A DNA stretch of 64,000 nt from Hygrophila difformis (lineage: Eukaryota; Streptophyta; Magnoliopsida; Lamiales; Acanthaceae). Shown piece after piece: positions 1-64,000 of the stretch. Every line of letters begins with the position of its first letter. Position 1 is the stretch's first letter. The notes under the pieces are model-generated. The model saw only the letters and a list, made by a program, of their open reading frames with translations, was not told the DNA's origin and made no database searches. The position numbers were made by a program, and so were the translations under genes. The stretch lies in NCBI GenBank assembly GCA_030278955.1, contig JAOANR010000004.1:17918526-17982525 (forward strand). Reading direction: 5' to 3'.

Positions 1-2250
1 AAAAGACAGCTCCCCATCAGGATGAAGGGGTATGGATCAAGAATTCCCGGCTCTTGGTGAACCACTCGTGTGTTCACTTCCTTCCGGGTGATTATGAAAT
101 ACAAACTAATGAAACGAACTAATAAATTAGTTTGTTCCGGATGCACTCACTCAGGACTCAAAAATAGGCTTTGGCAGGAGATGATAGCAGTTGAAAGAAA
201 ACTCAACCCTATCTTAGAAAATAACCAAGGCCTGGATGATGTTCCTCTAAAATTATTTATTACACTGTATTTGAGTCCAAGTGGACCCCATCTCGGTAAT
301 ATTTAATCTTAGATTCCCAACAAACAGCAGTTTTGGAAAATAATGGATTTGAAAATCATTCCCTAAACAGGTACTAGACTCTCAATTAAAACACAGATCC
401 TTTCAGTCTAGGTGAGACCTAATCGCTGACTCTGCTTCTAATTTCCCAAAATCAACCCTTGACAGAATATGAATTAGTCATAACTGAAGAATTTATCCCT
501 TACTCAGATCCGGATTTTATAAAGGAAGTTTTTATTGGAAATTTAATATGCATTATCTATTTAAGATCTAGACTTCTATTGTCCAAGGGAAGGATCCCAA
601 AATAGTATAGATCACAATAGTACATAATATTATCATGCATAAGGATATATGGAAGTGCAAAATTAATTGACCCAAAATATAGAGGTAGGTCTAGACAGAA
701 AGTGAAATGCAGATATGAAGTGGTCAGGGGACCAAAGTTATGGCAGAATAATCGGGTGGACTGTAAACATCTACTATCCAGTTTCCCAATTACTCGGATG
801 AAGCGAATTTAGACAGGTGAAACCCTAAAATGGCAGTGTCGCTACCAGTTGGGCCCCTACTGTCTGTGAATTCAGAGAAAAACCTACATGCTTCCTCTCT
901 GCAACTCTTATCAGCTAATGTTGACAGACATTAGCAGAGTTTTGTTACAGATTGGAATTCGGGTTTGTGTCGCGGACCGTGGGTCCGCGACAGAAGTGCC
1001 TCGCGACTAGGAATTTCAGAATATTAGGACAAGTGCCCCTAGACACCCATGTCGCGGAACAGCCTTCCTGTCGCTAGACGTGGTCTCGCGACAGGAAGAG
1101 GTTAGCGACATGGATGGTTCAGGACACGAGTCAGTAAAAGGTAAAAGTGAACAGTGGCATGCAAACAGCGTGATCTCACCCTATTTCCGATTAAAAAAGC
1201 ATTTCTAAGCTGAAATAACCAAACAGAATTCAAAATCTACAAGAGCATGCTTGAACAAAAAAAATAAATCTAACTAAAACAATATTAAAAAAAAGGGAGC
1301 ATAATACTAATCTAGGGTTTGATCACACACGAAACATGCATATTATCCTCAATAGAAGAAAACAGTAAGCATAACAACAAGGAAATGGGGGTCAAATGAC
1401 CCAAAAAGAAAAAAATAAAAGCGGTAATCCATGGGTTGTGAAACCCATTTCATGGTTTTGGGACACATTGGATGAATATTTTCTCATTTTATTAAATAGT
1501 TTGTTAATACCCATCATTTGGGTAATACAAACCCTAAAATCAAGCTTATCAACAAAAATAAAACTGTGAACAGTGGCTACTTATGCTATTTAAAACAAGA
1601 ACATAGATCAAAGCTGATCTAAACTAAGCTTACTGCAAAAATTAAATAATACAAAAAAAGAAATAAACCTAAACTAAGAACTACCTAGAGAGATTCTCCA
1701 AATTGTGTCTTCAAGGGAATGAATTTTCTAACTCTTAGCTCAAAGGAATCACCTCATATTTATAGAAGTGAAACCCCAGGCCCATGGGCCTTGATCTGAG
1801 GCCCGTGTCGCAAGTCATCACACACATCTCAGCCATGTCGCGGATCACGTGATGTGGCGCGAACTGAGGCATTATGCTGCAAAGCTTCTCGACTGGGTCT
1901 GGTCTTCAACTCTGTGTCGCTAGCCATACTCCTGTTGCGAGACCATGGTTCGCGCCACGGGGCTAGCGACAGGGGTCTGGGGTCAGTTTCTTCTTCATCA
2001 TGCTGGTGTGGCGCGGAACCCTCCTGTGTCGCTAGCCATGGTCTCGCGCCACGGACCTAGCGACAGGATGTCCCAGGACTGGTTCCTTTGCGTTTCATCA
2101 TTGTGGCGCTAGCCTGCCCCCTGTCGCGGGACCATGCTTAGCGTCAGGATGCCAGTCTCGCGACTGGCTCGCCTTATTGGGCCTGATGGGCCGGAACATG
2201 TATTTTTGTGGGTTTTTCTCTCTTTTCCCATCTTTTTGTATTTTGTGGGC
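1..2250 (-). mobile_element. Truncated Athila-type LTR (copy C)
   Basis: Nearly identical to 3553 onward in the next LTR and to 18009 onward in the right LTR, so the window opens inside a third LTR copy. It matches the others until the GTGGGC at 2245-2250, then breaks off about 260 bp before the terminus seen in the complete copies and joins a primer-binding-site remnant. It carries the short form of the LTR: the 1.05 kb block present in the right copy is absent. Orientation is minus, the same as gag-pol. By eye it differs from the other copies at scattered single bases. Confidence 0.9.
1757..1764 (-). promoter_or_regulatory. LTR TATA box (copy C)
   Basis: On the minus strand this reads TATAAATA. 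It lies just downstream of a CG-rich palindrome cluster. The same box is at the matching place in the other two LTRs. The LTR is truncated, but this U3 core promoter remains. Confidence 0.6.
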
Positions 2251-2260
2251 AACGGCGCCA
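2248..2260 (-). other. Orphan primer-binding-site remnant between two LTRs
   Basis: The minus strand reads TGGCGCCGTTGCC, the first 13 bases of the tRNA-Asp-type PBS found complete at 16697-16714. It directly follows the end of the LTR at 2261-6046 and is then fused to the interior of another LTR, with GGC shared at the joint. A PBS here means that this LTR also served as the 5' LTR of a second element whose inside is now deleted. Confidence 0.85.
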
Positions 2261-5200
2261 TGAAACTTTTGACAATTTCGCAACACGAGTATTTTCTAAT
2301 AAAATATATCAGGATTGAATTTATTGAATGAAAAGAGTTATGATTCACGGGAAAGGGGTTTAAGGATATATTCCACTTTTTTATTACTCATGTGGGGTGC
2401 TTTGATTTCAAATAGCGCTATGGACCTCCCTGGCATGAAACTTTTGACAACTTTCACGGTGCGGCCGGGATAGATAGTTCAATCTTGACCTTCAGTCTGT
2501 CACACTGAAGGTCCCTGGCCATAGGCATCGTGAAATTTATCATAGTTTCATGTCATGAAGATCCTTGCCAAGAAACTTTTGACACGTCCACTTTACATGA
2601 ATATTTTCTGAAAAATCATAATCCTGGTTTTTGATTTTATTTAATGAAACCGATTTATGATGGCGGAGTTAGGATTAGGGATATATTTATAGGTTGTCAT
2701 GTTTTTATTTACTCGTGTTAAGAAACTGTGCCCCCGAAAGCGCACGGAGTCAAAAATTGCAGTATTTATAGTAAGACCGGATCGTTCACTGGAGGATGTG
2801 CGATAGAAGCAGGGCCCACGTCGTTTTACTAGATTTTCCATTCATATTGCTCCAATGGGTTTGAAAAGTGATTAACAACTACTGGCATGAATTTAAACTG
2901 AACTATAAAAGCGTTTAAATCTATTCTACACAGCAAATAAATCTATTCTAAGAAGCGGGCAAAATTATTCTAAGAATGCGATAAACACTATCCACGGAAG
3001 CAGTGAATAAGTACACTATGCCAGCTGAGAAGCTGAATCATAATGTAGACAGAAGGGACAGGGAGAAAAGAATGAAAATTGGACAAGATTTAGATACAGC
3101 AGTATTAAACTTCCATTTTTTTATACACAGATCTTTGTTTGGGATAATTCTATCAGATAGCTAATTCTCATGCTCTCAATACTGCTTTCCCTTTAACAGA
3201 CAGGTACTTACAGTGTGAGTTTACATGTTCTTAAGACCGCAAATTCTAAGATACCACAGAATCGTAACTGCCCTGGCCTGGGTATGTTACTTCATCTGTG
3301 GTGGAAAAGCAACACCCGACAAATCATTTATTGAAATGCCAAGTACTACTATCATTCCCCCATGTCACACCCATAGATTCTAATTAAGCCCTGAACTATC
3401 CCTTAACTATCAATCCTAGTAGCAGTTACGCAACTCTCAATACAACCGAGTGACCTCTAGAGAAAGCAGTTGAAAGTAAGCGGTAAACAAAAGCGTTAAA
3501 GAAAGTAGTTAAAACCTATCACTCAGAAGTTTTGAAGGTCTGACCCTGGTAGTAAAAGACAGCTCCCCATCAGGATGAAGGGGTATGGATCAAGAATTCC
3601 CGGCTCTTGGTGAACCACTCGTGTGTTCACTTCCTTCCGGGTGATTATGAAATACAAACTAATGAAACGAACTAATAAATTAGTTTGTTCCGGATGCACT
3701 CACTCAGGACTCAAAAATAGGCTTTGGCAGGAGATGATAGCAGTTGAAAGAAAACTCAACCCTATCTTTGAAAATAACCAAGGCCTGGATGATGTTCCTC
3801 TAAAATTATTTATTACACTGTATTTGAGTCCAAGTGGACCCCATCTCGGTGTAATATTTAATCTTAGATTCCCAACAAACAGCAGTTTTGGAAAATAATG
3901 GATTTGAAAATCATTCCCTAAACAGGTACTAGACTCTCAGTTAAAACACAGATCCTTTCAGTCTAGGTGAGACCTAATCGCTGACTCTGCTTCTAATTTC
4001 CCAAAATCAACCCTTGACAGAATATGAATTAGTCATAACTGAAGAATTTATCCCTTACTCAGATCCGGATTTTATAAAGGAAGTTTTTATTGGAAATTTA
4101 ATATGCATTATCTATTTAAGATCTAGACTTCTATTGTCTAAGGGAAGGATCCCAAAATAGTATAGATCACAATAGTACACAATATTATCATGCATAAGGA
4201 TATATGGAAGTGCAAAATTAATTGACCCAAAATAAAGAGGTAGGTCTAGACAGAAAGTGAAATACAGATATGAAGTGGTCAGGGGACCAAAGTTATGGCA
4301 GAATAATCGGGTGGACTGTAAACATCTACTATCCAGTTTCCCAATTACTCGGATGAAGCGAATTTAGACAGGTGAAACCCTAAAATGGCAGTGTCGCTAC
4401 CAGTTGGGCCCCTACTGTCTGTGAATTCAGAGAAAAACCTACATGCTTCCTCTCTGCAACTCTTATCAGCTAATGTTGACAGACATTAGCAGAGTTTTGT
4501 TACAGATTGGAATTCGGGTTTGTGTCGCGGACCGTGGGTCCGCGACAGAAGTGCCTCGCGACTAGGAATTTCAGAATATTAGGACAAGTGCCCCTAGACA
4601 CCCATGTCGCGGAACAGCCTTCCTGTCGCTAGACGTGGTCTCGCGACAGGAAGAGGTTAGCGACATGGATGGTTCAGGACACGAGTCAGTAAAAGGTAAA
4701 AGTGAACAGTGGCATGCAAACAGCGTGATCTCACCCTATTTCAGATTAAAAAAGCATTTCTAAGCAAAAATAACCAAACAGAATTCAAAATCTACAAGAG
4801 CATGCTTGAACAAAAAAAATAAATCTAACTAAAACAATATTAAAAAAAAAGGGAGCATAATCCTAATCTAGGGTTTGATCACACACGAAACATGCATACT
4901 ATCCTCAATAGAAGAAAATAGTAAGCATAACAACAAGGAAATGGGGGTCAAATGACCCCAAAAGAAAAATAAAAGCGGTAATCCATGGGTTGTGAAACCC
5001 ATTTCATGGTTTTGGGACACATTGGATGAATATTTTCCCATTTTATTAAATAGTTTGTTAATACCCATCATTTGGGCAATACAAACCCTAAAATCAAGCT
5101 TATCAACAAAAATAAAACTGTGAACAGTGGCTACTTATGCTATTTAAAACAAGAACATAGATCAAAGCTGATCTAAACTAAGCTTACTGCAAAAATTAAA

Positions 5201-6046
5201 TAATACAAAAAAAAGAAATAAACCTAAACTAAGAACTACCTAGAGAGATTCTCCAAATTGTGTCTTCAAGGGAATGAATTTTCTAACTCTTAGCTCAAAG
5301 GAATCACCTCATATTTATAGAAGTGAAACCCTAGGCCCATGGGCCTTGATCTGAGGCCCGTGTCGCAAGTCATCACACACATCTCAGCCATGTCGCGGAT
5401 CACGTGATGTGACGCGAACTGAGGCATTATGCTGCAAAGCTTCTCGACTGGGTCTGGTCTTCAACTATGTGTCGCGAGACCATGGTTCGCGCCACGGGGC
5501 TAGCGACAGGGGTCTGGGGTCAGTTTCTTCTTCATCATGCCGGTGTGGCGCGGAACCCTCCTGTGTCGCTAGCCATGGTCTCGCGCCACGGACCTAGCGA
5601 CAGGATGTCCCAGGACTGGTTCCTTTGCGTTTCATCATTGTGGCGCTAGCCTGCCCCCTGTCGCGGGACCATGCTTAGCGCCAGGATGCCAGTCTCGCGA
5701 CTGGCTCGCCTTATTGGGCCTGATGGGCCGGAACATGTATTTTTGTGGTTTTTCTCTCTTTTTCCATCTTTTTGTATTTTGTGGGCTTGTTTTATTCTTT
5801 TGCCCATCTCTTTCATTCCTTTTTCTTTTCTTTTCTTTTTCTCATGTTTTTGGATTTTTCTAACATAAATGTGTAATAAAATTACATATTTATGCATTTT
5901 TCATACCAGCTCGATGTTTTTACAATTATGCATAAATCAGTCTAATTCATTTGCTTTCTTATTTGATATAAGACCGGAATGCGATCAAATGCCCGTTTTA
6001 GACACGGAAATGGATTGAAAATAATGGTCATTTCTGGCCATTATCA
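2261..6046 (-). mobile_element. Athila LTR, 3' LTR of the element (copy B)
   Basis: A 3.79 kb LTR bounded by TG...CA: plus-strand TGAAACTTTT at 2261 and ...CATTATCA at 6046. Its right end touches the polypurine tract and its left end touches a PBS remnant. It is collinear with 16715-21571 but lacks the 1.05 kb block found there, and lacks about 18 bp near 5468. It holds TATA, GGCCCA words and the TCGCGA-rich palindromes. Because copies B and C share the short form while the right LTR has the long form, B may have come from a recombination partner and not from this element's own reverse transcription. Confidence 0.9.
5312..5319 (-). promoter_or_regulatory. LTR TATA box (copy B)
   Basis: Minus strand TATAAATA, at the same place as in the other LTR copies. 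The array of TGTCGC/GCGACA half-sites lies upstream on the minus strand, at about 5360-5710. Confidence 0.6.
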
Positions 6047-6060
6047 ACATCCTCACATTT
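6047..6060 (-). other. Polypurine tract of the Athila element
   Basis: The minus strand reads AAATGTGAGGATGT and runs straight into the LTR start TGATAATGG. The second Athila-type element at 55534-55547 has almost the same tract before its LTR. A GGGGACGA word a little upstream on the minus strand is typical of the 3' end of this lineage. Confidence 0.85.
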
Positions 6061-7707
6061 AATACTGATCGTCCCCGAGCAGTCAGAGTCAATGTTCCTA
6101 AGAACACGGACTCTACATGTTCAATTCATTTTCGTGGCTTCATAAATCACATTCTTTTTGGATTGGGATAAGACAAGCGAAAACTACAAGTATTAAGTTC
6201 CCTTGATTGCAGTGTTTAATGAAATGATACTTGCTCACTACATCGGGCCTACAAATCAAACATTATTATCAACCCTTCATGAATATCATGTTTGAAAGAT
6301 GCAAAGATTAAGGATGAGAATTAGGGGATGACATGAACATTTTTAATGAAACAGAGCCTCACTTATAAGAGAATCGGGAAATTCACTCACTCTCAATTGG
6401 GGTTTAATCAGTGAACACTCATAGTCAATTTTAATTAAATTATCCCATAAGCTTGCAATCAGACCAACTCGCCACCGGCTCATTTCTTCAAATCGAGATC
6501 ATGAGGTCTTATTCAAGGGTTATAACGGGGCATACGGTTGTAACATTGGTAGGAAAGGGAATTATTGGGCTAAGAAGTGGCAAGAATTTAATTCCATCAT
6601 AACTTGGCATATTTTTATTTAAAATTTATGATCATCAATATATTTCGTCTTTCTTTCTTTTGCTTTTCTTTTCTATTGCATGACATTAGACTATGTCTAA
6701 TTTGCTTTGTCATTTGCAATTTATTTGTGTTGAATGGAATTCAACTTTTTTTTTTTTGAATCGGTTTATAACATACCGATTAATATGGATTGATGATCAT
6801 AAGTTTAATGCCTTTGATAGAATTTATCATTGCACACTTGGGTTTGAATTTCTTGGTCTTTTTATAAGGCTGTAAATAGTATAGTGGGCTTCAAAGAAAA
6901 ATTAGGCTTAAGGCTCAAATTGGTTAATCCTAAAGGGAAAATATTTTTGGGTTTGGATTTCAAAAGAAGGCCAAAAATTTTGGTTTCTAGGTGCCTCGAT
7001 CATATGCTCGATTTCTGGGAATATGGCATGGTTTTGAATCGGTCCCAATTGCAAGTTCTAGTTTCCTTTAATCAAAATGATTCTCACATCAAAGAAAATG
7101 AATGAGTAAAGTGACTCATGGCTCAAATCTCACAAGGTTGGATTGATTCATGTCATACAATATTCTTGAATTTAATCAAAGCTTAGTTCTAACAATTTAT
7201 TCAATCAAAATCTCTAACATGCAGATTTATTACCCAATAAGCTGATCGCATCATTAAATTTTTATAGCTCAAAACCTTAGGAATTCATGTCATGCATGTT
7301 CTCAATTATATTATCCCAATTTAAAAGTTTGAAAATTCAATCACAAGCCTAAATTCAACATGTGAATTTAGAGCAGGTTTATGCATACTTTTGCTGGTCA
7401 TTTAATTTAAAGCAGTAAAGAGGCACTGTTGACATACGGAGCATGTCAACAACATATTTTTGGCCTGACAGTCACTTATTCATCTTGGACTGTCAGACAT
7501 CTTTTCAGAGAAGCAATTAAAGATTGTTGCAGATCTCAATCTTGAGTTCAATTTTGTGGAAAGCAGTAAATTACATTAATTTTAAGGAATTCCTATGCAG
7601 TTAGTGCAAACCTGCATGCAAAAGAGGAAATCCCTTATATAATGCCAATACTAGGGCATAAGGAGGAACTAGGGCATACTAGGATTCGTCTTTCCTTCTT
7701 CCTTTCC
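6061..7707 (-). mobile_element. Athila 3' noncoding region
   Basis: No supportable ORF on either strand. The stretch near 6440-6580, read on the minus strand, resembles conserved 3' noncoding sequence of Athila elements. Two adjacent hairpin-forming inverted repeats lie at 7428-7450 and 7465-7496. The rest is AT-rich. Confidence 0.6.
7428..7496. repeat. Two adjacent short inverted repeats
   Basis: GTTGACAT at 7428-7435 pairs with ATGTCAAC at 7443-7450. CTGACAGTC at 7465-7473 pairs with GACTGTCAG at 7488-7496. Both are perfect, with arms of 8 and 9 bp. They lie about 210 bp downstream of the F-box stop codon. Confidence 0.7.
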
Positions 7708-8365
7708 TCAGAACATGTATCGGAGCCAGTGGACGTAGCTGGTCAGCTCACAGCGCAGGCACCAGTCGCGGTTTCTCAGGGGTGCATGCCTCCTTCTGCA
7801 GAAAACTCGGGGTAGTTGTCCTGCAAACAAGTAAGGGGCATGATTGTCTGCCATCCACGCGAGGGTGTTGGTGGATGTGTAGGTGAAAACCTCTCGGTTG
7901 GTCACCATCCTCTCGATCATTGCAATCCCCTGATTGACCTGGCCTTCATCCATCTTGCTCATGAGCATCAGTCCGCGGGTGAGGATTGACGCTTTATGAT
8001 TGTCTTCGATGCCTGGCCGTAGTAGCTCGCATGCTTGCTCTTTGTCCCCTTCTACAAATGCCATGAGTGCTGGAACAATTTGGAGATTAAACTTTCCAGC
8101 CTCAGCGCATGTGTGCAGAAATCTTTCTTTCTGCCTCCGTATCTCCTCCTGCCAGTGCCTCACCCGAGCCGCATCCAACTCGCATCGCCTGTAGACGATG
8201 GCGAGGTTTCCTGCGTCCCTCAGCTTCGTGCAAGTTCTCCTAGCTCTGAACACTTCTTTCATTTCATCCTCCCCGATTCGGGAGAGAATTTCTCCTAGAA
8301 GCTCTAGCGGAAGGTCCATCAGCTGGGTTCCTCTGGGCACTGGGTCTGGGTTTGGAAGATTGCCC
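7708..8365 (-). CDS. F-box protein carried by the retrotransposon, main exon
   Basis: Encodes an F-box near the start (LPLELLGEILSRI, then an R.TC..L block), a helical middle resembling Sel1/TPR-like repeats (ACELL...ILTRGLMLMSKMD), and a Cys/His/Trp-rich tail with WCLRCE near the stop at 7708. This layout fits the plant F-box proteins of the At2g35280/At1g67623 type, which join SKP1 and cullin to form SCF ubiquitin ligases. The exon starts at 8365, right after a strong 3' splice site (TCTTATCTTTTCAG on the minus strand). Unspliced, the first ATG is at 8319. Joined to 9486-9553 it gives a 241-residue ORF. It sits between pol and the 3' LTR, in the env position and on the same strand as pol. 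Function and expression are inferred; the F-box assignment is by motif recognition only. Confidence 0.7.
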
Positions 8366-8434
8366 CTGAAAAGATAAGAAGTGATGAATCCAATTTTTAT
8401 ATAATTTTCAGAAATTATTCAAGTCCAGAAACCA

Positions 8435-8448
8435 ACATCCTCACATTT
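8435..8448 (-). other. Second polypurine-tract-like motif
   Basis: The minus strand reads AAATGTGAGGATGT, identical to the functional tract at 6047-6060, but here the sequence that follows is TGGTTTCTGG, not an LTR start. It lies inside the predicted F-box intron. It could be a relic of an older 3' end or a central polypurine tract. Confidence 0.6.
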
Positions 8449-9485
8449 AGAGCTTCGCTCTAGACGTGAGGTTATTAAATTTCCAACTTGAATTTTTAAT
8501 TTAAAGCATAGGTAAAATAGATTTTTAAGAAATGATAGGGGTCATTGGGCCCCTATATATTTTTAATGGGCCATTGGGCCCAAGAGTTTGATTTTCAATT
8601 TTATTAAATAAGTCCGAGGCACTTGTTGAAAATGGGATGGGACGGAATGATGGAGATGAAATGCTCGAATTTGGAATGTGCAATGGAGGAGTGGCGTAAT
8701 GGATCTGCTTTTTTGGACTGCCTGGACTGTCTTGGACAGTTAAAACATCCAAAAATTTACAAACACTATTTTTTTTTTAGTTTTTAAAGGGTTGACTTAT
8801 TTTATTTAATGAAAGTGGGATGTGAGTGGTCCCATTTTGGTTTTTGAAAAGAAAGGCAGTTGGGTGACAAAATACTGCTATTTACTCACACTACAGTTCC
8901 ATTGGGAACAAAAAGAACATAAGTCAATTATTAAATCTAAACTCTTTTTGTCTTTTTCATAAGGTCACCTTTATTAAAAAGTGGAAGCTCTCATTGAGTG
9001 TTTGTACTATGTTTCCATAAATAAAAAAACATTTATTCCCACAAGGTTGTAACATGTGGGAACAAATATGCCAAAAAGATCCTTCCATCTTAATGTTCCA
9101 AGATAACACTCAGAAACATTTATTTCAAAAGCACACACTACACAGGAAAGGAAATCAGGCACTAAACATAAACCCTAAACTCAAGAATAAAGACCAATAA
9201 TATCATGGTGTTCAAAACAACACCCCAACATTCATCAGTTTGTTTTCTTGAGTTTTAAACTTTCCGAAATTTTACTCATGACAGTTTTAAAATGGGTTTT
9301 GTAAGGATCCACAAAGGTCTCAAAACAATGCTTGCGACCGAGAACACTCAAAACCTCAAAAACTGAAAACAAAAATGCATACACACAAACCGCATCCTAA
9401 CTCTCAAAAATCAAAGTAGAGAGACAGAAGAGCAAGGAAAGAAACGAGGGAGTTATGAACAGGGGGGGAAAATTGGAGCTTCTAC

Positions 9486-9553
9486 CCTGCCCTCCGTGGT
9501 TCAGTTCTGGGTAGGGGTCCTAGATTTGGAAGCATCCTGTAAAATCGGTCCAT
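9486..9553 (-). CDS. Predicted first coding exon of the F-box gene
   Basis: ATG at 9553 (MDRFYRMLPNLG...) is the first ATG after a pyrimidine-rich, ATG-free stretch of about 120 bases on the minus strand, as expected of a plant 5' UTR. A GTAGAA donor begins at 9485. Exon 1 is 68 nt (22 codons plus 2 bases) and exon 2 begins with the last base of a codon, so splicing over the 1120-nt intron 8366-9485 stays in frame and reads on through ...PNPDPVPRG into the F-box. Chance agreement of frame is one in three, so the model is plausible but unproven. The short exon itself has no recognisable domain. Confidence 0.45.
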
Positions 9554-9703
9554 AGTTTCCCTTTGAAGAAGAGATGGTTGAGTGCGAAGAACACGGTGGT
9601 GTTCGTTCGGGAGAGCAGAGAATGAGAAAGGGGAGATGAAAAGATGAAGGCAGGATGAAACTGACGTGAGCACAGGGAAAAGAGGTGAGAAGGGGGGGAG
9701 GGG

Positions 9704-9711
9704 TTATAAAT
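9704..9711 (-). promoter_or_regulatory. TATA-like box upstream of the F-box gene
   Basis: The minus strand reads TATTTATA, followed by a CT-rich leader and then the ATG at 9553. The plus strand reads TATAAATA, so the same box could instead fire rightward. It lies directly beside the CG-palindrome block 9726-10130, the same order as in the LTR U3. Confidence 0.4.
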
Positions 9712-9725
9712 ACTGAAAAAGCTGG

Positions 9726-10130
9726 TCGCGGAACCCAGACCGTGTCGCGGAGCAGGGTTCCTCGACCAGGGCATAGCGACATTAGACATGTCGCGGGAGT
9801 GAGGTCCGGTCGCGAGGCCATGCCTCGCGCCAGGGGTCTAGTGACAGATTTCAGCGAAGAAATGAAGTCAACGGGGGAAACGTGTCGCGGAATGGAAGAC
9901 CAGTCACGAGGCCATGCCCCGCAACAGGGATTCCGCGACAGCGACAGAGAGAATTAGAGACAGATGAGAGTGCGTGTCGCTAGCCAGGCCTAGTCGCGGG
10001 GTATGGCCTCGCGACACGGTTCTGGTCCGCGACAGGGGTCTCACTGTATTAGAGAGTTGTGTCGCTATCCCTCTTCTGGCGCTAGACGTGGTCCCGCGAC
10101 ACATAAGGGGTTTAGCGACACAAAATTTTG
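9726..10130. repeat. CG-rich interrupted palindrome array inside the element
   Basis: Contains many TGTCGCGG, GTCGCTAG, TCGCGA and GCGACA words in both orientations, the same vocabulary as the LTR U3 arrays at 1805-2160, 5365-5710 and 20865-21240. It sits just upstream, on the minus strand, of a TATA-like box, as it does in the LTR. It is not an exact copy of any LTR segment. Confidence 0.7.
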
Positions 10131-10474
10131 AATTTCCAAATTCTCATGAACTGGGCCCGAGTGTGATGCTGGGCTTTGAGTTCATTTTATTTGATTTGGG
10201 CCTGAATAAATTCAGTCCAATTATTCAAAAATGCATTGGGCTGACATTAAAGTAAAATATGCCTGTAAAAATTAGGTTGGGTTAATTCCATTTGTTTGCA
10301 AAAATTATTCCGGATTTAAATTGCTTTAATTTCCGGGAATATTTTCTTAAATTCATGGAATTAATCCAACCAAGAACCTGGTTTTCCGTATTACTTCTCT
10401 GCTCCTCTTTTTGATGGTTCCAATCTTTATGCAAGACAGATAAATAAAACGCATTATATTTTCTCCAAATATCA

Positions 10475-10510
10475 ATATCCTCACATTTAGAGTCTTAGTA
10501 CTCTAAATGT
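10475..10510 (-). other. Third polypurine-tract-like motif with hairpin
   Basis: The minus strand reads AAATGTGAGGATAT at 10488-10475, followed by TGATATTTGG, resembling the junction of PPT and LTR start (TGATAATGG). It lies about 115 bp downstream of the pol stop. ACATTTAGAGT (10483-10493) and ACTCTAAATGT (10500-10510) form a perfect 11-bp hairpin over the tract. The DNA from 10474 down to about 9700 then has the order of an LTR U3: AT-rich part, GGCCCA words, CG palindromes, TATA. Confidence 0.6.
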
Positions 10511-10601
10511 TTAACTGATTTTTGGTTACTTTTTTGTTATGAAATAATGTGCTATATATATGTATATAAAAAATGAGAGATTTTTTTTTTTATGTTGTTT
10601 C

Positions 10602-13600
10602 TTATTGGGTGTAAGCCGGGTCTGCCACTGCTTGGCTCTCTTTCTCCGGATCGAACTGTCCGAGGTACTCCTTTAACCGATGTCCATTCACCACTATGTT
10701 GCCCTTGTCAGTTCGGATCCTGACGGCTCCATTTTCAAACACTTCTAGCACTTCATGTGGTCCTTCCCATCTGGATTTAAGCTTCCCAGGGAACAACTTC
10801 AACCTAGAATTAAACAATAATACACTTTGACCAACATAGAAATGCTTAGACTTAATCCTGCGATCGTGCAACTTATGGGTCCGCTCCTTATAAATTCGAG
10901 AGCTTTCATAAGCTAATGCTCGTATTTCCTCAATTTCATTGAGGTCCAACTTGCGTTTGCTCTGAGCAACTTTCGGATCGAAGTTAAGCGTTTTGACGAC
11001 CCAGTAAGCCTTGTGCTCTAACTCTACAGGCAGATGACAGGCTTTTCCGAAGACAAGTCTGTAAGGGGACATCCCGATGGGAGTCTTAAACGTTGTGCAG
11101 TATGCCCATAAAGCATCATTGAGCTTACGTGCCCAATCCTTACGGGTTATCCTGACAGTGGCTTCGAGTATATGTTTGATTTCGCGGTTAGATACTTCGA
11201 CTTGACCACTAGTCTGGGGATGATAAGGCGTGCCTATCTTATGGAGGATCCCATTTTTACTCATTAAAGTTTCAAAAGCTTTATTAATAAAGTGTGTTCC
11301 TCCATCAGATATCACCACCCTAGGTACGCCAAATCGACTGAAAATGTTGTTCTTGAGGAACTTGATGACTTGGCTACCATCATTGGTCGGTAATGCGACA
11401 GCCTCGACCCATTTGGACACGTAATCGACAGCTACCAAGATATAGTAGTTTCCACCAGATGGCGGAAACGGTCCCATGAAGTCAATGCCCCATACATCGA
11501 AAATCTCAAGTGTGAGAATTCCCTTTTGAGGCATCTCATCCCTCTTGGAGAGGTTTCCTAATCTTTGGCATTTATCGCAACCTTTCACAAATGTCCTGCA
11601 ATCCTCATAGATGTGAGGCCAATAAAATCCACATTCGAGGACCTTGTGGGCCGTTCGAGCGGGACCATGGTGACTTCCGTATTCTGATTCATGGCATTTT
11701 CTGACAATTTGATAGGCTTCATGCTCAGTCACACATCGCCTGATTATTGAATCGGCGCAGTGTTTGAAGAGATAAGGTTCTTCCCAGAAGTAAATTAATA
11801 CATCTCGTTTGAACTTATTCTTCTGATGATAGTTCGAAAACTGTGGGGTTATTCCGCATGCCAAGAAGTTAGCGATGTCGGAAAACCATGGACAAGCTTG
11901 ATTATGCAGATGCAATGCGAACAACTGTTCGTCCGGAAACTCTTCATTAACGGCTTTTTCCTTTTTATCATTATCTAATCGAGATAAGTGGTCAGCAGCA
12001 CCATTATCTCGACCTCGCCTATCTTTTATTATGATGTCGAATTCTTGCAACAGAAGTACCCACCTGATTAATCGAGGTTTTGCATCTTGTTTGCTAAACA
12101 AGTATCTCAATGCTGTATGATCGGTGTACACTATGGTCTTCGTACCTATCAGATACTGTCTGAACTTGTCAAACGCGAAGACTACAGCATACATCTCTTT
12201 CTCCGTTGTGGTGTAGTTAATTTGGGCTTCATTCAGGGCATGACTTGTGTAATGAATTACGCAGTGTCTCCCATCCTTATGTTGTCCAAGAACTGCGCCT
12301 ACGGCGAGACCACTAGCATCACACATTACCTCGAAAGGTATTGACCAATCGGGTGGTTGCACTATCGGTGCAGACACCAACATCTTCTTGAGCGTGTCAA
12401 AGGCTTGGACACACGCTTCATTTATTAAGAAGGGATTTTCTTTACAAAGCAGATTAGTGAGCGGCTTGGCAATTTTAGAGAAATCCTTAATGAATCTCCG
12501 GTAAAAACCGGCATGCCCTAAGAAGCTCCTAACTGATTTGATCGAGTTAGGAAGAGGGAGATTGGAAATGATGGAAATTTTGGCTGGATCAACTTCAATG
12601 CCTGCACGAGAAATGCGATGACCTAACACTATGCCCTCAGTGACCATAAAATGGCACTTTTCCCAATTTAAAACAAGGTTAGTGTCCTCACATCTCTTTA
12701 AAACCTTAGCAAGATTAGTCAAACATTCATCAAACGTATCTCCATATACAGAGAAGTCATCCATGAAGACCTCAATGCACTTTTCGATAAATTCAGAGAA
12801 TATAGACATCATGCATCTTTGAAAAGTAGCAGGTGCATTGCAAAGACCAAAAGGCATGCGCCTATAGGCAAAAGTGCCATAAGGGCAAGTAAAAGTAGTG
12901 TTTTCGTGATCTTCATTGGCGATCACTATTTGGTTGTATCCAGAATAGCCATCTAAAAAACAATAAAACGCCCTTCCCGCCAATCGTTCCAACATTTGAT
13001 CGATAAAAGGTAAAGGGAAATGGTCCTTGCGAGTTGCCTCGTTCAACTTCCGGTAGTCTATGCAGACTCTCCATCCGGTGACAGGGCGCGTGGCAATTTC
13101 TTCCCCTTGTTCATTCTGCGTAATGCACATCCCACCCCGCTTCGGAATGACCTGCACAGGACTGACCCATTTGCTATCAGAAATCGGGTATATAATACCG
13201 GCGTCTAACAGCTTGATCACTTCCTTTCTTACCACTTCTTGCATGGGTGGGTTCAATCTTCGTTGGGGCTGGCGAGAGGCCTTGAAATTTTCCTCCATTA
13301 AAATCTTGTGCATACAAACAGAAGGGCTTATTCCTTTGATATCAGAAATGGTCCAACCGATTGCACGCACATAATTTTTAAGAACTGCCACCAGAGCATT
13401 TTCTTGCTCTTGGGAGAGCTTAGCCGAAACGATCACATGTAATTTTCTATGTTCTGCGAGAAATGCGTACTTGAGATGATCGGGTAATGTTTTAAGTTCA
13501 AGCTCTGGTGGGCATTCAACGGAAGGGAGTAATTTGCGAGAATTAGATGGGAGAAGATCAATTTTACCTTCCGGATCCTGCATCAGTACAGGATCCGCCT

Positions 13601-16556
13601 CCTCTTGATCGGCGTCGTCATGGAAATCTGTGCCGTCAAACTCCTCCAAATCCCCTGTTTCGGGATCGGCAAAGTGAACGGCTTTGCACCCTTTGTGCTC
13701 CACGCCAGCAGGCTTCAGTACCTGCTTTGAAATCTCATCCAGCATCATTTCATGATTAAATCCAGAGTCAAGCTCTCTCTCCTCACACTCAACTTCCTCT
13801 CCACTATCTATTACAGAAAACATGGAACAAGCTCCCTCATTCGGAAACTTTTGCAGCTGCTCCATATCAAAGGTGATTTCCTCGCCATCGACCCTCAATG
13901 TGACCTTTCCAGATTTAACATCAATTAGTGCACCACCAGTGGCCAGGAATGGGCGTCCCAGGATAAGAGGTATGTCGGAGTCCTCCTCGATGTCCAGAAT
14001 GATGAAATCCACTGGAAATGGAGTACTGACTACTTTAATTATCACATCTTTCAAGATCCCGATTGGCTTTGTAATTGATCTATCTGCGAGCTGGAGCCTC
14101 ATCCTGACTGGTTCAACTACTCCAAGCTTAAGACGTTTAACCATGGTTAGTGGAATAATGTTAATGCTAGAGCCGAGGTCACACAGTCCTTTTCCGGCGT
14201 TGTTCTGGCCAATCCGAATCGGCAATGTATAGCATCCGGGATCCTCTTTCTTCTCTGGCAGCTTCTTCTGAATGATAGCACTGCAAGTGCTGTTGAGTAC
14301 CACCAATTCGTCCTGCTCAACCTGTCTCTTTCCTGAAATCATTTCTTTCAAGAACTTAGCATAGACTGGCATTTCAGAGATCATTTCAATCAAAGGAATG
14401 GTAATCTCAACTTCCCGCAGTCTTTTCAGAAATTTTTCAAACTTCAGATCTTGTTGCTTATTTTTAAGTCTAGCCGGGTAAGGAACCCTAGGCATGAACT
14501 TGTTTTTGTTATCATGTTTTGGTGGCAGTTGGTTAGAGGTTGTACCTTCACCATTACCATTTTCTGTTTCTGCCGTTCCTTTTGCAGCGTCAGTCTGCTG
14601 TTCGGCTGTCTCTTTTTCAGCTTCCTTTTCACTCTCCTCAATGTCGCTTTCCAGTTCATTTCCTTGTACCAGTTTCTCCTTGCTCTTGGGTCCTTCCAAA
14701 ATTTTGCCAGATTTCAGTGTGATGGCCTTACACTGAGGATTTTTCTCAGCAGCGCTGGGCAGAGTTCCTTGGTCTCTTTTCTGCATTTCCTTGGCCATTT
14801 GCGTAACCTGCGTCTCCACATTCCGGATAGAAGACTGCAACTGAGTGTTGATTTCCTTTTGACTGGTGATGAAGTCAGTCATGAGGGTCTCTAATCTGGA
14901 AGGGGGTTTCTGCTGGTTCTGGTTCCAATTCTGATTCTGACCTTGGTTTTGAACAAACTGGTTCTGATTTGGGGCAAACTCATGTTGTGGTTGCTGAAAG
15001 TTTTGGAAATTTTGGTTTTGGGGTGGTCTGGCTAGAATCTGAGGCTGAAAACCTGGGCTAAAATGCTGGGGCCTTGGTTGGTTGAACTGTTGAGGCTGGG
15101 TCAGCAAGTGGGAATTCAAAGCGTTGTTGTTGGAATATGAAAGGTTCGGGTGCCGGTTTTGGAATCCACCTGCATAGTTACAGCTTTCATTTGCCACTTG
15201 CTGACAGGATTCAGTGGAATGCGGGCCTTGGCAAGTCCCGCAAACAGCTTCAGCATTTTGAGCCTGTGTAGAGCTCCCAGCTTCCTGATTCAAAGCCAAG
15301 ACGGCCACTTGGTCTTTCAGTTTGTCCAGTTCGGATTTCCCTGCTGTACCTACAGCACATAAACCACGAGGGGGAGGGGAATTAACATCATCAGAAAGTA
15401 CAGTTCTGTTTACACTCATTGCCTCAATCTTGGCCCAAGCTTGGTCCATGGGAATGTATAGCAGGTGTTGACCACCAGCGGCATCAAGCATGTTCTTCCA
15501 TGCTGGGGTCAAACCGCTATAGAACTTTCTCAATTTCTCCCACTCATGGAAACCATGCTGGGGACATTTCATGAGCATGTTGAAGAACCGTTCCTTTGCA
15601 TCATACAGGGACTCGTCTGGTTTCATCCTGAATTCCGCAATCTTGGAGCGGCATTCATCCACCTTGGACTCCGGGAAGTACTTTGTCAGGAAATTTCTGA
15701 TCACATCCTCCCATGCAGACTTCTGATTTACGGGCAGTGATTCGTACCATGTCCTCGCCCCGCTAGTCAGAGAGAAGGGGAACAGCCTCAGTCGAATGGT
15801 GTTAGCAGATACATTCTGGTTCTTAATGGTGTCACATAGCTCCAAGAATGTTTGCAAATGATCATGCGGATCTTCATGATTTGCTCCTGCGAACTGGTTG
15901 CTCTGAACAAGATTGATGAGGGCCGGCTTCAATTCGAAATTCCTGGCCAAGAATGGAGCTTGTCCAGAAATGTTCAAATATGGTTCTAGAATGGGCTGCA
16001 TATAGTCAGCTGCGGCTGCCTGTTGATTGTTTCTTGGCCCTCCTTGGTATTGTTGTGGGTAAAAATTCTGATTCGGATAGTAATTTCTGGGATCGTTGAA
16101 ATCGTTAGGGTTAGGATGATTCTGGTTTTGGTTGAACTGGGGGTCTGGAAATTGAGGATTCTGAAAATTTTGGTTATTAGGATTATTCTGGTTAAGTGGG
16201 TTGTTTTGGGGGTTTTGGTGGTTTGGGTTGGGTGGAGGTATCTCGAAGGGTTGCTGCTCGAGATTTGGGGGATTTTCACCTCCCTGAATTACTTGAGGGG
16301 GGAGATCCTCCAAGTTCTCAACGTCAACGTTTTCTGGGTCCTCTTGGATGTTTTGGAGTGGTGGGTTAAGTGGAATGTTTGGGGGATTGCCATGGTCATC
16401 TGCCATGTCTGAGATGTCACTGCTTGTGCTCGGTGAGAGGAGAGCTTGTCTTTCCCGTTCCTTTCTTTGTCTAGCTTCCGCCCTCAGACGACGAGCTGTT
16501 TTCTCAATCTCTGCGTTGAACGGGATCTCGGCTGGAGTCTCCTTCCTCTTTTGCAT
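10602..16556 (-). CDS. Athila-type gag-pol polyprotein
   Basis: An unbroken ORF of 1984 codons beginning at the first ATG after the PBS leader. Order: charged N-terminus, long Asn/Pro/Gln-rich stretch (about 55-190), gag capsid domain (about 195-390; [19 protein letters not shown]), a CX2CX3HX4C zinc knuckle near 440, another Gln/Asn-rich stretch, aspartic protease near 790 (CDLGSS), reverse transcriptase with FMDDFSVYG near 1265, RNase H from about 1410 (CDASG, YTDH), and integrase with HHCC zinc finger and D-D-E residues near 1690 (GIDFMG), 1750 (SDGGTHF) and 1788 (QVEVSNRE). All expected catalytic motifs are present and no frameshift is seen, so the element is young or selected. Lineage: Ty3/gypsy Athila, from the gag motifs and the tRNA-Asp PBS. 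Confidence 0.95.
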
Positions 16557-16696
16557 AGAACAGAGGTCTTAGCTATGACAGTACCTGCACATTCCCCAGG
16601 TTAGAATCGGTTTTGGGGTGAATATTTATATTTATATGTATAAGCTAACTAGGAGCAATGAGGAATGTAATTCTCTAATAATACGGCGCTGCATCC
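16557..16696 (-). other. Untranslated leader with possible splice donor
   Basis: The 140 bp between PBS and gag. On the minus strand it contains GTGCAG/GTACTG, a fair 5' splice site with the intron starting at 16584. If used with the acceptor at 8366 it would remove gag-pol and join the LTR leader to the F-box exon, like a retroviral env message. This is an alternative to the internal-promoter model. Confidence 0.35.
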
Positions 16697-16714
16697 TCCC
16701 CGGCAACGGCGCCA
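16697..16714 (-). other. Primer-binding site, tRNA-Asp type
   Basis: The minus strand reads TGGCGCCGTTGCCGGGGA, complementary to the 3' end of plant tRNA-Asp including CCA. It immediately follows the LTR end (...AAGTTTCA) at 16715. This PBS is characteristic of Athila elements. Confidence 0.9.
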
Positions 16715-18970
16715 TGAAACTTTTGACAATTTCGCAACACGAGTATTTTCTAATAAAATATATCAGGATTGAATTTATTGAATGAAAAGAGTTATGATTC
16801 ACGGGAAAGGGGTTTAAGGATATATTCCACTTTTTTATTACTCATGTGGGGTGCTTTGATTTCAAATAGCGCTATGGACCTCCCTGGCATGAAACTTTTG
16901 ACAACTTTCACGGTGCGGCCGGGATAGATAGTTCAATCTTGACCTTCAGTCTGTCACACTGAAGGTCCCTGGCCATAGGCATCGTGAAATTTATCATTGT
17001 TTCATGTCATGAAGATCCTTGCCATGAAACTTTTGACACGTCCACTTTACATGAATATTTTCTGAAAAATCATAATTCTGGTTTTCGATTTTATTTAATG
17101 AAATCGATTTATGATGGCGGAGTTAGGATTAGGGATATATTTATAGGTTGTCATGTTTTTATTTACTCGTGTTAAGAAACTGTGCCCCCGAAAGCGCACG
17201 GAGTCAAACATTGCAGTAATTTATAGTAAGATCGGATCGTTCACTGGAGGATGTACGATAGAAGCAGGGCCCACGTCGTTTTACTAGATTTTCCATTCGT
17301 ATTGCTCCAATTGGTTTGAAAAGTGATTAACAACTACTGGCATGAATTTAAACTGAACTATAAAAGCGTTTAAATCTATTCTACACAGCAAATAAATCTA
17401 TTCTAAGAAGCGGGCAAAATTATTCAAAGAATGCGATAAACACTATCCACGGAAGCAGTGAATAAGTACACTATGCCAGCTGAGAAGCTGAATCATAATG
17501 TAGACAGAAGGGACAGGGAGAAAAGAATGAAAATTGGACAAGATTTAGATACAGCAGTATTAAACTTCCATTTTTTTATACACAGATCTTTGTTTGGGAT
17601 AATTCTATCAGATAGCTAATTCTCATGCTCTCAATACTGCTTTCCCTTTAACAGACAGGTACTTACAGTGTGAGTTTACATGTTCTTAAGACCGCAAATT
17701 CTAAGATACCACAGAATCGTAACTGCCCTGGCCTGGATATGTTACTTCATCTGTGGTGGAAAAGCAACACCCGACAAATCATTTATTGAAATGCCAAGTA
17801 CTACTATCATTCCCCCATGTCACACCCAAAGATTCTAATTAAGCCCTGAACTATCCCTTAACTATCAATCCTAGTAGCAGTTACGCAACTCTCAATACAA
17901 CCGAGTGACCTCTAGAGAAAGCAGTTGAAAGTAAGCAGTAAACGAAAGCGTTAAAGAAAGTAGTTAAAACCTATCACTCAGAGGTTTTGAAGGTCTGACC
18001 CTGGTAGTAAAAGACAGCTCCCCATCAGGATGAAGGGGTATGGATCAAGAATTCCCGGCTCTTGGTGAACCACTCGTGTGTTCACTTCCTTCCGGGTGAT
18101 TATGAAATACAAACTAATGAAACGAACTAATAAATTAGTTTGTTCCGGATGCACTCACTCAGGACTCAAAAATAGGCTTTGGCAGGAGATGATAGCAGTT
18201 GAAAGAAAACTCAACCCTATCTTAGAAAATAACCAAGGCCTAGATGATGTTCCTCTAAAATTATTTATTACACTGTATTTGAGTCCAAGTGGACCCCATC
18301 TCGGTGTAATATTTAATCTTAGATTCCCAACAAACAGCAGTTTTGGAAAATAATGGATTTGAAAATCATTCCCTAAACAGGTACTAGACTCTCAGTTAAA
18401 ACACAGATCCTTTCAGTCTAGGTGAGACCTAATCGCTGACTCTGCTTCTAATTTCCCAAAATCAACCCTTGACAGAATATGAATTAGTCATAACTGAAGA
18501 ATTTATCCCTTACTCAGATCCGGATTTTATAAAGGAAGTTTTTATTGGAAATTTAATATGCATTATCTATTTAAGATCTAGACTTCTATTGTCTAAGGGA
18601 AGGATCCCAAAATAGTATAGATCACAATAGTACATAATATTATCATGCATAAGGATATATGGAAGTGCAAAATTAATTGACCCAAAATATAGAGGTAGGT
18701 CTAGACAGAAAGTGAAATACAGATATGAAGTGGTCAGGGGACCAAAGTTATGGCAGAATAATCGGGTGGACTGTAAACATCTACTATCCAGTTTCCCAAT
18801 TACTCGGATGAAGCGAATTTAGACAGGTGAAACCCTAAAATGGCAGTGTCACTACCAGTTGGGCCCCTACTGTCTGTGAATTCAGAGAAAAACCTACATG
18901 CTTCCTCTCTGCAACTCTTATCAGCTAATGTTGACAGACATTAGCAGAGTTTTGTTACAGATTGGAATTC

Positions 18971-20026
18971 GGGTTTGGAAATTAAGATAGATAAAATAAA
19001 ACTGTATCTGGATAGGAGTCAGCTGAGCAGCTATTATAACCCCGGATAGGCGAACCGCCAAGGCTTCCACTGACAGCCATCCAGACCATGCAAAATGACA
19101 CTTAGTAACTAATACCCAGATTACGAGCTAGTTATCCGTGAGGGAATACCCGCCAACATTAGTCTGATGTATTCTTTGCTAAATGTTACACACCATACAC
19201 AAATGACAAAACAAAATAAAATGAAATAAAGAGAAGAACTTGCATGAGAGACATTGGTTTCTCATGCAAGGTTGTGGAATCAATCCATAATTGATGGCTT
19301 AAATAATCCCTCCTACCATAATTAATTACAGTCCGGATTATCTGTTTAAGACATCATGAGTTCGTTTATACAAGATTATTTTAATGACAATTGAACAAAG
19401 ATCCTTTAATCACAACAATTAGTGATTTAATTATTGCTAATCAGAATCATCAATCATTAGTGACTAGAGGGTTCAATTAATTAATGAATGGGAAATGGAG
19501 AATCAAAATTTTGGCAGCATAACGCCTTATATTGCAATTCTAGGGTATTACATCTTAATCCGTGGGATTCAGATGTGAGTTTTTGCAATATAATGGGGGT
19601 TAGAAGATGAGAATTTTGGAATTTAAATAGGGAGGAGGATTCTGTTGAGATACCATAAATGGTGTCATGGGCCTAGACCCGCGACATGGGTATCTCGACA
19701 GATTTCCAGAAATTTTGGCAGAGTTTCATCCTGTGTCGCTAGACGAAAGTTGTGTCGCGGACCATGGGTCCGCGACAGGTGTTTAACGACACAGAGTTGC
19801 CTCTGGAAATTTCCAAGTATTTGGCTTCCCAGTCGCTATCCTGGGATTGTGTCGCAGACCGTGGGTCCGCGACAGGATGCCTAGCGACTGGGTTTTCAAA
19901 ATAATTATGCAAGGCATAATTTCCTGTCTCAGAGCAAAAATTGTGTCGCGGACCGTGGGTCCGCGACAGGAACCATGCAAAAGAAAATAAAAGGGATTTG
20001 AGTCCCTGGTCGCTAAGCAGGGTTTG
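18971..20026. repeat. Long-form block of the LTR, bounded by 7-bp repeats
   Basis: GGGTTTG occurs at 18971-18977 and again at 20020-20026. In the two left LTR copies the sequence jumps from the first to the second, losing 1049 bp. This is what a deletion between short direct repeats would leave. The block includes three of the four perfect or near-perfect CG palindromes. Confidence 0.85.
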
Positions 20027-20051
20027 TGTCGCGGACCGTGGGTCCGCGACA
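19753..20051. repeat. Four spaced CG-rich palindromes
   Basis: Units at 19753-19777, 19850-19874, 19944-19968 and 20027-20051 each read TGTCGCGGACC, a short centre, then GGTCCGCGACA, with one or two changes. The arms are 11 bp and the spacing is 83-97 bp. Only the last unit is kept in the short-form LTRs (near 982 and 4530). Each can fold as a tight hairpin and holds several CpG sites. Confidence 0.85.
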
Positions 20052-20816
20052 GAAGTGCCTCGCGACTAGGAATTTCAGAATATTAGGACAAGTGCCCCTA
20101 GACACCCATGTCGCGGAACAGCCTTCCTGTCGCTAGACGTGGTCTCGCGACAGGAAGAGGTTAGCGACATGGATGGTTCAGGACACGAGTCAGTAAAAGG
20201 TAAAAGTGAACAGTGGCATGCAAACAGCGTGATCTCACCCTATTTCAGATTAAAAAAGCATTTCGAAGCTGAAATAACCAAACAGAATTCAAAATCTACA
20301 AGAGCATGCTTGAACAAAAAAAATAAATCTAACTAAAACAATATTAAAAAAAAAGGGAGCATAATCCTAATCTAGGGTTTGATCACACACGAAACATGCA
20401 TACTATCCTCAATAGAAGAAAACAGTAAGCATAACAACAAGGAAATGGGGGTCAAATGACCCCAAAAGAAAAATAAAAGCGGTAATCCATGGGTTGTGAA
20501 ACCCATTTCATGGTTTTGGGACACATTGGATGAATATTTTCCCATTTTATTAAATAGTTTGTTAATACCCATCATTTGGGTAATACAAACCCTAAAATCA
20601 AGCTTATCAAACAAAAATAAAACTGTGAACAGTGGCTACTTATGCTATTTAAAACAAGAACATAGATCAAAGCTGATCTAAACTAAGCTTACTGCAAAAA
20701 TTAAATAATACAAAAAAAAGAAATAAACCTAAACTAAGAACTACCTAGAGAGATTCTCCAAATTGTGTCTTCAAGGGAATGAATTTTCTAACTCTTAGCT
20801 CAAAGGAATCACCTCA

Positions 20817-20824
20817 TATTTATA
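20817..20824 (-). promoter_or_regulatory. LTR TATA box (copy A)
   Basis: Minus strand TATAAATA. The transcript start is expected about 30 bp to the left, near 20785, which would make most of the LTR the transcribed R-U5 part. This is the promoter for the intact gag-pol. Confidence 0.65.
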
Positions 20825-21571
20825 GAAGTGAAACCCTAGGCCCATGGGCCTTGATCTGAGGCCCGTGTCGTAAGTCATCACACACATCTCAGCCATGTCG
20901 CGGATCACGTGATGTGGCGCGAACTGAGGCATTATGCTGCAAAGCTTCTCGACTGGTCTGGTCTTCAACTCTGTGTCGCTAGCCATACTCCTGTCGCGAG
21001 ACCATGGTTCGCGCCACGGGGCTAGCGACAGGGGTCTGGGGTCAGTTTCTTCTTCATCATGCTGGTGTGGCGCGGAACCCTCCTGTGTCGCTAGCCATGG
21101 TCTCGCGCCACGGACCCTAGCGACAGGATGTCCCAGGACTGGTTCCTTTGCGTTTCATCATTGTGGCGCTAGCCTGCCCCCTGTCGCGGGGACCATGCTT
21201 AGCGCCAGGATGCCAGTCTCGCGACTGGCTCGCCTTATTGGGCCTGATGGGCCGGAACATGTATTTTTGTGGGTTTTTCTCTCTTTTCCCATCTTTTTGT
21301 ATTTTGTGGGCTTGTTTTATTCTTTTGCCCATCTCTTTCATTCCTTTTTCTATTCTTTTCTTTTTCTCATGTTTTTGGATTTTTCTAACATAAATGTGTA
21401 ATAAAATTACATATTTATGCATTTTTCATACCAGCTCGATATTTTTACAATTACGCATAAATCAGTCTAATTCATCTGCTTTCTTATTTGATATAAGACC
21501 GGAATGCGATCAAATGCCCGTTTTAGACACGGAAATGGATTGAAAATAATGGTCATTTCTGGTCATTATCA

Positions 21572-22033
21572 CCCGTACTGACTCCCTGCTGTTTTTCTTT
21601 TATAGATACTCCGATGATGGCGCGGTGCATTGGGCGTATTGAAGGGTTGGGATGAGCGAATGTATTTTAGTTCATTTAAATTGTCATTGCATATATAGTT
21701 AATTATCATGTTATATTGATACGTATATGTTCATTATGGTACCTTAAATTTTGGAAATATTTAAAAAGGGCCGGTGAGCCGTATTTGAGTTAGAGCTTTT
21801 ATCTGGTTTTCATATATGTATTATAAGCGGAATGTGGAAATGGTAACAGGGCGGTGACCCGGATATGCTGGTTTGTTGTTGCGACTTATTATATGTGATT
21901 GTTGGATTTTCTGATTCTACAGCTACCCGGCTTCGTGTTACAGATCCTAAGTTGATTGGCCAACAACTTAGGTGACGTAGCACGGCAAGTGACGTCGCAG
22001 AAATTTTTTATATAAAATTTTCGGGGCGTTACA
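21572..22033 (+). mobile_element. Remnant of a Tekay/Del-type LTR
   Basis: Ends with TTTTCGGGGCGTTACA at 22033, the usual 3' terminus of Tekay LTRs, and the sequence before it has the loosely conserved look of their U5. Its left side is cut by the Athila LTR end at 21571, so Athila probably inserted into, or recombined within, an older Tekay element. Confidence 0.55.
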
Positions 22034-23580
22034 TAAAGAAAAATATAAATACAAATAAATCATTTATCTCAATTAAAAATCTTTGTAATAACAATTTATA
22101 AAACATAAAAAATTTAAAAAAGCACAAATTAACAAAAAAATTGATTTGAGAGAATTGATTTTGGAGCGACTCTTGTGTTGCCGGAATTGGAATTGAATTC
22201 TCCCCAATTATCTCTATTATATAGAGGTTGAAACTATAAAATGGGAATCATTTTATTTCTCAGCTTTCAATTATCATATCCAAATAAACAAGTGAATTGG
22301 GCTTAATTAAGTTCTTTAACCCAAATTCTCTGTCCCAAACATATCATTTTCGTACTAATTATTTTTAGTATAGAGTGTGAGCGCATAACATAATTAAAGT
22401 AGATGAGACTTGGAATTTCACAAACAACCCATTCTTTGACTCATTAAAATATTAATATAATACTTTTATCTTTTACAAATTTACATTATTATTTCCGAAA
22501 AATTCTCTTTAATGTAGAGATTCTAAATAATATTACAATTCATATTTCATTGAAAACTTCGCTTGGCCAACTTTTTATTCTTGAACATGTTGATGCACTA
22601 TCTCATTAAATTATTGAAGCATTTTCCTTGGATGATGCCATTAAACATCTTATTAAAGTGCGCTCTGACCCAAAATTATGTGAGGTTTGGTTCGAAATCA
22701 AATACGCGTTATTGGAGAGTGATTTTAAGTATTCATCAAACTCATCCTCTATGAGGTAGAAGCTATAAGAAAATGGGCAAACTACCAAGTTTCCCAAAAT
22801 CCCACCATTGTGTTGAGGTGTATGGGATGATTTGCCCTCTTGAATTAGAGGAGGGATATGTGGGATATATTTTTATTGTTAATTTGTGTATATTTTATTG
22901 TTATAAGTCCTATAATAACTACTCCTTATTTTGATTTTTTGTCTTCTTTTATTTTTGAGATAAATTATAATGATTCCACTTTGTGTACTGCTCATCTTCA
23001 TTTGAAAAAATAATTATCTTTTTTTTTTCAATGACAAATAAGTATAACTGTAAAATTTAAAAATGATAACACTTTTATTAATACATAATAGACTTAAAAG
23101 ATTATTACTATATTTAAGACAGTATGCACCTTTCACACTTATTCACACCTTTTAATCATTACCTATTTATAGTGTATGCATAGTCTCTAGAGAATTCAAA
23201 GGATATATTAATTAAATCTAAATAAATCTAAGATAATTCTACACAAATATATTTCTTCATTTTTTTTTTCTAGAATATTGAAGTGGCCTATAACACCCCA
23301 TAAAATTATTAAATAGAAATTTAAATTTTAATTAATAGATATTCAAAATTCGTCATAAATTTAATTTTTATAAGAGGAAAAGAAATTATACTTTTTCGAG
23401 ATGTGAATTTATTTTAGTCAAACCTAATTACAAATTAATTTTAAGGAATTAAAGCTTTGTAAGTGCAAAATCATTTAGATTAATTTATAAGTATTAAGTT
23501 ATATTGTATCACGAATTATTTAAAATCCATATAAATTAGTTATTACTATATTTTACTTTTATTGCATCATCCACTTGGCA
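22034..23580. other. AT-rich intergenic DNA with debris
   Basis: No intact gene. Holds the short protein-like fragment at 22610-22759 and a TATAACACCCC word at about 23289 that looks like a decayed Tekay LTR start. Otherwise AT-rich sequence in which I see nothing. Confidence 0.5.
22610..22759 (+). pseudogene. Unrecognised gene fragment
   Basis: A 49-codon open stretch reads IIEAFSLDDAIKHLIKVR and ends with YALLESDFKYSSNSSSMR. It has ordinary amphipathic protein composition, unlike the surrounding AT-rich DNA. It is preceded by a stop codon and has no start. It could be one exon of a duplicated host gene. I do not recognise the family. Confidence 0.3.
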
Positions 23581-24285
23581 ATGATCCTTCTGCATGTGTT
23601 GTTTTAACTTTCTAATCATTTTTATTTGCCAATGTTCATGTGACAATGTAATTAGTTTTGTCTTCCCTCTGAATCTTCAATCTTCCATGATGCTCTTTCA
23701 CTACGGCAGTGAAATCACGATGCTTTCAACATCTGGGATCTCAAATCTTCCACCCAACATCCAATTCTCCCGCAGTCCACTATTCTATTTCTTTTCGTTC
23801 CAGGATCGATCCCCGCACACTGCAGATTCACTCCCTTCTTTCTCATTTATGTCCCTGCTAAGCCTCTATTTTTTTCTAGACGTTCGTCCCCGCTCCAGTC
23901 TTCGCTTCCCGACGCTTTCTCCCTTCCCAGTCTCCTCGTTCGCCTAGAGCGCCACTTTGTCCCGATTGTGTAAAGCGTTTCGTCTACCGAGCCGTAAGCA
24001 CTCCCGGAAGCACTCCCGTCTGGATTTAGCTTCATCTCCATCGATCTTTTTAGGGTGAGAGCACCGCCGTCCGCGAGCCACATGCCGCCGCTGTCCGTGA
24101 GACACTTTCCGACCGCCGCGCCTGCGTCTCTGCCCTCTTCGTACATCTTCGCCGTTGGGTGCCGCTCCTATCGGACCTTCGTACATCTATTGGATTTTGG
24201 AGCTCTCAATCTGCGCTTGTTCCCTACTGCCCTTAATTTGCTTCCATTCTTCTCATTTCTGAATTCTCGATCCACTGATTCTAAA

Positions 24286-24859
24286 ATGAATCCAAATCCT
24301 TTGGGTTTGTCATTACTCTTTCTTTTCGGGCTTTTCTTCTTCTCCACTGTTCGTTCTGATCTTGTTATTACCAAGCTCGATCGCCGGGTAAAAATGTAGT
24401 TTTTGTTGTTTCTAAACTTTAATTTGGTGTCGTTAGCATTTCTATTCTACTGCAGATTTCCTCATTGCTAATTTCTATTGTTGTTTCGTTTTGGGATTTT
24501 GGTATTAAAATTCGTCCGAGATTGACTAGGGTTTAGCATAGATAAGCGAAATGTTACTGCCAGGCTTGGGTTTTAGTTATTACTCTGTCTCCCGATTGAT
24601 TGTCGTATGGATGGCCAATTTGGAATATTTCGCATGAATTATATTATTGGGCACGTCATTTTCCATGTATCCCAGATAAATTGGGTGATTCATGCAAGAA
24701 TTTAAATTGGATATGACATTCCGACTGATAATTTGGACATTTTTGGTTAGGCTCTTCGGGAATTCCCGACTTTGGCTGTGTTTTTTAGTTTTGACATTTA
24801 CTAATCTTGTGCAGATTGATTTATCATCCTATGCAGTGCGGACGACTGCATCATTAAAG
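24286..24859 (+). pseudogene. 5' fragment of ribophorin I / OST1 (oligosaccharyltransferase subunit 1)
   Basis: Exon 1, 24286-24387, has 34 codons: MNPNPLG, a hydrophobic signal peptide, then SDLVITKLDRR, ending at a GT donor. Exon 2 begins at 24815 after TTGTGCAG and reads IDLSSYAVRTTASLK. Joined, this is the N-terminus of the plant dolichyl-diphosphooligosaccharide glycosyltransferase subunit 1 (DRRIDLTS...VR...SLK in the family), an ER-membrane N-glycosylation protein. After 24859 the expected continuation is lost and unrelated sequence follows, so only about 50 of roughly 600 residues remain. The GC-rich 5' flank (23880-24280) may be its promoter and 5' UTR. It looks like a truncated duplicate or a captured gene fragment. 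Confidence 0.65.
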
Positions 24860-25178
24860 TTGCTTTGTTGTTGTTTTTATTAATCTGGGTTATTTATATT
24901 ACTTGGTTAAAAGAAATGGGGTAGAGTCTGTTCGTGAAAGGAGTGAGGTTGCCGAGTGTGTTCACCTCCTTCCGATTCAATCGCAAATACACCAGGCTTC
25001 CTCTGTAAGATTAATTTGGGGAAGGGCATAATGTCTTGGAAGAACTCAAATTCGAAGAATTTAATCTCGCGAAGACTCGTAATCTTCCTCCGTAGCTTCT
25101 TTTCCGCAACGCTCTTCACCAACAGGTTTCGATCTTGATTTTACATTCTTCACTAAATTTTTAATGTTTTTTCTGTTT

Positions 25179-25179
<1 letters not shown>

Positions 25180-25216
<37 letters not shown>
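25180..25216 (+). repeat. Poly-G run of 37
   Basis: An uninterrupted run of 37 G on the plus strand. Long G homopolymers are rare in plant DNA and can form quadruplexes. A second run of 21 G is at 27519-27539. Exact lengths may be affected by sequencing. Confidence 0.9.
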
Positions 25217-27518
25217 CTTTTGGCTGTAGCCTTTTAGGGTTATGAGGAGTTTCTTTGGGGTGATTATGTCATGATTGCTGTTGCGGATGTCCATAGGGTT
25301 CGTTGATGACTTTTAACATTTTGTAATGGTTTGTGAATTGTGATCGAAATGATGCAATTTGAAGTATAATAGTGGTGTTAATGGTGTTTTATAAGAGATT
25401 TTACATTTACTTATTTTATAATTCTTAATTTTCGGCCAAATAATTTTCATCACCAAATGATCGAAATGATGCAATTTGAAGTATAATAGCTGTAATGATA
25501 TTTCCTGGAAGTTGTAGAAGTGATCTTTGCTCTATTACAAATCTATGGCTGGCAGTTTATCAGACGAAATGTGGTTCCTTATGTAAGAATTTCTAATGAT
25601 CTGAGAGGGTGGGAACTATTTCTACCGGTATTAGTGCTTCTTTAGCTACATTTGCTATTTAGAAATCAGATATGGAAATTGTGAATTCCAACTTTTGTCC
25701 AAATTTGATCAGCCCATGACAGTTCTCTCCTATTAGTGGGATTTCGGTAATTGCACTTTGTGAGGTCAAGTAGACTCTGTTTTAGGTGGATCTAAATGTG
25801 GTTGGCACCAGATAACTCATTTATAATGTAATACTTTAATTCTCATACGTGTTCCTAATGCTTTCAGCTATCGCTGACAGGATGTGGACATTTAATGAAA
25901 GTATGTACCACGGTTGAAGGGAGTTTCAGATGAAAATTGAAGTTGGTTTCAGATGACTGCGTTACGAAAGTTGTGAGTTCTTGTGATCATATATTAGTCT
26001 TTTCCCGCTTTTAAATTGCAATGTTTAGCTCTACCAATATGATCATTACCATGATTTATACAAACATGTTTTGCTTGATGCACAGAGAAGTTGTACTTGT
26101 TCAAATGTATATACTTGAGATTGGAGTAAAACAAAGATAATGTTGAGTAGAACAAGAAGGTGATGGATCGGCAAGAAGGTCTAAAAAAATTTTTTCCCAT
26201 GAGTAGTTGTTCTAAAATTGTTGGATAATTATGGATGGGCACCATAATCATCAATATCATCATCGTTTAATCATTTATTTTTTCCCTTATCCTTTCCTTT
26301 TCTGATTTACAGGTATTTTTGGATAGAACCTTTGCCAGGACGCAAGTATGTAGTATCACTTACTGTTGCAATTATGGTTTGCTTGGAGTTATTTATATTA
26401 ATTGATATTTCTCAATAGCACACCTAATTTAGTAATTTTGGTATTATCTTAAAATGCAACAGTGCCCTGGTGGCACCACAACCTGGAGAGAAAGTTTTAA
26501 ATTATCCAACTCGACCAGTGGACCAAAGTACAGATATTGAAGGAACAATAAGTCTTCAGCCCTCTCAACCAATATGATTTCTTAATTTATAGCGATTGAT
26601 TTCATTTAATTTGAATGTTCTTAAGTGTCTACCGTTGACTGATTGCCGATAGTTGAATATGGATAAAAATTGCACCTGTGATGGAAATATCAAATGTAAA
26701 CAATAAAATCCATCAGAAGTTAGTCGTAGGTAGTCCACATTAGATATAATCATTTTTTGTGGAGTTTTTACTGTTAAACAAGCAACAGAGTAATTTTTGC
26801 CACATATCTAAGGAGGGCAGTATGTTTATACATTTACTAAAAACAATCCATGTGTAACTTCTACTTAGGTAAAATAAAACATCAGTATACTATGTAGTGT
26901 GAAATTATAAATATGTTTTTTTTTGTTTTTTTTTAATCTTATTTACTTTTACTAAGCTTTGAAGACATTGCGTCTTCAGCAGATTAGCAGATTGTCATTA
27001 TCCTTGCTGATATAAATTTTCCAATTCTTTTCATTCTTTTTAGAATTTCCCCGTTCATCTTTCTTTTTTCTTATGGGATTGTGACCTGGATAACTTTCCA
27101 ATTTGTATAGACTCTGGTTCTTTTATGAAGGTAGTTATAATCAGGTTATACCGTTCTCTATTATCAGGGATTCAGGGGCTTGGTCTTGACATATGTGATG
27201 TATATTGGCAGTGAACTTTTAGCCATTTAACTCATTACTGAACTAATTCTTTAATTATATGCATCATATCAGATTTCAAATTTCAACCTACAGAAGTTAT
27301 GTAACATGTCCACTAACTATTGGCTTCTACCGGATGGGCTTTTGGGAAAATGCTGGTGGGTTTTGCTTCTCAACAAGCTCTCAGTGTGTTTGGATAAAGT
27401 TCTTTTTAAAAGCAAAAGCACCAGCTCAAAAGTGTTCTCTAGTAGCAACCTAGGGTTTTGCTTTCGGCTTTTACATTTGACTTGCGGTATTTTAGAATAG
27501 CATCCAAACAGGGCTTTA

Positions 27519-27539
27519 GGGGGGGGGGGGGGGGGGGGG
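27519..27539 (+). repeat. Poly-G run of 21
   Basis: Uninterrupted G run in otherwise AT-rich, intron-like DNA. Confidence 0.9.
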
Positions 27540-27853
27540 TTTCAACTGTTTGCTTGAAAATTTTGTGTCAGTTAACTTTTGAGAAATATATAAGGTTTCG
27601 AAGGTGTCATGTGTATTAAAATCATGTTACATTGTTAACTTAACCATAAAACTCAAAACTGGACTGTAGATCGTAGTGGAACTGGTTTTTTTTCTTCTAA
27701 TATTTCAACAGAAATGGAATTAGTACAGAAATTAGTGATCCAGTCCTGTCCGACTCTAAATTATATTTTGCATGTGGTAGACCAACATGAAATAATTGTT
27801 CGTAATAGTTGTGTATTTACATCATTTTCTCACGTAGTCTAATCTATGATTAG

Positions 27854-28212
27854 GTGTCATCTGGAAATGCTATGTCTGGGGGCATGACAGGTGCTCACGT
27901 AATGCAAAATAGATCAGTGCAACCAATGCACATGCCTGGCATGCAACGTATACTTTCTCCTGGGATGCGAGCTTATAGTCTTGCCCCACAGGCAGGAATG
28001 GGTGGGGTAAATGCTGTTGGCATGACGATGCAACGGGGAGTTTCAGCACAGGCACATCAACAGCAACAGGTTTATTTATCATTATGAAGATGTTTATAAT
28101 TTTGCATTCTTCAGTAAATATTGAGTGAATTCTTTTGTAACAGATGAGAAGGAAGGACCCTGGTGGAATGGGAATTGGATACCCACCGCCACAGAAATCA
28201 AGGCGCTTCTGA
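27854..28212 (+). CDS. Two C-terminal exons of an unrecognised Met/Gln-rich protein
   Basis: Exon 27854-28069 (72 codons, VSSGNAMSGGM...) follows TGATTAG and ends QQQQ at CAG/GTTT. Exon 28144-28212 follows TGTAACAG and reads MRRKDPGGMG...KSRRF then TGA. Both exons are open, phase 0, and rich in Met, Gly and Gln, like the low-complexity tails of plant transcription or chromatin cofactors. No catalytic or binding domain is visible. Upstream exons could not be joined with confidence, so this may be the end of a functional gene or a captured fragment. The basic C-terminus could be a nuclear localisation signal. Confidence 0.45.
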
Positions 28213-30780
28213 GGTGATTTCCCTAGCAGTCTATATTTTGATGTTATAGAATTATTTTGTGCTATATAACCTGGATCCAAATTAAATAGAATTTCAGTAA
28301 TGGAATCGAATATTTGTATGTCCGATATCAAATTGTTTCACATGAAAGAAATTCTATTAAAAAGAATCACACTTTCACCCCATAATAATAAGAATTGGTT
28401 GCAATGTTTAGGATTGAGTTCCAGGAAGAGAGTATTTATAAGTCATTATATTATGCTTACTAAGGGACATTCATTTTTGGACATCCCCAGGAGGGAGGAG
28501 TAATGTTTTGGCAGCACACATGACTAAACCATTAATGGCTGCACTTGTAGTACTGTCTAGATGCTAATACCATTATTTTGATAGCTATTACAGTTGTCGA
28601 TCCGGAAAGAAAATGTGACCAATTGGATATTTAAAAGTTAAGTCTCAGAAATGATAGCTATTACAGTTGTCGATCTGGTTCCTGGATTTTATCACCTTTT
28701 GTTAGGAATGCAATCTCAGATTCAGTGTGTTTCGACTCCCAGCCAGAGACTTAACTTTGTTGTAATGCACTGATTATGAATTTTTAAAGGCTACGAGCAT
28801 TGGTCTCCACAAATATCAAATGAACCTGATTACACCTTCTCCTTATTTTTGTTATCTCAAAAACATACACACACACAGAGTATCTCAGGTAATATCATCT
28901 TTAAAAATATATATAGATGAATTTAGATCATCAACACTAAGTTTTCTTTATGTTGATTGAGTTTTATTTTACTATTTAGAAGAAACATTTATTAACTAAT
29001 CCATTTATACAATGATCTCATAAATAAAGTGTATCATTTTCATTTTCATTTTCATGAGTTATTGTACGACTTGGTTGTTCTTATGGATGATTTTTCCTGT
29101 TCAGAATCAGGGAGATTAATGTTTTTCCAAATGTTCAAAACATTTCTGTTAGCATGATTTTTTTTCGGGAATCAACAACAGATTGTGTATCCTTATATTT
29201 GAGTTTTCTGATGTTATAGATTGCAACCAAATCACAGGTTTACACAGGGTATGCTTATATGAAACCACTCGGTGTAGGTTTGTCCATACTTCCCCATATC
29301 AAATATGCCTTTTCTGCGTTTACTATTCCATGTTTGTCTTAGTTAACTGAGGAGCTCTTTATTTATGAAGTTTCAATGATACTGGGCATTGAGGAAGACA
29401 GAGGACCCCTCAAGTTTGATCCAGTTGTTATTTCTTCAGTTACCTTAATCCAGTTAATTTGCTTAAAGTGTTAATTATTGAAAAAAAAAAAAGTGCATTC
29501 AAACTTGAGGTACTATCTTTAGTCTTTATCTTTAGCTTATAAATTTAGATTTCAAGACTTGTGTTTTGGTGACTATTGATGGCTGCTCTTATGTATCTCA
29601 TTTTCTCTTTATTGAGGTAACCTTATTCAGTAGTTCATTTTCTTCATGGGCAATTATACGCCCTCAGTACGCCGTGTATCGCACAGCTACGCTAACTAGT
29701 ATATATATATGTAAAGATGAAGACTGTGAAATTTTTATTAAAGTTTTGTTACATTTCTATAGTTTTTTTTTTTTTTTGAGACGGAACATTAGAGTTTATT
29801 TCCACTACTCGAAACCAAAGATGATACATCCTCATAATACAACAATGATGCCTATGAAATACACCTCTATCACTACTGACATTAACAAATCAAACTCATT
29901 CGACCCTCAATAGCTCACATACACCAGTTAAATCAAACCTGGCCCAACCGAATCCACCCTATTTAATTCTCAAGAACAAAACATACACACAGCCCTCACC
30001 TTAGCAATAGGAACACATTCCTTACTCAGACAAGTACAGACTCAGACTCGGACTGAGCCCTTCCCCCAACTCATAGAAAACTCGCCTTCTGTCATCTTCT
30101 GTGCAGCTTACATATCTATAGTTATATTAATTTATTTTTCCGTTTCAGTGTTATATATAATATCAACTACATAATTTGTTGTTTTCTTATGCAATAGGTT
30201 ATTGGGCTTGTAATGACAAAATAATTGAAATGCAATATCAAGATTCAATTTTACTTGTTTCTGGATCATTGACTATGCATTGATAATTGTAGTTTTATTT
30301 CTTTCCAACAACTTCTAGTAATTTTAGTTCATTAATTATTTGGCTTGTAAACGGTGAACTTATATTTTTTCTTTTTAACTTTTAATTAGCATTATGGAGT
30401 ATGGTTTGTTACACTTACAACTGTAATTTATAGGATTTATTATTTTTAAAATTTTCGTTAAACCGAAACCAAACTGCATCAAACTATTTTTCCGCTTTGG
30501 TTTGGTTTGGTTTGATTCGAATTAATTTTTTTTCCAAACTGTTTTTTTGTGGTTTGATTTGGATTTGGTGCGGCGCACCAAACCAAACTGTGTACATCCT
30601 AGAAGCAGGTTATTTTATGGATAAAGTAATAGAAAAAAGAAAAAATAGTTATCAAAGATTTTTTCTATATGTATAAATAAATAAAAAAAAAAGAAAAGTT
30701 AAGAGTAATTTACAAAAAAAAAGTTATCTCAACTATATCAAAATTTTAAAATTAGTACTTATACTCATTTTTTGGTAAAA
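28213..30780. other. Intergenic DNA without a recognisable gene
   Basis: AT-rich. A short repeated segment (GATAGCTATTACAGTTGTCG) occurs near 28580 and 28653. Near 30480-30600 there are TTTGGTTTGG repeats ending in GTGTACATCCTA, like a decayed hAT MITE end. Otherwise nothing supportable. Confidence 0.5.
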
Positions 30781-30784
30781 AATA

Positions 30785-30957
30785 GACATCAGTTCTTCCA
30801 TGTGGGGATGGAGACTCCCAACCAATAGGTTAGGAGTTCAATTTCTCACCCGGCCCGGCCCTTATTCCCCTCATTTATTCCTTTGTAATTTGTGAGGCAT
30901 ATGCTCCCACTACCCTTTCTAGCATGTATAGGCTATTCAGCAAAAAAAAAAAAAAAA
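30785..30957 (+). mobile_element. SINE-like element
   Basis: A tRNA-like head with GACTCCCAACC and a Pol III B-box-like AGTTCAATTTC at about 30834-30844, a short GC-rich body and a terminal run of 16 A (30942-30957). This layout fits plant SINEs. The A box is degenerate and I could not find a clear target duplication. Confidence 0.45.
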
Positions 30958-31171
30958 CACACCATTTTCCTTTTAAAATGTTTTTTATGACACATTTACT
31001 TTTGAAACATTTCATATTGGCCCCAATAGTTTCAAACAATATATTTGGTCCTTAATTTATTTTCTTCACATAAATAGAAGAAAAATATAACTAAATAATA
31101 AAAATAGATTATAATACTATTTATAATTAAAAAATAATTGAATTTTTAAATAAAATTATTATTATAAAATA

Positions 31172-31429
31172 TACTTCATCCGTTCCTTTTTAATTGTCAC
31201 AGACCCACATTTCACACAATTCAATACGCATTTTTAGTCGTTAATAACTCAAATTGCATACAATGTCACTTGACTATATTTTATCTTATACGATTAGACG
31301 AATCCAACAAGATCTCACTTAACTATATTTTATCTTATATAATTGTATCAAAAAGTCGAATCAAAGTTACACATTGAACAGTGTCAAAAGACCATATCTG
31401 TCAATAAATAAGAAACGTAGGAAGAAATA
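31172..31429. mobile_element. Stowaway-like MITE
   Basis: The left end CTTCATCCGTTCC and the inverted right end TTTCTTCCTACG resemble the CTCCCTCCGT terminal repeats of Stowaway/Tc1-mariner MITEs. TA dinucleotides flank both ends (31172-31173, 31428-31429). Length about 254 bp, no coding capacity. Confidence 0.55.
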
Positions 31430-31900
31430 TAAAAAATTGGACAAAATAAAATAAAAATTAGAAAAATTATAGATCAAAAAATGCAATCAAATTTTTAATG
31501 AATAACACTAATTGAAATGAAATAAAAATGTCGAATAATTAAAGTAATAAATTAAATAGAATTGAGAATTAAATTAAAATTTTTAGATAAAGAAAAAATA
31601 TAGCATAGTTAAATAATAATATTAGGTTATGTTAAATAAAAGATAAAAAAATTAAATTAGATATAGAAAAATTAAAAACTTAATTTAATTATTTAATTTG
31701 ATATCAATTTATTTTCGTTTATTTATTTATATTTTACTATTTAACTACATTTAAATTTATATAATTTAGTTCATTAAAAAATTATTTTATTTTATATTTT
31801 TCCTTTGAATTTTTATTTTTATAATTTGTATTTGATTTTATTTACATTTTATTAATATTATTGGTTTTAATATAATGTGATTTTGGCAAATTAAAGGAGC
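31430..31900. other. AT-rich spacer
   Basis: Strongly AT-rich, A/T homopolymer-like DNA before the LINE. I see nothing else in it. Confidence 0.5.
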
Positions 31901-32530
31901 AACCAATTCGATCCTAAAACCGACAAGATCAAGACACAAAAGAGAAAAGATACCGACTGAAGGCGATTCACGAGACGATTCTCTCTCGGCAACCAACTGA
32001 AGAAAAATTAAGGCGGTGAGTCGTAAATGCTTTCCCCCGACCTTGCGGATTCCCCAATGCCAACCGTGCCTCCGGCGGAGCCCCCTGGCCACCTGCCCCT
32101 TTCTTTCCGCGATGTTGTTACTTCGAATAAGATCCCGTCGTCTCCTCTGCCGGTCTCCGGCTAAAGTTAGTGATCTCCTTAAAGATAACCTTGAGTCGAT
32201 TGAGCGCGAGGGACGGAACAAGAGATGTCCCAAAATTAGATTTGATCAATCTGTTCTAAATGATTTTTATACCCCATGCCGCGATACTGTTGTAGTCAGA
32301 ATCCTTGAATTCAAGGTTGGATTTATTGCTATGAGGGACCGCCCTGCCGAGTAATTGCTTCGGCGATTGGTACTCCTAAAAGGTAGAGACATTCAGGTAT
32401 AAAGATTGGTCTCAGGTAACTTCCTTGGATTAGTAAACTGGAAGGTATGGTTTGTTTTTGCAGACCTGTGCCATAAATCGGGGAAGCGTGCCTTTTAGAA
32501 TCTGCGAGAGCACTTGGGAGCCAGTTGATT
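31900..32530 (+). pseudogene. LINE ORF1 fragment (DUF4283 type)
   Basis: An ATG at 32027 starts MLSPDLADSPMPTV...LSFRDVVTSNK, which stops after 45 codons. A second frame then continues with SPAKVSDLL and CPKIRFDQSVLNDFYTPCRD...VVRILEFKVGF. That order, a proline-rich head with a FRDVV word and then the DUF4283 fold, is the N-terminal part of ORF1 of plant L1 elements, an RNA-binding protein. The frameshift and stops make it dead. The rest of the same LINE is at 34906-35038 and 44277-45190, separated by later insertions. Confidence 0.6.
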
Positions 32531-32759
32531 CGATTGCCTGAGCAGGAATTGCACGAAATGCAAACAGAATTTCAATATTGACCTGAACATGTCAGACCAA
32601 CAGCAGCACACTATCTCAGAAAATAAGTTTGTAAATATCAATGGCATAAATAGAGATCTCATAAATTACTACCTCAATAACTGCATCTGACACCAATGTT
32701 TGAACTCGAGAATCACCTCGTCTGCCACTACATGTTATCTTATTCTCCATTAAAGCTGC

Positions 32760-32910
32760 ATGCCCATACCAAATCAGTGTCAAAGGACTCCTGAAAAGAA
32801 TTATATGGTAATATTCAGAATCAAATGGCGCAAATCAAATTATGTGGTGCATACCCAGACCAAATCAATGTCAAAGGACTCCTGAGAAGAATTATATGGT
32901 TACAATTATG
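32760..32910. repeat. Partial direct duplication
   Basis: A segment containing GTCAAAGGACTCCTGA and AGAATTATATGG occurs twice, near 32779 and 32869, offset by about 90 bp with several mismatches. It lies in the 3' part of the hAT region. Confidence 0.5.
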
Positions 32911-33322
32911 TGGTGAATGCAAGCAATGAACAAAAATCATCATTTAGGAACTACCTGGACCACAAAATACAATGAATAGACAATTTCATCCGACAGACAA
33001 GTATCAAGTTCTATTTCTCAAAAAAAGAAGCTTCATGCTCAATATACACTAATTATATACCAAAACAACATTCACATGACCATGAACAACGACATCTGAC
33101 CCAAGCTGCAAAGCTAACTTACCGAATGAAGAATATTAAATGTGTTGACCAGATCACAGCCCTCAATTTTCAGAAATTTTAGTAAAATAAAATGATGTCA
33201 GCTGTAAAATACACTATAAGAAAAGACACTAACCATCAAATTTGTCATTCTGTGCAACAACAACTGGCGAGCCCTCAAGCTGCAATTAAATCACACAAAA
33301 TTAAACAATAACCAAAGTAACA

Positions 33323-33586
33323 TTAGCACTCCTCCGGTGCAGGAGTTCGTGCAAGGGGAAACAACTCTAACTGTTCACAAACCAATACTTGTACCATATC
33401 AGGAGTTAGCCTTGATCGATACGGATCCAACACTCGAGTTCCTGCACTAAATGTTGCCGCCGATGCCACTGTACTGATAGGGATGGCTAGAACATCACGA
33501 GCTAACTTGGATATAATTTTGAATTTCAATTCTTGAGATTTCCACCATGCTAAGGCATCAAATTCTACACTTGAATTCTCATACAA
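33323..33586 (-). pseudogene. hAT transposase C-terminal dimerisation domain
   Basis: Encodes FDALAWWKSQ, then ARDVLAIPISTVASAATFSAG and RVLDPYRSRLTPDMVQVLVC, the conserved hATC dimerisation block. The usual ESAFSTGGR is changed to AATFSAGTR. Only the last 80 or so residues are open; the DDE part is not visible upstream, so the gene is truncated. No host role is indicated. Confidence 0.75.
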
Positions 33587-33742
33587 TCAAAATAATAAAA
33601 CTAACATTAGTCAATCATCCTAAACAACTCTAACAAACACCAAATAATCTCCAACCACCTAATATCCCACCATACAACCTCAACAAATAGCTATGAACTC
33701 ACTGTAGAACCAAGCTGTCAACATGCCAAATTAACAATCAAA

Positions 33743-33894
33743 ATCAAAATCCCCAAACAACTAATCTAGCAACAAAAATCAACAAAGAACCAACAAATAG
33801 AAACAAAACAAGGAAAAAATCAAAATCCCCAAACAACTAATCTAGCAACAAAAATCAACAAAGAACTAACAAATAGAAACAAAACAAGGAAACT
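33743..33894. repeat. 76-bp tandem duplication
   Basis: The segment starting ATCAAAATCCCC at 33743 repeats at 33819 with one or two changes. Confidence 0.8.
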
Positions 33895-34905
33895 AGGTAT
33901 CGTGGACAAGTTCAAAATAAAATCTGTCCAAAATATTGAACAAATAAACCAACAACCAACAAGAGCTCTGAACAAACACTGTCCAACAACAAAAATCAAA
34001 GAAGGAAAAGGAACAAAAAAGGAAAGAATGAGATACCAAGCCCACTGCCTCAGCAACGGCGACACCACCAGGCCACTGCCGGCTCATCTCTCCAACCTCT
34101 GTCTCCGGCGGTGCTCCTCTGCTGCGCAGCTCAACATTACCACTGCCGGCTCATCTCTCCAACCTCCGTCTCCGGCGAACCTCAGCCTGCGCCGCCTACT
34201 GCTCAACCCCAAACCATCTCCGGCCACTCCTGTCATCTACATCACCGCCGCGGTTCCTCTGCTCCGACCATTTTCTCGGTGACCGCTGTCAACCATCACC
34301 ATTTCCAACTGCTCTCGCGTCCGGCTGTTGCTCCGCCTCCAGGCGTCGACCATCACCCCCGCAGCTCTCTCGCCATCTCGCAACCCTCAACAATGGTCGT
34401 CGTCGCACAACTTAACTCCCGTTAGAGCCAAAACCATCATTCCTCTGTACAATGAAGAAAAAGAAATGAAACAGAAAGAAAAGAGGAGAAGACAAGTGAA
34501 GAAAACGGCGCTCAAAACCAACCCTAAAATCTGCTCTTTGTGCCCTAATAGAAACGATTTTCCACATTAAAAGGGATGAAATATGTGTTGGTGCTATGGA
34601 TTGGGCTTCAAAATTGATTATATGGGTTGGGCTGAAAAAAAAAATGAGATTGGTTTGACCATACCAATTAAAAAATATATTATATATAAATAAATTATAT
34701 ATATTATTTTATTAATTAAATATTTAATCGAATACGAACGAATATCGAATCGAATATTGAGATATTCTTATTTGTATTTGTTACTTATCGAATCGAATAT
34801 GTTCTATTCGAATTTGAATAAAAAAATTCCGAATACAAATAGCAAAATTTTGAATCGGATCACGAATCAAATCACGAATCGGTCAATTCTGTTGCAACCC
34901 TACCT

Positions 34906-35038
34906 ACCACGCAAGAAGAGAGCCCCCAAGTCACTCGGGAGCTTTAGTCCAGAAAAAAGCACAATAATATACTGCGCTTCTTCAGTTCCGGTGGTTTTTA
35001 TAAATCCAAACCTGATGCAGCAGCTAAACCATTAATAA
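34906..35038 (+). mobile_element. LINE segment between the hAT and MULE insertions
   Basis: Short stretch reading KSLGSFSPEKSTI...VFINPN. After the insertions are removed and the inverted spacer is turned back, it continues into the spacer and then into 44277. Placed in the LINE by position, not by a recognised domain. The last 9 bases, CATTAATAA (35030-35038), are a MULE target duplication. Confidence 0.45.
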
Positions 35039-35267
35039 GGTCTCCATTATTTACACTCAAAATAGTTTGGGGCACACAAATTATAGATAAAATATCTCAA
35101 ATACCCCTACTCAATATACTTAACGAAGGACTCAGGATTAAGGCACATTCTAAGAGGATCGGGCACACAAATTTTTTTTCTTCCCTCTTTCTGCTCCTCG
35201 TTCAAACCAAAACCTAAAACCCTACTTGTTCTCCTTTGGTTTTCCTTATGCATTTTTTTCATATTCC

Positions 35268-36523
35268 ATGGACATGAATGATGATGAAGAATACCACGAT
35301 GAACATCAACTGGTGGAAGAACATGAATACCAACAGATGCAACTCATAGAACTGGTAAGTTTTTTTACATTCTGTATCGCAATGCATATTAGTTCTATGC
35401 GATGTATAGTTTAGAGAAAGGAACAAACGGTCATGGATGTACGATCTTTTCCATAGCCAACGGCCAGAGCTGGCCGGGAGTGTTTTGAGGTAAACGGCCA
35501 GTACCGGCCGTTCAGCTATAGAGAAGATCGGCCGATCCTCCCTATTGCCGAACGGCCGGTACTGGCCGTTCTCTATTTTTTTTTTTCTTTTCTCATTATG
35601 TTTAATTGTTTTCTTTATTGTAGAATAATTGCGTACCATCAAGCGAGGAGGGTGTTGCGCACAAAAACAAGGAATTGAGCTTGGATGTTATAAGTGACTA
35701 CTCCCACCTATTTTCCACTGACGAGGAGTTTGATGGTAGGGACAGTTTGGTTGATCGTGTTAAGAAAATCGCAGTCGCTCATCAAATGATAGTTGTCGTT
35801 TAGAGGTCGAATATTGCAACGGAAACAAAAAAAGGGTCGGGTTTTCATAGGATGCGAATGAGGTGGCGAGTATAGGAAGCATAAAGCTAAAAAGAATAGA
35901 TTCGATCCTTCGGTTGATGAAGTGAAGAGTGACGAGTATAAATCCATTAAAAAAAGGGATGTGGGCACCCGAAAATGTGGATGTCCATTCTTAATAAGGG
36001 GCCAACAAAAAAAGATCATGAGACATTTGGATCTGACTGTTGTGAGTGGTGTGCACAATCATATCCTCTTGCCAACTATCTCGAGGGGCATCCATATGTG
36101 GGGAGGGTGACGAAGGAGGAGGAAGAGTTTGTGGTGCGTTTGTCGAGAATGAAAGTGCCAGTGAAAAACATCATGAGCAACTCCGAGAGAATTTCCCGAG
36201 TAACGTCTCTACCATGAGGACAATATTCAATGCGAGGGCGACATGCGAGGGTGACATAGAGTGATTGATCAGGCCGGTAGATCTGAAATGCAATACCTGT
36301 TGGGCAAGTTAAAGGAGCATAGCTACTACTTTGTTTTTAGGACATGTGAGTCTAGTGGGGAGGTCACAGACCTATTCTTTGCACACCCAGGGAACATTGA
36401 AATATTGAAAGCCTTCCCGAAAGTGTTGGCAATGGATTGTACATACAAGACGAACAAGAATCGGATGCCCCTCTTTGAGATTGTAGGAGTGACTTCCACC
36501 GAATGTCATAGGAAATCCAAATA
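35268..36523 (+). pseudogene. MULE transposase, truncated and broken (copy A)
   Basis: Exon 1, 35268-35354 (MDMNDDEEYHDEH...LIEL), ends at a GTAAG donor; exon 2 starts at 35624 after TTATTGTAG. The protein shows the FAR1/MuDR DNA-binding region (DVGTRKCGCPF) and the start of the MULE domain (LAMDCTYKTNKNRMPLFEIVG), then stops at 36523, so the remaining catalytic part is missing in both copies. Copy A also has a TAG near 35801 and an indel near an A-run at 35825. It cannot make active transposase. Confidence 0.7.
35455..35575. repeat. CGGCCG-type palindrome cluster in the MULE
   Basis: Several AACGGCCAGTACCGGCCGTT-like interrupted palindromes in the first transposase intron. A related set is at 38700-38880, and mirror copies lie at 40420-40590 and 43735-43880 in copy B. 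Confidence 0.75.
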
Positions 36524-36759
36524 GTCCAAATGTTATAGAAAATCCAAATAATCTATATAGAATACAAAATTCACAGTAACCATGTAATATATCATATCCA
36601 CATAACAATTAACCATCCAAATCCAAATAGTCTGTGTTAATCAAAAGAACATTAACCATCCCATTCCACAGTAACGATGTAACATCATATCACATTAGTA
36701 CACCACATAACACTATCAGGAAAACGCCACAATAACGATTTACTATCGTGAAAACAATA

Positions 36760-39339
36760 TCATGATGGACCAGATACCCTGCGTCGCTCGCGCACCCTAC
36801 CAGACCCCGAAGGACCAACCCTAGAGGAAGATGCCCCATGTCGCTATGATGAACCAGCACCACCGTCATCCCGAAGCGTGATATATGTGTACCGCAATGC
36901 ATTGCCAAGCTCCTGAACACTACAGTCATTTGGTGTAGCATCATACCGCTCCACGTAGGGCTGCAGGTACCCACACAATATAGACATGCGAGCATATGGG
37001 TCCACCACATGATGTGCGTAACCGGGAAGTTCGCAGGCCGCCCGCGGGTGGCAGAGAGATGGTCGGGAGTGCGTCCGATACCACTCCATATATCAGCCAT
37101 CGCACTCCCATGCTGGCACCGCCAGTCGATGTTGTCGTGACTCGGGAAGTACATAGGCCTCCCAATCATCAAAGAAATCAGCGTGAGTGGAAAAGTAAGC
37201 CTGTGTCCGAGGGGTGGGGCCTACACTCCGATCAACTCGATACGCGTAAGGTATATGGGGGATGGTCTGAACATATTCGAACTGGCGTAGGACCCTGTCC
37301 GGCAAATATGGCTCAAATATATCCCCGGCGGATATCAATCCCTTAAAGAATGCAATCACGGGACATGGAGAGTACTCCCTCACAGTGGTGTACGGATCCC
37401 ATATAACCTAAATAAAGTACCTCATTTATAATTAAGGTACATGCACCATGAAATAATGTATATAATTAATAAAAATGTCATATCTCGCCTGCAGTGAGTC
37501 CATCAATGCGTGCACGCATAGCCTGTATACGTTCCACCCCATCCGTCCCCACCGAGTTGTCAATTCGTATCGAGCCTCGAATGAAGGATTGGGTGAAGGG
37601 CGTGAGAGCGTCGGAAATGCTCATAAACCCATGCCTGCAACAATAACAATCAAATGATTTAAACAAGTTATGGTTAGAGCATTACTTATTACTATGTAAT
37701 TCAAATTGGTACATCGAGCAAAGTGGCGAATCCACAAAACTGTCTAGTGGATGCAAGACATGATGTACCCAGCTGATGATAGAGATATGCAAGAACTGCT
37801 GCACCCCAAGCGTATGTCCTTAATCGCACCATATCGCGTTAATAGTCCATCCAATACAGCTGAACCCCATCCCCACTCTTGTCAGGGAATAGTGTGGTAC
37901 AAAAAATGTACATAATATAAGCTCTGGCACAACCGAGTTGTCTATCAGGATCCTCCGATGTTATGTCGCCCATGAAGTAATCCTTCAACCATTTTATGCT
38001 CACCGACACCCTATAGTTGTCACCCATCTCTTCAACAGCAGTCTGCAGTGGAATCCGGAAAAAGTCAGCAACATCAGCAGCAGATATCCTCTCCGTCAGT
38101 GCTACAACATCGCCATTAACCACTAGTGCTGTAAGATAATGCACGTCCTCCAGGGTGATAGTCATCTCCCCGAATGGCATATGGAAGCTGTTACTCTCTA
38201 CATGCAACCGCTCAATGAATGCTTGGATGAGTATCCTGTTCGGATGCAAGTAGGCGCCCCGCCTCATATTGAGGAGGCCGGTACCCATCAGATAGTGCCT
38301 CGACCCCCTGATGGATTTATTCGGTGTGAAGGTCCACGACTTAAATTTAGGCACGTGGTTGTGTATCTTCATTGGCTCTCTCTCCTCGCCCCGGAGTATG
38401 GCACATGCGATGTGCGACTCCCACTTAGGAAATAAGTCTGGAAACTCCTCATCACAAGAGCCCGACACAGTACCCCAGTCTTCTGCATCTGAATTTGTCA
38501 TCTATACGGGCGGAGATGGTGGCAGTGGAGGGGACTCGGGTTGTGGCTCTGGTATAGCCAAAATCTGTCCGGTAGCCTCGTCAAATGCAGCCCGACGCTG
38601 TCGTTTGTATGAGGCCGCCTGTCGTACACGGACACTTGAGGGAATACAATAACAAAATATATTAATATAGGATATAAAAGAATGCAAATGCACTAAAAAA
38701 AAAGGACCGGCTGTCAATGGCCGGCAATACATGAAACGAACGGCCAACACTGGCCGTTCGTACCCTTTCATAAACGTCCAGCACTTGACGTTTGCAAAAG
38801 AACGGCGTTTACTGTTATCTCAAAAAAAAAAAAAAAGGAACGTCCCTAACACTATGAAACGTCCATTGATGGCCGGCCAATACATTCTCCATTCAATTCT
38901 TCTCAAATCACGAGCAAGAATATGCAAAACTAAACCAAACTTATTCAAATCTACGAGCAATAATATGCAAAACTAAACCAAACTTATTCAAATCTGTGAA
39001 CACTGAACAAATATGAACTACCCGAGTCTATTCCATTCTTCTCAAATCTAACGAGCTAAAAATTATCAAAACTAAACCACCGAAAAACAAATATGAACAA
39101 ATCTGTGAACACTACAATTTGAGAACAAATCTTCAAATCAAACACATTGCATATGAACAAATCTTCAAATCCGTGAACACTCAAGAACACATTGGCATTT
39201 ACAAGAACAATGACAATAGAACCCGAACCCTAGATATGAAAAAAAAATAAAAAATACCTTCTCCACCACCGCGCGCGCTGCCGCTAGAGACTCCACGCCC
39301 GCCGCCACCACGTGCCCTTCCTCCGCGCGTCCTCGGCAT
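36760..39339 (-). pseudogene. Plant mobile domain (PMD) gene of MULE copy A
   Basis: Exon 1 begins at 39339 with the Arg/Gly-rich MPRTRGGRARGGGGRG and ends at a GT donor. After an intron of about 600 bp, the PMD exon (about 38660-37690) encodes SHIACAILRG, FHMPFGEMTITLEDVHYLT and DRQLGCARAYIMYIF, then later exons to about 36760. PMD proteins such as Arabidopsis MAIN and MAIL1 are nuclear and act in transposon silencing and development; related PMD genes occur inside MULEs. Copy A is broken by a TAG just before MTNSDAEDWG and by a TAA at 37839-37841 where copy B is open. Confidence 0.7.
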
Positions 39340-39597
39340 TTTTTGACAGCTTTCAGCCTTCTCTTCCGCCTCTTCTTCTCTCTTCGCCTCTTCCAAGTTT
39401 TTGTGTGCCCTAAACCTATACCTCTTCCCGTTTTTGGTGTGTGTGTGTTTGGAAAATAAAGACCTGGACTCCAATTCTATTTTTGTGGGATGAAAGGGTA
39501 AAATGGATAAAGGTTTGTTGTGTGCCCGTGGTGTGCCCCTATCCAAGTATATTTTTGTGTGTTTAAAGTAAAAATGTGTGTGCATATAACCGGACCC

Positions 39598-39737
39598 GAG
39601 AGTATAATTAAGATGGTCCAGAGATATTCATCAGGCCCGCCCACGTTATCTTCCCTGGCTTCCTGGCTGGTCTCAGTACGTATTATTCTCTCTTCGATTC
39701 GTGTAGGGGTCCTTTCCTTTGGCATGATTTATTAATG
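39598..39737. other. Inverted spacer between MULE copies with exchanged target duplications
   Basis: Begins GAGAGTATA (39598-39606), the inverse of TATACTCTC at 44277-44285, and ends TTATTAATG (39729-39737), the inverse of CATTAATAA at 35030-35038. Turned around, both 9-bp duplications become direct and correctly flank copies A and B. The spacer belongs to the LINE target. Confidence 0.85.
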
Positions 39738-39991
39738 CGGTCCGGTTATATGCACACATATTTTTACTTCAAACACACAAATATACTTGATAGGGGCACA
39801 CCACGGTCACACAACAAACCTTTACCCATTTTACCCTTTCAACCCACAAAAATAGAATTGGAGTCCATGTCTTTATTTTCTAAACACACACACACCAAAA
39901 GCTGGAAGTGGTATATGTTTACGGCACACAAAAATTGGAAAAGGCGAAGAGAGAAGAAGAGGCGGAAGAGAAGACCGAAGGTTGTCAAAAA

Positions 39992-42572
39992 ATGCCGAGG
40001 ACGCGTGGAGGAAGGGCACGTGGTGGAGGCGGGCGTGGAGTCTTCGGCGGCGGCGAGCGTGGTGGTGGATAAGGTATTTTTTTTGTATTTTTTTCATATC
40101 TAGGGTTAGGGTGGGTTAGGGTTCTATTGTTATTGTTCTTGTAAATGCCAATGTGTTCTTGACTGTTCACAGATTTGAAGATTTGTTCATATGCAATGTG
40201 TTTGATTTGAAGATTTGTTCTCAAATTTTAGTGTAGATTTGTTCATATTTGTTCTTCGGTGGTTTAGTTTTGATAATTTTTAGCTCGTTAGATTTGAGAA
40301 GAATGGAATAGACTCGGGTAGTTCATATTTGTTTAGTGTTCACAGATTTGAATAAGTTTGGTTTAGTTTTGCATATTATTGCTCGTGATTTGAGAAGAAT
40401 TGAATGGAGAATGTATTGGCCGGCCATCAATGGACGTTTCATAGTGTTAGGAACGTCCAGGCGTTCCTTTTTTGGACGTTTCATCCATGGTCGTTCTTTT
40501 GCAAACGTCCAGTGTTGGACGTTTGCGAAAGGGTACGAACGGCTAGTGTTGGCCATTCGTTTCATGTATGGCAGGCCATTGATGGCCGGTCAGGCCTTTT
40601 TTTTTTTTACTGCATTTGCATTCTTTTATATCCTATATTAATATATTTTGTTATTGTATTCCCTCAGGTGTCCGTGTACGACAGACAGTCTCATACAGAC
40701 GACAGCGTCGGGCTGCATTTGACTAGGCTATCGGACAGATTTTGGCTATACCAAAGCCACAACCCGAGTCCCCTCCACCGCCACCATCTCCGCCCATAGA
40801 GATGACAGATTCAGATGCAAAAGATTCGGGTAGTGGGTCGGGCTTTGATGATGAGGAGTTTCCAGACTTATTTCCTAAGTGGGAGTCGCATATCGCATGT
40901 GCCATACTCCGGGGTGAGGAGAGACAGCCAATGAAGATACATAACCACGTGCCTAAATTTAAGTCGTGGACCTTCACACCCAATGAATCCTCCAGGGGAA
41001 CGAGGCGCAATCTGATGGGTACCGGCCTCCTCAATATGAGGCGGGCCGCCTACTTGCACCCGAACAAGATACTCATTCAAGCATTCATTGAGCAGTGGCA
41101 TGTAGAGACTAACAGCTTCCATATGCCATTCGGGGAGATAACTATCACCCTGGAGGACGTGCATTATCTTACAGGACTAGTGGTTAATGGCGATGTTGTG
41201 GCACTGACGGAGAGGTCGGAGAGGATATATGCTGCTGATGTTGCTGACTTTTCCCGGATTCCACAGCAGGCTGTTGTGGAAGAGATGGGTGGCAACTATG
41301 GGGTGTCGGTGAGCATGAAATGGTTGAAGGATTACTTCAGGGGCGACATGACATCGGAGGATCCTAATAGACAGCTCGGTTGTGCCAGAGCTTATATTAT
41401 GTACATTTTCGGCACCATACTAGTCCCTGACAAGAGTGGGGATGGGGTAAGCTGTATTGGATGGACTATTTACGCGATATTGTGCGATTCAGGACATATG
41501 CTTGGGGTGCAGTGGTTCTTGCATATCTCTATCATCAGTTGGGTACAGCATGTCTTGCATCCACTAGACAGTTTTGTGGATTCGCCACTCTGCTCGAAGT
41601 ACCAATTTGAATTACATAGTAATAATTAATGCTCTAACCATAACTTGTTTAACACTAAATCATTTGATTGTTATTGTTGCAGCATGGATTTATGAGCATT
41701 TTCCGACGCTCCAACGTCCTTCACCCAATCCTACATTCGAGGCTCGATACGAATTGGCAACTCGATGGGGACGGATGGGACGGGAGGGACCAACCGTGGA
41801 ACATATACAGGCTATGCGTGCACGCATTGATGGGCTCACTGCAGGCGAGGTATGACATTTTTATTAATTATATACATTATTTCATGGTGCATGTACCTTA
41901 ATTATAAATGATGTACTTTATTTAGGTTATATGGAATCCGTACACCACCGTGAGGGAGTACTCTCCGCGTCCCGAGATTGCATTCTTTAAGGGATTGATA
42001 TCCGCCGGGGATATATTTGAGCCATATTTGCCGGACAGGGTCCTACGCCAGTTCGGATATGTTCAGACCATCCCCCATATACCTTACGCGTATCGAGTTG
42101 ATCGGAGTGCGAGCCCCACACCTTGGACACAGGCTTACTTTTCCACTCACGTTGATTTCTTTGATGATTGGGAGGCCATGTACTTCCCGAGTCACGGCAA
42201 GGTCGACTGGTGGTGCCAGCATGGGAGTGCGATGATGGATATATGGAGTGGTATCGGACGCACTCCCGACCATCTCTCTGCCACCCGAGGGCGGCCGGCG
42301 AACTTCCCGGTTACGCACATCATGTGGTGGACCCATATGCTCGCATGTCTATGTTGTGTGGGTACCTGCAGCCCTACGTGGAGCGGTATGATGCTACACC
42401 AGATGACTGTAGTGTTCAGGAACTTGGCAATGCATTGCGGTACACATATATCACGCTCCGGGACGACGGTGGTGCTGGTTCATCACAGCGACATGGGGCA
42501 TCTTCCTCTAGGGTTGGTCCTTCGGGGTCTGGTAGGGTGCGCGAGCGACGTGGGGTATCTGGTCCATCATGA
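39992..42572 (+). pseudogene. Plant mobile domain (PMD) gene of MULE copy B
   Basis: Exon 1 starts MPRTRGGRARGGGGRG at 39992 with a donor near 40072. The PMD exon, from about 40669, encodes PKPQPESPPPPPSPP, FPKWESHIACAILRG, HMPFGEITITLEDVHYLTG and DRQLGCARAYIMYIFG-type motifs. Later exons at about 41682-41848 and 41925-42572 carry ARYELATRWGRMGR and YLPDRVLRQFGYVQTIPH. Damage differs from copy A: a TAG near 40724 and a one-base loss near 41449 that shifts the frame in the PMD, while the copy A stop at the DY position is absent. So the two copies decayed separately. Confidence 0.7.
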
Positions 42573-42813
42573 TATTGTTTTTCGGATAGTACATCGTTAT
42601 TGTGGCATTTTCCTGATGTGATATGTGGTGTACTAATGTGATATGATATTACATCATTACTGTGGAATTGGATGGTTAATGTTTTTGTGATTAACACAGA
42701 CTATTTGGATTTTGATGGTTAATGGTTAATTGTTATGTGGATATGATATATTACATGGTTACTGTAAATTTTGTATTCTATACAGACTATTTGGATTTTG
42801 TATAACATTTGGA

Positions 42814-44036
42814 CTATTTGGATTTCCTATGACATTCGGTTGAAGTCACTCCTACAATCTCAAAGAGGGGCATCCAATACTTGTTCGTCTTGTATGTACA
42901 ATCCATTGCCAACACTTTGGGAAGGCTTTCAATATTTCCAATACTCCTTGGGTGTGCAAAGAATAGGTCTGTGACCTCCCTACTAGACTCACATCTCCTA
43001 AAAACAAAGTAGTAGCCATGCTCCTTTAACTTGCTCAACAGGTATTGCATTTCAGATCTACCGGCCCGATCAATCACTCTATGCTCCGCCCTCGCATTGT
43101 ATATTGTCCTCAAGGTTGAGACGTTCCTCGGGAAATTCTCTCGGAGTTGATCATAGATGTTTTTCACTGGCACTTTCATTCTCGACAAACGCACCACAAA
43201 CTCTTCCTCTTTCTTCGTCAACCTCCCCCATATGGATGCCCATCGAGATAGTTGGCAAGAGGATGATTGTGCACACCACTCACAACAGTCAGATCCCAAT
43301 GTTCCTTGATCTTTTTTTGTTAAGAATGGGCATCCACATTTTCGGGTGCCCACATCCCTTTCTTTAATAGATTTATCCTCGCCACTCTTCACTTCATCAA
43401 CCGAAGAATCGAATCTATTCTTTTTAGCTTTATGCATCCTATACTCGCCACCTCGTTCGCATCCTATGAAAAACCGACCTTTTTTTTGTTTCCATTGCAA
43501 TATTCGACCTCTGAACAACAACTATCATTTGATGGGCGATTGCGATTTCCTTAACACGATCAACCAAACTGTCCCTACCATCAAACTCCTCGTCAGTGGA
43601 AAATAGGTGGGAGTAGTCACTTATAACATCCAAGCTCAATTCTTATTTTCGTGGGCAACACACTCCTCGCTTGATGGTACGCAATTATTCTACAATAATG
43701 AAAACAATTAAAGAAAAAAAAAAAGAAATAGAGAACGGCCAGTACAGGTCGTTTGGCTATAGGAGCACTGGTTGATCCTCTCTATAGCCAAACGGCCGGT
43801 ATTGGCCGTTTACCCCAAAACACTCCCGGCAGCTCTGGTCGTTGGCTATGGAAAAGATCGGACATCCATGGCCGTTCGTTCCTTTCTCTAAAACTATACA
43901 TCGCGCAGAACTAATATGCATTGCGATACAGAAAATGTAAAATACTTATCAGTTCTATGAGTTGCATCTATTGGTATTCATGTTCTTCCACCAGTTGATG
44001 TTCATCGTGGTATTCTTCATCATCATTCATGTCCAT
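42814..44036 (-). pseudogene. MULE transposase, truncated and broken (copy B)
   Basis: Mirror of the copy A gene: MDMNDDEEYHDEH from 44036, intron, then the zinc-binding DVGTRKCGCPF region and LAMDCTYKTNKYWMPLFEIVG, ending HRKSK at the same point as copy A. The long open part (43521-42814) is better preserved than in A, but an indel at an A-run near 43490 shifts the frame. The shared C-terminal loss means that the parent element was already non-autonomous. Confidence 0.7.
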
Positions 44037-44276
44037 GGAATATGAGAAAAATGCGTAAGGAAAAAACCAAAGGAGAACAAGTAGGGTTTTGGGTTTTAGT
44101 TTGAACGATGAACAAGGAACAGAAAGAGGGAAGAGAAAAAATTTGTGTGCCCCAATCCTCTTAGAGTGTGCCTTAATCCTGAGTCCTTCATTAAGTATAT
44201 TGAGTAGGGGTATTTGAGATATTTTATCTATAATTTGTGTGCCCCAAACCTATTTTGAGTGTATATAACGAAGACC

Positions 44277-45190
44277 TATACTCTCCCTATCAGTTTCAAG
44301 ACAATCCATGATATGATATGCCTGCAGGTGGTAAGGATGGGGCTGAGGATTCTTTTGATGCTCAGCCACAGTCATTGAAAATTATTGTGGGACCGGGCCA
44401 GGGACCCCGATGGACTCGTGTGAAGCTCAGTAAGTTTCCTCTTCACAGAAGATGGGTATGGGACATTCCCAAATCAGATATATAGATACTGGCTCTCCTT
44501 GTTAGTAGTATATTAGTTATGACTGAATATTCTGAACTTCACAATAATAGCTAGCATGGAATGTTTGGGGTCTCATGAACCCTCTGGCTCGCCGCTATTG
44601 TTTCTCAGATTGCATTCGTCAACACACTCCTTCCTTGGCCTTTTTTGTGGAACCCTAGGGACCCTTTGATCTAGTTAGTGCATAATAATATGGTATACGG
44701 TTTGGAATTGCAGGAAGGTGGCATTTGGATACTTGGGAAATCTAATAGGAGTACTTCGTATGTCTATATCTCGTGAGGTCTTTGATATCCATGACAGATT
44801 CATCACCCACAGCCTCAAAGGGGGCATGAACACCTGGAAGTGCACGACGGTTTATGCTTACCCCAACTATTATTGCCGGAAATATAATTAAGATTATCTG
44901 AGACACTTGCAAGATTCTATTTCCGAGCCTTGGTTTATTGTGGGAGATTGGAACGAGATTCTTTTGCCGTCACAAGTCCGGGGGTGTCTTTATTCATGGG
45001 TTGTTTCACCTATACACCGAAGGATCTGAGTTTACGTGGTTTCGGCCAACTAACCACGTCCAATTTATTAAGAAACGCTTGGACAGGGGCTTGGCCAATT
45101 TGGAGTGGATCCAAATTTTTCCTAACGGGCACATTAACATCCTACCACGCCTGGGTTCGGATCGTGCCCCTCTTCTTTTAGGGTAGCCTA
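44277..45190 (+). pseudogene. LINE ORF1 end and ORF2 endonuclease fragment
   Basis: After the MULE pair the LINE resumes: SLKIIVGPGQGPRWTRVK (ORF1 end), then AWNVWGLMNPLARRY near 44560, typical of the start of ORF2. At 44900-45185 it has WFIVGDWNEIL, FTWFRPTNHVQFIKKRLDRG and LPRLGSDRAPLLL, conserved blocks of the apurinic endonuclease domain that nicks target DNA. Frameshifts near 44960 break it. The reverse transcriptase that should follow is absent, so this LINE has lost its 3' part. Confidence 0.75.
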
Positions 45191-46036
45191 CTGCTTTGTA
45201 ATACGCAAGAATTAATTCACGTTCAAAAGAATGGAATTAGTTTCTCAATCCCAATAACATCAAAATAATTCCGAGAAGACGAAAATAATTTATTTGAATA
45301 AATTATTGCTCGAAAATATTTCATCGAAGAATCTGTAATATGATTTCAGGTGAATCATCATTTGGGTCGAATCGAAATGAGCTATGATTAAGATAAGAAA
45401 GCCCAGAAATAAGCCATGAAATAAGCTAGGGATAGCCCAAAACTTCTTTACTTTAGTTAGAGCGTAAATCTCTTAAAGTGTTCAACATAAAAGTTATTAC
45501 ATAGTGTCTAGTTTATTCCCTTAAAATTTCAGAATATTTGGTTTAGCCCTTTGTTCCCAAAGTTTCCATCATTGGACCTCTATGGATCCGAATTTGTTGT
45601 CCAAGCGCATTGGTTTCGGTTACAACTTAGGTTTTCCTTCATTAATTCATGCTTTAATTTCCACATCTCCATGGACGTGTATAGCAACTTATACAATTTC
45701 CACCATATAAATTGTTGAAGCGTACTGCTAATTCTCAAGTCAACTCAAGTCCTGACCAACTTATACAAAATCAGACTACACCGGAGTTTACTGCAAATAA
45801 CCATTATTTTAGCAATGCAGTCACGATCATACTTCATACTTCAGGGCAACTCTTGTCTAACCCAGTTTAAATGTATACACTATAAAAAAAAATCATGCTT
45901 CTTCCAAATTCAAACATTTGCATAGAGTATAAAATCAACAGACCATAGATGAAAACACCTACGCTTAGAAATAAGCATGTCATGCACCAACTCAGAAGAA
46001 GAAAGGAAATAGAATAGTAACTAGAACAGATTTACC
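45191..46036. other. Noncoding DNA, possibly old LTR sequence
   Basis: No ORF of note. The part near 45500-45800 reads like a decayed LTR but has no termini I can place. Confidence 0.35.
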
Positions 46037-46255
46037 TGATACAAGAGTATATCAGGGTTGAAATACATTTGGAGTGCAACCCCAATGTTCTCATCTGGTG
46101 CCCAGTATATGAATACTGTCTGCTTTATATAGATAATACTAATATGGTTAAATACAAAAGATCCTGAAAAAAATGGAATGCCTTAGTAATGAAAAAAGAG
46201 CCAATCCATCAATCCAGCTAATCGTTAAGCCAAATTCTTTTTTACATTTTTTTAC

Positions 46256-48014
46256 CTGAGAGGGTGCATGACATGAAAGGCAAAATAAGCATCAACATGG
46301 TACCAACTAAGATCAGACATTTTGACCTTGAAATTCTCTGCAACAGAATGCAACTCAAATTTAGAACTTCAGATATAGTCAATTCCTCAATCTAAAATCT
46401 CTAAAAACCAATTACACATCATTGTGGTAATAGGATGTCCTTGAGCATGAAACAAAATTGCATTTCGAAAATCCCTACATTAGCCTTCAAAGAGTCGTAA
46501 GTTGTTTTCTCAAAAGCAGTCGTAAACTTGATGAACATAATATTTGGTTTATGTATCCAAGGCCAAACCATGGATTCGCGCAGTGGTAGCATAAGATCAT
46601 TGCTGTTATAATTCCAATTACAATCACAAAGGACGACTAAGAAGTTGAGGAATTAGAAGTTGACAAAGAAAGGACAAAGAGCTACAACTTGCAGCATAAA
46701 TTAGATTCTCAACTTTCAACTAATACTTTATAGTGTCATCATATGAAAGAACTCCTCACTCTGTTTCCAAATAACAAATCAAAGAAGGCAGTGAGATGAT
46801 GATAAATTGAAACAAATTGTTGAGACAAGTGCGATGGATGGAACTAAGTTTGTGACATAACAAGAAATGCTCACAGTTAACTAGACAAATGTCAACAATC
46901 AATTCTTCAGATATAGTTCATTACAAGACCAAGAGAAGTGTAATAATTCCTACATTAGAGAAGAAAGTTTTAACCCAAAATTTTTACTTTAAATTATTTC
47001 ACTTAAAACATATTTGGAGTTTCTTAACATTCACACCATCTCAGATCACGTCAAATCCTCTGCCAGCCCTTCTTTCAAATCCAAATCCTCCACACGCACA
47101 CACCCCACCCCACCGAGGCAGAACAAAACAAAACAAAAATTGCCTGATAGAAACACTACAGAAACTTCACGACATTCCTTAAAAACCAGAGATAAGATTG
47201 ACGTCTTCTGAGAAACTAGACATAGTGATGACAGCATCCTTGATTGTAATTCTATTTTGGTAAGCAGCTCTTGCCTCAGAACTTTCTTGATAACTTGAAT
47301 CTCAGAGAAAACACCAAGGACAAGGTTTGGAAATAATCCAAACACGACTTCTCCTCTTCATCATGCACTGGCTCTCAAAAATTCAACTTTCAAGTACTAA
47401 GTAATTTTATGATAGTCTAGGTACTTTAACACACCCTACCAAAAAATTAAGGGCGAAGGCAAAAAAGTCTCAATGAGCTTTTAATTTGTCTGTGGTAACT
47501 TTAGTCCCTCACATCAATGAAAATTTTTGGTCACCAACTTAGACAGGGTCTTTTTATCCTTCACCAGTTTCACTTGAAATAGTTGGTGCTGGTTCTGATT
47601 TTTTTTTCAAAGAAATTATCAGCAGACAATAATAATTTTCTATTTTGCACATGACTCTAAATAGCTGTTTCAGAATTTACCTTAAGAGGTGCCAACAGTT
47701 ACCACAATACAAAGCTGTAGGGTCATCCATATTTTGCTCCAAATCAAGAATTCAATCTACAGAAAACACATTATTTCAAAAAACCAAAGACACTGCAAAA
47801 AATTAGTTCCACAGTAATTCATATCTCATGTATTCAAAAAACAATCAACAAATTGATGACAACATTCAAAAGCAATTCCAATGTAAGTTTAGCAAAGAGC
47901 CAAAGACCAAGCTACTACAAATGAGTTAATAAACGCAACAATGGAAAACAAAGTCAAACTAACCTTGCCCACAAATGAAGGATGCAAAAATTGTACTCTT
48001 GTTTCATCAGCCAT
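46256..48014 (-). other. Possible exons of an unrecognised gene
   Basis: ATG at 48014 opens a 17-codon exon, MADETRVQFLHPSFVGK, ending at GGCAAG/GTTAGT (47964). A second open block, 46335-46256, follows GCAGAG and reads NFKVKMSDLSWYHVDAYFAF... to CTCAG/GTAAAA; joined in phase 0 the two read through. A third protein-like block near 46119-46037 (VFIYWAPDENIGVALQMYF) also ends at a GTAAAT donor but does not fit the phase of the second. The start is only about 120 bp downstream of the PPR stop codon. I do not recognise the protein. Confidence 0.3.
46336..47963. other. Intron-like DNA, nothing else seen
   Basis: AT-rich stretch between the possible exons described for 46256-48014. No ORF with protein-like composition and no repeat was recognised. 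Confidence 0.4.
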
Positions 48015-48133
48015 TTTCAAATTCCTTCAGCCTCCATGAGTTTTTTCAAATATATAATATCTTAACTGCATGAATCATAGCAAAATAATTTTGTAATGCA
48101 ATAAACAGCATAACTTCCAACTCCAAGCTTGTT

Positions 48134-50245
48134 TCAACCTATACCAGCCCACTTCCTAAATGCCTTGACATGCTCAATCCTCCTCCTTTGTGTATCATCT
48201 TTGGCATCTGCGGCAGTTAAAGTCCTATAAAGATCCCTGTGAAACTTCAAGAATTCGTTTCTATAGTGGAACTTATCTAGGAACATATTATTTTCCATCA
48301 TAAATCCAATGATCTCCATAACTCTCTCAAAATATCCTCCTCGGATAAAAGCCAACAGCAGCAACTCATACAAATCTCTGTGGCACATCATCATCTGACT
48401 CTCCTTGTTCCTCTTGATGTCGGCCCATAAGATCGTGATTTCACGGTACATTCCCAAAGAACAATATCCACAAATGAGATGGAAAAATGTTGTGCTAGTA
48501 GGATGGATATTCATCTTCTGCATTTTCCAGTATGTATGTTTTGCATCTTCAATCATTTTGGCCTTTGCGAAGAAGTAGATAGAGGAATTATACTCATGGA
48601 GCAAACATGAAGCTGCTCGATCCTCTTCTGTCATAATCTGTATGATAGAGTTTGCCAAATCTGTTTTGGTAATGGGGGTTAACTCTTTCAGGTCCAGTGT
48701 CCTTGTATCTTCTGTCTCAGAAACATGTGAGTCAAAGGTTCCATTGTCCGAAGGATTTATTGCAAGGCCAACTTTCTTGATTTGTCTTAATAGTCCTTCC
48801 ACTTCCCTAAACATATGCTTCTTGTAGTAAGCAGTTAAGAGGAATGCATATGAACCTTCACTAACACAATATTCTTTTGATTCCAAGTCATCTAATATGT
48901 CATGAGCTGTCTCGAGCCATCCAATATGAATACAAGCATTGATTACATCAGAACATGGACTATCGCCTAATGCAGACAACATGTTCTGAATGTTAAAAAG
49001 AAGTTCTGAGAACTCATTAATTCTCCCAGCTCTCTTGTATCCTATTATGAGCTTGGCCAAACCTTTGTTAGTGAGAACAAACTTCCCATTCGTATACAGC
49101 ACAAAATCAGGCTTCTTGTCTACTTTACAGACAAAATCCCTCTGTAATAGTTGTGGTAGGAACTGAAGTTTCAACCCTGTCAGAACATTGTAAGATCCAA
49201 TTGAGATAGTACAGGATTTCTGCTGTTCATTTTTATTCATTTGAAAATGGTTTGAGTCATGATATCCACACAAGTCCAACAAGAGGGAAGATGCAGAATC
49301 AATATCATTGAACTTGAAATGCAAGCTCAACAGACGGTCATAAATTTGTTGATAGTGGTGCAAAAAGGTAACTGGAAGTTTATCGACATGAGTTTTGAAT
49401 TTCTTCAACTCATCTCTCAGGCCATTCATTTCATGTAAGCGTGCAATAATTACAGCACTATGAGCATCTGCTATGATTCCTAATTGCGCCATCAGCTCTA
49501 TAATCTGCTGACCCTTTAGTGGAGCTCCAAATTTGACACAGGCATCAAGAACAAGGTTCAAAATTTGCGCATCAGGTTTCTTAGATTCTGTTTGAGCTGA
49601 TTTGTTTGCATTCAACCTCAGGAAAGAATACGAAATCTCCTCCAACATGTTTGATGCTAAATATGTTCCAGTTTCTGTCTTGACCAAATGTAGAAAGACC
49701 ATCCGCAATACATCCAACGAAGGTAAGTAACACCTCTCCAACATTATTCTAAGAATGGCTGCTGCTGAAACAGGAATTTGAGCCCTGGACAGAGAAAGAG
49801 ACAGCTTTGTCAGCATCTCAGGTTTGAGTAATACTGATTTATCTTTATAAAGAGAAAGCACTATACTGCAAGCCCTATGAAGCCACTTGGGATCACTTGA
49901 ATATGACAACTCAGTTATCAGATTAACCATGAAATACTGATCGGGAAAACCATAGAGACCCTTGAAATCCTTGTAAGTTTTCCAAACCTCATCTATTTTA
50001 TGCTCTTTCAAAGCGATTCCAAGCTTGGAAAGCAAAATCGAGCGGGAGTTCCCTTTCTGGATCAACTTACCCCGATCTGACCGAATAGTGGATAATTCTC
50101 TCCGACAGGGATAACCCCATTGCCTACCATATCTAATTACATGCCGAAAATTCGGAACATTGACACTGAAGGCAATTCTTCCACCAACTATCAAATTTGA
50201 AAATCCTCTCTGGTTATTTCGCATGAATTTTTGCAACAGGGACAT
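48134..50245 (-). CDS. Pentatricopeptide repeat protein, mitochondrial, At4g17616-like
   Basis: Single-exon ORF of 703 codons, intact. I chose the ATG at 50245 (MSLLQKFMRNNQRGF...) because the 12 upstream codons begin with GTG. The first 50 or so residues are Arg/Ser-rich and nearly free of acidic residues, as in a mitochondrial presequence. The body is a chain of degenerate 35-residue helical pairs, for example PDAQILNLVLDACVKFG, GSYAFLLTAYYKKHMFREV and TTFFHLICGYCSLGMYREI, typical of P-class PPR proteins that bind organelle RNA. There is no DYW or E editing domain. The C-terminus is charged and ends RKWAGIG. It is the only clearly functional host gene in the window. Confidence 0.88.
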   Translation of the reverse strand: MSLLQKFMRNNQRGFSNLIVGGRIAFSVNVPNFRHVIRYGRQWGYPCRRELSTIRSDRGKLIQKGNSRSILLSKLGIALKEHKIDEVWKTYKDFKGLYGFPDQYFMVNLITELSYSSDPKWLHRACSIVLSLYKDKSVLLKPEMLTKLSLSLSRAQIPVSAAAILRIMLERCYLPSLDVLRMVFLHLVKTETGTYLASNMLEEISYSFLRLNANKSAQTESKKPDAQILNLVLDACVKFGAPLKGQQIIELMAQLGIIADAHSAVIIARLHEMNGLRDELKKFKTHVDKLPVTFLHHYQQIYDRLLSLHFKFNDIDSASSLLLDLCGYHDSNHFQMNKNEQQKSCTISIGSYNVLTGLKLQFLPQLLQRDFVCKVDKKPDFVLYTNGKFVLTNKGLAKLIIGYKRAGRINEFSELLFNIQNMLSALGDSPCSDVINACIHIGWLETAHDILDDLESKEYCVSEGSYAFLLTAYYKKHMFREVEGLLRQIKKVGLAINPSDNGTFDSHVSETEDTRTLDLKELTPITKTDLANSIIQIMTEEDRAASCLLHEYNSSIYFFAKAKMIEDAKHTYWKMQKMNIHPTSTTFFHLICGYCSLGMYREITILWADIKRNKESQMMMCHRDLYELLLLAFIRGGYFERVMEIIGFMMENNMFLDKFHYRNEFLKFHRDLYRTLTAADAKDDTQRRRIEHVKAFRKWAGIG

Positions 50246-51560
50246 TGGAAAAGAAATGTCAGGCACAACAGAAACTATCACATTGCGTTACTTTCCACAT
50301 TCCAGCCAGTCACATTATCATCATCATCATTATCCATGACATTATCATCATCATTATCCTGAAATTGCAAATTGCTGAACCTTGGGTGATGGAGACAGTG
50401 AGGTTTGGTACCCAAACAACAAGAAGCAACAACACAAGGTTGACGGAAGAATTGAAGAGGAAACCTAGAATGGATTAACCACAAATGAGGAGCAAATTGC
50501 AGGAAATAGATATAAAATGAGAAATTCCATAGCAGAATGCATATCAACATGAGTAAATGAATAATGCAGGCAACCAAGACGGGATAGGGATACAACAAAT
50601 TCCAGTACAACATTATTATGTAATGCATTTCTCAATTCTCAATTCCAAAATATTCATATGTTACCAGTATCAAACTCCATGACACCAACTATGGAAAAAA
50701 ACTAACAATATGCCACAAGCCCAGAAGTAAAAATATAAAGGAGAGTACACATGTCCAGAAGATAATGCAATTTTTGAAACTTCTTGGTTCATGCCAAGAA
50801 CATCCAAAAATTTGAGCTTAAAAAGACATGTTCTTACATTTCTTTCTAATTGAATTAAATTAGGTTAGTTAACCATAGACTTAACAATTTTATGCAAACC
50901 ATATTTTCTTAAAAGCTTTCAATACTTCAATTAGTGATCAATTTTGTTGTATGACAAGAGCCCAAGACTGACTGGAGATGAACAACACAAGGAAAAAAGG
51001 ATGCTCCAAGTCCAAGTTAAACCAAGAATTTTGAATGACAACCAAGACACATAATCTACTTCAGAACCCAGCAATGATAAAAACTACTCAAAAATTATAT
51101 GGTATTTTCAGATACTACACACAAAAGCAACAATAATTCACCTACAACTAATCAACCAAAACAACAATCTCATATTTGTCTTAGTATTGAGGATAATCTC
51201 CCAAACAGGAAACACCATCCAGCTGCAATAAACGAAATTGGGAAGCCAAACACTCAAGCCAGCAAAGAAAGGACACCGGGAGAGAAACAGACAATTAATG
51301 GAAACGACGGAACTTAGATCTGCCAACATAACCAGCAAAATCAGACAATTAATAGACTCAAAATGTAGCAAACGTCTCTGAAATTAAAGCCAAAAGAACA
51401 AACCTTACCTTGCAACGACGAACAGCGGAGAGAGGCCGGGGCAGCGTACATGCGAGATGGCGGAGGGTGGAGGGCGGCACGGGGAGCCGCGGAGGGAGGA
51501 TCAAGGGCGAGGGCTAGTGGAAGCCAGAGCGCGGGCGTCGGGACTGGGAGCGAGCAGCGA
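50246..51560 (-). promoter_or_regulatory. 5' UTR, intron and promoter side of the PPR gene
   Basis: No stable ORF. At 51408/51409 the minus strand reads GTTGCAAG/GTAAGG, a strong splice donor, after a GC-rich stretch (51410-51560) that looks like a 5' UTR exon. A 5' UTR intron reaching to near the start codon is therefore likely. A TCATCA-rich microsatellite lies at 50309-50360. Confidence 0.45.
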
Positions 51561-51689
51561 CAGAAGAATGAATAGCAGAGACACAGTACGGCGACTGGGC
51601 GACTACTGGGCAGGCGGATGGTCAGAAGGCGAGTTGGTTCCTAAGCTGGGAAGTATGTACTGGAGTAAGGCCTGTTGTTGTGGCTTAAT

Positions 51690-51930
51690 TTTTCTGGTCT
51701 ATGATCTGAATTTGTTTGGTGGACTGATATTTTTGGGTTTGATTTATCTGATCTGGTTTGATCTGAATTTGTTTGGTGGTCTGAATATTTTTGGTTTGAT
51801 TTGATCTGATCTGGTTTGATCTGAATTTATTTGGTGGTCTGAATATTTTTTGTTTGATTTAATCTGATCTGGTCTGATTTGATTTTATTTAATTTGGTCT
51901 GATCTTAATATTTCTTATCTGATCTGATCT
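51690..51930. repeat. Minisatellite of about 58 bp upstream of the PPR gene
   Basis: Unit containing GATCTGAATTTGTTTGGTGG recurs at 51703, 51760 and 51819 with the GATCTGATCTGG spacer, decaying to the right. It begins about 100 bp beyond the likely 5' exon. Confidence 0.75.
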
Positions 51931-52059
51931 TTATCAAAAATAGTAAGTAATAAACCCTGAAAATAAGTTATAGAGAACGGGCATAAGCCATAATTTCCAG
52001 CATTATTTATTTATATTAAAATAATATCAGCACATCATTACTTCATGAGTCAGACATAG

Positions 52060-54486
52060 GTAACCTTCAGCATTATGATACTGAGGAGGTTCAAGAAGGA
52101 AATCCAGAACCTGTTCCAGAAAAATATCAAGAACATGTTCAGGAGGAAAATGTAGAACCGGCTCAAGAAAGAAATCAGTCAGAGGTGAACAAAATGAAAA
52201 TGCTGAAAATGATCAGGAAGAAGCACAAGAATCTGGAGGAAGCGAATCATATACTTCTGAGGGATCTTCACCTGGGAAAGAAGCTCCAGAGCTTATGCCT
52301 TTGAGTTATTGGGGAAAGAATAGCCCAAAAGTGAGGTTGTGATTCCTGATAGCATTGAGAAAAGGACTGAATTCACTGAGGAGGAAATCAAGGTTAAGTT
52401 CAATGGAAGAAAGGAAGCACTAGAGAATTACTTGGGAATGTCTAAGATGATTGTTCCAGACAAAGGATTTCATCCTAAGTACCTAAGTCACAAGTGTATT
52501 AACTACTAGAGAAGAATCAATGAATGGGATATACTTCATAAGGCATAACAACAAATGTGGTTATGTAGAGCTGACCAGGGAATTTTATGCTAACTTTGAT
52601 GTAGAGGCTGAAATAGGGATGTAAACGGATAGGGTACGGGTAGGCCACCTCCACGCACTACCCGAAATATAATTATCCTACCCTTACCCTACCCTATTAC
52701 CCTAAAATTAAATATCGGGTAGGATTCGGGTATGCGGATTATCCGCGGGTAAACGGGTACTCGAAATCTTAAATATTACATAGTTAACCGACTATACCCG
52801 ACCCAACTTTAATAAAGAAAAGACTTATTTTTCACCATAAAAAAATAAAAAAAAATAAAAAAAAACCTTCATTATTGCACGAGAATAAAATTTAAAAGAA
52901 TATTTAAAAGAAACTGCTAAAACAATATAAATAAATACTGTAATATTTAAGAATATTCAGTAAAAAAATTCATAAATATTTTTACTGCCAAATCTCAAAC
53001 GTTAATAAATTTGAAATATAAAAATAAATAAATAAATAAACAAACATATAAATATATCTCAATATATAATATAAATTAAATATATAGTATATAAAGATAA
53101 ATAAATATATATATTTAATCGGATAATCGGGTAGGGTAATCGGGTAATATATGAAATTCGTACCCTACCAGCACCCGATATGATTTATTTCAGTTTCGGG
53201 TAATACCCTACCCGATTACCCGATTATCTCTACCCTACCCTACCCGATACCCGAATACCCAACGGGTTACCCGACCCTACGGGTAAAGTTGACATCCCTA
53301 GGCTGAAACAACATGGATCAGGGGTAAAACAGTGCAGGTCACTATAGAGACTCTGAATGATTTGATACAGGCACCTCTATTGGAACAACCAGAAGTCAGA
53401 TATGAGATTCTCTTAAGGAAAAAGACTCAGGGCAATAAGCTTACTAATGCTAGAAAAATGGCATTAGGATTTTGTTCAACACACAAAGGAACTGAGCTGA
53501 ATAAGATTCCACTAAAGAATTTGAAGCCTGAGTATCTATCAACACTTGATTTCTGTTATTCAAAACTCAGACCCACCACTAATTTCCAAGGGCCTTCTGC
53601 TGGAACTTTTGAGGGATTTGCTTTACTATGGTCAGGAAGAAAGTGTAATGCTGCACATCATGTGCTTAATGTCATCAAGTCAAGAGTTAGGGAAGACGCC
53701 GCATTAGCTTATCCAAATCTAATTCGAAGGCTCTGTGAAAAACAAGGAGTGTCAATGACACCATTCTTAGCAGAGATTATAAAGATAGACCCTCATACTC
53801 CTTTGCCAGAAGACACCTTAAGGGGAGAATTGGTCTATCAAATGCCAGATCCGGAGGAACAAACTTCTGAAGGTTCAGGATCAAAGGTACCATCACCTAA
53901 GATCAGACAACCCAAACTTCATTTAAAATCAAAATCATCTCAGTCAAAAGCTGCAGTGAAGAGGACAAAGATGTCAATAGCATCTCCCGCATTAAATGAC
54001 ATTCCTGCACCATCTCAACCTCTGAGACAACCAATGAGGAACACAGTGTCAGTGGATGAATCACAGAATATGAGCACATCAATTCAGAGTTTTGCACAGT
54101 CCATGGAAATGCTGGTGAAAACTATGTCAGAAGACAAGCACATCCAGAGGGAGATGGAACAAAAGAGGATCGAACTTGAGCACGCCAGAATTCAAACTGA
54201 AGAGAAACTCAGGAAAGAGGAGATGGAAAGACAAGAGAAAATAAGAAAGGAAGAATGGGATAGACAAGAAAGAATGAGGAGAGAGGAGATGGAAATATTT
54301 GAGAGGTTAAGGAGAGAAGAACTTGAAGAAAGGAGATAGGAACGAGAAAGGGAAATGGAGCTAAGGAAGCAGGAGCAGCAAAACAACACAAAACTAGTGG
54401 AAATCCTTGCTAACTTAGTCTCAGACTTGAAAAAGCCACCTTCAGAACCACCAAAAGATCCAAACAGTGATGCAGGTCCATCCTGA
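52060..54486 (+). pseudogene. Post-pol (env-position) ORF of a second Athila/Tat-type element
   Basis: An acidic Glu/Gln-rich head (52070-52320), then VELTREFYANF at 52559-52600, interrupted by a hAT MITE, then TTWIRGKTVQVTIETLNDLIQ from 53309. The EFYAN...RGK...IN pattern belongs to the plant retrotransposon post-pol protein often named putative plant transposon protein. The body runs to 54337 with a highly charged coiled coil (RREEMEIFERLRREELEERR), where a TAG interrupts; the same frame continues to TGA at 54484. A frameshift near 52180 and stops near 52339 and 52509 also break it. Function of this family is unknown. Confidence 0.6.
52614..53300. mobile_element. hAT-type MITE with perfect 8-bp target duplication
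   Basis: Begins TAGGGATGTAAACGG and ends, inverted, TAGGGATGTCAACTT. GGCTGAAA flanks both sides (52606-52613 and 53301-53308). The 687-bp body is AT-rich in the centre with CGGGTA/TACCCG repeats at both ends. No ORF. Removing it and one duplication restores the reading frame of the surrounding ORF. Confidence 0.92.
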
Positions 54487-55533
54487 AATCACAGGGGAGT
54501 TTCTGAAACCTTCTCTTTTCTGCTTATTAATCTTCTCAGTTTTTTTTTTTTTTTTTTTTACTGTTTCTCTTTAAAAGTGTGAATCAGTTTTAGGATGTAG
54601 TTAATGCGAGCTAGTCTGTAAGGTAGATCTTCATGTTATGTTAATACTTTAATAATCTGAACCAGTATCTCAAGTGAGATAGAGAGCTAGTGAAGGAGTA
54701 GAAGATTAAGTCTAAGTGGCTAATTAATGAAACATCAATTTTAAGATTCTGACTGCATGCAGAGCTGCTCTTGACAACTGTTGAAAGATGAGAACTTAGA
54801 GATTGATTGATGTCATTACTGGATGAATAATTTGAAGATTTTATGATTATATTGACTTGAATGATATGCATACCATAAATAACAAAACTGTACTAAGGTT
54901 AGAAGGATTGATCAAATCTAGTCTCTCTTAGAAGATGAGTGTGCATATCAAGTGAAGTATGAGTTCAAAGCCAAAACAAGGGAAATTTTAGAAACAAACG
55001 TGGTAAAATAATGTGGATATAAGTAGCTGGCATAGCTGCCCCTCTGACTTATGAGTTGGAGAACTCTTAAAAAGCAAAGTCAAGGGTAGGGGAGTTGAAG
55101 TTTCTTCTGCAATGTCAGGCCATGCGACTCCTCCTAATAATGTGAAACCGAGCTAATGAAAACCACGAGAAGCCACCCCTTGATATGTTAAAAAAAATAA
55201 TCTTATTCTTTTTGGCTAAGGATTCAGAAGCACAAGGTATGCACATAAGTTGGATAGGATTGAGCGTGAAAGGAGAAATTTGACTAACTAAGGAGCATAA
55301 TAATAGTATACAAAAATGCAAATCACTTTTGTTAATGTTTTTATGAAGTCTGGTAAATTAGATGTCAGGTATGAAGCATCAATCAGTTGAATGAGTTTAG
55401 TTTGAGATAGTTGGAAAAGAGAAGGCAATGATCCCGGAAGGGTTTTGCAATAATACTAAATCTGAAAAGCCACAAATTGGACTTATTCTTTGAAACTTTA
55501 CAAGTTTCCTACTACTTGAGGACAAGTGGTTCT
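54487..55533 (+). mobile_element. 3' noncoding region of the second element
   Basis: No ORF of note between the post-pol ORF and the PPT. It has a T-run at 54541-54559 and ends in TTGAGGACAAGTGG just before the PPT, a word common at the 3' end of these elements. Confidence 0.6.
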
Positions 55534-55547
55534 AAATGTGAGGATGG
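55534..55547 (+). other. Polypurine tract of the second element
   Basis: AAATGTGAGGATGG, differing by one base from the tract of the first element, followed at once by TGATGACAGTCAC, the LTR start. Confidence 0.85.
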
Positions 55548-58500
55548 TGATGACAGTCACTTATAACTGTCATTTTCGTCCAATTTAGTGTCTTGATGAT
55601 GAGTATCTGATCATGTTTCCATATATTCTTTAAAGAATAATTGGAGAAGTTGTGCAAATATTTTGGAAAGAGTGAGATTAGGAGATAGTTGGAAATTGCA
55701 CAGAAATAGCCTAGAAGTTGAAGATTTTAACATAAGTATTCCACGCTGTGTCTTTATCTGAACTCATCCTCGCTTTATTAAATGTTAGGAAACAAGCTGA
55801 GAGAGGCGGAATAAACATCGCGAGGGAAGAAAAGAAATATCGCAAGGACTTTGAGGCTAAAATCTGGACAAGTTCACGGAAAATATGTGAAGGCTGAAAA
55901 AGTCTACGCGATAATCACTTGACATCGCGTGGGAAGAAGAGTTTGTGTGAGCTGAAAATTTGGAAGAGTTATGGCGAGTATAAATTCATTCAAAGAAGTC
56001 TGAGATGTTCTCGCCTTGTCAAGAAAAGCAACGTCATAAGAAGCCACGCTTTGATGGAACGGAGCAAAGCACGAGGCAAGAGTTAATCTGAAGTGCGAGC
56101 GGTTATCACCGCAGGCATGGGGCAGTTATTCTGTTACATCTATAAATAGATCCCTGGGGAGATCAGCTCGAAGCACTCGGAGAGAAAAGAATAGCTCAAA
56201 TTCTCCCGTTCATTTTAGAGTTTCCATAGGTAGGGTAGCTAGGGTTTAATTCTGCAGATTAATTTCGTATTCTTTAGATTTGTAATTCAATTCACAATTA
56301 GATTTCTTTGAATTCTGTATAGTAGTTTAGCTTAAGAGTGATCTGGAAAGAGGATTTGCTATAAGGATTATTCTGTTCAATCATTACGACGATCACCATC
56401 TTGTTTTTACCGACTTCATCGATCGAATTCGCGATATTCTGGTTTTAAATCAGATTTCCAGGTGTACTCGTTTACAATTTTCTTTTGCAAATTATGTTAT
56501 GAAGGAAGATCGGATGTTAAATCTTGTGTTTTTATCTTTCTGATTGCAATTTTGAATGGTTACAGCAGAATTCAATGTTCTTTAATTCTGTTTAAGAGAA
56601 GTATAAACCTCGAATGCAATGTTCGCCCTTGAAATCTGCATAAATTTGTTAGTCCGATTTTCAGATTCATGCTGGTATCATATTTTCAACTTGTAATCTG
56701 GTTGGCATAATTAATCAGAAAGTTTGAATATTGTTACCGAGTTAGGTATTAAACTGGCAGAATTATTGATTCAATAAATCTTCCGTTGTTAGTATACTTT
56801 GATTTTAATTCTTTATGCAATCTGCAAAGATTAATGCTCAGAATTAATTGAAGTTCCTAAAGACCCACGCAGTGTTAATCATCGTGTGATAATCTTTAAG
56901 AACTAAACAACTCTAAATTCTCAATTTCGGAGGTTTCAAATTCTGTTTTCGCGGTATTCTCAATGAATGTTGCGAGGAGGAGTTATAATTGATATCAGGA
57001 TTTGACATTTTCCTTCATAAAAGGACTAATCCTTGCTTCAATCATCACAAGGATTGGTGCGAGGAGTAATCCTAATTACTTCACTCTTAAACAAGTTATA
57101 TCATGACCCTCACGATGTTCAATTGGACAAAGCGAGGGAATAATCCTGATGTAGCATCAAAATTGGTTCGTATTTTAAGAAAGCCAAAGATCTATCCCTT
57201 ATACATATATATCCTCTATTTTATAAGTGGGAGTTAAGTAGCCTCGCTGTATTCTTACAGATTTTATTGCGAATGACTCAATTCTTGGTATTATCCAATT
57301 CTGAGGAACATTCTATGAATAATAGCTCCCTCCACGCTGTACAGATATAGCGCGCATAAAATTAAAGTGTTCATAGTTTGAAACCCAAGACAGTTACTGC
57401 GAGCTATCTTGGAGACTTGGACACTTATTTTGCAGAATTATTCCTTAAATCATTTTCATAGGAAAGTGATTTCCTAATTCTGTCTAGCTCCCAATCTATA
57501 TTTTGGGAGCACCCTAGCATTTTGCTTAAGAGGATTCAGAATCCTCATCGTTTCTTTATACATATATTACTACTTTTACTTATGATATTTTGGGGTATTT
57601 CCCAGACTAAGATGAGTATTCTTACTTTTTAATATAAATTCACATTTCGTATCTGTATTTTGCACCATTACTTTCTTAAACACAGTGTGGAAGATGATGA
57701 TATAGTTTTCTCAAACATCTTTACTCAGGATGATGCAGAACAAACTTGTTCCTAAGTTGGGCATTTAGTACTTGTCGTTTAAAAGGGAAAGATGTTTCAA
57801 AACCATCTTTTGTCTCAATAATTAATGAGAATTAGGAAGAGCTAATCTCCAGGGTTCATAGCCTTATGATATTCTAATCATTCACTATGGGTAGGAGATT
57901 AAGCAACTTGCTCACTTTCATTAATCCTGATTTAAGTCATGTGTTTTCAGAATTATTTATAGAGAAATCTCATGCTAAAACATCTGCGTGAATCTGAATA
58001 GTCTAGATAAGTCAAGGACTTTGATTAGCAAATTCATCTTGATATACTTACAGGACTATTATTTCTTACAAATACTTGAAGGAATTGCTTTGAGAAGTTT
58101 GAATCTTGAGTAACCTTTGGATGATAGATTTAAATACAAGCTTTTCATTTCTTGTAGAGGACATCCAAGATAGGAGCATAAGGTATCTTCTTATTCTCAA
58201 AGTAATAAGAGGACAACATCAAGTTCAGACTAATGCATGATGATTTAGATGTGACCTTGAGTTTTCAATGGCTTAATCTGAATTTGACAGAGACAGATTA
58301 AGTGATAATTCAGAACTCTATTACTAAGAAATGAGTCTGACCGATTATTTCTTGATAATGGTATCACATGATTTCAGTGCTTAAAATGTCATGACACTGG
58401 ATCACTAGTACTCGTCTTGGGAAAGTGATTAAAGACATGAAGAGTTGATTAACCTGTTTAGTGGATTCATCTTGACTCACTAAGTTTCCATTTTTCTATA

Positions 58501-58840
58501 TTTCATTGAAGTATGACTGCTCTATCTTAGTCTTGTTTTGTTTGATTGTCATTTAGTCCATAATATCTTTTAATTCATGAATTTACAAACACATTCATTC
58601 CATTCATTTTCACTTTTAAATACTGCTTTCTTTTATTGCTTTATAGCTTTTATGCATTTATTTCTCAAGCACTTATTCATTCGAAATAATCATTACTCCA
58701 TCATAGACCAGGGGAAGTTTTGGTGTTCTAAGATTTAGAATGTTATTAATGCACTTCTATCGTGTTATTTTCCAGAGAACGATCCCGACAATTAAAAAAA
58801 TAAATATTGCAAGCTAGATACCGTGCGCTTTCGGTAGGCA
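55548..58840 (+). mobile_element. 3' LTR of the second Athila/Tat-type element
   Basis: Starts TGATGACAGT after the PPT. The end is placed at TTTCGGTAGGCA (58840) because CCGTGCGCTTTCGG-like words close LTRs of this group; the exact end is uncertain without a second copy. About 3.3 kb. TATAAATA at 56141-56148. It is unrelated in sequence to the first element's LTR apart from the terminus. Confidence 0.7.
56141..56148 (+). promoter_or_regulatory. TATA box of the second element's LTR
   Basis: CTATAAATAGATCCC, a canonical plant TATA, about 590 bp into the LTR. A transcript from this 3' LTR would run right, into the CACTA element. Confidence 0.6.
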
Positions 58841-58904
58841 AATTAGGCATGCTCTTGAACAATCCTATGAGAACTATAGTTTAAAGAGAGTTGAGAGTTA
58901 TGTA

Positions 58905-61247
58905 GCAGGTTTGTTCCCTAAAAGCTTCAAGTATTACCCTCAGGTAAGGCAGCGCTGGGCTTCGAAGCTGCAGGACAGATACACGGACTGGACATCAGAG
59001 GTTCGGAACAAGAGGAAGAAGATCGCTGGGATGAGTGATGAGCATTGGCATTCGTGGTGTCGGGTTTGGGACTCAGATGAGAAGAAAGAGCTATATGCGA
59101 GGAATAAGATGAATTGACGTGGCGGCGACGCCACGGCACCAGCAAAGCCAACTCACACCGCAGGTTCTCGCTCACACACTGAGGTTGTGCATAAATTGGT
59201 ATGCTGATGGTTTATTTCAGTTACATATTCACGTGTTAACTTCTTATTTGTTTAAAAATAATTGAAGGGAGTCACTTACGATTCATTTGCATATTCACAT
59301 TTTATCATATTATTTAAAGACGATTGAAGGGAAGGCGCCGACGCAGTATGAGGTATTTGAGGAAACTCATACGTACAAGAAAGATAAAACTTTTATCACG
59401 GAGAAGGCAGAGAATCTGGTGGTATGTTAACTTACAACGTAATTAACTGTACATATTTTCCTATCTCTTTAAATTGTTCATAATTACTGTGTAACTGGTT
59501 CTTGTCTATTAAAATTGTTTTTAATTATTCTTTAAATGGTTCTATTGGCATGGATCGACAAGCTAGATACAATATCAAAAATAAAATATGAAGAACAAGG
59601 AAAAAAAGGGATAGGGTTTGAGACTATGCAAGTTACTCAATAGCTTTAGAAAGGAATCCAAACTAGTTGAAACTCGTTCCTTCCACTCTGAATCCCAAAG
59701 ATTTCATACAATCCAAGCTATCTCTCCCTTGGATTGAGTGTCTAGCCAAGATAGGTTAAACACCAAGTTAAAAGAATTAACTCTCAATGACCTTAAGAAA
59801 TAGAGAGAAAATATTCAATAGCATTCAAAAGGTCAAGATCAAAGTTGGGGAAAGCCATATATAGGCATACCCTAATTACAAGGATTAATAAAGCTAAATA
59901 ATTAATTAGGGGCTTTAATCAACACATTAGAGTAATAAACAAATGCTAAATTAAATTAAACAATGAGAAGGGATTGTTGAGGACGACATGAAGCAAAGAA
60001 ATGAACGACGCGATCCTTCAGCAAGTCTTGTGACGTCAAACACTTGGAAAATGTCTTTCGGGGCTTTTCGCGGGAAGGAACGGGACCTCGAGGTCCGGAA
60101 TAAAGAAGCTTAAGTGTTGGGTTGCATGGAGTTGAAGTCCCGGGACCTTCCAAAACAAAAGCACAAGGAAAAATTGAAATGGAGATGCGGTCGTCGCGAG
60201 CTTGAAGTGGGACGTCGCCAGACAGAGAGCTTGGCGACGTGGAGAAGAAGGCTTGCGACGAGGGTTGGCTCTTATGACGGGGATGGCAGCTTGGAGGCGA
60301 CGATGGAAGTTTGCCGGAGCTTGATGGAGTAAAAGATCGAAGATGATAAGTGAGCCGCGACAGTCCGCTGTTGGAGGCCGAAATGGTTGTCTTGGTCGGA
60401 ATTGCTGGCCAGCAATGGGCTTGTAAGGATGATGGTCGGAGGCGGTTGGGCGCTGTCGGAGTTGGAGAGGATAATGGCCGACGAGATAGAGTTGAATGGC
60501 GATGTGGTGAGCCGCGGTCGGAGTTGATGAGGACGGAGGTTGGTCGGATCTATTGGTGGTCGACTAGCGGAGAGAGAGCGGTGGCCAAGTGACGGGATGA
60601 AGTTGATGATGGTGGAGGACGCCGGTAAAGGAGCTGCCGGATGGAGGGAGAAGACGACTGTTGCTACCATTAGGTGGGACCCGCGGCTAATTTTCTCAAT
60701 GGGCCAAAAATCTTGACATAGGGCTCGGTTGGGGTTGAACACTTCTGGGCTCTTCCTTTTGAAATAAATACTTGTTGGGCTTTTTTCTTGGCGCGGACCA
60801 ATGCTTGTTTTCCTTAATTCAATTTATCCAATCCCAAATAAATTCGGATCAGGATTATCGGGTCGGTTAGTCCGGGCATCCATGTCATCTATCCAACAGG
60901 AAAAATTTCATGTAGCTTCCCAGAAGATGGCGACACAACATGGGAAGGTAGACCCGAATGATGCATACTATGCTGCTAGTGGTGGGAAGATTCACCAGCA
61001 GCGTATTTATGGTATTGGGTTATTAGCAGATGACATTGCATTACAGGGGGCTCGCAAGACTGCTCGACGTCCAGCTCCTCCCTATCCCCCATGACCGTCT
61101 GCACCACCCGCTCCTCAGATCAGCGTGGAAGAATTCCAAGGACTCGTTGCACGATTAAAAGCCCTTGAAGAAGAAGTCCTTCACTCGCGTGGTCATAGAG
61201 GCCCGAATAATGGCCCTGATGGTGATGACTCTGGTGCCATGACTTAG
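58905..61247 (+). pseudogene. CACTA Transposase_24-type protein gene, interrupted
   Basis: Exon 58905-59117 encodes PKSFKYYPQVRQRWASKLQDR... and DEHWHSWCRVWDSDEKKELYARNK, then, after a stop, GSRSHTEVVHKL. Exon 59333-59422 reads APTQYEVFEETHTYKKDKT. Exon 60900-61247 reads KVDPNDAYYAASGGKIHQQRIYGIG, with a TGA in Pro-rich linker, and ends LVARLKALEEEVLHSRGH...GAMT. This order fits the plant transposase of the Ptta/En/Spm group, found beside the catalytic gene in CACTA elements. A 1.3 kb insert sits in the last intron. Confidence 0.6.
59550..60880 (-). mobile_element. LTR-like insert in the CACTA gene
   Basis: On the minus strand it has GCCCAAC words, a GC-rich CT-type leader region and CTATATATGG near 59858, the order of an LTR promoter. 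No PBS, PPT or partner LTR is visible, so it may be a solo LTR. Borders are approximate. The ORF on its minus strand (60272-60742) is low-complexity and not called. Confidence 0.35.
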
Positions 61248-61564
61248 GATTTCATTTTCTAGTAATGTTATGAAGTTTATGTTGATGTGAAGACCATTGG
61301 GTCATGTTTGTTCCAACTTATGAAACTTGCGTCAGGTATTGTGTCAAGGTTTTGCATATGTTCTGTTGTTGAGACTTTTGCTGTCCTTACAGCCGTTGAT
61401 TGTTCTAGTTGTTGACTGTCGTAGATGGGATAAATGTTGTTGAATAGAGGTTTGCTTTGTTGGCTACATGGATTTCTCGTGTATATGGTTGTTCTATTTA
61501 AATATTGGTAATTATAGGTGGCTCTGGAGGTGCCAAAACAGTCCCTGGTGGGACTGGAAGCCGA

Positions 61565-62013
61565 CATTTTCGAGGACAGGTCCTCGGAATAGGGTTCATT
61601 GAGTTCGCGTTATACGCGATGACGTTTCCGAGGACTAGTGCTTGGATAAGAAACCGAGTGAAGAAATTGTGGACTAGTCCTCGGAAACTTTGTATTTTGG
61701 ATGGGGAAATAAACTGGGTTTCCCTAGGCATTTTATTAAGGAGTAGTCATCGGAACATTTTCTGACGACCAACCCGAGGACTTCTTATCGGTTATTCAGG
61801 TATCAAGAACCGGGTCCAAACCGGGAATGTTCCGAGGACTAACACTCGGAAAATTGATCGGAACCTCTGTCCTCGAAAAAGTTCCTCGATAAGTATTATG
61901 CGAGGGAGATTTTGCCGTGAACTGAAAATTGAGGACTAGTCCTCGGAAAGTCTAATTTAGCGAGGAGGTGACATCGGAAGAGGTCGTCGCAAAATACGTT
62001 TTTTCTTCTAGTG
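61565..62013. repeat. CACTA 3' subterminal repeats
   Basis: At least eight copies of CCGAGGAC or GTCCTCGG in both orientations, several fused as CGAGGACTAGTCCTCGG. In CACTA elements such arrays bind the transposase accessory protein. Followed by the terminal repeat. Confidence 0.8.
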
Positions 62014-62235
62014 TAATGGCTTGGATGTGCCACAGTAGATCAAGAAACATGGGTCTCCGCACCCTAACCAAAGCCAATTGAAGGGAAATTTAGTGGAGTG
62101 AAGAGTAATAGTAATTTTTTCCAAATTCTTCTAATTTCATTACTTCCCAAAACTAGGTAAGTGTCGAAACTCTATCGATTAGTATTTAAATTGGAGGGGA
62201 TATAATTTATCAAGATTTAATATTATATTGCCATA
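62014..62235. other. Spacer between CACTA and Tekay LTR
   Basis: AT-rich, no feature recognised. Confidence 0.5.
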
Positions 62236-64000
62236 TGTAACATCCCGGACAATTAGTTCATAATTAAATTAATTAATTATAATTAATTTAATAATTTGGG
62301 CTCATAATATTTTTATTAGTGATTTGGAATTAAATTGGTGAACCCAACCATTAATAATTAATAAATATGAGCCCAATCCAATTGTCCAACCCAAGACCAA
62401 ACCCAACCCAAAACCCACTCAAGCCCAACAACTAAAGTACTTTTATCAATCGGGAGTTAAGGATTTCAGACCATTCTTTCCCTTCTCTTCCCGTAAACAC
62501 TTCAGAAACGAAATTTGGGAATTGGGGAAATCAAACACGATGAAGAAGAGGATGGCAGCGGATGGTGATTCGGAATGGAGCTTCAAGGTATTGCATGTCT
62601 TCCTCTTCCATTTCTCTTTTCTTGTTCGGGATTTGGGGGTTTTTGAGAAAGAGATGGATTCTTCCATTTTTGGGAGGAGGGCCGACTGCTCACCGGAGGG
62701 GAGGCGCGACGGTGGAGCAGCGCCGCCGTGAGTGGAGGTCGTAGTGGGGCGGAGCTCGCCTCCGCGAGCTGCTGCTCGGGAGTGCAGCGCGCCTCTGCGC
62801 GCTGCACAGCAGCGGCGATTTCGCCGCTGCTGCTTCAGCTGCCGCCGGCGACAGTGATGATGGTGGCGCCGTGGTGGTGGCTGGGTGTGGTGTTGATGAT
62901 GACAGCCGTTGGGTGGTGGTGTTTGATTGTTGGATTTTCCTTGTTTAAGTATTTGTAGATTTGTTGTATTCGTTTCTCAATTGTTAAAATTGGTTGCTTG
63001 AGTTTTAAAAGATGAGGATTGAGTTTTATGGGTCTTTGGTATGTTGATTTGATTTGGGGTTTGATAATGAGGTTGGGAAAGTGCTGCATGTTGAAAAAAA
63101 TGGAAGGTTATATGTAATTTTGTTTAATTAGATGCTAAATGGGGTTTTATTTGATAATTCCTGAATTATAAATGTTGATTTTGGAAGTAATCTTGGCAAG
63201 AGATAGTTTATTTATGTTGAGTAACTTCCTGGATAATTGAAATTTAGATTTTTAAGTGCACAATGCTGTAATTCTTGAAGTTACTGTTAAGATGTTGAAA
63301 ATAAGTTTTGATTTTAAATGATTGAAACTAGCAAGAATGTTAGATTTATATTGATTAGGTTGCGGGTTGTGAATTTTTTCATTTGTTGATTGAAATTGGA
63401 TTTGAAGGTTGGGTAGTATTAGTTAAATTTGATTTATATGTATACATGGGTTGATATTTAAAACGGATAGTCCTTAAGACTTGTTGGGATGAGTTTATTG
63501 TGTCTTGGTATGCAAGTGTTAGAAAGGGGTACTTGTTGGATGTTCAAAGGATGGAGAACATTAAAGTTGGGATAATTGTTGAATGCATTTGTTAGTATTG
63601 AGATTGAGATTTGTTGAATTGGTGTAATTCTTGAATATTTGAGGATTTGTGGATTTGAAGTCTGATTGTTAACTAGTGATGGGTGATTATGTTGCTATGA
63701 TTTATAGGCTTTTGAGGTTTATTAGAAAAGATTAGTATTATGATGAATACTTGAAATTGAAAGATTGGGATGTGAATTGTTAATAAGTGGGGAATGTTGG
63801 ATTGTTAAATTATTTGAGTGTTGATGATTTTGTAGAATCGGTGGTGTTACTTTTCAATGTTGTGATAAGGAAAGTTCCTAAAGGGATTGGAGGATGGTGG
63901 CTTAGTCTAGCGGTGTGGAATTGGGAAATATTCATATGTATAAGTATATAATACTAATATATTTTAAGTTACAGTTTTGTTATTTATTTGGTTGAATTCA
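62236..64000 (+). mobile_element. Start of a Tekay/Del-type LTR, running off the window
   Basis: Starts TGTAACATCCCGGACAATTA, the usual opening of Tekay LTRs, followed by TTAATTAATT and repeated GCCCAA/CCCAACCC words and then a CT-rich segment with a GC-rich island (62640-62890). At least 1.76 kb. The small ORFs in the GC-rich island are not supported as genes. Confidence 0.55.

Follow-up and report, generated by a model that had tools for sequence, protein, structure and literature searches.

INTRODUCTION

The described elements closest to the one reported here belong to the Athila lineage of the Ty3/gypsy OTA clade, namely, the env-class elements Athila, Calypso, and Cyclops and the env-less element Diaspora. 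In Diaspora, the pol stop lies 128 bp before the PPT and the 3′ LTR, according to the available part of its description (PMC1142308). Comparable extra open reading frames (ORFs) in plant LTR retrotransposons are gene23 of Grande, which has its own promoter (PMC7264820, in the part available), ORF4 of Retand, and the plant mobile domain found in Ogre (PMC6317226, in the part available). The extra ORFs of Grande and Retand run antisense, and the accounts available assign them no known function. Host-type coding sequence also occurs within LTR elements in Bs1 and other captured genes; the available part of PMC7264820 describes transduced host genes in plant LTR elements as known, usually in one or a few copies.

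Some other parasites of plants encode F-box proteins, such as P0 of poleroviruses and Clink of nanoviruses. Lentiviruses and a few plant viruses have accessory genes with which they hijack ubiquitin ligases. Reports on the two plant-virus proteins have P0 promoting the degradation of AGO1 and Clink binding SKP1 and RB (PMC3588083 and PMC9035678, in the parts available). In a partial literature collection without preprints, searched mostly as titles and abstracts, we found no account of an F-box gene shared by a whole retrotransposon family.

Here, we describe an LTR retrotransposon of the plant Hygrophila difformis (915-Mb genome) that carries an F-box gene. It lies on the minus strand of contig JAOANR010000004.1, inside a stretch of 64,000 nt that we analyzed as a whole and call the window.

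RESULTS

An Athila-like element with an F-box gene in the env position

The features of the element, in the order in which it is read, are these:

16715 to 21571, minus strand: 5′ LTR (copy C), about 4.86 kb, from self-BLAST blocks
16697 to 16714, minus strand: primer binding site (PBS) TGGCGCCGTTGCCGGGGA; an identical 18-mer lies behind the LTR of a second family (L050:4544)
10602 to 16568, minus strand: gag-pol, a single open frame of 1,988 amino acids
10473 to 10489, minus strand: P1, first PPT-like 17-mer, 113 bp past the pol stop and preceded by a hairpin
9554 to 10472, minus strand: internal LTR-like promoter and 5′ leader
9700 to 10130, minus strand: GTCGC/GCGAC array
9712 to 9704, minus strand: TATA-like TATTTATAA
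9486 to 9553, minus strand: exon 1 with start codon, 68 nt
8366 to 9485, minus strand: intron, 1,120 bp
8433 to 8477, minus strand: P2, hairpin and second PPT-like 17-mer (8449 to 8433), about 66 bp before the acceptor
7708 to 8365, minus strand: exon 2, coding, ending with the stop; F-box at about 8322 to 8212, TPR_27 at about 8157 to 7894
7426 to 7497, minus strand: two conserved RNA hairpins just 3′ of the F-box stop
6062 to 7707, minus strand: 3′ noncoding region of the element, common to copies
6045 to 6061, minus strand: P3, PPT adjoining the 3′ LTR
2262 to 6046, minus strand: 3′ LTR (copy B), from self-BLAST
1 to 2250, minus strand: third, truncated LTR (copy A), giving a tandem LTR-internal-LTR layout, from self-BLAST

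Pfam finds gag, RVT_1, RT_RNaseH, Integrase_H2C2, and rve in the gag-pol frame, that is, a pol of gypsy order (RT, RNase H, and integrase) with Retrotrans_gag, and the PBS and PPT adjoin the LTRs. The PBS is of a type that we take to be typical of Athila. A single RNase H region is present, and the Pfam scan at E ≤ 1 shows no archaeal-type second RNase H, the domain that marks Tat elements (PMC6317226, in the part available). On Pfam domain content and PBS/PPT, the element is best classed as Athila-like rather than Tat.

The flanking LTRs C and B are separated by a K2P distance of 0.0096, which corresponds to 0.37 million years at 1.3 × 10−8 substitutions per site per year. They are unequal in length because a stretch of about 1.04 kb with GTCGC-type arrays (18978 to 20019) is present in LTR C and absent from LTRs A and B. 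At 2243 to 2260, the truncated LTR is fused to the start of a PBS, marking an internally deleted tandem neighbor of the element. Rfam and tRNA scans of the 64-kb window were empty. Elsewhere in the window are a large inverted pair about 91% identical (35038 to 44277), with plant-mobile-domain (PF10536) ORFs at 37839 to 38501 and 40727 to 41629, and an open PPR-type ORF of 717 amino acids (48134 to 50287).

The segment from pol to the 3′ LTR measures 4.5 kb. It contains the ORF at 7708 to 8418 on the minus strand, which is sense to pol and stands in the env position. Pfam assigns this ORF TPR_27 (E = 3.6 × 10−6, 27 bits, cut-off 27), F-box (E = 5.1 × 10−4, 20.3 bits, 0.2 below the cut-off of 20.5), and F-box-like (E = 1.2 × 10−3). 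Among 28 aligned ORFs (25 from this family and three from the second family), 27 match F-box and 27 match TPR_27 at E ≤ 1. No envelope family has a Pfam match in the window ORF or the 28 aligned ORFs. A previous reading of the window from its sequence only had placed an F-box ORF beside an intact gag-pol in the env position of an Athila element. Both features hold, and its call of an F-box is borne out across the family, with the reservation that the window ORF itself scores just under the cut-off.

The stop-free run of 236 codons exceeds the longest run (220) in 2,000 shuffles of 7700 to 8430, and a chance ORF is ruled out by this test together with the dN/dS given below. A structure model of modest confidence (pLDDT 72.8; about 57 to 65 for residues 1 to 40) places a helical repeat behind the F-box; a single-sequence fold was poor (pLDDT 40). 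Searching solved structures with the modest-confidence model gave no match at E ≤ 0.001, and searching them by sequence returned designed PPR proteins alone, at E = 0.09 or worse. IMG/VR scans with the F-box protein and with pol found no relatives.

The same reading had also joined an upstream ATG exon in frame to the ORF across 1,120 bp. The phases agree between the donor GT (9485 to 9484) and the acceptor AG (8367 to 8366), and the splice sites are kept in a set comprising the window and 40 further copies. The acceptor AG is present in 41/41. Three copies (L021, L022, and L028) have no exon-1 region; in the other 38, the GT donor is kept in all, the ATG in 37, a length of 68 or 65 nt in 36, and a stop-free exon in 36. 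The encoded peptides mostly have a common RF....PNLGP core, and we infer splicing from exon 1 to exon 2. The ATG inside the ORF at 8319 is not a shared start because it is ATG in just 16/41 copies (CTG in 24 and CTT in one). Mean p-distance is 0.092 for exon 2, 0.205 for the intron, 0.235 for exon 1, and 0.261 for the promoter. Exon-1 nucleotides are thus without special conservation, and exon 1 should not be over-read.

The gene is spread with the element across the host genome

A genome search with the ORF yielded 6,552 candidates, of which the best 150 (window included) were scored; they are 82 to 100% identical, 144 are full-length over 203 amino acids, and 122 are stop-free. As the top-scoring matches, they are biased toward intact copies. 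The gene is therefore found at many other places, and a single recent capture is ruled out by these 150 scored places. The 40 copies that we fetched, half from near the top of this list and half from near the bottom, were picked by their F-box hit and so all have it. Among them, pol lies upstream in 37/40, the start of a 3′ LTR downstream in 38/40, and both in 35/40. L021, L022, and L028 are without everything before the late intron, and L009 and L018 end before the LTR. This sample leans to open frames, since 3/40 fetched copies have a listed internal stop versus 28/150 overall.

The association was also approached from the side of pol, where the best 147 of 24,534 candidate pol ends were scored. 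A listed F-box lies 2.6 to 5.4 kb downstream on the same strand for 56 of the 147, and for none of the 147 is an F-box listed on the opposite strand. We fetched four of the remaining 91, which have no listed F-box, and the gene was present in 4/4: two full-length copies at 82% identity, one at 78% that is cut by the end of its piece, and L070 at 56% with one stop. Judged from the few members tested, the gene is likely present in all family members; a one-copy transduced host gene, missing in other family members, does not describe it.

No source gene was identified in host-genome searches that scored roughly the top 150 candidates, a depth at which repeats may conceal host genes. One candidate host TPR_27 gene (L052, intron-split by eye) reaches a best E of 9 × 10−5 with one second-family ORF, and does not match the window ORF at E ≤ 1. 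Because it is weakly related to the element ORFs, we do not name it as the source.

The F-box protein is under purifying selection

The dN/dS of the F-box exon is 0.20 (NG86, 40 sequences, 780 pairs, with the frameshifted L037 left out), which upholds the earlier suggestion of selection. From this ratio, in a sample that leans to open frames, the encoded protein is under purifying selection. Over the 465 pairs shared with the pol C-terminus, the ratio is 0.200 for the F-box versus 0.118 for pol. Exon-2 identity at codon positions 1, 2, and 3 is 0.928, 0.945, and 0.854. CpG decay as the sole cause of the low ratio is ruled out by a transversion-only dN/dS of 0.24.

The ratio depends on divergence: 0.63 at dS below 0.02 (the two nearest pairs), 0.33 at dS 0.02 to 0.05 (39 pairs), and 0.16 at dS 0.5 to 1 (55 pairs). 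Variants seen at least twice comprise 106 synonymous and 49 nonsynonymous changes, and singletons comprise 66 and 79; with an N:S site ratio of 3.3, the per-site values are about 0.14 and 0.36, respectively. Old changes have been filtered more than young ones, which is the pattern of a gene needed in active lineages. The allele L070 differs from the window at dS 1.27 with a ratio of 0.24, and from the other alleles at dS about 1.0 to 1.4, with ratios of 0.21 to 0.29 at dS above 1. For the same pairs, synonymous divergence is higher for the F-box (0.29) than for pol (0.14), so dates are unsafe; the excess fits recombination or CpG decay.

An LTR-like internal promoter, PPT-like modules, and a recombining 3′ segment

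The region 3′ of pol and P1 is built like an LTR U3, with about 350 AT-rich bases followed by the GTCGC/GCGAC array, the TATA-like box, and a leader. Array density is 34.8 per kb in the promoter versus 11 per kb in the LTR U3 and 0 to 2.6 per kb in other stretches, and the promoter–U3 alignment scores 48, against a maximum of 30 over 300 shuffles. The 38 typable copies fall into array types A (GTCGC, 15 copies) and B (CGGCGC, 23 copies). In 15/15 copies with LTR U3 sequence (seven A and eight B), the internal promoter has the same type as the copy's own LTR. Since both bear the same repeat arrays, the internal promoter would be transcribed together with the LTR.

Array type is orderly on the pol tree (four changes in 34 copies; minimum of 1,000 shuffles, five) and scattered on the exon-2 tree (10 changes in 37 copies; shuffled mean, 11.5), again with 10 changes when the exon-2 tree is limited to those 34 copies. 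Fst between the types is 0.35 to 0.79 from the pol end to 8969 (within the array by construction) and 0.25 and 0.14 in the next two intervals; from 8568 to 5969 it ranges from −0.24 to 0.08, never above the 95% permutation level. The contrast in trees and Fst indicates recombination between two backbones for exon 2, the late part of the intron before it, and the 3′ noncoding region. The earlier reading had missed this shuffling of the cassette, as well as the internal LTR-like promoter and both extra PPT-like modules.

The 17-mer TAAATGTGAGGATRTTG occurs at three sites, P1, P2, and P3. Allowing up to two mismatches, P1 is found in 38/41 copies (33 exact; the window's is one base off); P2 is found in 40/41 (38 exact; column identity 0.974) and P3 in 38/41 (35 exact). 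A hairpin stands upstream of P1 in 38/38 copies and of P2 in 38/40. An acceptor-like stretch follows P1, and its AG is missing in the window copy. Homology between P1 and P2 downstream of the 17-mer, taken alone, is weak (P = 0.08). It is unlikely that P1 and P2 are useless, decayed LTR relics, because the 17-mers persist at all three sites although much of the sequence around them has drifted. The internal modules may serve in plus-strand priming and in exchange of the cassette.

Two hairpins follow the F-box stop. The fold of 7395 to 7520 has a z of −3.67, and its 36 pairs are standard in 1,376/1,454 cells across 41 copies. Within the hairpins at 7426 to 7497, one pair shows a clear compensatory change, 7443/7435, which is CG instead of TA in 12 copies. 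Identity reaches 0.98 in the 41 copies at 7605 to 7645, a stretch outside any listed ORF with a TATATAA and an acceptor-like GCATGCAG.

A copy of a second family carries tandem F-box-type ORFs

A genome search with TPR_27, in which the best 150 of 5,039 candidates were scored, returned mostly one other dispersed family, recognized by scores of 50 to 55 bits and an open frame of 260 amino acids. One copy was examined as three unjoined pieces (L050, L049, and L051, at G000:C11:18046500-18069500). Its LTR is 70% identical to another LTR of the window (55548 to 58929), and it shares the PBS of the window element. It has gag, a protease-like region (by eye), and then at least four tandem ORFs of the F-box/TPR_27 type, two of which begin at a splice acceptor (by eye). 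The 260- and 197-amino acid ORFs pass the F-box cut-off (26.3 and 23.8 versus 20.5 bits), the 247-amino acid ORF has a weak F-box match alone, and a 123-amino acid piece has a weak TPR_27 match alone. The window ORF is 31 to 35% identical to the three longer F-box ORFs.

To the 3′ side of the tandem ORFs lie two hairpin-PPT-like modules, ORFs without a Pfam match, and an ORF related to 52024 to 54110 of the window. From gag to a Transposase_32-like ORF, no RT or integrase was seen on that strand. By eye, a copia-like RT before the LTR (L050:1-1260) and the RNase H/integrase-like ORFs on the minus strand (L051:5858-7819) seem to belong to other elements. The window holds at 52024 to 58929 a remnant of an element related to this family, with a PPT at 55533, an LTR from 55548, and an ORF at 53302 to 54339 that matches Transposase_32 at E = 9.5 × 10−10, below the cut-off.

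DISCUSSION

The spacing of P1, 113 bp past the pol stop, resembles that of the Diaspora PPT in the part of its description available. Unlike Athila, Calypso, Cyclops, and Diaspora, the window element has an F-box/TPR_27 protein as its extra ORF, and it also has two internal PPT-like modules and an internal LTR-like promoter. In contrast to the antisense ORFs of Grande and Retand, as these are described in the accounts available, its ORF is sense and has a recognizable F-box. With Bs1 and similar captures it has in common a host-type coding sequence within an LTR element; those are reported, in the part of the source available, from one or a few copies, whereas this gene is multi-copy and constrained. 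The likeness to P0 and Clink is one of kind, with no sequence relation claimed, as the window protein has a plant-type TPR_27 region and a retrotransposon setting.

We favor, with reasonable though not high confidence, the reading that an Athila-like family of LTR retrotransposons has long possessed this as an accessory gene, with a product predicted to be an SCF adaptor. It reads as the element's own accessory gene because it is multi-copy and constrained and has conserved splice sites and an LTR-matched promoter. Its acquisition looks old, given its presence in 4/4 pol copies tested, the dS of about 1.0 to 1.4, and the homologous F-box ORFs of the second family. Of the recent capture or selection proposed from the sequence, it is thus selection that stands.

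An SCF adaptor is the most likely activity because an F-box is joined to a repeat domain: 27/28 ORFs match the F-box at E ≤ 1, and the substrate-type TPR_27 behind it in the window ORF reaches its cut-off of 27 bits. The protein is thus probably an SCF adaptor. The F-box would bind SKP1/ASK, and the TPR region and conserved C-terminus would hold a host (or element) protein for the SCF ubiquitin ligase, a recruitment that would benefit the element. Among plausible candidate targets is a factor of silencing, as the earlier reading proposed, or of chromatin. More tentatively, and with the odds rather against it, the whole may be a lentivirus-like accessory system, in which SCF adaptors degrade a host factor (silencing or chromatin) that restricts the element, with an LTR-matched internal promoter, an exchangeable PPT-bounded exon cassette, and tandem F-box exons in the second family. 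If so, the PPT modules may help the cassette to move between genomes during reverse transcription, and the tandem exons of the second family perhaps keep pace with diverging host targets.

The protein might instead serve the element's own cycle, in Gag turnover or assembly or as a chaperone, rather than the destruction of host proteins. Proposals of a chaperone function exist for plant-element ORFs in the env position (PMC7264820, in the part available), the window F-box score is borderline, and the second-family copy pairs gag with several F-box-type ORFs, with no RT or integrase seen on that strand between gag and the Transposase_32-like ORF. We regard this as unlikely, since the F-box core and the TPR-type region are both conserved, as an SCF adaptor would predict.

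It is improbable that the F-box block began as an independent element and landed in an Athila copy. P1 stands right behind pol and in front of LTR-like U3 sequence, an order that does resemble a 3′ LTR junction, but the layout is common to copies, and conserved PPT-like sites flank the block. A nested insertion as an ancient founding event is possible. Quite improbable is a dispersed, domesticated F-box family kept for the benefit of the host, for which the available part of a report on Thlaspi, describing an expansion of retro-duplicated F-box genes (PMC8764390), offers a parallel; pol is constrained too in the same copies, and promoter type tracks LTR type. That a host gene fragment was transduced by chance and then copied along as a neutral passenger, as transductions in plant LTR elements might suggest, is scarcely credible against 150 scored places, the kept exon-1 start and splice sites, a dN/dS of 0.20, and an allele still at ratios of 0.21 to 0.29 at dS above 1.

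The accessory-gene reading suggests that the element may tamper with the protein-disposal system of its host. If a plant retrotransposon lineage keeps such a gene by selection, then chromosomal parasites, too, can use the strategy of hijacking ubiquitin ligases. The old question of what env-position ORFs do in plant elements becomes testable, and an element-borne gene could help to explain dispersed copies of F-box genes in plant genomes.
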